Assembly: GCA_026414385.1 (NCBI GenBank) | Contig: JAOAJC010000004.1 | Coordinates: 1-51,978, forward strand | Direction of reading: 5' to 3' | DNA from: Candidatus Pacearchaeota archaeon | GTDB lineage: Archaea; Nanobdellota; Nanobdellia; Pacearchaeales; GW2011-AR1 | Length of the DNA stretch: 51,978 nt | In this document: positions 1 to 51,978 of the stretch, piece by piece | Layout: each line of letters opens with the position of its first letter | Position numbering within the stretch: position 1 is the first letter of the stretch | The notes under the pieces: model-generated | The model's database searches: none | Told to the model about the DNA's origin: nothing | Seen by the model: only the letters and a program-made list of their open reading frames with translations | Translations under genes and position numbers: made by a program

Positions 1-14
1 TGTATAAGAGACAG
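1..14. other. Nextera/Tn5 mosaic-end remnant (library artefact)
   Basis: The first 14 bases, TGTATAAGAGACAG, equal the 3' part of the Tn5 transposase mosaic end used in Nextera libraries. They sit exactly at the sequence end, inside an otherwise open reading frame on the minus strand. They are best read as untrimmed adapter, so genomic sequence starts at about base 15 and the window starts at a contig end. Confidence 0.9.
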
Positions 15-2941
15 CAACCACTAACATCCAAACCACCAATTTTGTTACCTTCTATTCTAAAAAACTTTGTCTTAACAATATTAGTTATAGATGTTTTAGA
101 AACCCCAAAATCAGCCAACAATCCTTTTCTTTTCTCGCTCTCTCTTATCCTATTCAAAATTTCTTGCTCGTCTCTTATCCTATTTGCTATTGAATTAGCT
201 TCTTCCTTTGCACTTCTGATTCCAGCTTTTTCTAATTTCAAATTATAATACAAATCTCTTAACTCATTATAGGAATAAGCAACTCTTCCCTTCTCATCCA
301 TTCCCTTTAATGCTTCTACCCTCTGATCATTTGGAAATTCTTTTTTCAATTTTTCCAATAATAATTGTGAAGCTCTTTGCGAATCAACGCTATCTCCCCC
401 AGCAAATATGTTTTTCTTTGTTGTTATTCCAGGGCTATTCTCTATGTTTTTTATTTCATTATTAACTTCATTTAAGGTCTTCTTCCTCATCTCAATCTCT
501 CTGTTTATATCTGCCTCATTCGCATTTAAGCACTGTGTTAAACTATAATACTTATTTCCAGGTCCTGACATAGCCCTACATCTCTCAATCCAGCCATTCT
601 TTCCACTCATTGTCTGTTCTCTCGCCATTGCCCCGCCACTAAATCCCAAAATAGTATTTTTCAATATCAAAGCACTAGAAGTTGCAAAACAAACGCTCTT
701 CATTGCTGTCACAACCTTTCCTAACTTTTCAGATATTTTCTCAAAATCATTTATTGTCTTGTTTAAACTCTTTATTGCCTCTCTCTTCCTGTCAGGACTT
801 AATTTTATTGCTCTTTTTTCTATTCCTATTTTTATTGTTAAATTAGTTTGTGTTGTCGTCCCTGCAACTTTTGGAGTCAATATGACTTTGGCAACTTTCG
901 CCATTTCAACTTTTTCCAATCTAATATTTTCTCCAGAACCCTCGCATAATTCCTCCCCGCTCGTTCCTAATTTCATTGTTTTAGTTTTCTTTAATTCTAT
1001 TGTCGCACCTCTCTGAGCAGCAACCCTACAATAAACCCCCACCTCAACCTCTTCCGAACTTATTACCTTATTTAACCTTAAATGCGTTATCTTTTTCGCT
1101 GTCTTTGAACTATCCATTCTAATTTCATTATCAGAAATTGTCTTTCCAATGAAACTTCTATTTCCAGAAAATTCTTCTTGTTCTAAATTCACAATTAAAT
1201 TATTAATGCTAAAATCAGCATTTGGTTTCTTTATTAGTTCAAAAACATCAACCAATCTTATTATCCTAAATTTCCCATCAATTTTTCCATTAAATACAGC
1301 ATTTTCGTCACTAAAAACAATCAACCTATTTAATTGTTCTTTATAACTTTCTATCTCTTTTGAGTTAGGATATTTTTCTATTAACTCTTTCAAAATTTTT
1401 ATCTCTGTCTCTTTTTTGTAACCAATTATTTTTGGTTCTCTCGCTAACTCTAACGCCCTCTTCAACGCAATCTCCCCATACAAATCAGAACCCTCTACCT
1501 CTGACTTTCTCTCAGCAGGATAATCTCTTGCGACTTTCAGATACGCTTCTATTGCCTCATTAAAAGCTTTCTCAGCATCCTCATTTGGTAAAGGAATATC
1601 AAAAAATATTCTGCTTTCCTCGGCTTTATCACTCTTTTCACCAATCCGACTTATTTCCAAAAGTATATTTCTTAACTGCTTATACCAACCCTCATTTGAT
1701 TTATACTCATTACCAACATCTTCTTTTTCATTAACAACAACCTTATCTAACTTATCAAGACTCTCTCCAAAAAACAATTTATTGCTTATATTAATCCCAT
1801 AAAACCCTTTCTTTATTAGTCCGACATCTTGTTTTAACTCAACATACCAATACACGCGATTATCTTTAGAATATTGTTTAGGAATAAGTACTTTTCCATC
1901 AGGCGTCTTTAATTCCCTCACAAAAGAACTATCTCTTAATTTCAATTCTAACGCAAAATTTCCAACACCTCTACAATTTAAACTAACCTTTCCTGTTCCA
2001 GGAGTTTTCCCGGCTTCAACTTTATAAACCTTACATCTTCCATTATCAAATGTTGTCCCTTCTGTTACAACATAACTATTTGTTCCATCATCACTTGTTA
2101 CCTCTATTCTTGCTCTCTTTACCCCAGAAACATATCCTGAAAAATAAGCATCTAAACCTGCCTGGCAATAATATCCCGGCAAATAAAAAGTATTTGCACT
2201 CTTTCCCAATTCTGCTTTTATCTCGCCGATTTTTAAATCTCCCTGATAAACTCCAAGATAAGCATTATTTGCGTCACTCCCTAACAATCTTAAAAAATAT
2301 CTTCCATTCCAAAAACCATATTTAGTTTTCTCGCTCTCCCATTTAGCATCACTTACCTCTTCTAATAAAAATTCCGTTCTGCCTATGCCGATTGCATTCC
2401 CTGCCTCATACTCAATCTGTCCTGTCAAATTAACCTCAACATAATCAGATAAATTTTTCTCAACAGGATTTCTCTTTAGAATTATCACAGCATAACCAAT
2501 ATTATTTATTAACGGACTATTTAATAATGTCTCTCTTGTCCTTAAAGCCGCTCTAGCAGGATGAAATCCAACTCCAGCAACTTCTTTTGGATAACTCCCA
2601 ACGAATCTTATGTTATCTATTGATTTAATATTTAACAACGGATTAATTTGTAAAGCTTCAATCTGACAAAATACAGGCACGTTTTGCTCAGCCAACAAAT
2701 CACTTCTAACCACCATTGGCTCGCACCCAGCTATCCCTGTCTGCAAAATAAAATCTTGCCTTGCCTTGCAATCTTCTACACTTGCAACTTGCGGCCAATA
2801 AACACTCACTCTTCCAGCATAATATGTCTGATAATTCGGCTGCATCTGATAACTTGAATAAAACCCGCTTGCAGCACTTATTAAATCTGCACTAAACAAA
2901 ATCATTAGAAAGGTTAAAACAAATAAAATAATTTTCCTCAT
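15..2941 (-). CDS. Large secreted protein, 3' end cut by contig edge
   Basis: An open frame of about 975 codons runs from ATG 2941 into the contig edge without a stop; the last four or five codons fall in adapter sequence. The N-terminus is a Sec-type signal peptide: basic MRK, a hydrophobic stretch to about residue 20, then a small-residue cleavage region near LISAASG. The mature part is long and polar, with scattered cysteines. A region near residues 435-500 has repeated helical segments of TPR-like character (for example EIALKRALELA), followed by beta-rich stretches and further coiled-coil-like helices. Its ATG lies one base after the stop of the 614-residue class III signal protein, so the two are probably translated together and exported to the same surface structure. 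I do not recognise a named family. The C-terminus is missing. Confidence 0.88.
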
Positions 2942-2942
2942 T

Positions 2943-4787
2943 TTAATATTCCACCCCCACGCTTAATGCCTCAAACAACTCAAAATTCTTTTGCAATTCC
3001 TCTAACGAATTTGGTTTATCCAACAATCCCACCTCCAATTTTAATTTGTCTCTTTCTAAATCACTTGTCAATAAATAAATCTCTCCCCTCCCACCACCAA
3101 TTAGAGCATTTTCTATCTTTGTTTCAGGAATCTCCACATTATAACACTTTCTTTCTGTTAACCCAAAAAATCCACCCAACGCCCCTTTCGGCTCCTCAAC
3201 ACACTGCTCTTTCGTTGTCGCAGGCAACACTAAACTTGAATTAGAATAAACATAAACACTCACATTATAAAATCCCTCTGCTAACTTCACATTTTTAACT
3301 TCTGGCAAAACCGCATTTATCTGTCTCTGCCCGTTGTCAAAAATAACCAATGCCATCTCGTTTAATACCTTTCCACCACTTTTTACTTCTAACTCAACAT
3401 TATACTCTTTATCCATTATAACATCAGCAACCACCTCTTCATTAGTTGAAAATATCTGTTTATTGTCAAAATATCCTTCTTTTTTTGTTATTAAGATTCC
3501 ATTATAACAAGCGGGCGCCTTTCCAACAAACCTTCCATCAACACTCTCGCCCAATCTACACCTCTGATTTAAGCACTGATAACTTATCTCAGCATCCAAT
3601 CTATTTAAATTAACATCATAAACATTTACCTCTATATTTTGCGTTTTATATGCACAGATGTCCGGCATTTCCTCTTCCGAAATAATCTCGGAATACACTC
3701 CCTCTCGTGGTAAATTCTTGTCTATAACAGCAACCATCGCAAACTGAAATGTTTCCATTCCATCAGAAACCTGTATTAAGACAGGATAATAAATATCATA
3801 AACAAAATGATACGGGGCATAACAAAATCCCATAACACCCATTCCCTCTTGCATCCCAACTGGTTCAGCAATCATTAATTCTTCATCAGCACCATGAATC
3901 TCTATCTTAGTTGGCCATCTTCTTGAATAAATTAAATTAACATCACTCCCAATATCACTCGCAACAACAAAATAATTTCCTTTTTTCTCTTTCCCAAAAC
4001 TTATCGCCCCAATATTAGCAGATAATGCCTCTCTCAACTCTTCAATTACCTCTCTCGTCTTCCAAACTTTTCCAGAACAACCCAACTCAACCCCATCAAC
4101 AGGAGCATAAGCCCTTAAAACATCAATCCCATATTTTTCCAAAAACAAATCCTTGTTTTCTTTGTTATATATCTTAATCGCATCATCATATAACTTACCA
4201 ATCTTACTATTTATCTCAACACTATGCTTACTCCTCCTTGCACTCCCACCCCCCTCTTTATAAACTAACAAAGGAACATTTACATCAACTCTAACGACAT
4301 TATTAGAAATACTAACCCAAACATTACTTACATCACTAAGATTTATTAAAAACCCTTCCCCATAATATTTTTCAAAATTACAATTATTTACTTTTCTTGC
4401 AATATATTCTGAAATTTGTTTTTCAATCTCGCTCTTTGTTGGCACCTGCTCCTTTTGCAAACCATTATTTGCCACATAATACCAATAAGGAACAGGAAAA
4501 CCTAAAAAATTCAATTGATTTCCTGTCGGAACCAACTCACTCCCTGGGACATATTCAGGAACATCAACATATCCTCCCTGGCTCTCTGCCAAACTAATTG
4601 CTAACTCTGCTTCTTTTTTTATGCAAGATTCATATTGTGTATAAATGGGCTGAAATTCTGGAGAAATTCTCTCACCAACATAATAACTAACTAAAAAATA
4701 CCCTAATATCACGCCAACAACAACAAGCGCAACAATTACATAAATCGCAACCTGTCCTTTCTTACCATCAAAAAATTGCCACCTCAT
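2943..4787 (-). CDS. Large class III signal-peptide (prepilin-like) protein, 614 aa
   Basis: The N-terminus has the archaeal class III signal layout: a charged leader ending in GKKGQ at about residues 8-12, then a hydrophobic helix to about residue 35, as in substrates of a PibD/EppA-type prepilin peptidase. The rest (about 575 residues) is an extracellular beta-rich domain with cysteine pairs such as CLNQRC near residue 400, far larger than a normal pilin. It sits between a 60-residue unknown gene and the very large secreted protein, in one minus-strand operon. The prepilin peptidase at 24005-24871 could process it. It may be a tip adhesin or a minor pilin; that role is inferred, as no named domain is recognised. 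Confidence 0.88.
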   Translation of the reverse strand: MRWQFFDGKKGQVAIYVIVALVVVGVILGYFLVSYYVGERISPEFQPIYTQYESCIKKEAELAISLAESQGGYVDVPEYVPGSELVPTGNQLNFLGFPVPYWYYVANNGLQKEQVPTKSEIEKQISEYIARKVNNCNFEKYYGEGFLINLSDVSNVWVSISNNVVRVDVNVPLLVYKEGGGSARRSKHSVEINSKIGKLYDDAIKIYNKENKDLFLEKYGIDVLRAYAPVDGVELGCSGKVWKTREVIEELREALSANIGAISFGKEKKGNYFVVASDIGSDVNLIYSRRWPTKIEIHGADEELMIAEPVGMQEGMGVMGFCYAPYHFVYDIYYPVLIQVSDGMETFQFAMVAVIDKNLPREGVYSEIISEEEMPDICAYKTQNIEVNVYDVNLNRLDAEISYQCLNQRCRLGESVDGRFVGKAPACYNGILITKKEGYFDNKQIFSTNEEVVADVIMDKEYNVELEVKSGGKVLNEMALVIFDNGQRQINAVLPEVKNVKLAEGFYNVSVYVYSNSSLVLPATTKEQCVEEPKGALGGFFGLTERKCYNVEIPETKIENALIGGGRGEIYLLTSDLERDKLKLEVGLLDKPNSLEELQKNFELFEALSVGVEY

Positions 4788-4794
4788 TTTTTTA

Positions 4795-4977
4795 TTAAAC
4801 CCACACCCCCTTATTTATCACCCAATTCTCCAATCCCCTATCCACAAATTCTATCATTATTTGCATTTCATTAATCTTATTACCCCTCGCTCTGTTATTT
4901 ATTATTTGTATTGTTGAATCTATTCCAAAAGCATTTAATGTCTCTATCAGCGATTTTTTATTATCTTCTGCAACCAT
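4795..4977 (-). CDS. Hypothetical protein, 60 aa
   Basis: A 60-residue frame with no recognised domain. It starts at ATG 4977, inside the 3' end of the preceding 46-codon gene (17-base overlap), and its stop lies 7 bases before the ATG of the 614-residue prepilin-like gene. That spacing suggests translational coupling in one operon. The sequence is mixed alpha/beta (NAFGIDSTIQIINNRARGN in the middle) with no signal peptide or membrane helix, so it is probably cytoplasmic. A role as partner of the small upstream regulator is only a guess from position. Confidence 0.55.
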   Translation of the reverse strand: MVAEDNKKSLIETLNAFGIDSTIQIINNRARGNKINEMQIMIEFVDRGLENWVINKGVWV

Positions 4978-5101
4978 TATTTCTTTCCCCCACTCTCTTT
5001 TTTATTAATTCCATAATCTCGCTATTAATATCTTTATCTATAATTTCTTTAAATCTCTCCCACAATCTCTCGTCCTCAATTAAAAGTAAATATTTTTTCA
5101 T
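4961..5101 (-). CDS. Small ribbon-helix-helix-like protein, 46 aa
   Basis: ATG 5101 opens a 46-codon frame ending at TAA 4961. The layout is a short beta strand (KKYLLLIED), a helix (ERLWERFKEII), a turn (DKDIN) and a second helix (SEIMELIKKRVGE). This matches the strand-helix-helix order of CopG/MetJ-type DNA-binding proteins. It heads the operon that encodes the prepilin-like and large secreted proteins, so it could be an autoregulator of that operon. A GAGG stretch lies just upstream of the ATG. There is no toxin-like partner beyond the unknown 60-residue gene. The fold assignment rests on pattern only. Confidence 0.5.
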   Translation of the reverse strand: MKKYLLLIEDERLWERFKEIIDKDINSEIMELIKKRVGERNNGCRR

Positions 5102-5300
5102 CCTCTTTTCTCATCTATTTTATCAATAATATACTATAAAAATCTTTCTTATTTATTAAATTACTTAGTAATTAACTTAATAATAAAAGACAAAACCTGA
5201 TAAAGTTATTCATTCGTCAACCAAACAATTTAGCTAATTTAAAATAACAAATACCATTATCTTTATTTTTATAATTCTCTTAAAAATGTGCTTTCAAAAA

Positions 5301-5372
5301 TGGCCTCACCCGGAGTCGAACCGGGGTTCCATCCACGTCAAAGATGTGTCCTAACCGCTAGACTATGAGGCC
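5301..5372 (-). tRNA. tRNA-Val (GAC)
   Basis: A full cloverleaf on the minus strand. The acceptor GGCCTCA pairs with TGAGGCC and the discriminator is A. The D-stem is GTCT/GGAC, the anticodon stem CATCT/GGATG, and the loop TTGACGT gives anticodon GAC. The T-arm is CCCGG-TTCGACT-CCGGG. CCA is not encoded and there is no intron. A second valine tRNA follows 69 bases away on the same strand. Confidence 0.95.
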
Positions 5373-5441
5373 AAACATATAAGCACAATAAAATCACTAT
5401 TTAATATTTACTAACCTAAAAATCAAAGCAAGCCATAAAAA

Positions 5442-5512
5442 TGGCCCTACCAAGAATCGAACTTGGGCCCCCTCCATGTGAAAGAGGTGTTCTGCCATTA
5501 AACCATAGGGCC
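5442..5512 (-). tRNA. tRNA-Val (CAC)
   Basis: A cloverleaf on the minus strand. The acceptor GGCCCTA pairs with TAGGGCC, discriminator A. The D-stem is GTTT/GAAC, the anticodon stem CCTCT/GGAGG, and the loop TTCACAT gives anticodon CAC. The T-arm is CCAAG-TTCGATT-CTTGG. CCA is not encoded. With the neighbouring GAC gene it covers three of the four valine codons. Confidence 0.95.
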
Positions 5513-5576
5513 TTATCAATAAAATCCCCCCTATAAATAAAAACCTTTTTAACCTCTTTTCTATCAATAATTTCAT

Positions 5577-5695
5577 GCCTGCATAGCTCAGTCGGTAGAG
5601 CAACAGTTTTGTATAATGCGATTGCATCGCAAACATTTGATGCAATATGCACTCAAATGAACTGTGGGTCGGGGGTTCGATTCCCTCTGCAGGCT
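5577..5695 (+). tRNA. tRNA-Thr (TGT) with a 46-base intron
   Basis: The acceptor GCCTGCA pairs with TGCAGGC and the discriminator is T. The D-arm is GCTC/GAGC, the anticodon stem ACAGT/ACTGT, and the T-arm GGGGG-TTCGATT-CCCTC with one G-T pair. The anticodon loop TTTGTA-A gives TGT after removal of 5614-5659, between positions 37 and 38, the usual archaeal intron site. The gene is followed at once by a structured element that repeats its 3' end. Confidence 0.93.
5614..5659 (+). other. Archaeal tRNA intron with bulge-helix-bulge splice site
   Basis: A 46-base intron after position 37. TTTG (5608-5611) pairs with CAAA (5654-5657) as the four-base-pair central helix. It is flanked by three-base bulges TAT (5612-5614) and TGA (5658-5660), each to be cut after the second base, which matches the strict splicing endonuclease motif. 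The intron body folds on itself through TTGCATC and GATGCAA. Confidence 0.9.
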
Positions 5696-5798
5696 TTGTC
5701 TAATGGGAATCGAACAGGTTCGATTCACTTCAAAACTCCATGTTTTGAAGTCACAGCGGAACGAAGTTCTGCTCGTGCCTCTGCAGGCTTTGTCTAAT
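5684..5798 (+). repeat. tRNA-3'-end-linked structured element, copy A
   Basis: A 21-base direct repeat starting CCTCTGCAGGCT, holding the 3' end of tRNA-Thr plus the next 9 bases, occurs at 5684-5704 and again at 5778-5798. Between them lie an inverted copy of the tRNA T-loop (GAATCGAAC, 5707-5715), a direct copy (GTTCGATTC, 5718-5726), a 10-bp hairpin (ACTTCAAAAC 5727-5736 with GTTTTGAAGT 5742-5751), and a second hairpin (AGCGGAAC 5755-5762 with GTTCTGCT 5766-5773) closed by loop GAA. Relative to the tRNA, 51 bases are inserted between the T-loop and the 3' T-stem strand of the second copy. Copy B behind tRNA-Arg has the same plan. Confidence 0.85.
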
Positions 5799-5920
5799 AG
5801 AAATCAAAGTTCTTCTCATACATCACCAAATTTCTTTCCAAATTTTAATTAGAGAAACTAAATAAAAATAATGCAATCAAAATACAAATAAACCATTCAA
5901 TCAAAAACCAATTTTAAAAT

Positions 5921-6256
5921 TTAAAATTTATCTGCAAACTTTCCAATCAATGGAATATATCTCTTCTCCTCACTAACAGAATAAATCATTCCTATTATCC
6001 AAAGCAAAACCCACCCAATCCATAAAACACTCATCAAAAACCAACCAATAAAAGGCAAAAATACAAAAATCATTCCAATAACCCACAAAATTACAGAAGC
6101 AATAAACAACACCAATCCTTGTTTTGCATAAAACATAACATAATCATCATCTTTCTTTGTTGCTAACGCAATTATAAATCCAATTACAGTTAAAAAAACG
6201 CCTAAAAAAGCAAAAAGCTTCCTCTCACCATCATTGCTCTTTCCCTTTTTTACCAT
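5921..6256 (-). CDS. DUF4870/Tic20-like small membrane protein
   Basis: A 111-residue protein starting at ATG 6256; a TTTATAG box lies about 28 bases upstream. It has a basic N-terminus and four hydrophobic segments. The motif VMFYAKQGLVLFI in the middle and the C-terminal IPLIGKFADKF resemble the DUF4870 membrane family. No enzymatic residues are visible and the function of that family is not settled. It stands alone between the tRNA cluster and the GINS gene. A longer start with TTG at 6268 is possible but less likely. Confidence 0.7.
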   Translation of the reverse strand: MVKKGKSNDGERKLFAFLGVFLTVIGFIIALATKKDDDYVMFYAKQGLVLFIASVILWVIGMIFVFLPFIGWFLMSVLWIGWVLLWIIGMIYSVSEEKRYIPLIGKFADKF

Positions 6257-6463
6257 TAAACAAACCAAACGAAATATCTATAAAAACCTTTCCAAAATCA
6301 AACTGATCCTATCACTTAAACAAGCGAATCATAAGTATCAACCCCTATAATTACTTAATCCTAAGATTAATTCCAAGCTGTTCTAACTAAATTAGATATA
6401 AATGAAAATTTTAATGTTTGATTTGTCAAGATTAAACTAACAGAAACCCAAAATCCAATAATT

Positions 6464-7027
6464 TTATTTAACAGCTTCATCCACAAAACTTGCCTTTCCG
6501 CTTGAGACCAAAATCTCACAAACAGCAGCGTCCAAATTTGCCAACTCTCCCGCCATAAAAGGCCCCACCACATTACCAAACATATCAACAAACTGCTCAA
6601 CATTCTGCTTAAAAATTATCATTTTATTTTTGTTCTCAACCTCCCCTTTCTTCCCATTAAAAATCTTTCCGATTTCTTTGTCTTCTTCTTCAAATGATTT
6701 TACCAATTTCTCAAATAATTCTCTCTCAAAAGATAGCATATTCTCATAATCTCTTTTCATTATTCCTGTTTCTGCTGCAATAAAAACAAGATTCAATATT
6801 TTTTTCTTTCTCCTTAACATTAATTCCTTAAAAAGCGCAATTGAATTTTCTAATTGTTTTTTTGTCTTTGTTGTTGCATCACTAAAAAAATCAGATATGT
6901 TACTTTGTTCTCTTTTCTCTTGTATATACTCTGAAAACTCATCAAGAAAATTTTTTGGCAAAGCCTGTAAATTTTCACTAAATTTCTCTTTTCTTAACAA
7001 CTCATACAAATCATTGTAACTTATCAT
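6464..7027 (-). CDS. Archaeal GINS complex protein (Gins51 type)
   Basis: GINS joins MCM and the RecJ-like GAN protein in the archaeal replicative helicase complex. The 187-residue protein has a long helical A domain, in which the run KKKILNLVFIAAETG near residue 75 is typical of archaeal GINS. A short C-terminal beta B domain (QFVDMFGNVVGPF, then ILVSSGKA) follows. An A domain before the B domain is the Gins51/Sld5-Psf1 arrangement. A TTTATAAA box lies 22-29 bases before the ATG, so the mRNA is probably leaderless. The next gene downstream in the same direction is the DUF4870-like membrane gene. A RecJ-like gene lies at 15100, which fits a complete helicase module in this genome. Confidence 0.85.
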   Translation of the reverse strand: MISYNDLYELLRKEKFSENLQALPKNFLDEFSEYIQEKREQSNISDFFSDATTKTKKQLENSIALFKELMLRRKKKILNLVFIAAETGIMKRDYENMLSFERELFEKLVKSFEEEDKEIGKIFNGKKGEVENKNKMIIFKQNVEQFVDMFGNVVGPFMAGELANLDAAVCEILVSSGKASFVDEAVK

Positions 7028-7048
7028 AAAATTTCTTTCCCATCTAAG

Positions 7049-7056
7049 TTTATAAA
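7049..7056 (-). promoter_or_regulatory. TATA box of the GINS gene
   Basis: TTTATAAA on the minus strand, 22-29 bases before ATG 7027. With transcription starting about 25 bases downstream of a TATA box, this leaves essentially no leader. Confidence 0.65.
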
Positions 7057-7115
7057 AATAATTACACTTCTATATACCCTCTAAATTATTTGTAAAATCG
7101 TCAAAACCCATCAAT

Positions 7116-8357
7116 TTATTTCATCAAGTTATTCCTAATAATCTTATCCCACTTAAACCTTTTTCCCTTTAACCCCTCGCTCTCAACAAATCTCTTCTCA
7201 CTTTCTATTTTTGATGGATAAATCAGCACAGGAACAGCTTTAGAAGAATGTGCTTTTTTCTTACACGAAGTTGTATGGTCTGGCAAAATAATTAATTTCT
7301 TATCCTCAATAAAATCTTTCAAAAAAGAGAAAAACTCTCTATCAATAAGTTCTATCATCTTTACTTTTTCAATTGCCCTGCCATCATGCCCCGGCACATC
7401 TGTTTCCTTAAAATGTATGTAAAAATAATCAATTTTATTTTTGTTCATTTCAAGCATTCTTTTTGCCTCTATAATTGCCTTTTTCAACCCATCATAAAGA
7501 TTTGAATAAATGTCTTCACCTTTTAATTCAGGATAAACAAACCTATAGATTTTCATCCCAAATGTTTTTGCAATTCCTATCTCAAGAGGCATATATCCCA
7601 AAGCCATCCACTTGCCTTTTAATTTAGTTATTTTTCCAACCCTTCCTCCGCCTCTGCAAAAAATAAAATTGGCAGGAAGAAGTCCCTTTTTTATCCTTTC
7701 CAAATTTAATTTGTGTTTATTTAAAATTTTAAAACTCTCCCTTACAAAATTATTTACTATCTCAGCAGCAAGATAAGAATCTTTTTTGTTATCCAACGCT
7801 CTCGCAAAATTAAACTTTCCCTTGTCAATCCCAGTTGCTCCTTTACTCGTATAACCAATATCAATATTAGATATTTTTGCGTTAAAATTTCCTTTTATTA
7901 CCAACACTCCCCTGTGTTGTATTCCCGGAACAAACTTAATCTCACAACCATTTATTAAACCAATTTTAGAATTTATCGCTTCTGCTAAAATTTCTGCTTC
8001 TCTTGTTGTTAATGTCCTTCCAACTCTCCTATCAACAACATTCCTGCTCTCTAAATTATCTATTGTCCCAAAATTACATCTAAATGCTAAATCACCCCTC
8101 TCAACTTTCATATCTAATCCGTTTGCTTCCAACCATCCTCTCGGAATTTCTTCAGGATTATACCCAAACAAAGAAACAACTGCCGCCGAAGATTCTGGAG
8201 CAACTCCTTTTTTTATTGAATAACCATACCCTATTTTTGATTTTCTCGCAATTTTATCAAGATTTTTTGTTTCAGCTTTTTCAAGCGGAGTCCTTCCACC
8301 CAATTCTAAACACAGCTCATCAGCAACCCCGTCAATAACAACAACCACCCCTTTCAT
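7116..8357 (-). CDS. apgM: 2,3-bisphosphoglycerate-independent phosphoglycerate mutase, archaeal type
   Basis: Interconverts 3- and 2-phosphoglycerate in glycolysis and gluconeogenesis in the cytoplasm. The start KGVVVVIDGVADE carries the first metal-binding aspartate, followed by TPLEKAETKNLDKIA, the serine-containing PESSAAVVSLFGY (the likely phosphoserine site), and the C-terminal metal-ligand motifs KETDVPGHDGR and LPDHTTSC. These are the alkaline-phosphatase-superfamily signatures of archaeal iPGM. Length is 413 residues, normal for the family. I chose ATG 8357 because the homology starts there and a TATA box sits 22-29 bases upstream. A frame extension to 8444 would run through that promoter. 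Confidence 0.9.
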   Translation of the reverse strand: MKGVVVVIDGVADELCLELGGRTPLEKAETKNLDKIARKSKIGYGYSIKKGVAPESSAAVVSLFGYNPEEIPRGWLEANGLDMKVERGDLAFRCNFGTIDNLESRNVVDRRVGRTLTTREAEILAEAINSKIGLINGCEIKFVPGIQHRGVLVIKGNFNAKISNIDIGYTSKGATGIDKGKFNFARALDNKKDSYLAAEIVNNFVRESFKILNKHKLNLERIKKGLLPANFIFCRGGGRVGKITKLKGKWMALGYMPLEIGIAKTFGMKIYRFVYPELKGEDIYSNLYDGLKKAIIEAKRMLEMNKNKIDYFYIHFKETDVPGHDGRAIEKVKMIELIDREFFSFLKDFIEDKKLIILPDHTTSCKKKAHSSKAVPVLIYPSKIESEKRFVESEGLKGKRFKWDKIIRNNLMK

Positions 8358-8378
8358 ACTTATTATCACTGTTCCAAA

Positions 8379-8386
8379 CTTATAAA
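8379..8386 (-). promoter_or_regulatory. TATA box of apgM
   Basis: TTTATAAG on the minus strand, 22-29 bases before ATG 8357. It supports the shorter start of apgM and a leaderless transcript. Confidence 0.65.
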
Positions 8387-8592
8387 ACTTTATGTCATAA
8401 CAAGTTTTATTTAATCCGATTTTACTATTAAACCCTTTATTCACTAAAATATCAAAAATCGCATTATCTTAAAAACCCAAATCCATAATAAAAGCACATA
8501 AAACAATACAAAATTAATCTTTTATTAACAAATTATAATAGCAAACACGTCATCAGATTATTATCAATTAATTGTTTCTGTCATTGGCTATA

Positions 8593-8600
8593 TTTATATA
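8593..8600 (+). promoter_or_regulatory. TATA box of ftsY
   Basis: TTTATATA, 22-29 bases before the ftsY ATG at 8622. The spacing implies a leaderless mRNA. Confidence 0.65.
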
Positions 8601-8621
8601 TGATAAAACCTATATTCAAAC

Positions 8622-9869
8622 ATGTTTGAATCACTCAAGAAAAAACTATTTTCATTTTTAGGCAAAGAAGAAAAACCGCAAAAAAAATCAAGAAAAAAAG
8701 AAAAAAAGAAAAAAGAAACTAAAATTAAAAAGCCAAAACTATCAAAAAAAGAAAAAATTGAAGAAAAACGAGGAATTATTGCAAAAATATCAGAAAGCAT
8801 CGGCATTTCCTCAAAAGCAAAAAAGCAAAAAGAAAAACCAAGCAAGAAAAAAGAAATAGAACCTAAAATTTCATTAACATTTGAACCATCAAAGCAAAAA
8901 TATGAATTAGATGTTGAAAAAAAAGAAGAAAGCGTTGAATCAATAATAGAAGAAATAAAACAAGAAGAAAAAACAAAAGAACCGCAAAAAGAAAACTTTT
9001 TTTCTAAATTAATGAAAAAATTTTCTTCCTCTCAAAGACTAACGAAAGAACAATTTGATGAAGTTTTTCAAGAATTAGAAATTATTCTTCTTGAAAACAA
9101 TGTCGCTCTTGAAGTCGTTGAGAAAATAAAAAAAGATTTAGAAACATCCTTAATCGGAATGGAAATAAAACGCGATAAACTATATTATCAAATAATTGAA
9201 TCATTAAAAATCTCTATTCTTGAAGTATTAATAGAACCACCAAATTTAATACAAGCAATAAAAGAAAGCAAAGAACCCTATGTAATTTTGTTTTTTGGCA
9301 TTAACGGCTCAGGTAAAACGACAACAATCGCTAAATTAGCTCACTTATTAAAAAAGAATAACATCTCTTCAGTCATAGCTGCCGCAGACACATTTAGAGC
9401 CGCATCTATAGAACAACTAAAAATTCATTGTTCAAACCTCAACATACCAATTATCTCAAACAATTATGGAGCAGATCCTGCCTCAGTCGCATTTGACGCA
9501 ATTAGTTATGCTAAAAAAAATCACATAAAAGTAGTTCTTATAGACACTGCAGGAAGAATGTATACAAAATTAAATTTAATGAAAGAAATGGAAAAAATAG
9601 TTCGCGTCTCAAATCCAAATCTTAAAATTTTTGTTGGAGAATCAATTACCGGCAACGACGCAACAGAACAAGCAAAAATGTTCAATGAAACAGCAGGCAT
9701 AGATGGAATTATCCTCACAAAAGCAGATGTTGATGAAAAAGCAGGGACCATACTATCAGTTTCTTATGTAACAAAAAAACCAATTTACTTCTTAGGTACT
9801 GGACAATCTTATGATGATCTAATGCCTTTTAAGAAAAAAGAAATTCTTAAAAATCTTGGCTTAGAATAA
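8622..9869 (+). CDS. ftsY: Signal recognition particle receptor FtsY
   Basis: The SRP receptor docks SRP-ribosome complexes at the membrane translocon. Residues 1 to about 130 are a highly charged lysine/glutamate-rich region that probably binds the membrane surface. The NG domain follows: G1 GINGSGKTTTIAKLA near residue 225, DTFRAASIEQL, G3 DTAGRMYTK, and G4 TKADVDEKAG. It ends with the FtsY-specific GTGQSYDDLMPF segment. The length of 415 residues is normal for an archaeal FtsY with a long acidic/basic N-domain. It lies 69 bases upstream of SRP54 on the same strand, each with its own TATA box. Confidence 0.96.
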   Translation: MFESLKKKLFSFLGKEEKPQKKSRKKEKKKKETKIKKPKLSKKEKIEEKRGIIAKISESIGISSKAKKQKEKPSKKKEIEPKISLTFEPSKQKYELDVEKKEESVESIIEEIKQEEKTKEPQKENFFSKLMKKFSSSQRLTKEQFDEVFQELEIILLENNVALEVVEKIKKDLETSLIGMEIKRDKLYYQIIESLKISILEVLIEPPNLIQAIKESKEPYVILFFGINGSGKTTTIAKLAHLLKKNNISSVIAAADTFRAASIEQLKIHCSNLNIPIISNNYGADPASVAFDAISYAKKNHIKVVLIDTAGRMYTKLNLMKEMEKIVRVSNPNLKIFVGESITGNDATEQAKMFNETAGIDGIILTKADVDEKAGTILSVSYVTKKPIYFLGTGQSYDDLMPFKKKEILKNLGLE

Positions 9870-9908
9870 AACCCATTAATCTATTTGTCTTAACATCAAA
9901 ACCACAAC

Positions 9909-9916
9909 TTTAATAA
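9909..9916 (+). promoter_or_regulatory. TATA box of SRP54
   Basis: TTTAATAA, 23-30 bases before ATG 9939. SRP54 therefore has its own leaderless promoter in addition to any read-through from ftsY. Confidence 0.6.
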
Positions 9917-9938
9917 CCTTCTTTAAACTTCCAATTTT

Positions 9939-11294
9939 ATGCTTGATAAACTATCTTCAATTTTGAAAAAAACAACAGACAAAATAGCAAACGCTATCTT
10001 TCTTGACAAAAATCTTGTTGATTCAATAATAAAAGATTTACAACGAGCTTTATTAGAAGCAGATGTTAATGTCTCTCTTGTTTTAGAACTAACAAAAAAA
10101 ATTAAACAAACAGCTCTTGATGAACGAATAAAAGGGCTTGAAAAAAAAGAACATATAATAAAACTACTACATGACGAACTTATTCGGCTTCTTGGAACTT
10201 CAAAAGAAATTCAATTAGGCAAACACAATGTTTTTCTTATGGTAGGGTTATATGGTTCAGGTAAAACAACGACAATCGCAAAACTCGCATCATATTACGC
10301 AAAACGTGGCGTTAAAGTTTGTGCAATCGGACTTGACATTCATCGTCCAGCAGCATCAGAACAACTCAAACAATTATGTGACAAACTTAATATAAAATCA
10401 TTTATCTCTCCAGAAGAAAAATCGCCAAAAAAAATATGGGAAAAATTCAAAAATGAAATTAAAAACTATTCACTTATCATCGTTGACACAGCAGGACGCC
10501 ACTCTTTAGATAAGGATTTGATTCAAGAAATAAAAGAGATTGCAAACTTCGCAAAGCCAACAGAAACTTTTTTAGTTATGCCGGCAGACATCGGACAAGC
10601 AGCAAAATCACAAGCACAAGCATTCAAAAAAGCCCTCTCAATTTCAGGAATAATAATAACAAGAATGGACTCAACTGCAAAAGCAGGAGGCGCTCTTACC
10701 GCTTGCGCAGAAGTTAATGCACCTGTTGTCTTCATCGGCACAGGCGAAAAACCATCTGACTTAGAAACATTCAACCCAGAATCATTTCTCTCTCGCCTTT
10801 TAGGAATGGGCGACTTAAAAACCCTAATGGAAAAAATCCACTCAGCAATGTCAAAAGAAGATTTAGAAAAAACCCAAGCAAAATTAAGAGAAGGAAAATT
10901 TACGATGCGAGAATTTGAATCTCAACTTGAAACAATGTCTTCTATGGGTACAATGGATAAATTAATCTCGCTCATACCAGGTTTTGGTTCTGCAAAAATC
11001 CCGGAAGAAGCAATGGAAAAGCAACAAGAAAAAATAAAACGCTGGAAAGCAGCAATAAAATCTTTTACTCAAGAAGAACTTGACAATCCAGAATTATTAG
11101 AAAAACAAACCTCCCGCATTCAAAGAATCGCAAAGGGTTCTGGCACTTCTACTTCAGATGTTAGAATGCTTGTTAAACAATATAAACTAATCAAAGACAT
11201 GATTAAATCTTCTTCATCATTAGAAGAAGCAAAATTAGACCAAAAAACAATGCTCAAATTAGCAAGAAAATTCTCAAAAAAAATTAAATTTTAA
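9939..11294 (+). CDS. srp54: Signal recognition particle 54 kDa protein
   Basis: The GTPase subunit of SRP that binds signal peptides and 7S RNA. It has the N-domain helices (residues 1-90), G1 GLYGSGKTTTIAKLA near residue 105, DIHRPAASEQL, G3 DTAGRHSLDKDL, G4-region TRMDSTAKAGGALTA, and the closing GTGEKPSDLETF. The methionine-rich M domain begins near residue 300 (TMREFESQLETMSSMG, then LIPGFG) and includes the RNA-binding SRIQRIAKGSGTSTSDVR. Length is 451 residues, full size. It follows ftsY and meets a minus-strand gene end to end: that gene's stop begins at the next base. Confidence 0.97.
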   Translation: MLDKLSSILKKTTDKIANAIFLDKNLVDSIIKDLQRALLEADVNVSLVLELTKKIKQTALDERIKGLEKKEHIIKLLHDELIRLLGTSKEIQLGKHNVFLMVGLYGSGKTTTIAKLASYYAKRGVKVCAIGLDIHRPAASEQLKQLCDKLNIKSFISPEEKSPKKIWEKFKNEIKNYSLIIVDTAGRHSLDKDLIQEIKEIANFAKPTETFLVMPADIGQAAKSQAQAFKKALSISGIIITRMDSTAKAGGALTACAEVNAPVVFIGTGEKPSDLETFNPESFLSRLLGMGDLKTLMEKIHSAMSKEDLEKTQAKLREGKFTMREFESQLETMSSMGTMDKLISLIPGFGSAKIPEEAMEKQQEKIKRWKAAIKSFTQEELDNPELLEKQTSRIQRIAKGSGTSTSDVRMLVKQYKLIKDMIKSSSSLEEAKLDQKTMLKLARKFSKKIKF

Positions 11295-11759
11295 TTACAA
11301 ATAAATTTTATTTAATTTCTGCCCTGCCAAGCGCTTTATCTTCTTTGTGCAATACTCAATGTTTTCAGATAACGGCCTTTTGTTTGGATTAACAAGACAG
11401 CCAATCCCATATCTCTCGAGAACCTTACAAATTTTAATTGCCTCTCCTAAATAATGTTTTAAACCGCTTCCCCCTCCATCAATCATAATTAGTTGTTCAG
11501 GTATTCTTATTGCCATGCCGGGAAAATCACTCTCAAAATAATTATGGTTATAAATAGCCAAACCAACAAATATTGTTCTTATAAGATCCAAAGGCATCGG
11601 ATTTTTTGCAGCCATTATAAGCCCCTCTGAACCCCATAGGTAAATGTGTCTCTTTAACTCCCACCCCCTTCCTTCCCTCCTTTTTATTTCATTATCATAA
11701 TGCTCCTCAGAAATAACTCTATCTTCCAACAACAAAGAATTTCCTACAAATATTCTCAT
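11295..11759 (-). CDS. Hypothetical protein, about 154 aa
   Basis: No family recognised. The protein is soluble, rich in glycine and aromatic residues, with a stretch IMIDGGGSGLKHYLGEAIKI near the middle and a C-terminal segment with KRPLSENIEYCTKKIK. Its stop codon abuts that of SRP54 with no spacer, so the two convergent genes share a termination zone. I prefer ATG 11759, because a TTTAAAAA box lies 23-30 bases upstream of it, as in the leaderless genes here. A longer form from ATG 11807 is possible. It may be lineage-restricted. Confidence 0.6.
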   Translation of the reverse strand: MRIFVGNSLLLEDRVISEEHYDNEIKRREGRGWELKRHIYLWGSEGLIMAAKNPMPLDLIRTIFVGLAIYNHNYFESDFPGMAIRIPEQLIMIDGGGSGLKHYLGEAIKICKVLERYGIGCLVNPNKRPLSENIEYCTKKIKRLAGQKLNKIYL

Positions 11760-11905
11760 AGGAAAATGCCAATTTTTTATCTTTTTAAATTTAATTAAAA
11801 TAACCATCCAATATAATTATAAGGAATTCAACTAAATCACAAATTTATTTTTATGTTCGCAGAACTCCAAAACTCTTTTAAACAACCATAGAATTAAATA
11901 ATCAA

Positions 11906-12517
11906 ATGGAACAAATTATAGCAAAAGGTGCAGAAGCAATTCTCGTCCACAAAGACGATAAATTAATTAAAAAACGAATAAAAAAATCGTATCGCATCCA
12001 AATTTTAGACGAAAAACTAAGAAAATCACGAACAAAAAAAGAGTCAAAACTTCTTGAAAAAGCATCAAAGTTCATCCCAACGCCAAAAATTATCTCTTCC
12101 AACGAAAACAACAAAGAAATTATTATGGAATTCATAAATGGAAAAAAGCTCTCAACTCATTTAGATTCTCTCCCAAACGCAATAGAAATTTGCAACACAA
12201 TCGGCAAACAAATTGCACTCCTTCACGATAATGATATTATTCATGGTGACTTAACCACCTCCAATATGATTCTCTCAAAAGAAAACAAAGTTTATTTTAT
12301 TGACTTTGGCCTCGGATTTGAATCAAAAAAACCAGAAGACAAAGCAGTTGATTTGCACCTAATTAAACAAGCATTAGAAGCAAAACACTTCCAAAACTAC
12401 AAAGAATTTTTCTCTGCTATTCTTGAAGGTTATAAAATCTCAAAACACCATTCACTAATTCTAAATCGTCTAAAAAAAGTTGAAGCAAGAGGAAGATACA
12501 AACAACAAACTTGTTAA
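11906..12517 (+). CDS. bud32: KEOPS complex kinase/ATPase Bud32
   Basis: Bud32 is the small atypical kinase of KEOPS, which with Kae1 makes threonylcarbamoyl-adenosine at position 37 of ANN-decoding tRNAs. The 203-residue length is typical for the stand-alone form. Visible motifs are the N-terminal AKGAEAILVHKDDKLIKKRI with the ATP-binding lysine, HGDLTTSNM (catalytic loop, near residue 114), IDFGLGF (metal-binding aspartate), KAVDLHLIKQAL and the C-terminal EARGRYK. It is not fused to Kae1, which is not in this window. TTTTAAAC about 23-30 bases upstream suggests a leaderless mRNA. Confidence 0.93.
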   Translation: MEQIIAKGAEAILVHKDDKLIKKRIKKSYRIQILDEKLRKSRTKKESKLLEKASKFIPTPKIISSNENNKEIIMEFINGKKLSTHLDSLPNAIEICNTIGKQIALLHDNDIIHGDLTTSNMILSKENKVYFIDFGLGFESKKPEDKAVDLHLIKQALEAKHFQNYKEFFSAILEGYKISKHHSLILNRLKKVEARGRYKQQTC

Positions 12518-12520
12518 TGA

Positions 12521-12898
12521 CTATATCTCTCCAATTTTACCATTCCTTATGCCCTCTATTAACCTTCTAAACCTTCCATCCTCAAATATCACCCCACCAA
12601 TTAAACTAAACAAATTAACCAATTTATCCAATTTCTGTTCATCCATCCCCCTAATCCCTCTAACAAACTCGTTCCATTTTTCCGCGCTAATAAAATAATT
12701 ATTTCTTGCTCCATCACCTATACCAACAATTTTTCCATCACCCCCATTATAAAACCTAATAGCATAAAAAGGATATATCCCGCGAAATTTCTGTTCCATC
12801 TCTATCCTTTTTTCTAACTTGCTATCAGAAGGATTACAAATAGGAAAAACAAAATAACACGCTCTTTTCCCTCTATCTGTTTCTAAAAAATCACTCAT
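12521..12898 (-). CDS. Hypothetical protein, 125 aa
   Basis: No family recognised. A soluble, probably globular protein with CYFVFPICNPSDSKLE near the start, a glycine-rich turn RFYNGGDGKIVGIGDG at residues 48-63, and a basic C-terminus (FRRLIEGIRNGKIGEI). It is convergent with Bud32: the two stops are 3 bases apart. No signal peptide or membrane segment. It is one of several orphan minus-strand genes that butt against conserved plus-strand genes in this window. Confidence 0.6.
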   Translation of the reverse strand: MSDFLETDRGKRACYFVFPICNPSDSKLEKRIEMEQKFRGIYPFYAIRFYNGGDGKIVGIGDGARNNYFISAEKWNEFVRGIRGMDEQKLDKLVNLFSLIGGVIFEDGRFRRLIEGIRNGKIGEI

Positions 12899-12975
12899 TT
12901 AAAATCAAACAAACAATTACTTTTAAGTATTTATTCATTTCAAAATATATCTCTTAATTAAAAATTCTCAAATAA

Positions 12976-13058
12976 CGCTGGCGCTAGGATTCGAACCTAG
13001 GTGTCCTTGCAGACAGCGGTGTTCGAGACCGCCCCATTTACCGTTCTGGCACGCCAGC
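12976..13058 (-). tRNA. tRNA-Ser (CGA)
   Basis: A class II tRNA with a long variable arm. The acceptor GCTGGCG pairs with CGCCAGC, with discriminator G as in archaeal serine tRNAs. The anticodon stem is GCGGT/ACCGC, and the loop CTCGAAC gives anticodon CGA. The variable arm is TGTC/GACA. The T-arm is CTAGG-TTCGAAT-CCTAG. There is no intron and CCA is not encoded. Confidence 0.95.
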
Positions 13059-13158
13059 ATATAATTTATCTAAAAATACATTATTTTAAAGGTTTATCAA
13101 ATTAAAATAATCAAAACACAAAACAAAAATAAATTCAATTTTGCTAAGAAATTAATTA

Positions 13159-13323
13159 TCAAAATCTTCTCGGTTTTCTTTTCGCAAAACACTCTTTGCA
13201 ATAAACTGGCTTATCTCCTTCTGGCTTGAAGGGAACTTCGCACTCTTTCTTGCATTCTGCGCAAACAGCTTTGTGCATCTCTCTCGGTGCATCTCTTCTA
13301 AAGCCGCCAAATCTTCTTTCCAT
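13159..13323 (-). CDS. Small zinc-ribbon protein, 54 aa
   Basis: A 54-residue basic protein with two CxxC knuckles: VCAECKKECEVPFKP and PVYCKECFAKRKP. The spacing suits one zinc ion. The form CxxC...VPFKP...PVYCxxCF recurs in small proteins of DPANN archaea and CPR bacteria; its function is not known. The arginine-rich ends suggest nucleic-acid or ribosome binding, which is inference. ATG 13323 is chosen because a strong GGAGG lies 5 bases upstream. A longer reading from 13347 would translate that Shine-Dalgarno. Confidence 0.85.
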   Translation of the reverse strand: MERRFGGFRRDAPREMHKAVCAECKKECEVPFKPEGDKPVYCKECFAKRKPRRF

Positions 13324-13328
13324 TTTTT

Positions 13329-13333
13329 CCTCC
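13329..13333 (-). promoter_or_regulatory. Strong Shine-Dalgarno (GGAGG) of the zinc-ribbon gene
   Basis: GGAGG on the minus strand, 5 bases before ATG 13323. It decides the start and is unusual here, as most genes appear leaderless. Confidence 0.8.
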
Positions 13334-13423
13334 TGTTGTCTTAACACTCTAAAGAAATAGTTAATAACTATTCCAAGACATGTTATAAAAAAATCTCACT
13401 TTAATAGTTTTTAAATATATCTA

Positions 13424-13496
13424 TAGCCCTGCCCGGATTCGAACCGGGGTCACAGGCGCCAAAGGCCTGTATCCTTGACCGCTAGACTACAGGGCT
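13424..13496 (-). tRNA. tRNA-Gln (TTG)
   Basis: The acceptor AGCCCTG pairs with CAGGGCT, discriminator A; an A1-U72 pair fits archaeal glutamine tRNA. The D-stem is GTCT/GGAT with G-T pairs. The anticodon stem is CAGGC/GCCTG and the loop CTTTGGC gives anticodon TTG. The T-arm is CCCGG-TTCGAAT-CCGGG. There is no intron and CCA is not encoded. Confidence 0.94.
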
Positions 13497-13704
13497 AATT
13501 ACAAATACTCAACCAAACACTCTTATAAAATTATCTTTTTAACCACAATCACCTTATAAAGAAATAATACTCTTTTATCATTAAGACATTTCTAACGCTC
13601 ATAATAATCACCCCAAACAATTAAATTAAATCATTAAAATTATCTCATTATAACACTCGCTCCAATCAGCTCATATAAATTTCAAATGCCTCTTTACTTA
13701 AGTT

Positions 13705-14250
13705 CTACGCATTAATTATCTCAAATACTCTTATCTCGCAAAAAGTAAGAGGATATATTTTCTTCAATTTCAAAAACATCTCTTTCTGTATCTTATTTGT
13801 CATTAAATCTGAAAAAATCTCTCTTGCGCTTCTTGTCTTAAAATACTCTGTAATATACTTTTTTGCATTATTTCTTAACTCTCTTCTAACAGCTCTTGAA
13901 ACCTTATTCCTTGTAATCAAAAATGGCTTCACTCTCGCCTTCCCATCTTTTAACTCTGTCTCAAAAGAATCTTCAACATAATCAATCCCAGTTCTCATCG
14001 CTCTCCTTATAAAAGAACCAACCAACCATAAACTGATTGGTTCTCCCTCAAGATTTCCATTTACATTTTTTACCTTCAACCTTAACTCAAAACACTTCCC
14101 TTTCAAACTTCTCGTCAAATCTATTTTTATTATCTTACCCTCAATATCTGCAACAGAATTGCCATATACATGAGCTTTTACACTAGTTAATGGAACTTTA
14201 ATTTCAAAAAAGCTCTTTCTTGCTGTTTTTTTTGTTTTTGCTTCCGCCAT
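13705..14250 (-). CDS. rps3ae: 30S ribosomal protein eS1 (S3Ae)
   Basis: An archaeal/eukaryotic small-subunit protein near the mRNA exit. Recognised from the lysine-rich start (KTKKTARKSFFEIKVP), GKIIKIDLTRSLKGKCFELRLKV near residue 40, the basic core LITRNKVSRAVRRELRN and the end KIYPLTFCEIRVFEI. Length is 181 residues, slightly shorter than most archaeal homologues. It lies 4 bases downstream of eL42 on the minus strand, so both are probably on one mRNA. Confidence 0.95.
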   Translation of the reverse strand: MAEAKTKKTARKSFFEIKVPLTSVKAHVYGNSVADIEGKIIKIDLTRSLKGKCFELRLKVKNVNGNLEGEPISLWLVGSFIRRAMRTGIDYVEDSFETELKDGKARVKPFLITRNKVSRAVRRELRNNAKKYITEYFKTRSAREIFSDLMTNKIQKEMFLKLKKIYPLTFCEIRVFEIINA

Positions 14251-14254
14251 TTTC

Positions 14255-14581
14255 CTATTTTGCCACCTTTTCCCCTATCTCAACCCTTGATGAACGAATA
14301 CCTTTTCTCATGTTTTTCATTTTCGCACAAACACTGCACTTATACAAAATAGCCACCTTTCTTGTTGTTTTTGTTTTTCTCTTCCATGATTTAATAGCAG
14401 GTTTACTAAACCTACCCTTATTTCCATAACCTAAAAGACTTCTTTTCTTTACCCTTGATTTCGCCCACCTAGACATCGGATGACTAGCTGACCTTCCTTT
14501 CTGCTTCGCTACTACTAAGCTCTGCAAAGTATGTTTTTTACAATACGGACAATATCTCTTTGTTTCCTTTGGTAATTTCAT
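14255..14581 (-). CDS. rpl44e: 50S ribosomal protein eL42 (L44e)
   Basis: A zinc-binding large-subunit protein close to the E site. Markers are CPYCKKHTLQ (C11/C14) and the second pair YKCSVCAKM near residue 82, with the basic SHPMSRWAKSRVKKRSLLGYG between them. Length 108 residues, close to the archaeal norm. It heads the two-gene eL42-eS1 unit. In many archaea eL42 precedes eS27 and aIF2-alpha on one strand; here those lie about 1.9 kb away on the other strand, so the usual cluster is split. Confidence 0.96.
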   Translation of the reverse strand: MKLPKETKRYCPYCKKHTLQSLVVAKQKGRSASHPMSRWAKSRVKKRSLLGYGNKGRFSKPAIKSWKRKTKTTRKVAILYKCSVCAKMKNMRKGIRSSRVEIGEKVAK

Positions 14582-14742
14582 CTTTCATAGTCAAAAAGCT
14601 AACCATCAACCGACTACAAGTTAATGGGTAAACGCTTATAGTTTTACCATAAATTAATTGGTTTTTAAAACTTCCGTATTTTAAAATTATTAAGCAAATC
14701 CAAAATAGCAATCTTTTTAAGCAACCAATCCAAAAAATTAAC

Positions 14743-15081
14743 ATGCAATCAAATAACACTGAAACAAAAAACACAGATTGGATAAAAACTAAACCGATGG
14801 AAGTTGAAAAATTAGTTATTGAACTATATAAGCAAAATGAAACGCCATCAAAAATAGGAATGATTTTAAGAGACAAATATGGCATACCCAAAGCTAAAGT
14901 CTTAGGAAAAAAAATAACAAAAATAATAAAAAATGCAAATCTTCCATTAAAGTCAGAAAAAGAACAAATTCTTGCAAAAATAGAGAATATGAAAAGACAT
15001 CTTGAAAAAAATAAAAAAGATAAAAACTCAAAAAGATATCTAACAAAACTCTTATGGATGTTAGAGAAATTGAATAAATAA
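14743..15081 (+). CDS. rps15: 30S ribosomal protein uS15, short form
   Basis: Binds 16S rRNA at the three-way junction of helices 20-22. Recognised by PMEVEKLVIELYKQNETPSKIGMILRDKYGIPKAK spread over residues 19-53, then GKKITKIIKNANLP and the second helix EKEQILAKIENMKRHLEKNKKD. At 112 residues it is clearly shorter than usual archaeal uS15 (about 150), lacking most of the basic N-terminal extension and the C-terminal tail. The RecJ-like gene follows 18 bases later, an order often seen in archaea. Confidence 0.93.
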   Translation: MQSNNTETKNTDWIKTKPMEVEKLVIELYKQNETPSKIGMILRDKYGIPKAKVLGKKITKIIKNANLPLKSEKEQILAKIENMKRHLEKNKKDKNSKRYLTKLLWMLEKLNK

Positions 15082-15099
15082 TTTTTAAAGAGGCGTTGT

Positions 15100-16419
15100 A
15101 TGCTGGAAAAAATAAAGCAAACAATATCAGAAATTGACAATTTAAGCAAAACTAAACCGATAAAAATAATCTCGCACTTTGATACAGACGGCATAACATC
15201 CGCAGCAATTTTCTCACGCTGTTTTCAAAGGTGGCACAAAAAATTCTCCCTAAAAATTGTAAAAAATCTTGACGAACAATTAGTCAAATCGCTCCCAGAT
15301 AACGAGATTCTCATTTTTCTTGATTTAGCGTCATCAAGCTTTCCATATCTTAAGAAAAAAAACACAGAAATATTTATTTTTGATCATCATGAAATACCTG
15401 ATAAAAACATTCCTCAAAATATTAGAATAATAAATCCTCTTTTATATAATTATGAACAAATATCAAGCTCAGCAATATGTTATCTTTTTGCCAAATCACT
15501 ATCAACTGAGAATCGCGATTTAGCAACCCTCGCACTAATTGGACTTGTTGGAGACATGCTTGAAAAAACTATCTCAAAAACGTTTGACGAAATAATAAAA
15601 GATGCAGACGCCATAATAAAAAAAGGTTTGCTACTTTACCCATCAACAAGACCAATAGACAAAGCCTTAGAATACTCTTCCTCGCTTTACATTCCAGGAA
15701 TTACTGGAAATCGCGAATCAATACTCTCAATATTAAGAGAGGCAAACATCCCAAAAATAGATAATAACTACAAATCACTATCAGAACTAACAGAACAAGA
15801 AATGTCAAATCTTATTACGGCAATAATATTAAAATCACACTCTCATAAAGATATCTCTGATTTTATAGGCAATCTTTATTTAATTAAAATATTTAACAAA
15901 CTAGAAGATGCAAGAGAATTCTCTGCCCTGATAAATGCCTGTTCTCGTATGGACAATCCAGAAATTGCTCTCGGTTTTTGTCTTGGAAACTCAAACTGCA
16001 TAAAAGAAGCAGAAAAAAAATACATAGAATACAAACAACAATTAGCGTCTGCATTAAAGTTCATAGAAGAATCAGAAAAAATAACCGGCTCAAATTACAC
16101 TATAATAAACGCAAAAAATAACATAAAAGACACAATAATAGGAACAGTTGCCTCAATAATTTCAAATTCCCCATTATACCCCTCAGGCTCAATTATTATT
16201 GCTCTTGCTTACAACGAAGACAAAATAAAAGCATCTGCAAGAATAGTTGGAAAAGAAGGAAAAAATGTTAGAGAAATCCTATCAAAAGCAATAGTTAAAA
16301 TTGGCGGTGAAGTTGGTGGGCATCCAAATGCAGCAGGTTGTCTCATTCCAAAAGATAAAGAATCACAATTTCTACAACAACTACAAAAAATTTTAGATAT
16401 AGAAGTAGTAAAAGTTTAA
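15100..16419 (+). CDS. RecJ-like DHH-family phosphoesterase (GAN-type)
   Basis: Archaeal RecJ-like proteins include GAN, a GINS-associated single-strand nuclease, and related exonucleases. The DHH domain shows ISHFDTDGITSAA near residue 25, a second aspartate motif LIFLDLASS, FIFDHHEIP near residue 100, and LIGLVGDMLEK. The C-terminal DHHA1 domain ends with GGEVGGHPNAAGC near residue 405. All main metal ligands are present, so the enzyme looks active. Length is 439 residues. It follows uS15 by 18 bases. A GINS gene lies about 8 kb upstream. Which RecJ subtype this is cannot be settled by eye. Confidence 0.9.
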   Translation: MLEKIKQTISEIDNLSKTKPIKIISHFDTDGITSAAIFSRCFQRWHKKFSLKIVKNLDEQLVKSLPDNEILIFLDLASSSFPYLKKKNTEIFIFDHHEIPDKNIPQNIRIINPLLYNYEQISSSAICYLFAKSLSTENRDLATLALIGLVGDMLEKTISKTFDEIIKDADAIIKKGLLLYPSTRPIDKALEYSSSLYIPGITGNRESILSILREANIPKIDNNYKSLSELTEQEMSNLITAIILKSHSHKDISDFIGNLYLIKIFNKLEDAREFSALINACSRMDNPEIALGFCLGNSNCIKEAEKKYIEYKQQLASALKFIEESEKITGSNYTIINAKNNIKDTIIGTVASIISNSPLYPSGSIIIALAYNEDKIKASARIVGKEGKNVREILSKAIVKIGGEVGGHPNAAGCLIPKDKESQFLQQLQKILDIEVVKV

Positions 16420-16493
16420 CTAAAGCCAATTTTATTTAGTTTTAGATAAACCCTAACCAAAGGATTTTTAACCCCTCTATTTTATCAATTTTA

Positions 16494-16679
16494 ATGGTAA
16501 AAATAAAACAAATTACGAGCAAATTCCTAGAAATATTTTGTCCGAGATGCAAAAAACAAAAAATAGTATTTGGAAAATCTTCCACAAAAGTTAAATGTGA
16601 AAAATGTAACTATCTTTTGTTAAAAACATCGGGAGGAAAATCTAAAATTCGCGCAAAAGTAAGGAAAGTAATACCATGA
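16494..16679 (+). CDS. rps27e: 30S ribosomal protein eS27
   Basis: A zinc-ribbon ribosomal protein. FCPRCKKQKIVFG (C16/C19) and VKCEKCNYLLLKTSGGK (C34/C37) are the family signature. Length 61 residues, typical for archaea. Its end overlaps the aIF2-alpha ATG by 4 bases (ATGA), so the two are translationally coupled. The set eS27, aIF2-alpha, Nop10 is a conserved archaeal gene string. Confidence 0.96.
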   Translation: MVKIKQITSKFLEIFCPRCKKQKIVFGKSSTKVKCEKCNYLLLKTSGGKSKIRAKVRKVIP

Positions 16680-17395
16680 AAGAACACAATATAAATGAAG
16701 GAGATATAGTTATTTGTACTGTTAAAAAAATAGAAAGCGCAACCGTATTCGTAGATATAGAAGAAAACGGAGAGGGCACAATAGTCCTATCAGAAATAGC
16801 AGCAGGCAGAATTCGTAATTTAAGAGATTATGTCTCACCAAACAAAGTAATCGTTTGTAAAGTTCTCAAAATTGACCCGTCAGGCACAATTCACCTAAGT
16901 TTAAGAAGAGTTACCTCAAAAGAAAGAGAAGAAGCAAAAGAAAAATATCAAAAAGAGATGATCTTAAAAAAACTATTAAAATCAATAATCAAAAATCCGG
17001 AACAAATAATTGAAAAAATCAAAAAATCATTTTCCCTTGCAGAATTTTTTGACAACGCAAAAGAAAATCCAAAAATAATAGAAGAATATCTTCCAAAAGA
17101 TAAAGCTCAAGAATTATCTAAACTTATAACAGAAAAAAAAGAAAAAGAAAAAATAGCGAAGCAAACAATAATGTTAAAATCATTAACCCAATCAGGAATT
17201 AACGACATTAAATCAATCCTCACGCCAATCAAAAACGTAGATATCTCATATCTCGGTTCATCAAAATTCTCACTAATAGCCACAGCAAAAGATTTCAAAG
17301 AAGCAAACAGCAAAATTTTACAAGCAATAGAAACAATTAAAACAAAAGCAAAAGAAAAACATATCCTATTTGAACAAATAGAAACAAAAAAATAA
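16676..17395 (+). CDS. eif2a: Translation initiation factor aIF2 subunit alpha
   Basis: The alpha subunit of the archaeal initiator-tRNA carrier. The N-terminal S1 domain covers residues 8-85 (GDIVICTVKKIESATVFVDI, then GTIVLSEIAAGRIRNLRDYV and GTIHLSLRRVTSKE). A helical middle domain follows, then a C-terminal alpha/beta domain that binds the gamma subunit. Length is 239 residues, slightly below the usual 260-270. It overlaps eS27 by 4 bases and is followed after 1 base by the Nop10 ATG. Confidence 0.95.
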   Translation: MKEHNINEGDIVICTVKKIESATVFVDIEENGEGTIVLSEIAAGRIRNLRDYVSPNKVIVCKVLKIDPSGTIHLSLRRVTSKEREEAKEKYQKEMILKKLLKSIIKNPEQIIEKIKKSFSLAEFFDNAKENPKIIEEYLPKDKAQELSKLITEKKEKEKIAKQTIMLKSLTQSGINDIKSILTPIKNVDISYLGSSKFSLIATAKDFKEANSKILQAIETIKTKAKEKHILFEQIETKK

Positions 17396-17396
17396 A

Positions 17397-17519
17397 ATGA
17401 AACTTAAAAAATGTCAAGTTTGCAATAAATACACGATGAAATTAGAACATTGTAATCAAAAAACAAAAGACGCTCATTACAAATTTATTAAAATAAAAGA
17501 TGTCAAACAAAAACCTTAA
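17397..17519 (+). CDS. nop10: H/ACA RNP protein Nop10, short and cysteine-poor
   Basis: A 40-codon gene, the last of the eS27-aIF2alpha-Nop10 string. The start LKKCQVCNKYTMKLEHCNQK followed by KDAHYKF matches archaeal Nop10 (CPxCxxYTLK...C...T..AH). Nop10 stabilises Cbf5 in the box H/ACA pseudouridylation complex. Archaeal Nop10 usually has four zinc cysteines; here only C6, C9 and C19 remain and the second knuckle is shortened, so zinc binding may be weak or lost, as in eukaryotic Nop10. The conserved C-terminal tail is reduced to KIKDVKQKP. Confidence 0.8.
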   Translation: MKLKKCQVCNKYTMKLEHCNQKTKDAHYKFIKIKDVKQKP

Positions 17520-17575
17520 TTTTTATTTTAACCATAATCTCCAATCCAACTATTAAAAAATCCTGCCGAAAATTA

Positions 17576-18835
17576 TCACTCAAACAACTTCTTCTGCTTT
17601 TCTATTATGCCCTCTCTTTTACCATGATTATTAATTTCTACCTTCTCCACATCCTCAATTACCCCATACTCCCCATCATACCCAGGTTTAACTTTTATTT
17701 TCCCCTCCCTATTTAACAAAATCATCTCAATAAGCTTATCATCAACCCCAGCTTTTATCATCTCTTCTTTATTAACTCTTAATAAAACATTAAACTCGTT
17801 GCCGAATTTTTCAATCAAACCCATATAAATTGAATTAGTTTTTTTTGTCGTCAAATTTATGTCAAAAGCAAACGCAATCAATTCATGTAATGGAATCAAT
17901 TTATAAAATAATTTTCCACTTTCCAGCTTATAACCCTCTCTCTCTTTTGCAAGTTCCTCTATTCTATATTCAACCCCGATAGTCAATGGTTTCCCGCATT
18001 TTGGACAAATCCCTTTTAAATTTTTTGTCTCTTCTGGCGAACAAGAGAAACCGCACAATCTATGCCCATCAAAATGATATTTCCCATATTCAGGTGGTGT
18101 CTCAATTGTCCCTTTTAATCCCTGCCCTGTCCGAATTGCATTTATTATTTTCCAATAGCTTAACTCACTCAATTCAAAAATTGTTGCCTCCCTGCCCAAT
18201 CTCCAAGGCCAAAAACTATGAGAATCAGAAAAACTAACAATATTTATTTTCTCTTTCAATCTCCAAAGCATAGAAGGATCAGCACTCATTCCACTCTCAA
18301 CAGCATAAATTTTATCTCTCTCCTTTCCGAAACATTCTTCTAAAGAATCAAAACCAGAATCACTCCCATACAAACCAAACCATGGCGTCATACAATGCGC
18401 AGGAATAATCTCAATACCATCATCAATTTTCTTAACATCCTCTACAAATTTTTCTGCGCTTATCCCAAATATCGGCCGGCCATCATAATCTAATCTCCCA
18501 CTATTTCCGAGATATTTAATAAACTCGTTAGCAATTTTTCCATTAGGAACTAAAACCACAACATGCACCGCTCTTCTCCCATTTTTAGAAAACATCAAAC
18601 TTATTTCTGTCTGCCATAAAAATGGAAATCCTCTCTTGCTCCATAAAATTCCCTTGCCATCCTCTCTTAATTTATTATCAATCTCTTTTTTCCATAGAGG
18701 ATGTTGAAAATCCCCCACCCCTAATAAATTCAGCCCTTTAATCCTTGCATATTTCTCAATATTTTCTAAATCTAAATTCTTTGATGTTGCTCTCGAATAC
18801 TTAGAATGAATATGTAAATCAGCAATAATTTCCAT
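17576..18835 (-). CDS. Endonuclease Q (PHP-domain DNA repair nuclease)
   Basis: EndoQ nicks DNA 5' of deaminated bases (uracil, hypoxanthine, xanthine) and AP sites in Thermococcales and some other lineages. The PHP fold is evident: ADLHIHSKYSRAT at the start, GVGDFQHP near residue 40, IIPAHCMTPWFG near residue 150, AVESGMSADPSML, and SFSDSHSFWPWRLGREAT near residue 205. A zinc finger follows (CGFSCSP ... ICPKCGKPL). Length is 419 residues, as in the characterised enzyme. It faces away from NDK, about 200 bases apart. RadA, RPA and Hef genes elsewhere here add to a repair-rich content. Confidence 0.88.
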   Translation of the reverse strand: MEIIADLHIHSKYSRATSKNLDLENIEKYARIKGLNLLGVGDFQHPLWKKEIDNKLREDGKGILWSKRGFPFLWQTEISLMFSKNGRRAVHVVVLVPNGKIANEFIKYLGNSGRLDYDGRPIFGISAEKFVEDVKKIDDGIEIIPAHCMTPWFGLYGSDSGFDSLEECFGKERDKIYAVESGMSADPSMLWRLKEKINIVSFSDSHSFWPWRLGREATIFELSELSYWKIINAIRTGQGLKGTIETPPEYGKYHFDGHRLCGFSCSPEETKNLKGICPKCGKPLTIGVEYRIEELAKEREGYKLESGKLFYKLIPLHELIAFAFDINLTTKKTNSIYMGLIEKFGNEFNVLLRVNKEEMIKAGVDDKLIEMILLNREGKIKVKPGYDGEYGVIEDVEKVEINNHGKREGIIEKQKKLFE

Positions 18836-19002
18836 CTCAATACTTCCTCTCTATTAACTTTATAATTAAAACACCTTTTTAATTATTATTACATAATTCA
18901 ACCCAAATGTTTCTTATTTCCCAATTCTAACAAATAATAATTTCTCAATATCAAAATTTAATTAATTTTTAGTATTATTAACTATATTTTATAACACAAA
19001 AC

Positions 19003-19010
19003 TTTTTAAA
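19003..19010 (+). promoter_or_regulatory. TATA box of ndk
   Basis: TTTTTAAA, 23-30 bases before the ndk ATG at 19033. It fits the leaderless spacing seen across the window. Confidence 0.6.
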
Positions 19011-19032
19011 CAATCTTAAAACTCTTTTAAGC

Positions 19033-19536
19033 ATGGTCGTCCAACAATCACTCGTTATAATAAAACCAGATGGCTTAGTTAAAAGCCTAACAGGAAATAT
19101 AATTACTGCCCTATCTGAAACAAAACTAAAAATAGTCGGAGCAAAGATACTAAAAGTATCAAGAGAATTAGCTGAAAAACACTACGAACACCTAAAATCA
19201 AAACCATTTTTTAACGAATTAATTGATTACATTATGGGAAAATACCACACTGACAGAGTTCTTGCTCTTGTCTATCATGGGGAAGAGGCAATAAATAAAA
19301 TAAGAGAAATTTGCGGAGCAACAAATCCAGAAGAAGCCTCCCCAATCTCAATAAGAGGAAAATATGGAAGGATTAACTCAAAAACAAAAGTTTTCGAAAA
19401 TGTCATTCATGCCTCAGACACTGAAGAAAATGCAAAAAGAGAAATTCAATTATGGTTTTCCCCATCAGAACTAACAGAAATCATCTATCCAATAAAAACA
19501 GAATTCTTAACATCACCAAAACTCGTCTGGGCCTAA
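19033..19536 (+). CDS. ndk: Nucleoside diphosphate kinase
   Basis: Transfers the gamma phosphate between nucleoside triphosphates and diphosphates. The start SLVIIKPDGLVK, then GAKILKVSRELAEKHYEHLK, VLALVYHGEEAINKIREICG, and the catalytic ENVIHASDTEENAKREI with the phosphohistidine near residue 118 are all present. Length is 167 residues, slightly longer than the usual 140-155 because of a C-terminal extension. Its gene precedes tRNA-Arg on the same strand. Confidence 0.96.
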   Translation: MVVQQSLVIIKPDGLVKSLTGNIITALSETKLKIVGAKILKVSRELAEKHYEHLKSKPFFNELIDYIMGKYHTDRVLALVYHGEEAINKIREICGATNPEEASPISIRGKYGRINSKTKVFENVIHASDTEENAKREIQLWFSPSELTEIIYPIKTEFLTSPKLVWA

Positions 19537-19580
19537 AAATAAACAATAATTCTAAAAACCCAATGTTCTTTTTATTGATA

Positions 19581-19654
19581 GTCCCCATAGTTCAGCCTGG
19601 ATAGAATGCGACCTTGCGGAGGTTGAGACCGAGGTTCAAATCCTCGTGGGGACA
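19581..19654 (+). tRNA. tRNA-Arg (GCG)
   Basis: The acceptor GTCCCCA pairs with TGGGGAC, discriminator A. The D-stem is GTTC/GAAT, the anticodon stem CGACC/GGTTG, and the loop TTGCGGA gives anticodon GCG. The T-arm is CGAGG-TTCAAAT-CCTCG. No intron. A structured element that ends in a second copy of this tRNA's 3' end begins right behind it. Confidence 0.94.
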
Positions 19655-19745
19655 TAGATTTGAACCGAGGAGAGGTTCAAATACTTCAACTTCCACGAAG
19701 TTGAAGTCCCAGAGATCGAAGATGCTCTGAGCCTCGTGGGGACAT
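19642..19745 (+). repeat. tRNA-3'-end-linked structured element, copy B
   Basis: CCTCGTGGGGACAT, the 3' end of tRNA-Arg plus one base, occurs at 19642-19655 and again at 19732-19745. Between them are an inverted T-loop copy (ATTTGAACC, 19658-19666), a direct copy (GGTTCAAAT, 19674-19682), a 10-bp hairpin (ACTTCAACTT 19683-19692 with AAGTTGAAGT 19698-19707, loop CCACG), and a second hairpin (CAGAGATC 19710-19717 with GAT-CTCTG at 19721-19729, one bulged G) closed by GAA. Forty-nine bases separate the T-loop copy from the repeated 3' T-stem strand. Order and hairpin sizes match copy A behind tRNA-Thr. Confidence 0.85.
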
Positions 19746-19770
19746 TTTTAATTATTTTATTTTTTATTAA
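19745..19770 (+). terminator. T-rich tract after the tRNA-Arg element
   Basis: TTTTTAATTATTTTATTTTT follows the second copy of the tRNA 3' end at once. Archaeal RNA polymerase stops at such tracts, so the tRNA and the element may form one transcript. It also overlaps the end of the convergent minus-strand gene. Confidence 0.4.
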
Positions 19771-20044
19771 CAACTCTATCTAAAAAATCACAAGCTCGCC
19801 CATAACGAGAATGATTAAAATAAATCATCCCTGCTTTTCCAGAAAAATCGCCTTTCCTTCTCTTCATCTCAAACTCTCTTCCTATTTCAAAAGCCCTTCC
19901 CAACCCAGTCCTATAAATCTCCCTTTCAACAACCAAAAAATACCTCTCAAAATTTTTATCAGAAAAATCTTTCAAAACCCGAACCAAACACAAACCATTT
20001 TCATCCTGATAATATGCCAACCTTCCGTTTTGTTTTCTTTCCAT
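19757..20044 (-). CDS. Hypothetical protein, 95 aa
   Basis: No family recognised. A basic soluble protein with AYYQDENGLCLVRVLKDF at residues 10-27, FLVVEREIYRTGLGRAFEIG in the middle and NHSRYGRACDFLDRVV at the C-terminus. It lies 11 bases downstream of the radA stop on the same strand and could be cotranscribed with radA. Its stop faces the tRNA-Arg element. Confidence 0.6.
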   Translation of the reverse strand: MERKQNGRLAYYQDENGLCLVRVLKDFSDKNFERYFLVVEREIYRTGLGRAFEIGREFEMKRRKGDFSGKAGMIYFNHSRYGRACDFLDRVVNKK

Positions 20045-20055
20045 AATTCACTTAA

Positions 20056-21090
20056 CTAAACTTCCTCATCTCTTATCCCTGCCTCTGTCAAAAAGAACAT
20101 ACACTCATTTTCAGGCAAGTGCGGGGCATCAATTAGTTTAGCAACTCTGCTTCCACCTTTTCCTTTCCTCAAATACATCCTAACAGTAGAAGCATGCCCG
20201 ACAACATTCCCGCCAATAGGTGTTGTCGGATCACCAAACATCATCCCAGGATTTGCCATAACTTGGTTTGTAACATAAACAGCAAGATTATGTTGTTCAG
20301 CCATTCTTATTAAATTATGTAAATATCTATTTAACTTCTGTTGTCTATCTGCAAGTTGTCCTCTTCCAGAAAATTCCGCTCTAAAATGTGCTGTTAATGA
20401 ATCAATAATTACTAATTTTATTGGTTCCCCATTTTTTATCATCTCGCCAATTTTGTCTATAAGCAACATCTGATGATCAGAATTAAATGCTCTTGCAACA
20501 AGAATATTTTTTAAAACTTTTTCAGGATTTGCCCCCAATTTCTCAGCAATTTGCCTTATTCTCTCCGGCCTAAATGTTCCCTCAGTATCTATCCAAACAG
20601 CTTTTCCACTTAATCCTCCCTGTTCTTTTGGTAATTGCACATTAACAGCAAGAGTAAATCCCAATTGACTCTTCCCGCTCCCAAAAGCCCCATATGCTTC
20701 TGTCATTGCCTTTGTCTCCAAACCTCTTCCTCCCAAGAGTTTATTTAAATTAACACTTCCCGTTGTTATGTATCCAACATTCTCTCTTTTTTTCGCAAAA
20801 TCAGAAGCATCACTAAAACCTAAGTCAAGCATATTTCTCGCAGCTTGAATAGCTTTTCTCGCAACAGCCTCACCGATTCCTGCCAACTCAGCTAATGCAG
20901 AAGGAGACATAACAGCAAGTCCCATTAAATCATAAATACCTGCTGCCTCTAGCTTAGCAGCAATTCCAGGCCCAATTCCAGGAATATCAGTTAATTTTGG
21001 CTCTTCTTTTTCGTTTTTCTCTCCTTTCTCTTTCCCTTTTTTCTCCTTTTCTTCTTCCTTGTCCCCTCTCTCTTCATCGCTTTTTGCCAT
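20056..21090 (-). CDS. radA: DNA repair and recombination protein RadA
   Basis: The archaeal RecA/Rad51 recombinase. An acidic/lysine-rich leader (residues 1-30) precedes a helix-hairpin-helix domain ([20 protein letters not shown]). The ATPase core then has Walker [16 protein letters not shown] near residue 137, [15 protein letters not shown], Walker B-like [19 protein letters not shown], and loop L2 region [20 protein letters not shown]. Length is 344 residues from ATG 21090, slightly longer than usual because of the charged leader. ATG 21090 is preferred over an in-frame start at 21111, since TTTATATA lies 22-29 bases upstream. Confidence 0.96.
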
Positions 21091-21111
21091 GAAATCAATA
21101 TTTTGTCTCAA

Positions 21112-21119
21112 TATATAAA
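21112..21119 (-). promoter_or_regulatory. TATA box of radA
   Basis: TTTATATA on the minus strand, 22-29 bases before ATG 21090. It fixes the start and implies a leaderless mRNA. Confidence 0.65.
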
Positions 21120-21312
21120 CATTATATCATCAAAAAATATACAATTTACTCTCACAATCTCTGTTATCTCAATTTTAAAATATTCACGCTATCTCCAAAT
21201 TTATCAACAAAATCTTAATCTATTAATTAATTTTTCCATCATTCATATCCCAAACACTCTCCTTTACCTCTCCACCACTCTATGCTATTAATCCTACTAT
21301 TATTATCTCTCA

Positions 21313-21762
21313 TCAAGCAAACAATCTAAAAAACAACAAAACATCAATTCCCAACACGATTAAAAACAAAACCATCTCTCTCTTTCCACCAGTCCTAAAA
21401 ATCCATTTCGCCTCTTTCTTCAAAGGCCAAAAAGGCATAATTCCATCCTGCGTTAAAGCATCTCCAATCAAATGAGAAGAATACCCTAAAAAGAAAGGAA
21501 AAGCCAAAATAGGAATAAACAACGCAAATATTAAAGAAATAAAAATACAAATCGTCATGCTATGCAACACCCCTCTATGCTTAGTTACCCATTGTACAGG
21601 CCTCCAATACCATCTCTGTCCAAAATAACTCCCACTCGTATCAATATCTGGCAAAAGCGAAGCAACTAATATAACAGAAACAAAAGCCAACTTATTATTT
21701 ACAATTGGTAAAAAATATAACATAAGCCCAATAGCAATAGCGAGATGCGTCCTCTTTATCAT
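21313..21762 (-). CDS. YdjM/DUF457-like membrane-bound metal-dependent hydrolase
   Basis: A 149-residue protein with four hydrophobic segments. It shows the family's metal-ligand pattern: KRTHLAIAIG (H6) at the start, LLPDIDTSGS near residue 37, KHRGVLHSM near residue 62, and GYSSHLIGDALTQDGI near residue 94. The YdjM/DUF457 family is annotated as a membrane-bound hydrolase, possibly phospholipase-like; the substrate here is unknown. It is flanked by RPA upstream and RadA downstream, both on the minus strand, but is unlikely to act in DNA repair. Confidence 0.85.
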   Translation of the reverse strand: MIKRTHLAIAIGLMLYFLPIVNNKLAFVSVILVASLLPDIDTSGSYFGQRWYWRPVQWVTKHRGVLHSMTICIFISLIFALFIPILAFPFFLGYSSHLIGDALTQDGIMPFWPLKKEAKWIFRTGGKREMVLFLIVLGIDVLLFFRLFA

Positions 21763-21845
21763 TATGATAAAGAGATACTCTTAATTTTAAACCTATCTAA
21801 TGTTTTAAAAAAATTAATCCAAAATTTTTACCACTCACAAACCCA

Positions 21846-22781
21846 TTACTTTTCCATTTCCTTAATTAAACTCTCGGCATTTATCTCTTCCACGTTCTCA
21901 ACATTAAACTCATTTGTCCCATACAATGAATTGCTCTTTATGTTTCCAAAAAAAATCATTTCCTCCCCCAACAGATTCTTTTTTCTCTCTTCAAACTTTT
22001 CAAGAGAAAAAATTTCTTCCTCACTAATTCCAATTTTATTAATTACCTCGCCAAATGCAACACATCTTATTGTCCCGCTGCCATCATCTAAAACCAAATT
22101 TAGCAAAGCCCTTTTCATTCCACTAACCTTTCCATGAATTTTACACTCCCCATCTATCACTCTTTTCCTGCACTCAGGACAAACCTCAAAATACCTCGGC
22201 TCAAAAACTTGCACAATTACCGCCCTTATCTTTAAACTATCCCCTACCCTTGCATCAGAAAGTTTTTTTGTCAAAAATATTTTTTCTCTAACTATCTCCC
22301 CTGACATAATTTCATTACTCTTTTTTATATCTGAAAATCCAGATAAATGCAACTCCCCATTTCTTACCCCAGCATTTGAAATTTCCACGACATCATTAAT
22401 ATTAATCTCGTTTCTCTCAATTAATCCTATATGATTAGTATCCCACAAAACAACCCTTATATTTCCGCTCTCATCTGCTATTCTTAAATTTGCAACCTTG
22501 CCATCTCTTCCATTCTTGTTATAACTTCTAACAGGAAATATCTCGATCACCTTCCCTATAACATTTGCTTTTCTCATTCCATTAACTATCTCAGAAATTT
22601 TCATTCGTTCTTTATCTAAATTTATTCCCAATTCAGCAGCAACAATTTGTGCAGCCCCTTCTTTTGATATTAGTCCAGAAAGCTTTGCTTTTTTTGCCTC
22701 AACTTTTCTTTCTATATCCTCCACGCTTAAATTGGCTGCCTTAGAAATTTTCTCTATTAACCTCTCATAATTTTCAACCAT
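21846..22781 (-). CDS. Replication protein A (single-strand DNA-binding, OB fold with zinc finger)
   Basis: A 311-residue euryarchaeal-type RPA. A helical N-terminus (residues 1-65) is followed by an OB fold (NVIGKVIEIFPVRSY, then ANLRIADESGNIRVVLWD), a short linker, and a second OB-like region carrying a zinc site VCPECRKRVIDGECKIHG near residue 205. The second region continues with LNLVLDDGSGTIRCVAFG. These DESGxIRxVLWD and DDGSGxIRCVxFG pairs are hallmarks of archaeal RPA. It protects single-stranded DNA in replication and in RadA-driven repair. It is followed on the same strand by the YdjM-like gene and radA. Confidence 0.9.
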   Translation of the reverse strand: MVENYERLIEKISKAANLSVEDIERKVEAKKAKLSGLISKEGAAQIVAAELGINLDKERMKISEIVNGMRKANVIGKVIEIFPVRSYNKNGRDGKVANLRIADESGNIRVVLWDTNHIGLIERNEININDVVEISNAGVRNGELHLSGFSDIKKSNEIMSGEIVREKIFLTKKLSDARVGDSLKIRAVIVQVFEPRYFEVCPECRKRVIDGECKIHGKVSGMKRALLNLVLDDGSGTIRCVAFGEVINKIGISEEEIFSLEKFEERKKNLLGEEMIFFGNIKSNSLYGTNEFNVENVEEINAESLIKEMEK

Positions 22782-22907
22782 TTTACTATCAAAAGAAACT
22801 TGTTTAAAAGCATTATGTCAATTTGATAGCACTTAATCCAAAATAAAATTTGCCAACATATAGCAAATCTTTAAATATATCAAAACCTAACCAATATTAA
22901 CTAAAAA

Positions 22908-22913
22908 GGAGGT
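22908..22913 (+). promoter_or_regulatory. Strong Shine-Dalgarno (GGAGGT) of the 54-aa membrane protein gene
   Basis: AAAGGAGGT, 8 bases before ATG 22922. A TTTAAATATA box at 22870-22879 would give a leader of about 20 bases, so this mRNA is leadered, unlike most here. Confidence 0.8.
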
Positions 22914-22921
22914 TAATAAAA

Positions 22922-23086
22922 ATGGCAAAATTGACAGCCTGGCTTGTAACTCTTGTCGGTGTATTACTTGTCCTGCCTTTGCTTGGAGTCTCTCAGTTAG
23001 ACGCACTCTCAAAATGGCTTATCCCATTGGCAGTATTAGTCATAGGTATCGGCAAGCTTGTTAGAAACTACAAGCTTATGAAATAA
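22922..23086 (+). CDS. Small two-helix membrane protein, 54 aa, probably highly expressed
   Basis: Two hydrophobic helices (AWLVTLVGVLLVLPLLG and WLIPLAVLVIGIGKLV) are joined by a short turn (VSQLDALSK) and end in a basic tail RNYKLMK. The gene is unusual here: a consensus Shine-Dalgarno, a TATA box, and codons richer in G and C (GGC, CTT, GTC, GCC) than its neighbours. These signs point to high expression. I recall similar short proteins in Pacearchaeota and Woesearchaeota genomes, without known function. It stands alone between RPA and aEF1-beta. Confidence 0.8.
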   Translation: MAKLTAWLVTLVGVLLVLPLLGVSQLDALSKWLIPLAVLVIGIGKLVRNYKLMK

Positions 23087-23170
23087 ATCCAAAACCCTCT
23101 TTTTGTTTTTTATATCTTTTTATTTCTTTTTATCCATCAAATTTAAATATACGCAAACTAACAAATCTTC

Positions 23171-23443
23171 ATGGCAATAGTATCAATAATCGTAAAAATA
23201 ATGCCAGAATCGCCTTCAACTAATTTAGAAGAAATAAAATCAAAAGCAAAAAATCTTATGGAATTAGAAGGAGCAAAAAACATATCATTTGAAACAAAAC
23301 CAATAGCTTTTGGATTAAATGCAATAATGATGAAATTTGCCTGGCAAGAAGAAAAAGATACCTCTATAATTGAAAATTCCCTCTCCCAAATTCCAAATGT
23401 CTCCTCAGCCCAAATTATAGATTACCGAAGGGCTTTTGGTTAA
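23171..23443 (+). CDS. ef1b: Elongation factor 1-beta (aEF1B)
   Basis: The guanine-nucleotide exchange factor for aEF1A. 90 residues, the normal archaeal size. The start IVSIIVKIMPESPSTNLEEI, the middle KPIAFGLNAIMMKFAWQEE and the end SAQIIDYRRAFG are typical. A TTTAAATA box lies about 30 bases upstream. The HIT-fold gene follows 5 bases after the stop and is probably cotranscribed. Confidence 0.95.
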   Translation: MAIVSIIVKIMPESPSTNLEEIKSKAKNLMELEGAKNISFETKPIAFGLNAIMMKFAWQEEKDTSIIENSLSQIPNVSSAQIIDYRRAFG

Positions 23444-23448
23444 ATAAA

Positions 23449-24069
23449 ATGCCACTAACAAAAGAACAAATAGAAAATTTAAAAGAACAATTAAAATCAC
23501 AAGTACAACACTTGCCGGAAGAACAAAAAAAAGAAGCAATTAAACAAATAGAATCTCTCTCACCCGAATCTCTTGAATTATTACTAAAACAATCACAAGA
23601 AGCAGAAAAATCAAAATCCCCTGATATTTTTAGAAAGATTATAAACAAAGAAATTCCTGCTTTTATTATAGATGAAAACAAATTTGCTCTTGCGGTTCTT
23701 GACATAAACCCGGTTTCTCTCGGACATACAATAATCATCCCAAAAATTCAAGCAAAAACTTCAATGGATTTACCTAATCAAGCTCTCTCAATGGCAAAAA
23801 AAATCTCAAAAAGAATTATCTCAAAACTTAAAGCAAAATCTACGGAAATACAAACAGAATTTAAATTTAATGAAATAATAATCAACATAATCCCAATATA
23901 CGAACAAAAGCTCTCTCTATCATCACCGAGAACAAAAGCATCAGAAGAAGAATTAAACAACATTGCAAAAAAACTCCGTCCTCAAAAAAAGAAGCAAAAA
24001 GAAATTAAGAAAGAAGAGCCAAAAACCCAACCAACCGAGATAATAAAACTTCCCAAAAAAATACCATAA
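23449..24069 (+). CDS. HIT-fold protein lacking the catalytic histidine motif
   Basis: Residues 60-140 match the HIT domain: FRKIINKEIPAFIIDENKFA, then AVLDINPVSLGHTIIIPK. The expected HxHxHxx motif is replaced by NEIIINIIPIYEQ, with no histidine, and the zinc cysteines seen in many HIT proteins are absent. A nucleotide hydrolase or transferase reaction is therefore unlikely. The N-terminal 55 residues form a helical leader also seen in DPANN HIT proteins, and the tail is lysine/proline-rich. Its last 65 bases overlap the 3' end of the prepilin peptidase gene on the other strand. It follows aEF1-beta by 5 bases. It may be a nucleotide-binding or scaffold protein. Confidence 0.75.
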   Translation: MPLTKEQIENLKEQLKSQVQHLPEEQKKEAIKQIESLSPESLELLLKQSQEAEKSKSPDIFRKIINKEIPAFIIDENKFALAVLDINPVSLGHTIIIPKIQAKTSMDLPNQALSMAKKISKRIISKLKAKSTEIQTEFKFNEIIINIIPIYEQKLSLSSPRTKASEEELNNIAKKLRPQKKKQKEIKKEEPKTQPTEIIKLPKKIP

Positions 24070-24871
24070 CAATTAATGCAACCAAAAAAGCAGGTGAAAA
24101 CGGAATTCCCTTTTTTATCCAAACCGATTTTCCAGCTTTCTTTAATTTTATAATATCATCATAACTCAAACCACTCGCGCTTTTTTTTATCAAACATTTC
24201 TTTCCCAATTTAATGTCACTAACAAGCCAATCTCCCTCTGTCAATCCATCGGGACTAACTAATCTTATCATACACTTTTCCACAGAAAACAAATAAAAAT
24301 AAAGCAAAGGAAACAAAACAATAAATCCAAAAACAATCATCCCAACATCAAATCCAAATCCTTGCCATCCAATAAAACCAAACATCAAGCCAACAAAAAA
24401 ACAAATTCCAAACAAAGTTTTCTTTCCAACCCAATGCCCTTTAAATTCTTTCTTAAATCTTTTCCAATTCCTTCCAACAATAAAAAGACTATATCCTAAA
24501 CTATAAAAAGCCCCTACTAAAAAAAGCAAAAACAAAAACCCGATTCCAACAAAAAAAACATTATAAAAGCTCTCAATGGGTAAAATAACCCCAAACCCCA
24601 TTAACAACTTTGCATCACCTCCCCCAAATACCCCGCTATAATATAATAAATTAGCAAAAATGAAAAACAACGCAAATCCCATTAACCCATAGATTAAAAA
24701 CATTTTATCTTTAAAAGACAAAGCATAAAATACCCTATAGATAAAAGCAAAACAAATAAGAGAATAATTCAACCAATTAGCAATCTCCTCTTTTTTTAAA
24801 TCTTGCACAACAGCAAAAATACTATACAACAACGCCAACCCAAACAAAAAATAATATTTCTCTACCACCAT
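24005..24871 (-). CDS. Prepilin peptidase, A24 (PibD/TadV-like) family
   Basis: A membrane aspartic peptidase that removes class III signal peptides from prepilins. From ATG 24871 (288 residues), the two catalytic aspartates are D24 in VQDLKKEEIANW and D86 in VFGGGDAKLLMG. At least six hydrophobic segments are present. After them comes a soluble domain (GDWLVSDIKLG, GLSYDDIIKLKK) and a last membrane segment with GIPFSPAFL, as in archaeal A24 peptidases. A TTTAATAA box about 30 bases upstream supports ATG 24871 over a TTG at 24886. Its nine nearby substrates lie upstream on the same strand. It overlaps the HIT gene tail to tail by 65 bases. Confidence 0.9.
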   Translation of the reverse strand: MVVEKYYFLFGLALLYSIFAVVQDLKKEEIANWLNYSLICFAFIYRVFYALSFKDKMFLIYGLMGFALFFIFANLLYYSGVFGGGDAKLLMGFGVILPIESFYNVFFVGIGFLFLLFLVGAFYSLGYSLFIVGRNWKRFKKEFKGHWVGKKTLFGICFFVGLMFGFIGWQGFGFDVGMIVFGFIVLFPLLYFYLFSVEKCMIRLVSPDGLTEGDWLVSDIKLGKKCLIKKSASGLSYDDIIKLKKAGKSVWIKKGIPFSPAFLVALIVMVFFWEVLLSRLVGFLALLS

Positions 24872-24956
24872 ACATAAAACTCTCAATTACTATTTATTAA
24901 ACTTCGCAAATTAATCAAATCAATAAGTTTTTAACTTCTCTTTAATTTTAATCAAC

Positions 24957-25097
24957 ATGGTAAATGATTATATATTTCCTGAAAAAAGGAAATCAAAATG
25001 TGACAAAAAAGCAAAAGCAAGATATATAAAATATAAAAAAGGTGGAAAATTTAGAAGTGCAAACATAAACGCTTTTTCTAACAAAACTGATAATTGA
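24957..25097 (+). CDS. Small basic protein, 46 aa
   Basis: ATG 24957 opens a 46-codon frame ending in TGA. The product is very basic (KRKSKCDKKAKARYIKYKKG in the middle) with one cysteine and no hydrophobic segment. It could bind nucleic acid, but no family is recognised. An A/T-rich TTTTTAAC stretch lies about 25-32 bases upstream. It lies between the prepilin peptidase and the first pilin-like gene, on the other strand. It is a real gene only if conserved in relatives. Confidence 0.45.
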   Translation: MVNDYIFPEKRKSKCDKKAKARYIKYKKGGKFRSANINAFSNKTDN

Positions 25098-25204
25098 ATG
25101 CAAAATTATCTTACATTTTTAATGCTCTTCAAAATTCAAAAAAACAACACCGCTATATAATCCCACTCTAAACTACTCACTACCCTCATCACATAAAGTT
25201 AGCC

Positions 25205-25612
25205 TTAAGAAAGACAAAGTTCTCCATTTACATAAATCTTACTAATATCTTTCTCCTTTGATTTTTTTAAATATTCACAATATTTATCTCGCGTGTAATC
25301 CCCACTTAATTTAGTGCAATCAATTTGCGCCCCGCTTGGTTTAACTCTTTTGTCCTCACAATTCATGTATTCTGTTCCACTATCAGTTTTTATTTTCCTA
25401 AATTGGCAATAATCTATATTAAAATCTTGTTCAGCATACATAATACAAGCCTTTTGCAATGCCTGCACATCACCCGGCGCAAATTTTAATTTTCCAAATA
25501 TAGTATCCCATCCGATACTAAATCCTAAAACTAATATCACCAACACAATAACACCTAACACAATAAGAATAAGCGTAGTAACACTCATTTCTTGCCCCTT
25601 TTTGTTTATCAT
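25205..25612 (-). CDS. Class III signal-peptide pilin-like protein, 135 aa
   Basis: The leader INKKGQEMS is followed by a hydrophobic helix (VTTLILIVLGVIVLVILVLG), the layout of an archaeal prepilin cut after KKG. The mature part has six cysteines (CIMYAEQDFNIDYC, NCEDK, DC, KYC, LCLS), so several disulphides are likely outside the cell. This high cysteine density and its own promoter (TTTATAAA 23-30 bases before ATG 25612) make it a good candidate for a main or structural subunit. It is the pilin-like gene nearest to the prepilin peptidase. Confidence 0.8.
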   Translation of the reverse strand: MINKKGQEMSVTTLILIVLGVIVLVILVLGFSIGWDTIFGKLKFAPGDVQALQKACIMYAEQDFNIDYCQFRKIKTDSGTEYMNCEDKRVKPSGAQIDCTKLSGDYTRDKYCEYLKKSKEKDISKIYVNGELCLS

Positions 25613-25802
25613 ATCCAAATCAAATACCTCTTATTTATAAATCTTTTCTCTCACGCGCCCACACATTTCTAAGCCATTTGCCTTACTGATAATTCCAAAA
25701 TTTTATAATTTTTATTTAATTGTAAATTCTCCTATTCCCCAATACATCTATCAAATTACCACAAATTCATGCAAATATTTTATAAACAAAAACTTCCCCA
25801 CT

Positions 25803-26279
25803 TTATTTATTACGAATATCACAATTCTCTAAAAAATTTCCCTTTTCATCAAACTCCATGCAAATGTCAAAATGCCTTGTCACACGATTATAATCAAATT
25901 CTTCTTCAACAAACAAATCCTTTATTTCAAGAACATACTTTCCGTTGTTCTTTTCAAATTTAAATTCTCCATTTCTTACTCTAGCAAAAAAGTTCCCGAA
26001 TTCTACTACATTTATCTCACTCGCCTTTGAGATAGCAATAAAATCTTCCCTTATATTACCATTTCTTTTAATGCTCTCTTCTGCAAAAAATTTTGCCTTT
26101 GATTTTACATAACCTTCGCCCAAATCTATTGTTCTCATAATTTGATCGGTTTTTTCACTATTAACTCTTAAAGAACCATTAAAACTCAGAAAAACAAAAA
26201 GCGCACTTATCACTAAAGCCAAGGCTACAACTATAATTATTACGCTCGGCACATCTCCTTTCTTATTCATTTTATTCAT
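25803..26279 (-). CDS. Class III signal-peptide pilin-like protein, about 158 aa
   Basis: The leader NKMNKKGDVPS is followed by a hydrophobic helix (VIIIVVALALVISALFVFLS). The mature domain is mixed alpha/beta with a late cysteine pair (DICMEFDEKGNFLENCDI). ATG 26279 overlaps the 3' end of the preceding gene by 8 bases; ATG 26270 would work as well. It is the last gene of a chain of overlapping frames, so one polycistronic mRNA is likely. No named pilin family is recognised. Confidence 0.78.
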   Translation of the reverse strand: MNKMNKKGDVPSVIIIVVALALVISALFVFLSFNGSLRVNSEKTDQIMRTIDLGEGYVKSKAKFFAEESIKRNGNIREDFIAISKASEINVVEFGNFFARVRNGEFKFEKNNGKYVLEIKDLFVEEEFDYNRVTRHFDICMEFDEKGNFLENCDIRNK

Positions 26280-26874
26280 TTTTACAATATTCAAAAGGAC
26301 ACTCCCCATAATATGATTGAATTTTTTTTACTCCAAAAAACCCACCCTTAACTATCGTAAAATTATAATTATTAATTAAATTCATATGTTTAGAAGTAAA
26401 AAATAAATTATTAAGCAGTTTTTCTCTTTCCCCTATTCTACAAATCCCATAAGAACCGCTCATAAGATTTTCTTCATCAACCACAAGGAAATATATACAA
26501 TTACTTGCCATTTTATTTTTCTCAAAATCTTCTCTTGTTATCAAAACCAATTTTTGCATCTCTTCTCTTCTTGGTTCTTTGAATTTTTCTATCAAGAAAC
26601 CAAAATATGCAGAATCTTTATTTATTAATGCATCAAAAAAACTAATATTTTTCAAATCCCCATTCTCATCACCAATCTCAATGTTCCTTAACAAAATCTC
26701 CATATTAGAATAAGAAAAAAGCGTTGTTCTTTTACTTTCAATAGAGGGAGATTTCAAACCAGAAATCGCAAAACTCATTGCAAGATAAATTACGATTATG
26801 ACAAATATAAAAATCATTACAGGCAAACTAGTCAAAAACTTTCCCAACTGTGCTTTTTTATTTATTTTCCTCAT
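26272..26874 (-). CDS. Class III signal-peptide pilin-like protein, 200 aa
   Basis: The leader MRKINKKAQLGK is followed by a hydrophobic helix (LPVMIFIFVIIVIYLAMSFA). The mature domain of about 165 residues includes a pair of cysteines near the end (YGECPFEYCKNE). KKAQ in place of KKGQ is an accepted variation of the class III cleavage site. The ATG overlaps the stop of the preceding gene (ATGA, 4 bases), and its own end overlaps the next. It is probably a minor pilin or pseudopilin. Confidence 0.78.
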   Translation of the reverse strand: MRKINKKAQLGKFLTSLPVMIFIFVIIVIYLAMSFAISGLKSPSIESKRTTLFSYSNMEILLRNIEIGDENGDLKNISFFDALINKDSAYFGFLIEKFKEPRREEMQKLVLITREDFEKNKMASNCIYFLVVDEENLMSGSYGICRIGEREKLLNNLFFTSKHMNLINNYNFTIVKGGFFGVKKIQSYYGECPFEYCKNE

Positions 26875-27320
26875 TTTTCAACCTCAATACGCTGATTAGA
26901 TGCAACAATTATCTTATATTTTCCAAAAACCTTAACAAAACATTTTGGATATTCCTCAGATTTTTCTATTTCCTTTCCCTCACACAATGTAACATCACCA
27001 TAACTATACAAAACATCATTACCATCCAAAACCCTTATAGCATTTGTCTTCTCAAAAACCTCTTTTTTTATACCACAAGCTGAATAAAAATTGTTTTTTA
27101 TTTGTTCAATATTGTCACTCTCAGCAATACATCTCTCAACCTTATAACTAATTAAATTAGCTTCTCTTTCTCTAAAATCATATTCTTTTCCAAAAAAAAT
27201 GTAAATCCCCCCAACAATTCCCAACCCAATTATAATTAACAAAAAAATAAAATAAAACAACATCATCTGTTTTCCCAACTGCCCTTTCTTATTTTTTTTA
27301 TTTTTTATTATCTCACGCAT
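26871..27320 (-). CDS. Class III signal-peptide pilin-like protein, 149 aa
   Basis: The leader NKKNKKGQLGKQM precedes a hydrophobic helix (FYFIFLLIIIGLGIVGGIYI). Three cysteine-containing segments follow (ERCIAESD, YSACGIKK, VTLCEGKE, and KCFVKV). The start overlaps the upstream gene by 8 bases and its stop overlaps the downstream ATG by 4, so the genes are translationally coupled. Size and layout fit a minor pilin. Confidence 0.78.
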   Translation of the reverse strand: MREIIKNKKNKKGQLGKQMMLFYFIFLLIIIGLGIVGGIYIFFGKEYDFREREANLISYKVERCIAESDNIEQIKNNFYSACGIKKEVFEKTNAIRVLDGNDVLYSYGDVTLCEGKEIEKSEEYPKCFVKVFGKYKIIVASNQRIEVEK

Positions 27321-27738
27321 TTTCGCTCCCTGTTATGTTAAATTTAAGCAAGTTTCTTGGTATGCTATAATCTACCTCAATTCTCTGCCCAACAACACGA
27401 ACATCATTGAAATAACTATAACAACTTCTTCCACGCGGGCTTAATTTCACGCAAATTTTATTATTTAGATTATCAAACCAAAAAATCTCGCTCGGTTTTA
27501 AAAACCCATTTGCCTTTGCTGTTTTCATTAGTTTATGCACATCCAAAACAACTACATCCCCTGGCTTTGCCAAATCAACAATTTTTGCAATTTCTTTAGC
27601 ATAATAATCTTCCCAAAAAACAGCACTGTTTGATTGTTTCCACACCACCCCAAACATACCTAAAATAAAAATCATCAATATTATCAAATAAACAACATTA
27701 TCCATTAAAACATCACCAACAGATGCTCTTTTATTCAT
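27313..27738 (-). CDS. Class III signal-peptide pilin-like protein, 141 aa
   Basis: The leader MNKRASVGDVLMDN is followed by a hydrophobic helix (VVYLIILMIFILGMFGVVW). RASVGD is a less typical cleavage region; processing by the nearby peptidase is inferred. The mature part is beta-rich with two cysteines (KICVKLSPRGRSCYSY). It lies one base downstream of the preceding gene and overlaps the next by 8 bases. Confidence 0.75.
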   Translation of the reverse strand: MNKRASVGDVLMDNVVYLIILMIFILGMFGVVWKQSNSAVFWEDYYAKEIAKIVDLAKPGDVVVLDVHKLMKTAKANGFLKPSEIFWFDNLNNKICVKLSPRGRSCYSYFNDVRVVGQRIEVDYSIPRNLLKFNITGSENA

Positions 27739-27739
27739 T

Positions 27740-28456
27740 TTATTTCTCCTCCTCTAATCTAAATCCAAATATCCCAAAAGGATATAATTTCGCATCAACA
27801 TATATCACATGCGTCTGAAATATTTTCAAATACGACTTTCCATCCCTCTTTTCTTTTTTTAGTTCAATCTCATTAATATCGTCCGGAATTAAAACAAAAT
27901 TAACCTCAAGTTTAGGATTTTGAATAGGGGAAGTAAACCATCGGCTATAAAAACCAACCCCCAGTTTACTTTCTAAATTTATTATACTACCAACACTTAC
28001 TTCATCAACATCAACTTTCCTACAAAACCCGTTTTTTTGACAAGCATCCCTAAAAACCCTTACTTTATCACCCACTTCTTGTTTAAAAAACCCCAAACTT
28101 CCAATATTAAATCTAAAAGCCCTTGCGGGATCATCCACCTTACAAATACAAACACAACTATCAAAATAACACTTGTCAGGCCTACCAATCTCATCTTTAC
28201 TCCATCCAACAATAAACCAACTCAATGGAGTTTTCATCTTAAATCCTTGTATTAAAAACTTCCCGCTCTGCCCCTCTTGCAATAAACTAACTCTTCCAAC
28301 AACATCATCAATCATTTTTTTTGCATTTTCACTCTCCTGTCCAATCGTTATCTGATAAATTTTATACGCCCCATAAACAATAATCAAAATTGCAATTACA
28401 GCAATTATCACTTCAGGAACATTTTCTCTTAAATCTCCTTTTTTCTTAATTTCCAT
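27740..28456 (-). CDS. Class III signal-peptide pilin-like protein, 238 aa
   Basis: The leader EIKKKGDLREN precedes a hydrophobic helix (VIIAVIAILIIVYGAYKIY). The ectodomain is large, with a cysteine cluster (CYFDSCVCICK near residue 97, and CQKNGFC near residue 139) and a beta-rich C-terminal half. The cysteine cluster suggests a disulphide-knotted tip domain. It is one base from each neighbour, so it is part of one operon. Confidence 0.78.
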   Translation of the reverse strand: MEIKKKGDLRENVPEVIIAVIAILIIVYGAYKIYQITIGQESENAKKMIDDVVGRVSLLQEGQSGKFLIQGFKMKTPLSWFIVGWSKDEIGRPDKCYFDSCVCICKVDDPARAFRFNIGSLGFFKQEVGDKVRVFRDACQKNGFCRKVDVDEVSVGSIINLESKLGVGFYSRWFTSPIQNPKLEVNFVLIPDDINEIELKKEKRDGKSYLKIFQTHVIYVDAKLYPFGIFGFRLEEEK

Positions 28457-28457
28457 A

Positions 28458-29492
28458 TTAAGGACTTCCTTCCAAATAAGTGCATAATCGTTTTATATTC
28501 GTATATGAATAAGGCACTACCTGCACCAACGAACATCCTTTCGACTCATCCTTCCCAATAAGGCTTGTTTCCAAACTTCCGCAATATCCTGCAGCAATCT
28601 CTTGGCTCTGCCAATTATTATAAGCTGCCATTCCAACCCCTGTTGCAGCAGCAACAGCCACAATTTTAATTCCTGTTGCAGTTAGCACCAATCTTTTTGC
28701 AAGGTTCCCTATACCAGGAGTAATAAACGCAGTTCCAGCAACTAAAAAAGCATCGCTTCCCAAATTTGAAATAGCCTCTCCAAACCCGATTGTTTTTATT
28801 TGTGAAAAAACAACAGAAACTTGTTTTTCATCCTGAATATCTAAATTAATGCCTTCTGCTTTTGCTTTATCCACTTCATAAATAGCACTATCAACCTTTG
28901 GATAACTCCTTACACCTTTGTCAGTCATCTTCTCCAAATAAGTTAAATCACTTCCAGGAATCTTTGTTGTTCTCATATACTCTCTTATATTTATTTTATC
29001 AATAATGTTTTTACTCACACTCTTATCTAATGCCAATCGCGAACAAATAACACAAGTAGGTTTTGCTATATCCATTGCCCTTGATTGAGCATAACTACCA
29101 AACAAATCTAACTTTCCTTCACCCATCATTTTCCAACAAGAAAAAAGTTCCTCTGTTGTAGTTTTCTCAATTAATCTCACTGCCTCGTTCTCATCTTTAG
29201 GTAATTGCACTATTTCTGGTTTTTCAACAGCAAAAGAATCCTCGCATTTCCCACTACCAGAAGTTATGCATATTTTCTTTGTTTTACATTTTAAAGGCAT
29301 ATAAGATTTTGCCGCCTCAGTTAATTGACTACCAGTCGCCCTTGCCAAAACACTCAAATGACATGTCTCTTCCTCGCTATAACCTTTCCAATCCCACAAT
29401 GCCAAAAATCCCAAAACAACAATAAAACTCAATACAGCAACAATAATTAATGCTATCTCTCTCGAAGTTAAATCCCCTCTCTTTGATATCAT
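28458..29492 (-). CDS. Class III signal-peptide protein with extra C-terminal hydrophobic region, 344 aa
   Basis: The leader MISKRGDLTSRE is followed by a hydrophobic helix (IALIIVAVLSFIVVLGFLAL). Four cysteines occur early (ETCHLS, LKCKTKKICITSGSGKCE) and a CVIC motif near residue 147. Unlike the others it has a second hydrophobic, alanine/glycine-rich stretch near residues 250-300 (FLVAGTAFITPGIGN, then IKIVAVAAATGVGMAA) that may insert in the membrane. It heads the chain of six close-packed pilin-like genes. Its role is unknown; a membrane anchor for the filament is one option. Confidence 0.75.
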   Translation of the reverse strand: MISKRGDLTSREIALIIVAVLSFIVVLGFLALWDWKGYSEEETCHLSVLARATGSQLTEAAKSYMPLKCKTKKICITSGSGKCEDSFAVEKPEIVQLPKDENEAVRLIEKTTTEELFSCWKMMGEGKLDLFGSYAQSRAMDIAKPTCVICSRLALDKSVSKNIIDKINIREYMRTTKIPGSDLTYLEKMTDKGVRSYPKVDSAIYEVDKAKAEGINLDIQDEKQVSVVFSQIKTIGFGEAISNLGSDAFLVAGTAFITPGIGNLAKRLVLTATGIKIVAVAAATGVGMAAYNNWQSQEIAAGYCGSLETSLIGKDESKGCSLVQVVPYSYTNIKRLCTYLEGSP

Positions 29493-29646
29493 AATCTAAC
29501 CTATTCTTTTATATTATTAAACTTAACTTATCACAAAAACAAAATACTCAATTTAAAATATCAAACTTAATCAAAAACAAACCAATCATTATAATCCAAT
29601 TTATACTTACTAATTTACACAAAATAGTTCTTAATTAAAACCCTTA

Positions 29647-29760
29647 TCATCCAACTATTTTCTTAATCAAAAAATAAGCAGCAGCAATCCCAATTGCCAA
29701 AAATACTGCCCATTGTAAAATATTCATCAGCGCCTCATAAGTCAATCCCTTTTTGTTCAT
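29647..29760 (-). CDS. Miniature class III signal-peptide protein, 37 aa
   Basis: ATG 29760 opens a 37-codon frame: leader MNKKGLTYEALM, hydrophobic helix (WAVFLAIGIAAAYFLI), basic end KKIVG. It has the pilin-type N-terminus but almost no ectodomain. Its ATG lies one base after the stop of the 261-residue pilin-like gene, so it is probably coupled to it. Such a peptide could fill gaps in a filament core or regulate assembly; this is inference. Confidence 0.65.
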   Translation of the reverse strand: MNKKGLTYEALMNILQWAVFLAIGIAAAYFLIKKIVG

Positions 29761-29761
29761 T

Positions 29762-30547
29762 TTAACAATCCTTATTGTCTCTAGGTTTTTTTAAATCAAT
29801 AATTAAATCCCCAACACTTCCCTTATTAATGCAGAATTTTTTCAACTCTTTCTGATTATTTAAATTTAAAAACTCTAATGTTAATGGTTTCTTTAAAGAA
29901 TAATCTCTCACCACATCAACAAATTCACTAAGGCAAATAGCTGCAGGCCCGCCAACCACAATAGGTTCGCAAACCAATGTTTTAAATATAATGCCTTTTA
30001 CCTCGCAAAACTCTATACTGTTTGTAACTAAATCATACCTATAATGCGGCCCACCACCCCCATAAATATCATATTCTCGTTTAGATTTACCAACCTCTTG
30101 AAGCCCAAACCTTACTATCCCATTTTCTGCATAATATGCATAACACTCAAAATTCTTCCCCTCATAAGACATTATTTGACTTCTTGTTGTAAGAAAAAAA
30201 TCATTCCAATAATGTTTTATAAACTTGTTCTTAATTTCAGAAACTTTTATTTTAAACTCTCCAACCTCTACTTCACTACCATCATCTAACTTTATCCACT
30301 CAAAACCATCATAATAAAAAACATTTTGTGTCCTTATCTCAAATTTTACTTTCAACTCATCACTCTCTGTTTTAATCGTTGTTTGATTAAAATCAGGCAA
30401 AAACCTAAATAAAGAAGTTATCTCAGGCCAATAATTAACAACACCTAAAATAACAATAACCAAAACAAATGCTGCAATAATCGCAACAATTATGCCTGTC
30501 CTTGGTTCAGCCTCATCACCTTTTTTATTCATAAAATTATTTCTCAT
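29762..30547 (-). CDS. Class III signal-peptide pilin-like protein, 261 aa
   Basis: The leader MNKKGDEAEPRT (from the second methionine) precedes a hydrophobic helix (IIVAIIAAFVLVIVILGVV). The ectodomain is beta-rich with late cysteines (FCEVKG, LVCEPIVVGGPAAICL, KFCINK, KDC). The ATG at 30547 overlaps the stop of the preceding 53-residue gene (ATGA), typical of translational coupling. A start at ATG 30532 would also keep the signal intact. Confidence 0.78.
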   Translation of the reverse strand: MRNNFMNKKGDEAEPRTGIIVAIIAAFVLVIVILGVVNYWPEITSLFRFLPDFNQTTIKTESDELKVKFEIRTQNVFYYDGFEWIKLDDGSEVEVGEFKIKVSEIKNKFIKHYWNDFFLTTRSQIMSYEGKNFECYAYYAENGIVRFGLQEVGKSKREYDIYGGGGPHYRYDLVTNSIEFCEVKGIIFKTLVCEPIVVGGPAAICLSEFVDVVRDYSLKKPLTLEFLNLNNQKELKKFCINKGSVGDLIIDLKKPRDNKDC

Positions 30548-30705
30548 TTCCCAAACCTCAATATATTTTTTAAATACTCAATAGCAGAAATTCCCTTCCA
30601 CCTCAATAACAAAATTAATGCAACAAGCAAAATAAGAATAGCAACAACAATAATCCAAGGAATTAACGTTGACCATATCTGCCCTTTCCTCTTTTTTCCA
30701 ACCAT
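30544..30705 (-). CDS. Small class III signal-like membrane protein, 53 aa
   Basis: The basic leader MVGKKRKGQIWS resembles a class III signal (KGQ) and is followed by a hydrophobic helix (LIPWIIVVAILILLVALILL). A short basic tail (RWKGISAIEYLKNILRFGK) completes the protein. It is the first gene of the pilin-like operon, with a TTTAATAA box 22-29 bases upstream, and overlaps the 261-residue gene by 4 bases. With no ectodomain, it is either a minimal pilin or a membrane assembly factor. Confidence 0.65.
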   Translation of the reverse strand: MVGKKRKGQIWSTLIPWIIVVAILILLVALILLLRWKGISAIEYLKNILRFGK

Positions 30706-30726
30706 AAATACACCAATTAATCCATG

Positions 30727-30734
30727 TTATTAAA
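30727..30734 (-). promoter_or_regulatory. TATA box of the pilin-like operon
   Basis: TTTAATAA on the minus strand, 22-29 bases before ATG 30705. The spacer to the divergent platform gene is about 250 bases. Confidence 0.55.
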
Positions 30735-30952
30735 CATTTCCAATAACTAATAACAATTTTCAAGCCCTAAAATCCAAAAAACACCTCTTTTAATTACTTT
30801 TTAATTTCTCCCAATCAAACCCCCACATAACAAACTTTTCAATCACTCACAAAACATGTTATTAACTCAAAATAATGCTAACCTTCCCCTTATAAACATT
30901 TGTTCAGCAAATCTTTATAATCTATATTCAGTTAATATTACTAATAAAAAAG

Positions 30953-33079
30953 ATGGATAACACTAAACAAATTCTTGAAAAATACAGCAAAAAGTTTGAA
31001 TCAGAACTCTCTTCTTTTTCCCCAAAAGAATCCTCAGAATACTCTCGTTTTAAAGAAGAAATGGTTCATAAACTCTCCTCTTATGAAAGATGGGCAAAAT
31101 CACTCGGCAACCTTATAACAATAAAAGTTGCTGAAAAAGACAGAATAAGGATTCAAAAATATCTTGATATCGCTCATTTAGATGTAACTCCTTCGCAAGC
31201 ACTTACTCTTTCGGCTCTATCAATGTTCTCTGTCTTCTTTGCCACAGTTCTAATTTCAATTGCACTCTATCTTATCTATCCACAAGCCTCAAACATTTTA
31301 CTCTTTGCTTTTCTCGGCACAATTGCCTCACTATTTATTTTTTATTATACTTATAGCATGCCTCAAAGATTGGCAAATGCCTGGCGCCTAAAAGCCTCTT
31401 CTCAAATGGTTCCAGCTGTTCTTTATGTTGTTGTCTACATGAAACACACTTCTAATTTAGAAAAAGCAATAGAATTCGCCTCACAACACTTAGAAGGCCC
31501 TCTTGCCTTAGATTTCAAAAAAATTTTCTATGATGTTGAAATAGGAAAATTCTCCACAATAAAAGATTCTTTGGAATCTTATTTAGAATCTTGGCGCGAC
31601 TATGCTCCGGAATTCATAGAATCCTTCCATCTTATTGAATCTTCTCTTTTTGAACCATCAGAATCAAGAAGAATTGAAATCTTAGAAAAATCACTTCAAG
31701 TTATTCTTGATGGAGTTTATGAAAAAATGCTAAAATACTCAAGAGAAATCCGCTCGCCTTTAACAAATGTCTATATGCTTGGTATTATTCTTCCAACACT
31801 CGCTCTCGCTCTTCTCCCGCTCGCCTCAACCCTTCTCGGTGGCATAATAAGATTTCCACATATTTTTGTAATTTTTAATATAATTATCCCATTCTTTGTA
31901 TATTACCTAACTTCTGAAATTTTGTTAAAGCGCCCAGGTGGTTATGGTGAAACCTCTGTTCTTGAACTAAATCCAGAATACGAAAAATTTATCTCAAAAA
32001 AACCTTTGTTTATAGCATTTCTTATCGTATTTCCTCTAATTATTATTGGAATCTCCCCATATATCTCCCATTTCATTTTTAACAAAGATTTCACACCCCT
32101 CTCTTTTAACATAGAACTCGCTCAAGATATGAAATTTTTTGATTTCAAGAAAATTAATAATTCAACAATAGGCCCATTTGGACCAATAGCGGCAATTCTC
32201 TCTCTATTTATCCCATTGTCCATCGCTTTATTCTTCTCAATTGCGTACACCCAAAAAACAAAACCACTTATAAAAACAAGAGAAGACACAAAAATCCTTG
32301 AAGAAGAATTTACAAACTCTTTGTTTCAATTAGGCAATCGTTTAGGTGACGGGATTCCAGCAGAAATAGCGTTTGCAAAAGTCGCAGAATCAACAAAAGG
32401 ACAAAAAACAGAAGGTTTCTTTGCTCTGGTTAATCAAAACATTCAACAACTCGGCATGTCTGTAGAAAGAGCGATTTTTGATAGTCGGAGAGGTGCAATA
32501 ATCTATTACCCTTCTGCCCTTATCTCTACCTCAATGCGAATTCTAATTGAAGCAGTTAAAAAAGGTTTGCAAGTAGCAGCCCGTTCATTAATGTCTATTT
32601 CTGATTATATTAAAAACATCCAAAAAATAAATCAAAGACTAAGAGATTTGCTTGCGGAAGTTATTTCTGATATGAAATCAAACATGACTTTCCTTGCCCC
32701 ATTATTAGCAGGCATTGTAGTTGGTTTATCCACAATGATAACCATTATTTTGAACAAGCTCCAAACAATGCAAGCAGCTGCAGCATCTGGCGAAGCAATA
32801 GCAGGATTTGGCAATATTGCAGATATAACAAGATTATTTGATGTGACCCAAATGATACCGCCTTATCATTTGCAAATAGTCATAGGGATATATCTAATAG
32901 AAATAATTTTTATCCTAACCTCTGCATTAGTAACAGTAGATTCGGGCAAAGACCCTCTAAAAGAAAAAGCAATTTTAGCCTCCAATCTAAAAACAGGTAT
33001 TTTGCTTTACACGATAGTTTCCTTTATCTCAATTCTTCTCTTAACACTTCTCGCAGCAATCGCGCTAAGTGGAATGTAA
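30953..33079 (+). CDS. TadC/GspF-like platform protein with two T2SSF domains, 708 aa
   Basis: The inner-membrane platform of type IV filament systems. An N-terminal charged helix (residues 1-60) leads to membrane segments near 80-130, a first cytoplasmic T2SSF domain (about 140-265, with AVLYVVVYMKHTSNLEKAIEFA), and paired membrane segments near 275-330. A central pair follows near 350-420. A second T2SSF domain (about 440-580, with FTNSLFQLGNRLGDGIPAEIAF) and final membrane helices complete it. The double domain is the archaeal arrangement. It is divergent from the pilin-like operon and convergent with the ATPase gene, which suggests one system. Confidence 0.88.
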   Translation: MDNTKQILEKYSKKFESELSSFSPKESSEYSRFKEEMVHKLSSYERWAKSLGNLITIKVAEKDRIRIQKYLDIAHLDVTPSQALTLSALSMFSVFFATVLISIALYLIYPQASNILLFAFLGTIASLFIFYYTYSMPQRLANAWRLKASSQMVPAVLYVVVYMKHTSNLEKAIEFASQHLEGPLALDFKKIFYDVEIGKFSTIKDSLESYLESWRDYAPEFIESFHLIESSLFEPSESRRIEILEKSLQVILDGVYEKMLKYSREIRSPLTNVYMLGIILPTLALALLPLASTLLGGIIRFPHIFVIFNIIIPFFVYYLTSEILLKRPGGYGETSVLELNPEYEKFISKKPLFIAFLIVFPLIIIGISPYISHFIFNKDFTPLSFNIELAQDMKFFDFKKINNSTIGPFGPIAAILSLFIPLSIALFFSIAYTQKTKPLIKTREDTKILEEEFTNSLFQLGNRLGDGIPAEIAFAKVAESTKGQKTEGFFALVNQNIQQLGMSVERAIFDSRRGAIIYYPSALISTSMRILIEAVKKGLQVAARSLMSISDYIKNIQKINQRLRDLLAEVISDMKSNMTFLAPLLAGIVVGLSTMITIILNKLQTMQAAAASGEAIAGFGNIADITRLFDVTQMIPPYHLQIVIGIYLIEIIFILTSALVTVDSGKDPLKEKAILASNLKTGILLYTIVSFISILLLTLLAAIALSGM

Positions 33080-33324
33080 ATATAGAATTAATAACAAAGA
33101 GAGAATACTTATAACTCAAGTTTAGAAAATATAACTTAATTACATCTTTTATCATATTTTTAAAATTAGATTATAGTGCAAAAATAGAAAGAAAAATTTG
33201 AATATTCAAAAATAAACTTATTTAAAATAAATCTTGCATCAATAATTCCATTAATACTTCAATAAATCATTCAAACAACTCGCCAACCAATTATTAATTC
33301 TTTTTTATCACTATGTTCATTAAA

Positions 33325-35598
33325 CTAATATTTTTTCACATGCTCAATCGCCCATTTTTTCCATTCAGGAAAAACCCTCTCAGATAACGGCAATCCAATT
33401 TCCTTTCTTACTTCATCACTTATTCTATGAAAAGCATTATTGCTCAAAGAATTAAATGGCGCTTCCAACAACTCCGGATTTTTCATCCTCCTTGCAATTT
33501 CAACAATCTCCTGTTTTATTTTCCCCCTTAACAAAATGTTATCCCAAACAGCATCCCAATTTCCAGCCCACCCCTTAACATTTCCAGCAATATTCTTAAT
33601 TATTTCACTCTCACCATTAATTAATTCTGATGTAGGCTCTAATTCATCTCTCTCAACATTATACCTTAACAAATCAACAAACCCCACTTCTCTTGCAGGA
33701 TCTTCTTTCCAATGTTTTCTTACCTCTGTTAAACTCAACACTCTCTTCATAGAATGCAATCCGTCAGGAGTTTTTACAGGATTAGCAATTAAAATTATAT
33801 CAGTTGCTTTAAATGATGTAGCAGGAACTTGTAAATCATTAACAACTCTATCAAAAACACCATATGGAGAATCCCCATGAATTGTTCCTGCAACCACATT
33901 AGCCAATGCCCCGACTCTCATTGCCTCATAAAGCGCTTTTGCCTCACTGCTCCTAACCTCGCCAACAATTAAAGCACTATCACCCAATCTTAAACTTGTC
34001 CTTATTCCTTCTGATGCTTCAACCTCTGTTGTCCCGCTCACAAGCGCACTCCTCACTTTCATTCTCAAAATATCATAATTTAATTTTCTTAACGCATCAA
34101 ATGGCAACTCCAAAGTATCCTCCACCACAATTATCCTATATTTTGGCATTATTTCCAACATCAAACTCCCTAATAAAGAGGTCTTTCCCGAACTTCTTGT
34201 CCCAGCAACTAACAATGTTCTCGAACCATCAATCAAAAAGCTTAACAACCCTGCTGTAAATGAATTTATCATTTTTTTCTCAATAAACAAAGGCAAAGTC
34301 CAAGGTGACTCTCTATGTCTTCTCAAAGCATAAGCAAGTCCATTCGGCGATAATGGTTGTTGTATCGCAGCAACTCTCGCTCTTATCTTTCCAAAAACCA
34401 AATCACTATCTAAAATCGGATTTGCCTCGTCTAATGGCCTTCCCGACTGCAATCTCAATTTTGCAGCCCAAGAATCAGCATCTTCATAACTCGGAATTAT
34501 GTTTGTTATGCACTCGTCATAATTTTCATGTCTAACATAAATCGGATTTAATGCAATAGGTGCATTTATTACAATATCTTGCAGTTTCTTATCCAACAAC
34601 AAAATTTCTATTAATCCAAATCCAATAGTATATCTTACAAGTATTCTAGCCAATTTTGTCAACTCGCTGTGATTTAATTTTATTCCTTTATCTCTTGACA
34701 ACTCTATTAACAAATCCCTGCCAACATTAAAAAAAACCATTCTTGTCTTTTCAGGATCAGTAAATTCTTCTGCTTTCGGCCTATGTTCTATTAAAACATT
34801 TCTTGCCAAATTAATTAACATATGATGTTCTTCACTTAAAGTATATTCTGGAGGCATTAAATGGTAAAAATATTTTGTCTCATCCGCTCTCTTTAATATT
34901 GTCACTGTCGCACTCTCTTCCCCCGAACTTATCTCATACTGATCAATCAATGCCGCATCTTTCGGGAATTGAGCCATTAACCTTGTAAAGGTAAAATTAG
35001 GTAATATGTCCGGCCTGAAAATAGTTTTATAAATTTCCCTCTCACCTAATTTGTAATTGTCAAGTTCGCCCAATACAGATTTTATTAATTTTGTATTTTC
35101 CAATAGTTCATGAAACTTCTCAAAAAATCTTAAATAATTCATTCCTCTACTTTTATCAAAAATTTTTCCACTCTCTATCTCACTCCTCAATAACTTTGCT
35201 CTTCTTCCCAACTCAACATAACATGCAACAGGATCTCTTTTCAACAATTCTAAAAAATAACTTATCTCGCTATGCACTTCTGGCACATTACCAAACAAAC
35301 TCATCTTTTCTATACTAAATGCATTTTCCTGCTTAATCAAAAAATTATACAACGACGCAATCTCAACTAATAAAGAAACTTGCTCAGCAGGATAATTATA
35401 ATTTCTCTGTTGCACAAATATAACTCTTGATATAGTAGGATTCTCTGATAATGTCTCAATAGTCCTAGCCATTACCATTCCGTTATCAGCAATGCTCGGC
35501 ACAAATGGGGCATTTAAATAATTTACATAAAGAACATCTTCCCCTGGCTTCCTCTCTATCTCAATTGCGTATAATGCTGCACCCTCTTTGAACATCAT
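33325..35598 (-). CDS. Type II/IV secretion system ATPase (GspE/TadA-like), 757 aa
   Basis: The motor ATPase for pilus assembly. A long N-terminal part (about residues 1-300) precedes the family core. Near residues 385-410 is the N2 segment RLQSGRPLDEANPILDSDLV. Walker A VAGTRSSGKTSLLGSL lies near residue 470, with VVEDTLELPFDALR after it, and Walker B ALIVGEVRSSEAKALYEAM near residue 545. A His box, GTIHGDSPYGVFDRV, follows. The length is above the usual 500-550 because of the extra N-terminus. An AGAGG lies shortly before two adjacent ATGs, so either may be used. Confidence 0.92.
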   Translation of the reverse strand: MMFKEGAALYAIEIERKPGEDVLYVNYLNAPFVPSIADNGMVMARTIETLSENPTISRVIFVQQRNYNYPAEQVSLLVEIASLYNFLIKQENAFSIEKMSLFGNVPEVHSEISYFLELLKRDPVACYVELGRRAKLLRSEIESGKIFDKSRGMNYLRFFEKFHELLENTKLIKSVLGELDNYKLGEREIYKTIFRPDILPNFTFTRLMAQFPKDAALIDQYEISSGEESATVTILKRADETKYFYHLMPPEYTLSEEHHMLINLARNVLIEHRPKAEEFTDPEKTRMVFFNVGRDLLIELSRDKGIKLNHSELTKLARILVRYTIGFGLIEILLLDKKLQDIVINAPIALNPIYVRHENYDECITNIIPSYEDADSWAAKLRLQSGRPLDEANPILDSDLVFGKIRARVAAIQQPLSPNGLAYALRRHRESPWTLPLFIEKKMINSFTAGLLSFLIDGSRTLLVAGTRSSGKTSLLGSLMLEIMPKYRIIVVEDTLELPFDALRKLNYDILRMKVRSALVSGTTEVEASEGIRTSLRLGDSALIVGEVRSSEAKALYEAMRVGALANVVAGTIHGDSPYGVFDRVVNDLQVPATSFKATDIILIANPVKTPDGLHSMKRVLSLTEVRKHWKEDPAREVGFVDLLRYNVERDELEPTSELINGESEIIKNIAGNVKGWAGNWDAVWDNILLRGKIKQEIVEIARRMKNPELLEAPFNSLSNNAFHRISDEVRKEIGLPLSERVFPEWKKWAIEHVKKY

Positions 35599-35791
35599 CT
35601 TCCTCTTTTATCTTTCTAATAATCTCTTTAATGCTTATTAAATAGATTTCTATCTTTTCAGCATATTTACAATTTTACCTTTTCTATTAAATTCTTTATC
35701 TTACAAAATTATCATAAATTAATTAAACCCGTTCAATTAGCCAATCTTTCATAATGGCATCATTTTTAAACTTCAAAATCCAACTCTCTCT

Positions 35792-36103
35792 ATGGCTGAA
35801 GATAATCAATCACAATATCAACAAAACCCCCAACCCCAAGAGATAATCTCGTTCCTTCACGACTTAGAAGAAAAACAAAATTTATTGAAAGATAGAGTAA
35901 TTCTTCTTGGAAAAACATTAGTTGAAGAAAGAGACAAAACTTTTCACGAAATTCAAGAACTTAAATCCTCGCTGATTAAGCTAACAGAAGAATCAAAAAG
36001 AATGCGTGAATTACTTGAAAGGATTACAGAACAACTAACAAATGTTGCAAGAAAAGAAGAACTATCAATTATCCAAAGACAAATCGACATGTTAAGAGAA
36101 TAA
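35792..36103 (+). CDS. Coiled-coil protein, 103 aa
   Basis: A glutamine-rich start (NQSQYQQNPQPQEI) leads into one long amphipathic helix with heptad repeats (DLEEKQNLLKDRVILLGKTL, then ELKSSLIKLTEESKRMRELL) that fills residues 18-100. No membrane segment. It lies 193 bases from the secretion ATPase on the other strand and precedes another coiled-coil gene by 49 bases. By position it may be a cytoplasmic partner of the filament motor, in the way FlaC/D/E serve the archaellum, but no FlaCE motif is seen. Confidence 0.7.
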   Translation: MAEDNQSQYQQNPQPQEIISFLHDLEEKQNLLKDRVILLGKTLVEERDKTFHEIQELKSSLIKLTEESKRMRELLERITEQLTNVARKEELSIIQRQIDMLRE

Positions 36104-36152
36104 AAGCATAAAAATTTAAACTCAAACCAACAATATAAATCAATAAAAAAAG

Positions 36153-36806
36153 ATGGCAATCTTAACAGACATAGAACAAATGCGAAAAGAAGGCAAATCA
36201 GACGAAGAAATTATCTCAATTCTTCAATCAAGAGGAATCTCTCCGCGTGAAATTTCAGAAGCAATAGTTCAATCAAAAGTAAAAGAAGCTGTTGTAGGAA
36301 ATATTCCCGAAACACTCGCCCCAACACCCGCAACCCCACTACCACAACAAGAAGCATATGTTCCTCAAACACAATATGAAACCTCGCAACAACCAATAGA
36401 ACAATCCCCACAAGAACAATATCCGCCACAACCACAATATGCTCCTCAAGAACAATACCCTCAACAATATTCCCCAGAAACATACCAACAATATGCCCCG
36501 CAACCACAATTGCCAACAGACATAATTTCCGAAATAGCCGAACAAATTATAACAGAAAAACTTTCTCCAATTAAAACACAATTAGAAAAATCAATTGACT
36601 TTAAAACAACAGCAGAATCAAAGATAGAATACTTAGATGAAAGATTAAAAAGAATAGAAAAAATAATAGACAGATTACAACTATCAGTTTTGCAAAAAGT
36701 AGGAGATTATCTAACCAATGTAGAAGATATAAAAAAAGAACTAATTGAAATGCAAAAAACGTTTAAATCGTTATCAACAGAAAAACCTAAAAAACAACTC
36801 GTTTAA
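36153..36806 (+). CDS. Protein with helical head, Pro/Gln/Tyr-rich linker and coiled coil, 217 aa
   Basis: Residues 1-48 form a compact helical head (DIEQMRKEGKSDEEIISILQ, then ISPREISEAIVQSKVKEA), like a SHOCT or UBA-type motif. Residues 55-125 are low complexity with repeated PQ, QY and EQYP units. Residues 128-200 are a predicted coiled coil (KIEYLDERLKRIEKIIDRLQ). It follows the other coiled-coil gene and is near the secretion ATPase, so a scaffold role at the filament base is possible. Its stop overlaps that of the convergent gene by 4 bases. Confidence 0.72.
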   Translation: MAILTDIEQMRKEGKSDEEIISILQSRGISPREISEAIVQSKVKEAVVGNIPETLAPTPATPLPQQEAYVPQTQYETSQQPIEQSPQEQYPPQPQYAPQEQYPQQYSPETYQQYAPQPQLPTDIISEIAEQIITEKLSPIKTQLEKSIDFKTTAESKIEYLDERLKRIEKIIDRLQLSVLQKVGDYLTNVEDIKKELIEMQKTFKSLSTEKPKKQLV

Positions 36807-37108
36807 CTATAAAAATTAAAATTTCTACTATACAACCTTAATATAAATTCTTCATAAGCTCTTCTTGCCTCGCAACAATCCGGTTTATATATCAAATTTT
36901 CCTCAACAACTTTGCCCCCCTCTAATCTTATCATATAACTAAAACCACCAAATATTATTCCATTATTATCCCTGCACTTCCCCATTGCAACACTTACAAT
37001 TGTTTTATTTTCCAACAAACCAAAATCCCAATCAAATATGTCTAACCCATATTTACTTGAAATTTCCCTAGCAACTTGAATTATTTTATCAGAAATATCC
37101 TCACCCAT
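36803..37108 (-). CDS. Hypothetical protein, 101 aa
   Basis: No family recognised. A soluble protein with a helical start (DKIIQVAREISSKYGLDIFD) and beta-rich centre with IFGGFSYMIRLEGGKVVEEN. Cysteines occur at MGKCRDNNG and PDCCEARR. Its end overlaps the convergent coiled-coil gene by 4 bases. It lies between filament-linked genes, but nothing in its sequence ties it to them. Confidence 0.6.
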   Translation of the reverse strand: MGEDISDKIIQVAREISSKYGLDIFDWDFGLLENKTIVSVAMGKCRDNNGIIFGGFSYMIRLEGGKVVEENLIYKPDCCEARRAYEEFILRLYSRNFNFYS

Positions 37109-37144
37109 CTATCCCCCTGATTTAGTCAACCAATCTTAAAAAAT

Positions 37145-37612
37145 TTATTTGCTCTTCACCAAAACCCAACTCACGACAGCACTAATAATAATCAAAAATA
37201 AAGCCCCATAAATTCTCGGACTAAATAACCAATTTTTAAATTTAACAAAATTGCTAATATCTCCAAAACTCATATAAGCAGAAACCAAAAACAAAACCAA
37301 CAATCCAACCACAAAAATAACGCCAATGCCTTTCTCCAAAAAAGCAACCTTGCCAGAAAATCCAATCAAAGCAAGAATAAAAATTAATAAAACAACAAAC
37401 ACTGCAAACCATGGGGTCATCTTAATCACAAATTCTCTCGCACCACTTGTAGTTATAAAAACACTTGCAATAACAAATGAGATAAACAATTGAACCCACT
37501 TATTTTCTCCAAGTATTTTTGTTTTAGCAAAAATCGCAAATACGCTTATAAAAATCAATAGAAAACTAAATATAGGTAATAAATCATTGAAAGCACTTAA
37601 TTCAATTGCCAT
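37145..37612 (-). CDS. Multi-pass membrane protein, paralogue 1 of 3, 155 aa
   Basis: Four to five hydrophobic segments. The N-terminal pattern LLPIFSFLLIFISVFAIFAK followed by KILGENKWVQLFISFVIAS matches the two genes upstream (LLPFLLIF-AIVFG, then LGKNK-IIAL), so the three are diverged paralogues. The function is not known. ATG 37612 is used; a TTG at 37621 is in frame. It is the last of three minus-strand genes near the filament genes, each separated by about 90 bases, and probably located in the same membrane. Confidence 0.78.
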   Translation of the reverse strand: MAIELSAFNDLLPIFSFLLIFISVFAIFAKTKILGENKWVQLFISFVIASVFITTSGAREFVIKMTPWFAVFVVLLIFILALIGFSGKVAFLEKGIGVIFVVGLLVLFLVSAYMSFGDISNFVKFKNWLFSPRIYGALFLIIISAVVSWVLVKSK

Positions 37613-37712
37613 TTTTCCCAATTAAAAACACAAAAACTATCTTTATAAATCTAACTCATTCAACTCTAACGCATCTTAATATAAAAAATGTATGCTCAAA
37701 AAACCAGCTATT

Positions 37713-38243
37713 TTAAGAAGTTCTGAATAATTTTATTTCTTTAACGCTATTTTCTGGCGTCCTTGCCATTACAACAGCAATAATCACCCCAATAAGTAAA
37801 ACAGCCCCGATAACTAAAGCAACTAAGTCTTCACTTGTTACACCAAAAGAACCCCATTTCCCCCATAACCCACTCTCTTGAAATGCTCCTGATAAAGCAA
37901 CTATCCAAATTATCGCTCCAATCCCCATAAAAACATAAATTGCCCATCTATCATCTTTTTGAATAAACAATCCAGTTAATATTGCGAGAGCTATAATTAC
38001 TGCCAATCCAACACCCAACCGAGGAAACAACTCTGTAAAAAAAACAGAAACAAAAGGTAATCTTAACGCCAATGCACTAACAACCAAAGCAATAATAACA
38101 TGAACCCCCTTATTTTTTCCCAACAATTCTGTAGAAGTTAATATCCCAAAAACAATAGCAAAAATCAACAAGAATGGCAAAACAAAATCAAATACCCCCC
38201 ACTTATCCCATGTCTGTAAAAGCATCCCAATATCTATTGCCAT
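37713..38243 (-). CDS. Multi-pass membrane protein, paralogue 2 of 3, 176 aa
   Basis: The shared core is VFDFVLPFLLIFAIVFGILT, then LLGKNKGVHVIIALVVSALA, followed by two or three more membrane segments (VGLAVIIALAILTGLFI, WAIYVFMGIGAIIWIVA and LVALVIGAVLLIGVIIAVVM). It ends with a short basic tail. The glycine/asparagine turn LGKNK between helices is conserved with its two neighbours. I know no family name; similar tandem sets occur near pilus genes of DPANN archaea, as far as I can recall. Confidence 0.78.
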   Translation of the reverse strand: MAIDIGMLLQTWDKWGVFDFVLPFLLIFAIVFGILTSTELLGKNKGVHVIIALVVSALALRLPFVSVFFTELFPRLGVGLAVIIALAILTGLFIQKDDRWAIYVFMGIGAIIWIVALSGAFQESGLWGKWGSFGVTSEDLVALVIGAVLLIGVIIAVVMARTPENSVKEIKLFRTS

Positions 38244-38339
38244 TACTCACAAAACAACTTCTAATTTAAATATGTTTCGTTATCAACAAAAACTATTCCT
38301 TTAATTAAAAAACTCAAAAATAAAATTATAGACTATAAA

Positions 38340-38834
38340 TTAAGATTTCTTTCCCTCGCCGAAAGGATACAATACAACAACAATCGCAACAATAACAATA
38401 ATAATCAAAATAATATTACTCATCCAACCCTCAAGCGCCCCTGCAAAAAAATCCTTGATATAACCCCAACTATTTGTAAAATAAATCAAAGCAGCAACAA
38501 CAACTATTGCAGCGATTACTCCAACAGCATTTTTCACACTAACAGGCATATCAAAAGCACCTGCCTTAAATACCATCCCCCAAAGAAGCATAAACACTAA
38601 CAAAACAACCAAACCAACTGCCAAAACAGGCATCAAGTTATTTATTAAATCAGTCGCATAACCAACAGCAACAACCATCAAACCAATTGCTAAAGCAATA
38701 ATCGCATTTGTTTGTTTTTTGTCCTTTCCAAAAACCTCACTTTTTTCCAAAACCGCAAACACCAACGCAAAAACAAGAACAAATGGCAACAAAACATCTC
38801 TCACAACAGGATTTGATAATATAGTCACAGCCAT
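38340..38834 (-). CDS. Multi-pass membrane protein, paralogue 3 of 3, 164 aa
   Basis: The core VLLPFVLVFALVFAVLEKSE, then FGKDKKQTNAIIALAIGLMV, aligns by eye with the two downstream paralogues. Three further hydrophobic segments follow (MPVLAVGLVVLLVFMLLWG, VIAAIVVVAALIYF and NIILIIIVIVAIVVVLYPFG). The C-terminus is short and basic (EGKKS). It is the first of the three tandem genes and the closest to the PRC-barrel gene. An assembly, channel or anchoring role is possible, but nothing shows which. Confidence 0.78.
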   Translation of the reverse strand: MAVTILSNPVVRDVLLPFVLVFALVFAVLEKSEVFGKDKKQTNAIIALAIGLMVVAVGYATDLINNLMPVLAVGLVVLLVFMLLWGMVFKAGAFDMPVSVKNAVGVIAAIVVVAALIYFTNSWGYIKDFFAGALEGWMSNIILIIIVIVAIVVVLYPFGEGKKS

Positions 38835-38952
38835 ACACTCTCTTACTTCTTTTTATATTTAAATCTTCTCCTTATTATAAAATAAATCACCCTCATTAAT
38901 TAATCTCTCAAAAATACCACCATCTCAAAAACCAATCAAACAAAATTTATTA

Positions 38953-39249
38953 TTAAGAAAGCTCTTCACTTGGAGCAGGAACACTTCCAATATCTATGTT
39001 CTCTTCTTTAGTCGGCAAAGATGTTTTTGTAACAATAAAAACATCACCAACAGCTTTTACAAACTGATGAGGAATAATAACCCCCCTCGCACCACCCAAT
39101 GCTCCAATTAAACCACTCCCCAACCTAATTTTCCAGCCATCAACTTTGTTATCGGCTAAATTTACCTCTTCAACTTGCCCAAAATAATCCCCTTCAGAAG
39201 TATAAACATGCTTCCCCAACACCTCACTTAATTTTTTTATTCTTAACAT
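38953..39249 (-). CDS. PRC-barrel domain protein, 98 aa
   Basis: Residues 1-80 form a PRC barrel: LRIKKLSEVLGKHVYTSEGD, then FGQVEEVNLADNKVDGWKI, with the late VIIPHQFVKAVGDVFIVTK. PRC-barrel proteins in archaea act in RNA metabolism and, in haloarchaea and Crenarchaeota, in cell division (CdvA, CdpA/CdpB). Which applies here is not visible. ATG 39249 is used because a TATA-like TATAAATA lies about 30 bases upstream. The C-terminal tail is acidic. Confidence 0.85.
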   Translation of the reverse strand: MLRIKKLSEVLGKHVYTSEGDYFGQVEEVNLADNKVDGWKIRLGSGLIGALGGARGVIIPHQFVKAVGDVFIVTKTSLPTKEENIDIGSVPAPSEELS

Positions 39250-39361
39250 AAAAAACACTACAAAAAACCACTATTTATATTTTATGCTTCTCAAAAATAT
39301 TAAAAAAGCAATACACTATAAAGGATATATTTATTAAATCCAACTTCCAAAAAAAAGAAAT

Positions 39362-40009
39362 ATGAAATTGCAAGAAATTTATAATGTTCTCGCAGCAATA
39401 ATAATCCTATTTGCGATAATATCTTTTCCATCAATCTTAAAATCAAATTTAAATTTCCTACCACAAGCATTTATTTTTTCAACAATAACAATTATATTAA
39501 TTGTAGCAGCAAGAAAATTTGTTGCGCATTCTCTCGACGCAGATGCTGAACACGAAATCTGGAGCATCTATCAATGGGGCATAAAACCACACCAACATTT
39601 TTCAAAACCAATAAAATTTGGAATAATTCTCCCACTTCTTCTCTCAATTATCTCTTTCGGAATTATTAAATTTCCTGTAATTCTCACTTTTGAAGCCCGC
39701 GCACTTAAAAGGCGTGCTGCCAAAAGATTTGGATTTTATTCCTTTACAGAAATTACCGAATTCCATAACGCAGTTATAGCCGGATCAGGAATAATAGCCG
39801 CACTCGTCATCTCTCTCATTACCTATTTCTTACCAGCAAACTTTGAATACCTCGCAAAAATCTCAGCATATTACGCACTAGTTAATCTAATCCCAATATC
39901 AAAATTAGATGGTGCTCAAATTTTCTACGGCTCAAGAACACTCTGGCTCACTCTCTTCCTTATCACAATAGTTTTCACAATCTATGCCCTTTTCCCATTT
40001 CTATCATAA
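39362..40009 (+). CDS. Site-2-protease-like (M50) membrane protein without HExxH
   Basis: A 215-residue protein with about six hydrophobic segments. The C-terminal LVNLIPISKLDGAQIFYG keeps the NxxPxxxLDG motif of S2P metalloproteases. After the second helix, KFVAHSLDADAEHEIWSI matches the stretch that follows HExxH in archaeal S2P-like proteins, but the five residues in the HExxH place are IVAAR. The first two zinc ligands and the catalytic glutamate are thus missing, so it is probably a non-proteolytic homologue. It is divergent from the PRC-barrel gene. Confidence 0.75.
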   Translation: MKLQEIYNVLAAIIILFAIISFPSILKSNLNFLPQAFIFSTITIILIVAARKFVAHSLDADAEHEIWSIYQWGIKPHQHFSKPIKFGIILPLLLSIISFGIIKFPVILTFEARALKRRAAKRFGFYSFTEITEFHNAVIAGSGIIAALVISLITYFLPANFEYLAKISAYYALVNLIPISKLDGAQIFYGSRTLWLTLFLITIVFTIYALFPFLS

Positions 40010-40148
40010 CTGCCCCCATGCAAAAAACCTATTATTAAAATAATTTTGCCATCTTAAATTTTAACCAAAATATTAATTTCCTTAACTAACAATTTTATCA
40101 AAATAAGTAGTAACTAATTTTTATAAAATCATTTCTTCTTTCCCTTTT

Positions 40149-40841
40149 ATGATAGTTGTTGGTATAGAAACAACCGGACCTGATCCAAAAAGAAACTCAA
40201 TAATAAGCATAGGTTCTCTTGATACAGAAAAGCTTCTCTCAGATGAAAAAGAACCTCTTTTCTATGGTGAATGTAGAATTCGCCAAGGAGCAGAAATAGA
40301 ACCGCTCGCACTTAAAATTAGCAGTTTTACAGAACATCAAATAAAATATCAAAATCCAGAATCCCATGACGAATTAATTAGAAGATGGGTTTTCTGGATA
40401 AAGTCTTCTAAAGATAAAACTCTAGCCGGAGAAAATATTGGCTATTTTGGATTACCATTCATTAAATATGCTCTCTATTCTTCTGGATATGATTTAGATT
40501 TTATAAATAAAACAATAGGAACACGCTCAATAGATATTCACTCTCTTTCCTATGCTCATCACCAAGCAACAAATACGCCAATTCCATCAAAATATGAAAG
40601 AAGTGCACTCTCTCTTGACGAAACCCTCGTTTATCTTAACCTGCCAAAAAAACCTTCCCCTCATAATGCCCTAATCGAGGCAATTCTTAAAGCAGAAGCA
40701 TATTACAGATTAGTTTTTTCAGATTCTCTTTTCTCAAAAGTTTCTTTAAAAAACATAATTCCAAAAGAATTTCCGAACAAAAGAAGAAAAGACATCCCAA
40801 ATTTTAACAACCACCCAATTCCACAATTTTCTAACAAATAA
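40149..40841 (+). CDS. DnaQ-like (DEDD) exonuclease fold with degenerate active site
   Basis: The fold is that of RNase H-like 3'-5' exonucleases: motif I VVGIETTGPDP at the start, motif II GENIGYFGLPFIKYAL near residue 95, and motif III PHNALIEAILKAEAYY near residue 177. The usual catalytic residues D-E, D, and H-D are replaced in part: motif I has G for the first D, motif II G for D, and motif III E for the last D, while the E and H remain. The protein is probably inactive or has altered activity. The last 40 residues are basic and unstructured. The Hef-like helicase follows 61 bases later. Confidence 0.72.
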   Translation: MIVVGIETTGPDPKRNSIISIGSLDTEKLLSDEKEPLFYGECRIRQGAEIEPLALKISSFTEHQIKYQNPESHDELIRRWVFWIKSSKDKTLAGENIGYFGLPFIKYALYSSGYDLDFINKTIGTRSIDIHSLSYAHHQATNTPIPSKYERSALSLDETLVYLNLPKKPSPHNALIEAILKAEAYYRLVFSDSLFSKVSLKNIIPKEFPNKRRKDIPNFNNHPIPQFSNK

Positions 40842-40902
40842 CCTATATTATAATTACGCATTATCTAGCAAAAAATTTAAACTTATAATATTAATTTTCT
40901 AA

Positions 40903-42456
40903 ATGGATATCAAAAAAATCCAAGATATTATTAAAACAACACCAAGAGATTATCAAAAAGCAATTTTTAATACAGCAAAAGACAACAACACCCTTGTTGT
41001 CTTACCAACAGGCACAGGTAAAACCCTTATAGCACTAATGCTTTCTGTACATAGAAAAATGCTTTTCCCATCTTCAAAAATTCTTTTTCTTGCACCAACA
41101 CGCCCATTAATAGAACAACATCTTCAATATTTCAAACAAAACTTACCAGAATTATTTGCAGAAATGACTCTATTCACTGGTTCAATTAACTCTGAAAAAA
41201 GACAAAAATTCTGGCAAACTTCTGAAATAATCTTTTCTACTCCGCAATGCATTGCAAACGACTTAGAAAATCATCTTTACAATCTTAATGATGTCTCTCT
41301 TCTTATTATTGATGAAGCTCATAGATGTTTAAAGAATTATGATTATACAAAAGTCGTTAAATTTTATAAAGAACACTCAAAATCCCAAAGAATTCTCGGT
41401 TTAACTGCTTCTCCAGGACACGAAATTGAAAAAGTTAGACAAATAGCAGCCCATCTTAACATTGATGAAATTGAAATTAGAACAAGAGAATCAGAAGATG
41501 TTAAGCCCTACTTAAAAGAAAGAGATTTTAAAAAAATAGAAATCCCTTTCCCGCCAGAATTTATGGAAATACAATCATTATTAAAAAAATTATTTGACTC
41601 AAAAGTTTCTTTGTTAAAAGAAAAAGGTTACATCATCCCGCCGATAAATAAAATTACCCTATTAAAACTACAAAATCGTTTATCCTCACAAATCTCTTCC
41701 GGAAATTTTGCAGCAATGCATGGCGTTTCTTTGTGCGCACAAGCAATCAAAATCTCACACGCCATTGAACTTTTGGAAACTCAAACTCTTTCTGGCCTAA
41801 ATGAATATTTTAAATCATTGCAAGAACAAGCAAAACAAAAAAAATCCAGGGCAGTCCAAACAATCATAAAAAGCCCCGAATTCTCAATAGTTCAAACACT
41901 ACTTTCCAAACTAATAGAAAAAAATATTGAACATCCAAAATTAGACGCCCTTGCTAAGATAATTGACGAAGAATTTGCGAATATTGAAAACCCAAAAATA
42001 ATCATTTTTGCCCAATTCAGAGAAACAGTTCTCTCAATAATAAAAAAATTGTCACAAAACCCAAAAATAAAAGCAAAAATTTTTATTGGACAAGCAAAAA
42101 AAACAATCTCTGGATTAAGTCAAAAAGAACAAAAACAAATAATAGATGAATTCAGAGAAGGAAAAATAAATGTTCTTGCTTGCACCTCAATAGGTGAAGA
42201 AGGACTAGACATTCCAGAAGTTAATTCAGTCATTTTTTATGAACCAATACCAAGCGCAATAAGAAAGATACAAAGAGCTGGAAGAACCGCTCGTTTAAAA
42301 CCCGGCAAACTAATCATTCTACTAACAAAAGGAACAAAAGACGAAATTCATCATTACGCCTCTCACGCAAGAGAGAAAAAAATGTATAAAATCATAGAAA
42401 ACTTAAAAGAAGAAATCAGAAACAAATCAAACCTTAATAAATATCTTAACAAATGA
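40903..42456 (+). CDS. Hef-like superfamily 2 helicase (FANCM/Mph1 type)
   Basis: A branched-DNA helicase for stalled replication forks. It has Q motif TPRDYQKAIFNTA, Walker A VLPTGTGKTLIALML (residues 33-47), motif Ia FLAPTRPLIEQH, DEAH box LLIIDEAHRC near residue 138, LTASPGHEIEKV (motif III), a helical insert (about 190-320) as in Hef/FANCM, and motif VI IRKIQRAGRTAR near residue 455. Length is 517 residues, equal to the helicase part of euryarchaeal Hef. The nuclease part is a separate gene 4 bases downstream in another frame. Confidence 0.92.
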   Translation: MDIKKIQDIIKTTPRDYQKAIFNTAKDNNTLVVLPTGTGKTLIALMLSVHRKMLFPSSKILFLAPTRPLIEQHLQYFKQNLPELFAEMTLFTGSINSEKRQKFWQTSEIIFSTPQCIANDLENHLYNLNDVSLLIIDEAHRCLKNYDYTKVVKFYKEHSKSQRILGLTASPGHEIEKVRQIAAHLNIDEIEIRTRESEDVKPYLKERDFKKIEIPFPPEFMEIQSLLKKLFDSKVSLLKEKGYIIPPINKITLLKLQNRLSSQISSGNFAAMHGVSLCAQAIKISHAIELLETQTLSGLNEYFKSLQEQAKQKKSRAVQTIIKSPEFSIVQTLLSKLIEKNIEHPKLDALAKIIDEEFANIENPKIIIFAQFRETVLSIIKKLSQNPKIKAKIFIGQAKKTISGLSQKEQKQIIDEFREGKINVLACTSIGEEGLDIPEVNSVIFYEPIPSAIRKIQRAGRTARLKPGKLIILLTKGTKDEIHHYASHAREKKMYKIIENLKEEIRNKSNLNKYLNK

Positions 42457-42460
42457 CAAA

Positions 42461-43117
42461 ATGCCTTTCTTTGATATATTCTCAAAAAACGAAAAAACCA
42501 AAAATAATCAAAAACAAACAACAAAAATTATTATAGATAACAGAGAAAAAAACTCTCTTATTCCTTCAATCTTATCAAAACTAAATATAAATTATGAATT
42601 CGCTAATCTTCCTGTCGCAGATTATATAATAAACGACGTCGCAATAGAAAGAAAAACAATTTCAGATCTAAAATCTTCAATAATAAACAAAAGAATTCTC
42701 TTCCAACTAAAAGAAATAAAACAATTCAAAAAATATCTTCTTATTATAGAACTAAACCAAAATCCTTATGAAGGAATTATTCACGAAAACGCTCTCAGAG
42801 GTTTTATTTTGTCAACACTATTAAAAACAAAAATCCCAATTGTTTTCTCACAAAATGAAGAAGATAGTGCAAAATACCTTTCAATATTAGCATCAAAAAC
42901 AAAAAAATCGCATCCATCATTAAGACAAAAAATCCATCTTTCCACAGAGCAACAAAAACAATATATTTTAGAGGGTTTCCCAGGAATTGGCCCAACAACA
43001 GCAAAAAAACTATTATCCAGTTTTAAATCAATAAAAAATATTATTAATGCAAAAGATGAAGAAATTCAAAAAATATTAGGAAAAAAAACAAAATACTTCA
43101 AAAAAATAATCAACTAA
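42461..43117 (+). CDS. XPF/ERCC4-family nuclease (Hef nuclease part)
   Basis: A structure-specific endonuclease for forks and flaps. The ERCC4 domain shows IIIDNREKNSL (D26), LPVADYIINDVAIERKTISD with the active-site E63-R64-K65, and IIELNQNPYEGI. A C-terminal tandem helix-hairpin-helix region (EGFPGIGPTTAKKLLSSFKS near residue 172) binds DNA. In Pyrococcus Hef this domain is fused to the helicase; here it starts at its own ATG 4 bases after the helicase stop. The last 8 bases overlap the convergent gene. Confidence 0.92.
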   Translation: MPFFDIFSKNEKTKNNQKQTTKIIIDNREKNSLIPSILSKLNINYEFANLPVADYIINDVAIERKTISDLKSSIINKRILFQLKEIKQFKKYLLIIELNQNPYEGIIHENALRGFILSTLLKTKIPIVFSQNEEDSAKYLSILASKTKKSHPSLRQKIHLSTEQQKQYILEGFPGIGPTTAKKLLSSFKSIKNIINAKDEEIQKILGKKTKYFKKIIN

Positions 43118-43415
43118 CTCTTCCCTCTTTCCGCGCCACGTCTAAAAAATAACCAATATCAATAGTAAAACAATTCCGATAACTATCATCAAAATTATTT
43201 CTCCCGCCAACAATAATAACTTTCCTGCCTTCCCCCCACCCAGTTCTTTTAATAATGTTTTCTGCAACATACCCTCTCTCTTCTTCATTCAAATTACCAC
43301 AAAAAATAACAATTGTTTTTTGCTCAGGTTCCCATCCTCTTGGATAATGAAAAGGATTAAACAAACCACTATCATTCACAACCGACTCAAGCTCTTTTTT
43401 TCTCGTCTCATCCAT
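43110..43415 (-). CDS. Hypothetical protein, 101 aa
   Basis: No family recognised. A soluble alpha/beta protein with KTIVIFCGNLNEEERGYVAE and RKVIIVGGRNNFDDSY in a repeated strand-turn-helix style, and the end GYFLDVARKEGRVS. ATG 43415 is used because TTTAAATA lies about 25-32 bases upstream; a GTG at 43436 would run through part of the promoter. Its end overlaps the Hef nuclease stop by 8 bases. Confidence 0.6.
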   Translation of the reverse strand: MDETRKKELESVVNDSGLFNPFHYPRGWEPEQKTIVIFCGNLNEEERGYVAENIIKRTGWGEGRKVIIVGGRNNFDDSYRNCFTIDIGYFLDVARKEGRVS

Positions 43416-43729
43416 CAAAATCAAATAAATTAACACCTGTATTTAAATATAATAACAACTAAAAAATAATTTTTACAAACCAACAAAATTATAAACTCTT
43501 ATTTTCTTTTTTTTATATATTTTTATTTACTTCTTTAATGCTTAAATTCCCATTTCTAAAAATCACATCCTGCAACTTATTTTCCATAATTCCCTAATCA
43601 TTTAACTAACCTGAAAATAAATAGTCTATCTAAAACATATAGTCTCAATAACTTTAATTTATAATATAATAATTATTTATAAATAAAAATCAATCCTCAA
43701 ACTAGACTACCACTATAATTAATTTGACA
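43416..43729. other. Gene-free spacer, about 310 bases
   Basis: Apart from the TATA box of the gene to its left, I see nothing here. It is A/T-rich, with C far above G on the plus strand. No frame above 20 codons looks coding, and no tRNA, hairpin or repeat was found. Confidence 0.5.
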
Positions 43730-44308
43730 CTAATCCTCACTCTTATAAACCCACAAATCCTTATAAATCGGCCCAGTTCTTTTTAATTCAGAACTTTTTA
43801 GCTTAAACCCTCTAATTTTAAATTTGATTTTTTTGATAGGAATTTTTAAAATTTTTTCCTCAAATTTCTTCTTATCATTAACATATTTTATTCTTGCAAT
43901 AGTCAAATGTCCCATAAACCTCTCTTCTTTTTTGAATAAATCCCCTAATTTCTCATCAATTTCTTTCTGTAAATCATAAATTCCCTTACCCTCTAACTTT
44001 ATCCAAACAATTCTCGGCATTCCTTTAAAATGAAAAATTCCAATTCTTCCAAGTTTTGCCTCAAATGTCTTAAACTTAATTTCACTCAATTTTTCTTTTA
44101 TTTTTTCAACTTCCTCACCATTAATCTCCCCCAAAAATTTTAAAGTTAGATGCAAATTCTCTAACTCAGTTAATTTGCCGACAAATTTTGTTTTACTAAT
44201 AAGTTCTTGCACTCTTGCAATTTCCATTATTACCTCGTCATCAAAATCAATGCAAACAAAAGCCCTTACCAATCCGTCATCAGAACATGCTTTTTCATCA
44301 ATTTCCAT
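43730..44308 (-). CDS. thpR: RNA 2',3'-cyclic phosphodiesterase (ThpR/LigT family)
   Basis: A 2H-phosphoesterase that opens 2',3'-cyclic phosphates in RNA. The two HxTx motifs are present: NLHLTLKFLGEI near residue 52 and MGHLTIARIKYV near residue 133. The order and spacing match the LigT family. Length is 192 residues, about normal. It ends with a long basic segment. TATAATT lies about 25 bases before ATG 44308. It is 14 bases downstream of the lipocalin-like gene on the same strand. Confidence 0.92.
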   Translation of the reverse strand: MEIDEKACSDDGLVRAFVCIDFDDEVIMEIARVQELISKTKFVGKLTELENLHLTLKFLGEINGEEVEKIKEKLSEIKFKTFEAKLGRIGIFHFKGMPRIVWIKLEGKGIYDLQKEIDEKLGDLFKKEERFMGHLTIARIKYVNDKKKFEEKILKIPIKKIKFKIRGFKLKSSELKRTGPIYKDLWVYKSED

Positions 44309-44322
44309 TTTCCAAACTAAAA

Positions 44323-45372
44323 TTATATTTTGTTTATTAATCCATTCAATAAATAATTTCCTTTTTTCCCAACAATTTTAAAATACGAATTCACTACCTG
44401 TTTAATTTGATAATTATAAACATCAAATTTATTTTTCATGCCCTTGCCAACCAATTCCATAAACCCAATTCCTCTAATATTTTTCCCATCTATCTTTCCC
44501 ATCACATCCACCGGCCCCTCCCAATAATTAAGAGAACCAAAAAGAACCTCCATATCACTCAAAACAGCTTTTATCTCTAACTCGATTTTTTTTGATTTGA
44601 CAATAACTTTCCAAGAAACCGGATATTCTGCGCCGCTGATTTTGCTCTTCCATTTTTTACCCTCAACCAAAATTAAATCATTTACAAAATCAGCTTTTCC
44701 ATTCCCATAAATTATTCCAACATAATTATTCTCCCCATTATTATAACGCTGAATCATTATCTCAATGCCATTATTTAATTGAATCGAAAACCACTCCCAT
44801 TTTTTTCTTCCAATAAAATTACTCCACTCATGATCCATCCAAGCTTTTCCGCACACTTCTATAACCTTATTCCCATCAACCACAACTCCTTTTGCATCAA
44901 GATTTGTGAGAGAATAATAAAAAACCTTCTTCCCATCCACTACAAAATCACCACCGCCATTATGTAATAAAGGCTCTTTTCTCGCTTTTAAAACCAAATC
45001 TAAATTCTCATTTTTCAACCGATATTTAAAAGAATCAAATTCAAAAATCTCATTATTTATATATCTCAAAGGACTATTTAAGTAATTAACGAAAAGTGCT
45101 TCTCTTTTAAAACTATCACCAGACAATATTGAAAAAGGAGAGAGATTCATAATTTTTCTTTTTTTTGAAACATCAACAAATAAAGAATGTGAAAAAAATA
45201 CTTCTTTTTTCGGTATTCTTTTTACCAAAGAAATATCACTCTTTTTTGGATTCGCCTTAAACAAACAATTCATAAAAGCATACCTATTTCTGTTTTTGTC
45301 AAATAAATTACCATTAAAATACCACCACTCAATATTACATCTATGATTTAGTTCGTCTTTTGGAAATTGCAT
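44323..45372 (-). CDS. CrtC/AttH lipocalin-like hydrolase or hydratase
   Basis: Matches the CrtC/AttH double-lipocalin family, which includes carotenoid 1,2-hydratase. Key segments are FPKDELNHRCNIEWWYFNGN at the start (conserved EWWY), VCGKAWMDHEWSNF near residue 178 (conserved MDHEW), KWEWFSIQLNNGIEIMIQRY, and YWEGPVDVMGKI with GIGFMELVGKG near the end. Length is 349 residues, complete. No signal peptide is seen, whereas many bacterial AttH proteins have one. No other carotenoid genes are in the window, so the substrate is unknown. Its presence here may reflect horizontal transfer. A TTTAAACT box lies about 20-27 bases upstream. Confidence 0.85.
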   Translation of the reverse strand: MQFPKDELNHRCNIEWWYFNGNLFDKNRNRYAFMNCLFKANPKKSDISLVKRIPKKEVFFSHSLFVDVSKKRKIMNLSPFSILSGDSFKREALFVNYLNSPLRYINNEIFEFDSFKYRLKNENLDLVLKARKEPLLHNGGGDFVVDGKKVFYYSLTNLDAKGVVVDGNKVIEVCGKAWMDHEWSNFIGRKKWEWFSIQLNNGIEIMIQRYNNGENNYVGIIYGNGKADFVNDLILVEGKKWKSKISGAEYPVSWKVIVKSKKIELEIKAVLSDMEVLFGSLNYWEGPVDVMGKIDGKNIRGIGFMELVGKGMKNKFDVYNYQIKQVVNSYFKIVGKKGNYLLNGLINKI

Positions 45373-45444
45373 AAATTAAAATGCAAAGCATAGTTTAAAT
45401 AATCAGCGTTCAAACACTAATAACAATTTTTAAATCAACACAAA

Positions 45445-46635
45445 TTATTTTGGCATAATCACCGCACTACTATAATCTTGAAATTCAACAATTTTTTTTA
45501 TATCATCTAAAGTTATTGAACGAATTTTCTTTTCATAATCATAATAATCCTCTGCTTTTCCAACAAGCTCTTTATATATTAATTCATTCATAACATTAAT
45601 ACTTTCCTCGCTCTCAACTTTTTTCAATCCAACAACTCTCTCTTTTGCCCCCTCTAATTCTTCTTCACTCATTTTCTTTGCCTTATCAAACCATTCTAAA
45701 ATTATTCTCTCAACATCCTTTATTTTTTCTTTTATTGTCCCAACATAAATAGAATAATATGAATAATTTTTCTCGGAATTAATTGAACTCTTAACAGAAT
45801 AAGCCAACCCTCTTTTTTCTCTTATCTCTAAAAAAAGCTTTGAACTCATCCCATTAGCCAGCCAAGCATCTAAAACTTCCAATGCATAACCCTCTTTTGT
45901 TCCTTGTAAAGGCGTATGAATAGCAAATAAATAATGCGTCTGATCCAAACCATTTCTCTTGTCTATAGTTTTTGCATTTTTCTTTGTTATGCTACTTTCT
46001 TTTAGTTTCACATTTTTCTTTTCAAAGTTTTTTTCCAAATAATCACAAACCTTTTCAAAATCCGCATTTCCAACAATCGTAACAATATAATTCTCAGGCC
46101 CATATCTCTCTTCAAAATATTTTTTAACAAAATCCCTCTTTAATGATTTTATTGTTTTCTCGTTTCCAATAACTCCCTCTCCAAAAGGCTTTTCATAAAG
46201 GTTTTCTTCAATCATCTCATAAACATATCTCATCGGATTGTCATGTAACATTTTTATCTCTTCCAAAATTACTTTCTTTTCCTTCTCAAATTTTTCTTCA
46301 TCAAACTTTGGATTTTTTAACATATCCAAAAGAATATTTATCCCAACGAACAAATGTTCATTAGGCAATTTAAACCAAAACGAAGTTATCTCATGTGAAG
46401 TAAATGCATTTAAAATTCCCCCTCTTCTTTCTATCTCCTTTGATATCTCCTCATGACTCCTTGTTTTTGTCCCAGTAAAAACTAAATGTTCAATAAAATG
46501 AGCAATTCCTTTTATTTTACTTTCCTCAAATCCTGCCCCAAACTTATTTGTGATGCTAAAACTAACAATTGGCAAATCCCTCTTTTCCATTAAAACAACA
46601 ATCCCATTTGAAAGCTTTTTTTTCATAAACTCCAT
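45445..46635 (-). CDS. M16-family zinc peptidase (processing-peptidase-like)
   Basis: A single-subunit M16B-type metallopeptidase. The inverted zinc motif HFIEH (H46, E49, H50) in GIAHFIEHLVFTGTKTR is present, with the distal glutamate in KEKKVILEEIKMLHDNPMRY near residue 122. The second half holds GLAYSVKSSINSEKNYSYYS near residue 287. Length is 396 residues, normal for the family. M16 peptidases are more usual in bacteria and organelles than in archaea. ATG 46635 fits an upstream A/T box; ATG 46626 also works. No signal peptide is present, so it is cytoplasmic. Confidence 0.9.
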   Translation of the reverse strand: MEFMKKKLSNGIVVLMEKRDLPIVSFSITNKFGAGFEESKIKGIAHFIEHLVFTGTKTRSHEEISKEIERRGGILNAFTSHEITSFWFKLPNEHLFVGINILLDMLKNPKFDEEKFEKEKKVILEEIKMLHDNPMRYVYEMIEENLYEKPFGEGVIGNEKTIKSLKRDFVKKYFEERYGPENYIVTIVGNADFEKVCDYLEKNFEKKNVKLKESSITKKNAKTIDKRNGLDQTHYLFAIHTPLQGTKEGYALEVLDAWLANGMSSKLFLEIREKRGLAYSVKSSINSEKNYSYYSIYVGTIKEKIKDVERIILEWFDKAKKMSEEELEGAKERVVGLKKVESEESINVMNELIYKELVGKAEDYYDYEKKIRSITLDDIKKIVEFQDYSSAVIMPK

Positions 46636-46853
46636 CTCAATTAATAAAACATTTAATTAATAAAACTTATCTTACTCAAATCAAAACAAAAAATGTAAGT
46701 TATTAAACTATATTTATGAATAGCCAAATACTCCTTTTCTCCCATTTTATCCACTAATCCAAATCATCATTTTAACAAATTATTAAAATTTTATAAACGC
46801 AAAACCATGCCATTTATAATAAAGTTTTTTAATAATCCCTAATAAGTTTAATC

Positions 46854-47765
46854 ATGACAGTTAATGCAGGCCCAGAATATTTTGCAGCAGAAAAAAAATA
46901 TCTTGCTTCTAAAAACATAGATGAAAAAATTTTTTATTTACAAGAAATGATAAGAAACGCTCCAAAACACAAATCATCTGAAAAATTTATAGCAGAACTA
47001 AAAAACAGATTGCGAAGATTTTTAGAAAAAAAAGAAAAAGCAAAAAAATCAGGCAAAACTACAAAAAAAACAATAAAAAAAGAACACACCCAAGTTGTTC
47101 TTCTCGGTTTTACTAATTCCGGAAAATCATCTTTGCTCTCAAAACTAACAAACGCAAAACCAGAAATTTCACCGATTCAATTTACAACAAAAGAACCAAT
47201 AATTGGAACAATGGATTATGAAGGAATAAAAGCCCAAATTATAGACTTGCCATCAATCGGCTCCGAATTTTTTGACATAGGCATAGTTAATACCGCAGAC
47301 ATTATTTTAATTGTCTTAGAAAAATCTCTTGATGATTTGGATAAAATCCTACCGCTCTTATCAAAAGCATATGGAAAACAAATCATAGCAATTAACAAAT
47401 CAGATCTGCTTTCCCCAGAAGAACAAAGAAAATTAAACGAAAAAATAAAATCAAAAAAACTAAATGCAATAATAATCTCATCTGAAACTTCTTACAATAT
47501 CGAACAACTAAAACAAAAAATCTTTGAAGAAATGCAAGTAATAAGAATTTACACAAAAGAACCATCAAAACCACCATCCCCAATACCCCTTATATTACCA
47601 ACAGGCTCAACAGTAAAAGATGCTGCAGAATCAATTCTTAAAGGTTTTTCATCAAAAATAAAAGAAGCAAGAGTTACAGGACCATCATCTAAATTCCCGA
47701 ACCAAATTGTTGGCCTCTCCCATGTCCTGAAAGATAAAGATATTATTGAATTTAAAACAAAATAA
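46854..47765 (+). CDS. OBG/DRG-type GTPase with C-terminal TGS domain
   Basis: A translation-factor-class GTPase with a helical N-terminus (residues 1-75), G1 LLGFTNSGKSSLLSKL near residue 85, a G3 form IDLPSIGSEF, and G4 INKSD near residue 180. A TGS domain follows from about 235 (PLILPTGSTVKDAAESI to the end DIIEFK). This domain order resembles DRG and archaeal OBG-like proteins that act on ribosomes, though the N-terminal HTH of DRG is not obvious. Length is 303 residues, shorter than DRG (about 370). Confidence 0.87.
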   Translation: MTVNAGPEYFAAEKKYLASKNIDEKIFYLQEMIRNAPKHKSSEKFIAELKNRLRRFLEKKEKAKKSGKTTKKTIKKEHTQVVLLGFTNSGKSSLLSKLTNAKPEISPIQFTTKEPIIGTMDYEGIKAQIIDLPSIGSEFFDIGIVNTADIILIVLEKSLDDLDKILPLLSKAYGKQIIAINKSDLLSPEEQRKLNEKIKSKKLNAIIISSETSYNIEQLKQKIFEEMQVIRIYTKEPSKPPSPIPLILPTGSTVKDAAESILKGFSSKIKEARVTGPSSKFPNQIVGLSHVLKDKDIIEFKTK

Positions 47766-47794
47766 ATTTATGAATAATTAAAACAATTATAATC

Positions 47795-48766
47795 TTATTG
47801 ATAGTTCTTTCGTATTGGAACAATTATTTTTTCCAAATAATTAGCAACAGATTTCTTTAAATCCATTGGATGCAACTCGCCAGAAGAATAAATTCCCTCC
47901 AATTCGTCTGCACTAACTAATTCCAAATCCCCGCCGAATTTTTTCTCCCTCTCTATCCTTATTCTCTCAAATCGTGGGAAAATAATTAACCTTGCGATCT
48001 GCAATATTGGATTATCTTCAACAATTTTTATTGGACAATAAGCCCCATTTATTGCCTCCTCTATCTCTTTATCACTATCAATTAAACTAATCCCGCTTCC
48101 TGGAATTGATTTTGACATTTTTTGTCCAGGCCCTTTTAACGAACAAATTAAAGGAGTATGCATAGCAACAAAATCCCATCCAAGAGTTTTTTTCATATCC
48201 TTTGCCATCATATGTATTTTTCTTTGCTCCATTCCACCAAGCGCAACATCAACTTTCAAATGTTTTATGTCAACTGCTTGCATAATTGGATACCATAACT
48301 GAGAAATTGTTGCATTTTCTATATCTCTCGCAACTTCCTGCATACTCCTCAACCCCCTGTTTATAGTCAATTCTTGTGCAAGAGACATAACATCCATTTG
48401 ATAATTTTTTTTAAATTGAAAATCACTTCCCAAAACAATTTTTGCCTTTAATCCAATTGCTTTTATTGTCTTTTTCCACCTTGCAACCTCGCGCGCTATC
48501 TCTTTCTCATTTCCCTTTCTATTTAATAATGCATGAATATCAGCCAACAAAATAATGACATTAAACCCTGCTCTTTCCAAATCCATTAATTTTGTTATTG
48601 TTACAAAATGTCCCAAATGTATTGGCCCGCTTGGCTCATACCCGCAATAAACAACAGGATTTTTTTTCTTTAGAAGCAAATTAACCAATTCGTCTTTTGT
48701 CACGAACTCCACAACATTCCTCTCTATTAAATTTAACCTCTTAATATCCAACTCTCCATTATCCAT
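47795..48766 (-). CDS. tyrS: Tyrosyl-tRNA synthetase
   Basis: Charges tRNA-Tyr. The class I motif HLGH (residues 50-53) sits in VVYCGYEPSGPIHLGHF, typical of the archaeal/eukaryotic TyrRS. LLADIHALLNRKG, DVALGGMEQRKIHMMAKDM, and the KMSKS loop in GPGQKMSKSIPGSG near residue 216 are all present. The C-terminus with ELHPMDLKKSVANYLEKII is also typical. Length is 323 residues, full size. Its promoter region is shared with the divergent OB-fold gene, 44 bases apart. Confidence 0.95.
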   Translation of the reverse strand: MDNGELDIKRLNLIERNVVEFVTKDELVNLLLKKKNPVVYCGYEPSGPIHLGHFVTITKLMDLERAGFNVIILLADIHALLNRKGNEKEIAREVARWKKTIKAIGLKAKIVLGSDFQFKKNYQMDVMSLAQELTINRGLRSMQEVARDIENATISQLWYPIMQAVDIKHLKVDVALGGMEQRKIHMMAKDMKKTLGWDFVAMHTPLICSLKGPGQKMSKSIPGSGISLIDSDKEIEEAINGAYCPIKIVEDNPILQIARLIIFPRFERIRIEREKKFGGDLELVSADELEGIYSSGELHPMDLKKSVANYLEKIIVPIRKNYQ

Positions 48767-48810
48767 AAACCAACAACAAAACCTTAATATTTAAACTCTC
48801 TCATAAAATC

Positions 48811-49119
48811 ATGAAAACACTTTCCTTAATTTTATCTTTAATAGGGATTTTTTTATTATTTTCCATCTTAATTTTCTCAACCCCAATTCCAATTAACAAC
48901 CCTTCACAACTAAATAATTTAATAGAAAATGAAAAAGTCCAAACACAAGGCAAAGTCATAAAGCAAACCTCTTCTTTAATAATTCTAGACAACAACCTAA
49001 CCTTCATCTGCCAAAACTGCCGAAATTTCAAAAATCAAATTATTCAAATAACAGGCACAATAACAAAATACAAAAACAAAACCCAAATCCAAACACTCTC
49101 AATCAATCCTTTAGATTAA
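48811..49119 (+). CDS. Membrane-anchored OB-fold-like protein, 102 aa
   Basis: An N-terminal hydrophobic helix (LILSLIGIFLLFSILIF) anchors a small domain of about 70 residues with an OB-fold pattern: EKVQTQGKVIKQTSSLIILD, a cysteine pair FICQNCRNF, then IIQITGTITKYKNKTQIQTL. The fold resembles small nucleic-acid or ligand-binding OB domains; the partner is unknown. It lies outside or inside the membrane depending on topology, which the sequence does not decide. It is divergent from TyrRS. Confidence 0.65.
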   Translation: MKTLSLILSLIGIFLLFSILIFSTPIPINNPSQLNNLIENEKVQTQGKVIKQTSSLIILDNNLTFICQNCRNFKNQIIQITGTITKYKNKTQIQTLSINPLD

Positions 49120-49172
49120 TATAAAGTTATCAAAAGAAAAATCTATAAACTATCAAAAAAGAAAAACAAATT

Positions 49173-49385
49173 ATGAACAATAAAATCTGCGCACAGAAAG
49201 AAATAGCAATAAGACAAAGAGCTACTGAAATAGCCAGAGGCATTGGCACAAAAGGAACAAAAGGATACGAAATACGCGGCTGTTACACTTGCGACGGATA
49301 TAATAAAAATTGCCCTTCATATTTTCCCGACTCACCCTTATATTCTACAGAGTCAAATACACATTACAAAAACCAACATAAATAA
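49173..49385 (+). CDS. Hypothetical protein, 70 aa, cysteine-bearing
   Basis: No family recognised. The start has KICAQKEIAIRQRATEIARG, a basic helix, and the second half has GCYTCDGYNKNCPSYFP with three cysteines in CxxC...C order, which could bind a metal. There is no membrane segment. It lies 53 bases after the OB-fold gene. Conservation in related genomes would be needed for confidence. Confidence 0.5.
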   Translation: MNNKICAQKEIAIRQRATEIARGIGTKGTKGYEIRGCYTCDGYNKNCPSYFPDSPLYSTESNTHYKNQHK

Positions 49386-49438
49386 CTATTTTTCTAAAAT
49401 TATAAAGCCAATTTAAACAAAGCAATCAATTAAATCCT

Positions 49439-49720
49439 TTATTGCAAATCAACTTCTCTTTTTTTCTTCCTTGGAGCAAATATCTTTAAAACCCCATTCT
49501 TGAACTCTGTCTTTGCTTTTTCAACATCTATCTCAGGTAAACTTGTAGAATAACTAAAACTTCTATAACTCTTTTCTTCATGATAATAATCTTTCTTTTT
49601 TATTTTCTTCTCAATCTTTTTTTCAGCCTCAATTAAAGCCCTATCTCTTTTTAACATTACTTTCACATCTTTTTTATCAAAGCCAGGCAAATCAAATTTC
49701 AAAACAATATCCTTTCCCAT
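49439..49720 (-). CDS. Hsp20/alpha-crystallin small heat-shock protein, short form
   Basis: A chaperone of the Hsp20 family. The start LKFDLPGFDKKDVKVMLKRD and the end AKTEFKNGVLKIFAPRKKK (with GVLKI) match the alpha-crystallin domain; the middle is unusually lysine-rich (EKKIEKKIKKKDYYHEEKSY). At 93 residues it is only the core domain, without the usual N-terminal arm, so large oligomers are unlikely. It stands alone between the 70-residue gene and the permease. Confidence 0.88.
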   Translation of the reverse strand: MGKDIVLKFDLPGFDKKDVKVMLKRDRALIEAEKKIEKKIKKKDYYHEEKSYRSFSYSTSLPEIDVEKAKTEFKNGVLKIFAPRKKKREVDLQ

Positions 49721-49900
49721 TTTTGTTATTTGTATAATAATTATTTTATATATTTAAAATTTTACTTTTTTTGTGTTTTTTTAATTTACCAAAATAATTT
49801 TTACTCTCAAACCAACACACTCAACAACAAAATAAACGCCAAAAATTAAAATTTTACAAACAAGAAGTCTTTAAAACAAAAATTACCCCTCCATAACAAA

Positions 49901-51103
49901 ATGATAATAGAGATTTTGATTGCTTTATTGCTTGGTGTGGCTGCTGGTACTTTCACAGGACTCTCTCCAGGAATTCACATTAACCTTATTTCCTCAATCC
50001 TTGTCTCTTCATTATACTTCTTTTCCTCTCTCCCACCAACAATTCTCCTTGTTTTTATTGTTGCCATGTCAATCACGCACACTTTTATTGACTTTATCCC
50101 TTCAATTTTTTTAGGTGCACCTGAAGAAGATTCTTTTTTATCAATTCTCCCAGGACACCAAATGCTTTTAGAAGGCAAGGGCTTTGAAGCATATATCATA
50201 ACAATCTATGGCTCGCTCACCGCACTAATAATTATTCTAATTTTTACGCCAATTTTTATTATCGCACTCCCGCCAATCTACAAAATCACAAAAACCATCA
50301 TCCCATTTTTATTAATTTTTATCTCCCTTTTCATAATCTTCCGCGAAAAAAATTATTTTCTCTCTCTTGTTATTTTCCTTCTTTCCGGCATTTTAGGTTT
50401 TTTAACATTTAATCTCCCCATTAAAGAGCCTTTAATGCCATTACTATCAGGATTATTTGGTTTATCTTCACTAATAATTTCTATAAAAACAAAATCAAAT
50501 CCTCAAAAACAAGAAGTTACTTCTATCAAAAATATAAAATTAACAAAATCAGAGTTTACTCGTTCAATTATCCCTCTTTTCATTTTTTCACCTTTCTGCT
50601 CTTTTCTCCCAGGTATTGGTTCATCACACTCGGCAACAATTAGCTCGGAAATTTTCCCGCAAAATAACCGCTCTTTTCTATTTTTGGTAGGGGCAACAAA
50701 CACGATAATAATGGGGCTCTCGTTTATTACTCTCTATACGATAAATAAATCTCGTTCAGGTTCAGCAGCCGCAATTCAAGAAATTCTAAATAATATAACA
50801 ATCCAACACATCATACTCATCATTATAACAATAATAATCTCAGGAATTATTGCATCAATTATCGGAATAAAAATAGCAAAATACATCTCAACAAAAATAA
50901 ATAAAATAAATTATGCTTTCCTCACAATTATAACAGCGCTGATTATTCTAACAATAAACATAATTTTTTCAAACTGGCTCGGTATTCTTGTTTTAATAAT
51001 AGCAACCTCTCTCGGAATTTTCACAATAACTTTAAACTCAAAAAGAATTAACTTAATGGGTTCTCTTATTATTCCAGCAATTACCCATTACTTGATTGCA
51101 TAA
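49901..51103 (+). CDS. Tripartite tricarboxylate transporter TctA-like permease (DUF112 type)
   Basis: A 400-residue membrane protein with about ten hydrophobic segments. The conserved glycine-rich loop near residue 20 (GTFTGLSPGIHINLISSI) and its partner near residue 240 (CSFLPGIGSSHSATISSEI) match the internal duplication of TctA and archaeal DUF112 permeases. No TctB/TctC partners are nearby; archaeal homologues often stand alone. The substrate is unknown. Its end overlaps the convergent gene by 23 bases. Confidence 0.85.
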   Translation: MIIEILIALLLGVAAGTFTGLSPGIHINLISSILVSSLYFFSSLPPTILLVFIVAMSITHTFIDFIPSIFLGAPEEDSFLSILPGHQMLLEGKGFEAYIITIYGSLTALIIILIFTPIFIIALPPIYKITKTIIPFLLIFISLFIIFREKNYFLSLVIFLLSGILGFLTFNLPIKEPLMPLLSGLFGLSSLIISIKTKSNPQKQEVTSIKNIKLTKSEFTRSIIPLFIFSPFCSFLPGIGSSHSATISSEIFPQNNRSFLFLVGATNTIIMGLSFITLYTINKSRSGSAAAIQEILNNITIQHIILIIITIIISGIIASIIGIKIAKYISTKINKINYAFLTIITALIILTINIIFSNWLGILVLIIATSLGIFTITLNSKRINLMGSLIIPAITHYLIA

Positions 51104-51704
51104 AATTACATATTTTCAAAAAATGAATTTGTTTAAGATATGGGCTCAAAGAAGAATCTTTCGCAATCCATGGATGCTCTAATAATTTGCAAGAATGTTT
51201 ATCAAAAGTATCAAACATCAAATCATCTTTATAAATTTCAAAGAATTCAGGTTCTGCTTTTTTTCTCTGCCAATAATCTTCCCACGCATCAAACCAACTT
51301 GGCCCATAAAAATCAACACCATTATTACACCTAACCCATCTTAAATAATGCATATTTTCCAATAAAACGACATAATTTTCTAAATCAAAAACCCCTTTCA
51401 AAATTCCCCTTGATAACTCTCCCTTCCTAGCAGCAAAATAAACTCTATTAACTCTATTGCCAATTTTTTCTATAGTTAATCCACAGTCACTATAAATAAA
51501 ATAATTCTCTCCATTATTCTCAGACACCATATTTTCAATTCTTCTATGTGCTAAACACGAACCATCTGGCAAATTATCCATAATATTTTTTGAATAAACA
51601 AAAACACCTCTCTCCACACCGCCAACAATACAATTTATTGCAGCACTCTTCAACCAACAATTAAACCCAAAAAGCCCAATAGTTCTTGGAATGTAAACCC
51701 TCAT
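51081..51704 (-). CDS. Hypothetical protein, 207 aa
   Basis: No family recognised. The N-terminus is hydrophobic and basic (RVYIPRTIGLFGFNCWLKSA). Later come many aromatic residues and an acidic region near 135-165 (DFYGPSWFDAWEDYWQRKKA). It overlaps the end of the permease gene by 23 bases. It could be a lineage-specific protein. Upstream of its ATG lies the A/T-rich stretch toward the transposase remnant. Confidence 0.6.
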   Translation of the reverse strand: MRVYIPRTIGLFGFNCWLKSAAINCIVGGVERGVFVYSKNIMDNLPDGSCLAHRRIENMVSENNGENYFIYSDCGLTIEKIGNRVNRVYFAARKGELSRGILKGVFDLENYVVLLENMHYLRWVRCNNGVDFYGPSWFDAWEDYWQRKKAEPEFFEIYKDDLMFDTFDKHSCKLLEHPWIAKDSSLSPYLKQIHFLKICNFMQSSNG

Positions 51705-51862
51705 TTTTAATTTTTAATTTAAAAAATCAGAATCTTACATTTTTAAATTAATCTATTTTTAGTTCTGTTAACTTAATGTTAATAAATTAAACATTAAAAT
51801 TTTCATTTTATCACTCTAAATTTAGTCAGAATTAACAGCTTGGAATTTGGTTGCTTTTTATA

Positions 51863-51978
51863 TCATATATTTCCAATTCTCAACTTTGATATCTCCCTTG
51901 AGATTTTAGTTGGAGTATTGCCATTAAGAATTTGATGAGATCTCAGGGAATTCAAATCTCCAACTGTTAGAGTAAAGG
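51863..51978 (-). mobile_element. C-terminal end of a DDE-type transposase, cut by contig end
   Basis: The frame from the window end reads 37 residues to TGA at 51863. The segment DLNSLRSHQILNGNTPTKIS has the pattern YNxxRxHxxLxGxTPxx seen at the C-terminus of IS6-like and related DDE transposases. An insertion sequence present in several copies would explain why assembly stopped here. The rest of the gene and the terminal repeats lie outside or cannot be picked out. Confidence 0.55.

Follow-up and report, generated by a model that had tools for sequence, protein, structure and literature searches.

The locus described here raises the question of which surface machine is built from one secretion ATPase, one platform protein and a long run of mutually different pilin-like proteins, and with what role. 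The window, a stretch of 51,978 nucleotides, belongs to a Pacearchaeota-type DPANN MAG that is about 90% complete; the archaea carrying this locus are tiny and probably host-dependent. The initial annotation had proposed a type IV filament locus at 24005-35598. This locus is real, as every part named (prepilin peptidase, class III signal genes, platform and ATPase) lies in this interval. The VirB11/PilB-type ATPase, the platform, the prepilin peptidase and the class III prepilins together are those expected of an archaeal type IV filament, and the locus may be read as encoding a heteromeric filament of the archaeal T4P superfamily.

Ten genes of the locus, all on the reverse strand, encode class III signal proteins. 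The announced clustering within 12 kb was right and the count of nine was too low, two of the genes being tiny. The subunits are p1 (30544..30705; 53 aa, RKG/Q, near-bare helix), p2 (slot 2, 29762..30547; KKG/D, variable ectodomain), p3 (29647..29760; 37 aa, near-bare helix, a tiny gene by p4 being conserved), p4 (28458..29492; KRG/D, eight near-invariant cysteines and a hydrophobic helical hairpin), p5 (27740..28456; KKG/D, CxCxC motif), p6 (27313..27738; KRA/S), p7 (26871..27320; KKG/Q), p8 (26272..26874; KKA/Q), p9 (25803..26279; KKG/D) and p10 (25205..25612; KKG/Q, Cys-rich head), the last one a candidate major pilin. Seven junctions agree with the statement that most pilin genes overlap (p1/p2, p6/p7, p7/p8, p8/p9) or touch (p2/p3, p4/p5, p5/p6), but intergenic gaps precede p4 (154 bp) and p10 (~190 bp), as well as the peptidase gene. 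A TATA-like box (TTTATAAAT) was found at -29 of p10, the sole gene among the ten with a box of its own. The class III signature is present in 10/10 consecutive genes of the operon, versus 3 of the 55 other gene calls in the window, so that this clustering is not due to chance. Two of the three signature-bearing genes elsewhere in the window appear spurious.

Sequence matches among the ten subunits are restricted to the N-terminal helix. Their ectodomains are mutually unrelated, as had been claimed, and a comparison of ectodomains only gave a single borderline pair (p7/p9, E ~0.04). The cysteine content is 2.3% across the operon versus 1.0% elsewhere; the cysteine-rich character applies to p10, p4, p7, p5 and p2, but not to p1 and p3, which have no cysteine. 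Searches of Pfam and NCBIfam with the window's own subunits returned nothing above the curated cut-offs, p2 had no match in PHROGs, and none of the subunits was recognised as belonging to a known family of archaeal pilins. At E<=0.001, the fold of p4 (AlphaFold model, pLDDT 82) had no match in the PDB, and that of p2 (a low-confidence model, pLDDT 69) had none in the PDB or among viral structures. For p4, 98 homologues were found. Its hydrophobic hairpin would be odd for a filament subunit, and p4 might therefore be a membrane component instead.

The secretion/pilus assembly ATPase (33325..35598, reverse strand, 757 aa; PF00437, E=2e-13) has an intact Walker A motif (GTRSSGKTS), and its relatives in the PDB are GspE2, CpaF and FlaI. 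In our tree, it forms its own clade (support 100/100), apart from the FlaI, GspE2/PilB-like and CpaF ATPases. The nearest relative of the ATPase/platform pair of the window is a haloarchaeal pair, the ATPase grouping on a long branch with that of Haloterrigena in this tree, which was built without the published 4F members. A plasmid search returned one close archaeal homologue type only. The platform (30953..33079, forward strand, 708 aa) is a TadC/FlaJ-like membrane protein with no T2SSF match in Pfam, which aligns with a haloarchaeal ‘secretion system protein’ over 493 columns (hhalign, 99.7%). A predicted double-domain architecture follows from this length and this match, but it is not an unusual one, since two T2SSF domains are the norm for archaeal pilus platforms (PMC6668835). 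The A24 family prepilin peptidase (24005..24871, reverse strand; PF01478, E=3.9e-13) weakly resembles FlaK and is the final gene of the operon in relatives. A Tad/Epd-like pilus was rejected: there is one 708-aa platform gene, not two single-domain ones, and the ATPase lies apart from CpaF.

This engine family is also that of the archaellum, and two coiled-coil proteins, cc1 adjoining the ATPase (35792..36103, forward strand; 36/40 loci) and cc2 with its Pro/Gln-rich linker (36153..36806, forward strand; 35/40 loci), are reminiscent of FlaC/D/E. A divergent archaellum serving motility is nevertheless extremely improbable, and this reading is largely refuted: the ATPase falls outside the FlaI clade, neither FlaI nor archaellin (PF01917) gave a match above cut-off in the genome, and FlaC/D/E are absent from the Pfam families listed for cc1 and cc2, whose assignment to FlaC/D/E is unsupported. 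In addition, no FlaH-like neighbour was seen among the gene calls. The initial distinction from an archaellum is supported. Next to cc2, a co-conserved block (37145..40009), linked to the locus by association only, comprises three paralogous membrane proteins (37145-38834, reverse strand) that iterative profiles could not separate, a PRC-barrel protein (38953-39258, reverse strand; PF05239 matches in relatives) and an M50-like membrane protein (39362-40009, forward strand; PF02163 matches in relatives).

The locus is not a local expansion. Orthologous subunits recur in near-constant order in the operons of about 80 relatives, with a median gap of 1 bp. Among the genomes compared, nearly all of them MAGs, p4 is present in 153 of the 194 sampled from the phylum and the platform in 189 of the 200 of the order; a match to the ATPase was obtained in 55/55 genomes searched, although in some of them it concerned the second ATPase only. 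Relatives have a mean of 6.7 class III genes per operon, a lower bound because the custom gene caller makes start-codon errors. The position of p10, the last class III gene 5' of the peptidase, is conserved, with extra copies in some operons; the p1, p2 and p10 slots were set by position because iterative profiles merged via the shared N-terminal helix. These fixed-order orthologues, and the wall hydrolases grafted onto subunits in relatives, were beyond the sight of the initial annotation.

A recognised enzyme domain (E<1e-3) is carried by 13 operon subunits in 11 relatives. Peptidoglycan hydrolases account for 12 of these 13 domains, represent five families (SLT, M23, glucosaminidase, amidase and phage-type lysozyme) and concern four different subunits; they occur in 10 relatives, the eleventh having a GH39 glycosidase only. 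The domains are SLT, M23, phage lysozyme and GH39 for p2, SLT (2) and glucosaminidase (2) for p5 in four relatives, SLT (2) for p6 in two relatives, and amidase (2) and SLT (1, exactly at the Pfam cut-off) for p7. In relatives, p7 is a scaffold for these enzyme domains, inserted at two different sites between conserved N- and C-terminal pilin parts. Order-wide, six SLT hits lie within the ~8-kb operon versus ~1.1 expected, as do 2 of the 17 amidase_2 hits. Peptidoglycan is absent from archaea, and the target of these hydrolases should therefore be bacterial.

Given the exchangeable heads and the hydrolases grafted in relatives, we favour, with moderate confidence, a heteromeric filament through which the cells make contact with hosts or prey and which, in the armed lineages, opens bacterial walls. 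The prepilins p1-p10 would enter the membrane and then be cut by the peptidase, and the 757-aa ATPase and the platform would push the subunits out. The likeliest bulk subunit would be p10, while p1 and p3 may be helix-only or adapter subunits. Distinct, often disulfide-stabilised heads would be presented by p2, p4, p5, p6 and p7, which would probably form a complex for priming or at the tip. These heads would be exchangeable modules, onto which hydrolases are grafted for p2, p5, p6 or p7 in relatives, and bacterial walls would be opened where the filament of an armed lineage makes contact.

Only about 1 in 9 operons bears a recognised hydrolase. The subunits of the window's own operon contain no recognisable enzyme and no peptidoglycan hydrolase module, and its genome (~90% complete) has zero SLT, amidase_2 or M23 matches. 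This fits an ordinary adhesive pilus for a surface or an archaeal host, whose role would not be set by the hydrolase domains of a few relatives, these being binding modules or occasional passengers. The haloarchaeal origin of the closest ATPase/platform pair also fits, as does the ectosymbiosis with archaea reported for every cultivated DPANN (PMC11291902). We consider this explanation unlikely, though worth keeping in mind, as murein hydrolases predominate across five families and four subunits, two operons have complementary pairs (M23 with glucosaminidase in one, SLT with amidase in the other), and the catalytic motifs appear intact by eye (ES...GLMQ for SLT; HxxxD and HxH for M23). A T2SS-like pseudopilus, i.e. 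a short piston exporting or presenting enzymes rather than a long filament, would share its engine with T4P and account for subunits that carry hydrolases and for many minor-type subunits with no clear abundant major pilin. It is improbable: the enzymes are built into subunits and are not separate cargo, an outer-membrane secretin step is generally unneeded in archaea, and a promoter-like box of its own precedes p10, which could suit a major pilin. Since the lifestyle of Pacearchaeota is scavenging (PMC8204110), wall hydrolases could also help a DNA- or nutrient-uptake filament to reach bacterial contents, but the ComEC-family channel (PF03772) was not found in the genome (~90% complete) and the locus showed no competence genes, which makes this role very improbable. 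The initial interpretation is partly supported: it holds for a filament suited to host contact and distinct from an archaellum, uptake being disfavoured.

Several known systems come close to the proposed contact filament. One possible counterpart is subclade 4F of the archaeal type IV pili (PMC4858521, Makarova et al. 2016); the DPANN ATPase/platform pair studied here is related to a haloarchaeal one and adjoins ten class III genes, none of them assigned to a known archaeal pilin family. DPANN dark-matter pilus islands (Makarova et al. 2019, PMC6393860) likewise combine a secretion ATPase and TadC, and dissimilar pilins were already described in them, unrecognisable signal-peptide proteins being interpreted as diverse pilins; in the accessible portion of that paper, we found neither an ordered orthologous subunit set nor enzyme modules, unlike here. 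The Kil (Tad) pilus of Myxococcus xanthus, which serves predation and whose minor-pilin tips are interchangeable (PMC12075869), is an analogue, but it is bacterial, Tad-type and associated with a needleless T3SS, with an ATPase of a different clade; the Kil paper never uses the word peptidoglycan. In Streptococcus sanguinis, PilB and PilC (PMC8179133) also have a functional module grafted onto a pilin scaffold, but in these bacterial T4aP pilins the modules are adhesive (lectin or VWA), not enzymatic as in relatives here. Finally, the fam00969 murein transglycosylases of Pacearchaeota and Woesearchaeota (PMC8204110) share lineages, enzyme class and the proposed bacterial contact, but are very large stand-alone extracellular proteins, whereas the hydrolases here are on pilin-like operon subunits. 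Earlier work had described pilin islands in DPANN and, separately, murein hydrolases in Pacearchaeota; we found no report joining both.

Beyond the gene set, conserved order, ATPase clade and chimeric hydrolase subunits that were directly observed, a contact filament with exchangeable heads would be the best reading for the window's organism. Because its own subunits have no recognisable enzyme and its genome no SLT, amidase_2 or M23 match, we infer rather than observe wall breaching by this organism. More tentatively, the exchangeable-head filament, hydrolase-armed in several lineages, could be a contact weapon or feeding device against bacteria, the p2 and p4 heads of the window being uncharacterised counterparts. 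About ten subunit families are defined, with no Pfam match besides the grafted enzymes, and the operon may provide cognate pilins for the nanoarchaeal ATPases left unpaired by the 2016 census. Few molecular handles exist on a possible use of bacteria as hosts or prey by DPANN, and an order-wide operon with murein hydrolases on pilin-like subunits in several lineages offers direct experimental targets. The wall-cutting enzymes on several subunits of relatives suggest that contact with bacteria, and at times their breaching, is the use of this filament.

The pilus locus (24005-35598) lies on contig 30 of a MAG of 565 kb in 35 contigs, about 90% complete. The named relatives of its 757-aa secretion ATPase are chiefly Ca. 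Pacearchaeota, Nanoarchaeota and unassigned archaeal MAGs, and the organism is therefore a Pacearchaeota-type DPANN archaeon. Ten consecutive minus-strand genes, p1 to p10, encode proteins that start with class III-type leaders, in which basic residues precede a G or A and a hydrophobic stretch follows. The proteins measure 53, 261, 37, 344, 238, 141, 149, 200, about 158 and 135 aa, respectively, and an A24 peptidase gene comes after p10. The initial annotation had recognised this cluster but counted nine such proteins. The p1 gene diverges from that of the 708-aa TadC/FlaJ-like platform protein, which converges with the ATPase gene. The sole TATA-like box among the ten genes is found at -29 of p10, which a gap of about 190 bp precedes. 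Elsewhere in the window (2-4787), a class III-type leader also begins a protein of 614 aa, whose neighbour is a secreted protein truncated by the contig end, of which at least 980 aa remain; in a Pfam search, no family exceeded the cut-off for either.

The gene order was compared in 40 loci from relatives, then in 80 operons having an internal p4. It is nearly constant (platform, p1, slot 2 [the p2 position], p5, p3, p4, p6, p7, p8, p9, p10, peptidase), except that the window's nearest subclade shows p3-p4-p5 in place of p5-p3-p4. The platform protein is present in 189 of 200 genomes of the order (52-67% identity to that of the window in the aligned set), and p4 in 153 of 194 genomes sampled across the phylum. 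Only the N-terminal helix is common to all ten subunits, in agreement with the mutually different ectodomains first proposed. Since the same subunits recur in nearly the same order, these ectodomains represent about ten old, separately inherited subunits and not a recent diversification. In other families of the class, outside the order, two adjacent p4 copies are frequent, which suggests a p4 heterodimer there. Beside the ATPase/coiled-coil genes, a further block (37145-40009) is kept across the order: three paralogous membrane proteins in tandem, with about 4 TM as judged by eye, together with one PRC-barrel protein and one M50-like membrane protein.

In a 36-row ATPase tree, for which the program warned of long branches, the window-type ATPases cluster together, next to an ATPase from a Haloterrigena plasmid (support 100/100). 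Separate from this group are FlaI (six rows, 99/98), CpaF, and GspE2, the last joined by the second pilus ATPase of the same organism; the phylogeny thus upholds the distinction from an archaellum. The haloarchaeal ATPase gene adjoins a "secretion system protein" matching the window's platform (493 columns, 99.7% probability). A 2016 census assigned certain nanoarchaeal ATPases to subclade 4F but had no cognate pilins for them (PMC4858521); the window-type locus may plausibly supply such pilins. In two relatives (G019:C59 and G033:C51), whose open frames span 1308 and 1830 aa, the ATPase match is broken near residues 475-507, the pattern to be expected if the ATPase domain contains inteins. 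Near large secreted proteins, contig 11 of the same genome carries a second type IV pilus locus (L052:5910-12551). Three class III proteins there are followed by an ATPase of the GspE2/PilB type (507 aa), by platform genes split into 430 and 282 aa, and by two further class III proteins.

Slot-2 proteins vary in length, the shortest being a stub of about 54 aa and the longest exceeding 600 aa. Four of the 64 long ones carry a Pfam domain (E<1e-3): one SLT transglycosylase, one M23 peptidase, one phage-type lysozyme and one GH39-like glycosidase. At the same threshold, so do 9 of 75 other subunits (p5, p6-p9 where long, and p5-p10 from the window itself), with five SLT, two amidase_2 and two glucosaminidase domains, on p5 (G044, G049, G036, G048), p6 (G163, G132) and p7 (G025, G163, G118). 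The total, without two weaker p5 cases (G041, G037), is thus 13 proteins from 11 genomes, and 12 of these proteins, in 10 genomes, bear peptidoglycan hydrolases. The p7 amidase and SLT domains have different insertion sites, and p7 keeps its conserved N- and C-terminal parts around them, so these are decorated subunits, not misjoined genes. In one G154 operon, p6 (L121:3817-4857) and p9 (L121:6049-7395) have C-terminal domains alike by eye, without a match in a Pfam search; they are possibly GATase-like, a shared graft of a non-hydrolase kind.

SLT domains occur in 71 of 180 genomes of the order; many of their open frames are at least some 2,000 residues long and resemble a published Pacearchaeota/Woesearchaeota murein transglycosylase family (PMC8204110). 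By coordinates, six matches fall inside the pilus operon (G002, G132, G163, G044, G049 and, by coordinates alone, G047). If the operon is taken as 8 kb, genomes as 700 kb and the SLT loci as about 95, about one would be expected there (Poisson p about 0.001). Three SLT open frames of about 460 aa (G098:C26:28721, G099:C21:16112, G119:C5:2930) lie outside the operon, within roughly 10 kb and on the opposite strand.

The window's own subunits have no recognised enzyme domain in the Pfam search. A genome-wide search for SLT, amidase_2 and M23 gave no match in this about 90% complete genome. Its operon is either an unarmed member, i.e. without a recognised hydrolase domain, or one whose modules escape recognition. 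The window's p2 falls into a family specific to its subclade (motifs YYDGxxW and WRD), without a match in a structure search. The predicted p4 model (pLDDT 82), which matched nothing in the PDB, combines an N-terminal helix with an alpha/beta head and has a helical hairpin within a hydrophobic stretch. A second TM-like segment, found in 63 of 98 p4 homologues, could be membrane-inserting or membrane-anchored.

Genes, order, ATPase clade and, in relatives, chimeric subunits are established for this system. The peptidase would process the prepilins, the ATPase and platform would polymerise them, and some subunits would be displayed at the filament tip and, when hydrolase-bearing, may act on bacteria. 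Archaea lack murein, and a murein hydrolase carried by a surface subunit would therefore be expected to act on another cell. The Myxococcus Kil pilus, whose interchangeable minor-pilin tips can serve predation (PMC12075869), is an analogue for the exchangeable tips proposed here. Islands of dissimilar pilins in DPANN (PMC6393860), a possible bacterial association via murein transglycosylases (PMC8204110), predation-like Woesearchaeota and archaeal hydrolases killing bacteria have all been published; no paper joining pilins, peptidoglycan hydrolases and archaea or DPANN was found in the open-access literature. The locus is well supported as a widely conserved archaeal type IV filament, and what is new is its ten-subunit set and, in relatives, the wall hydrolases grafted onto these subunits.
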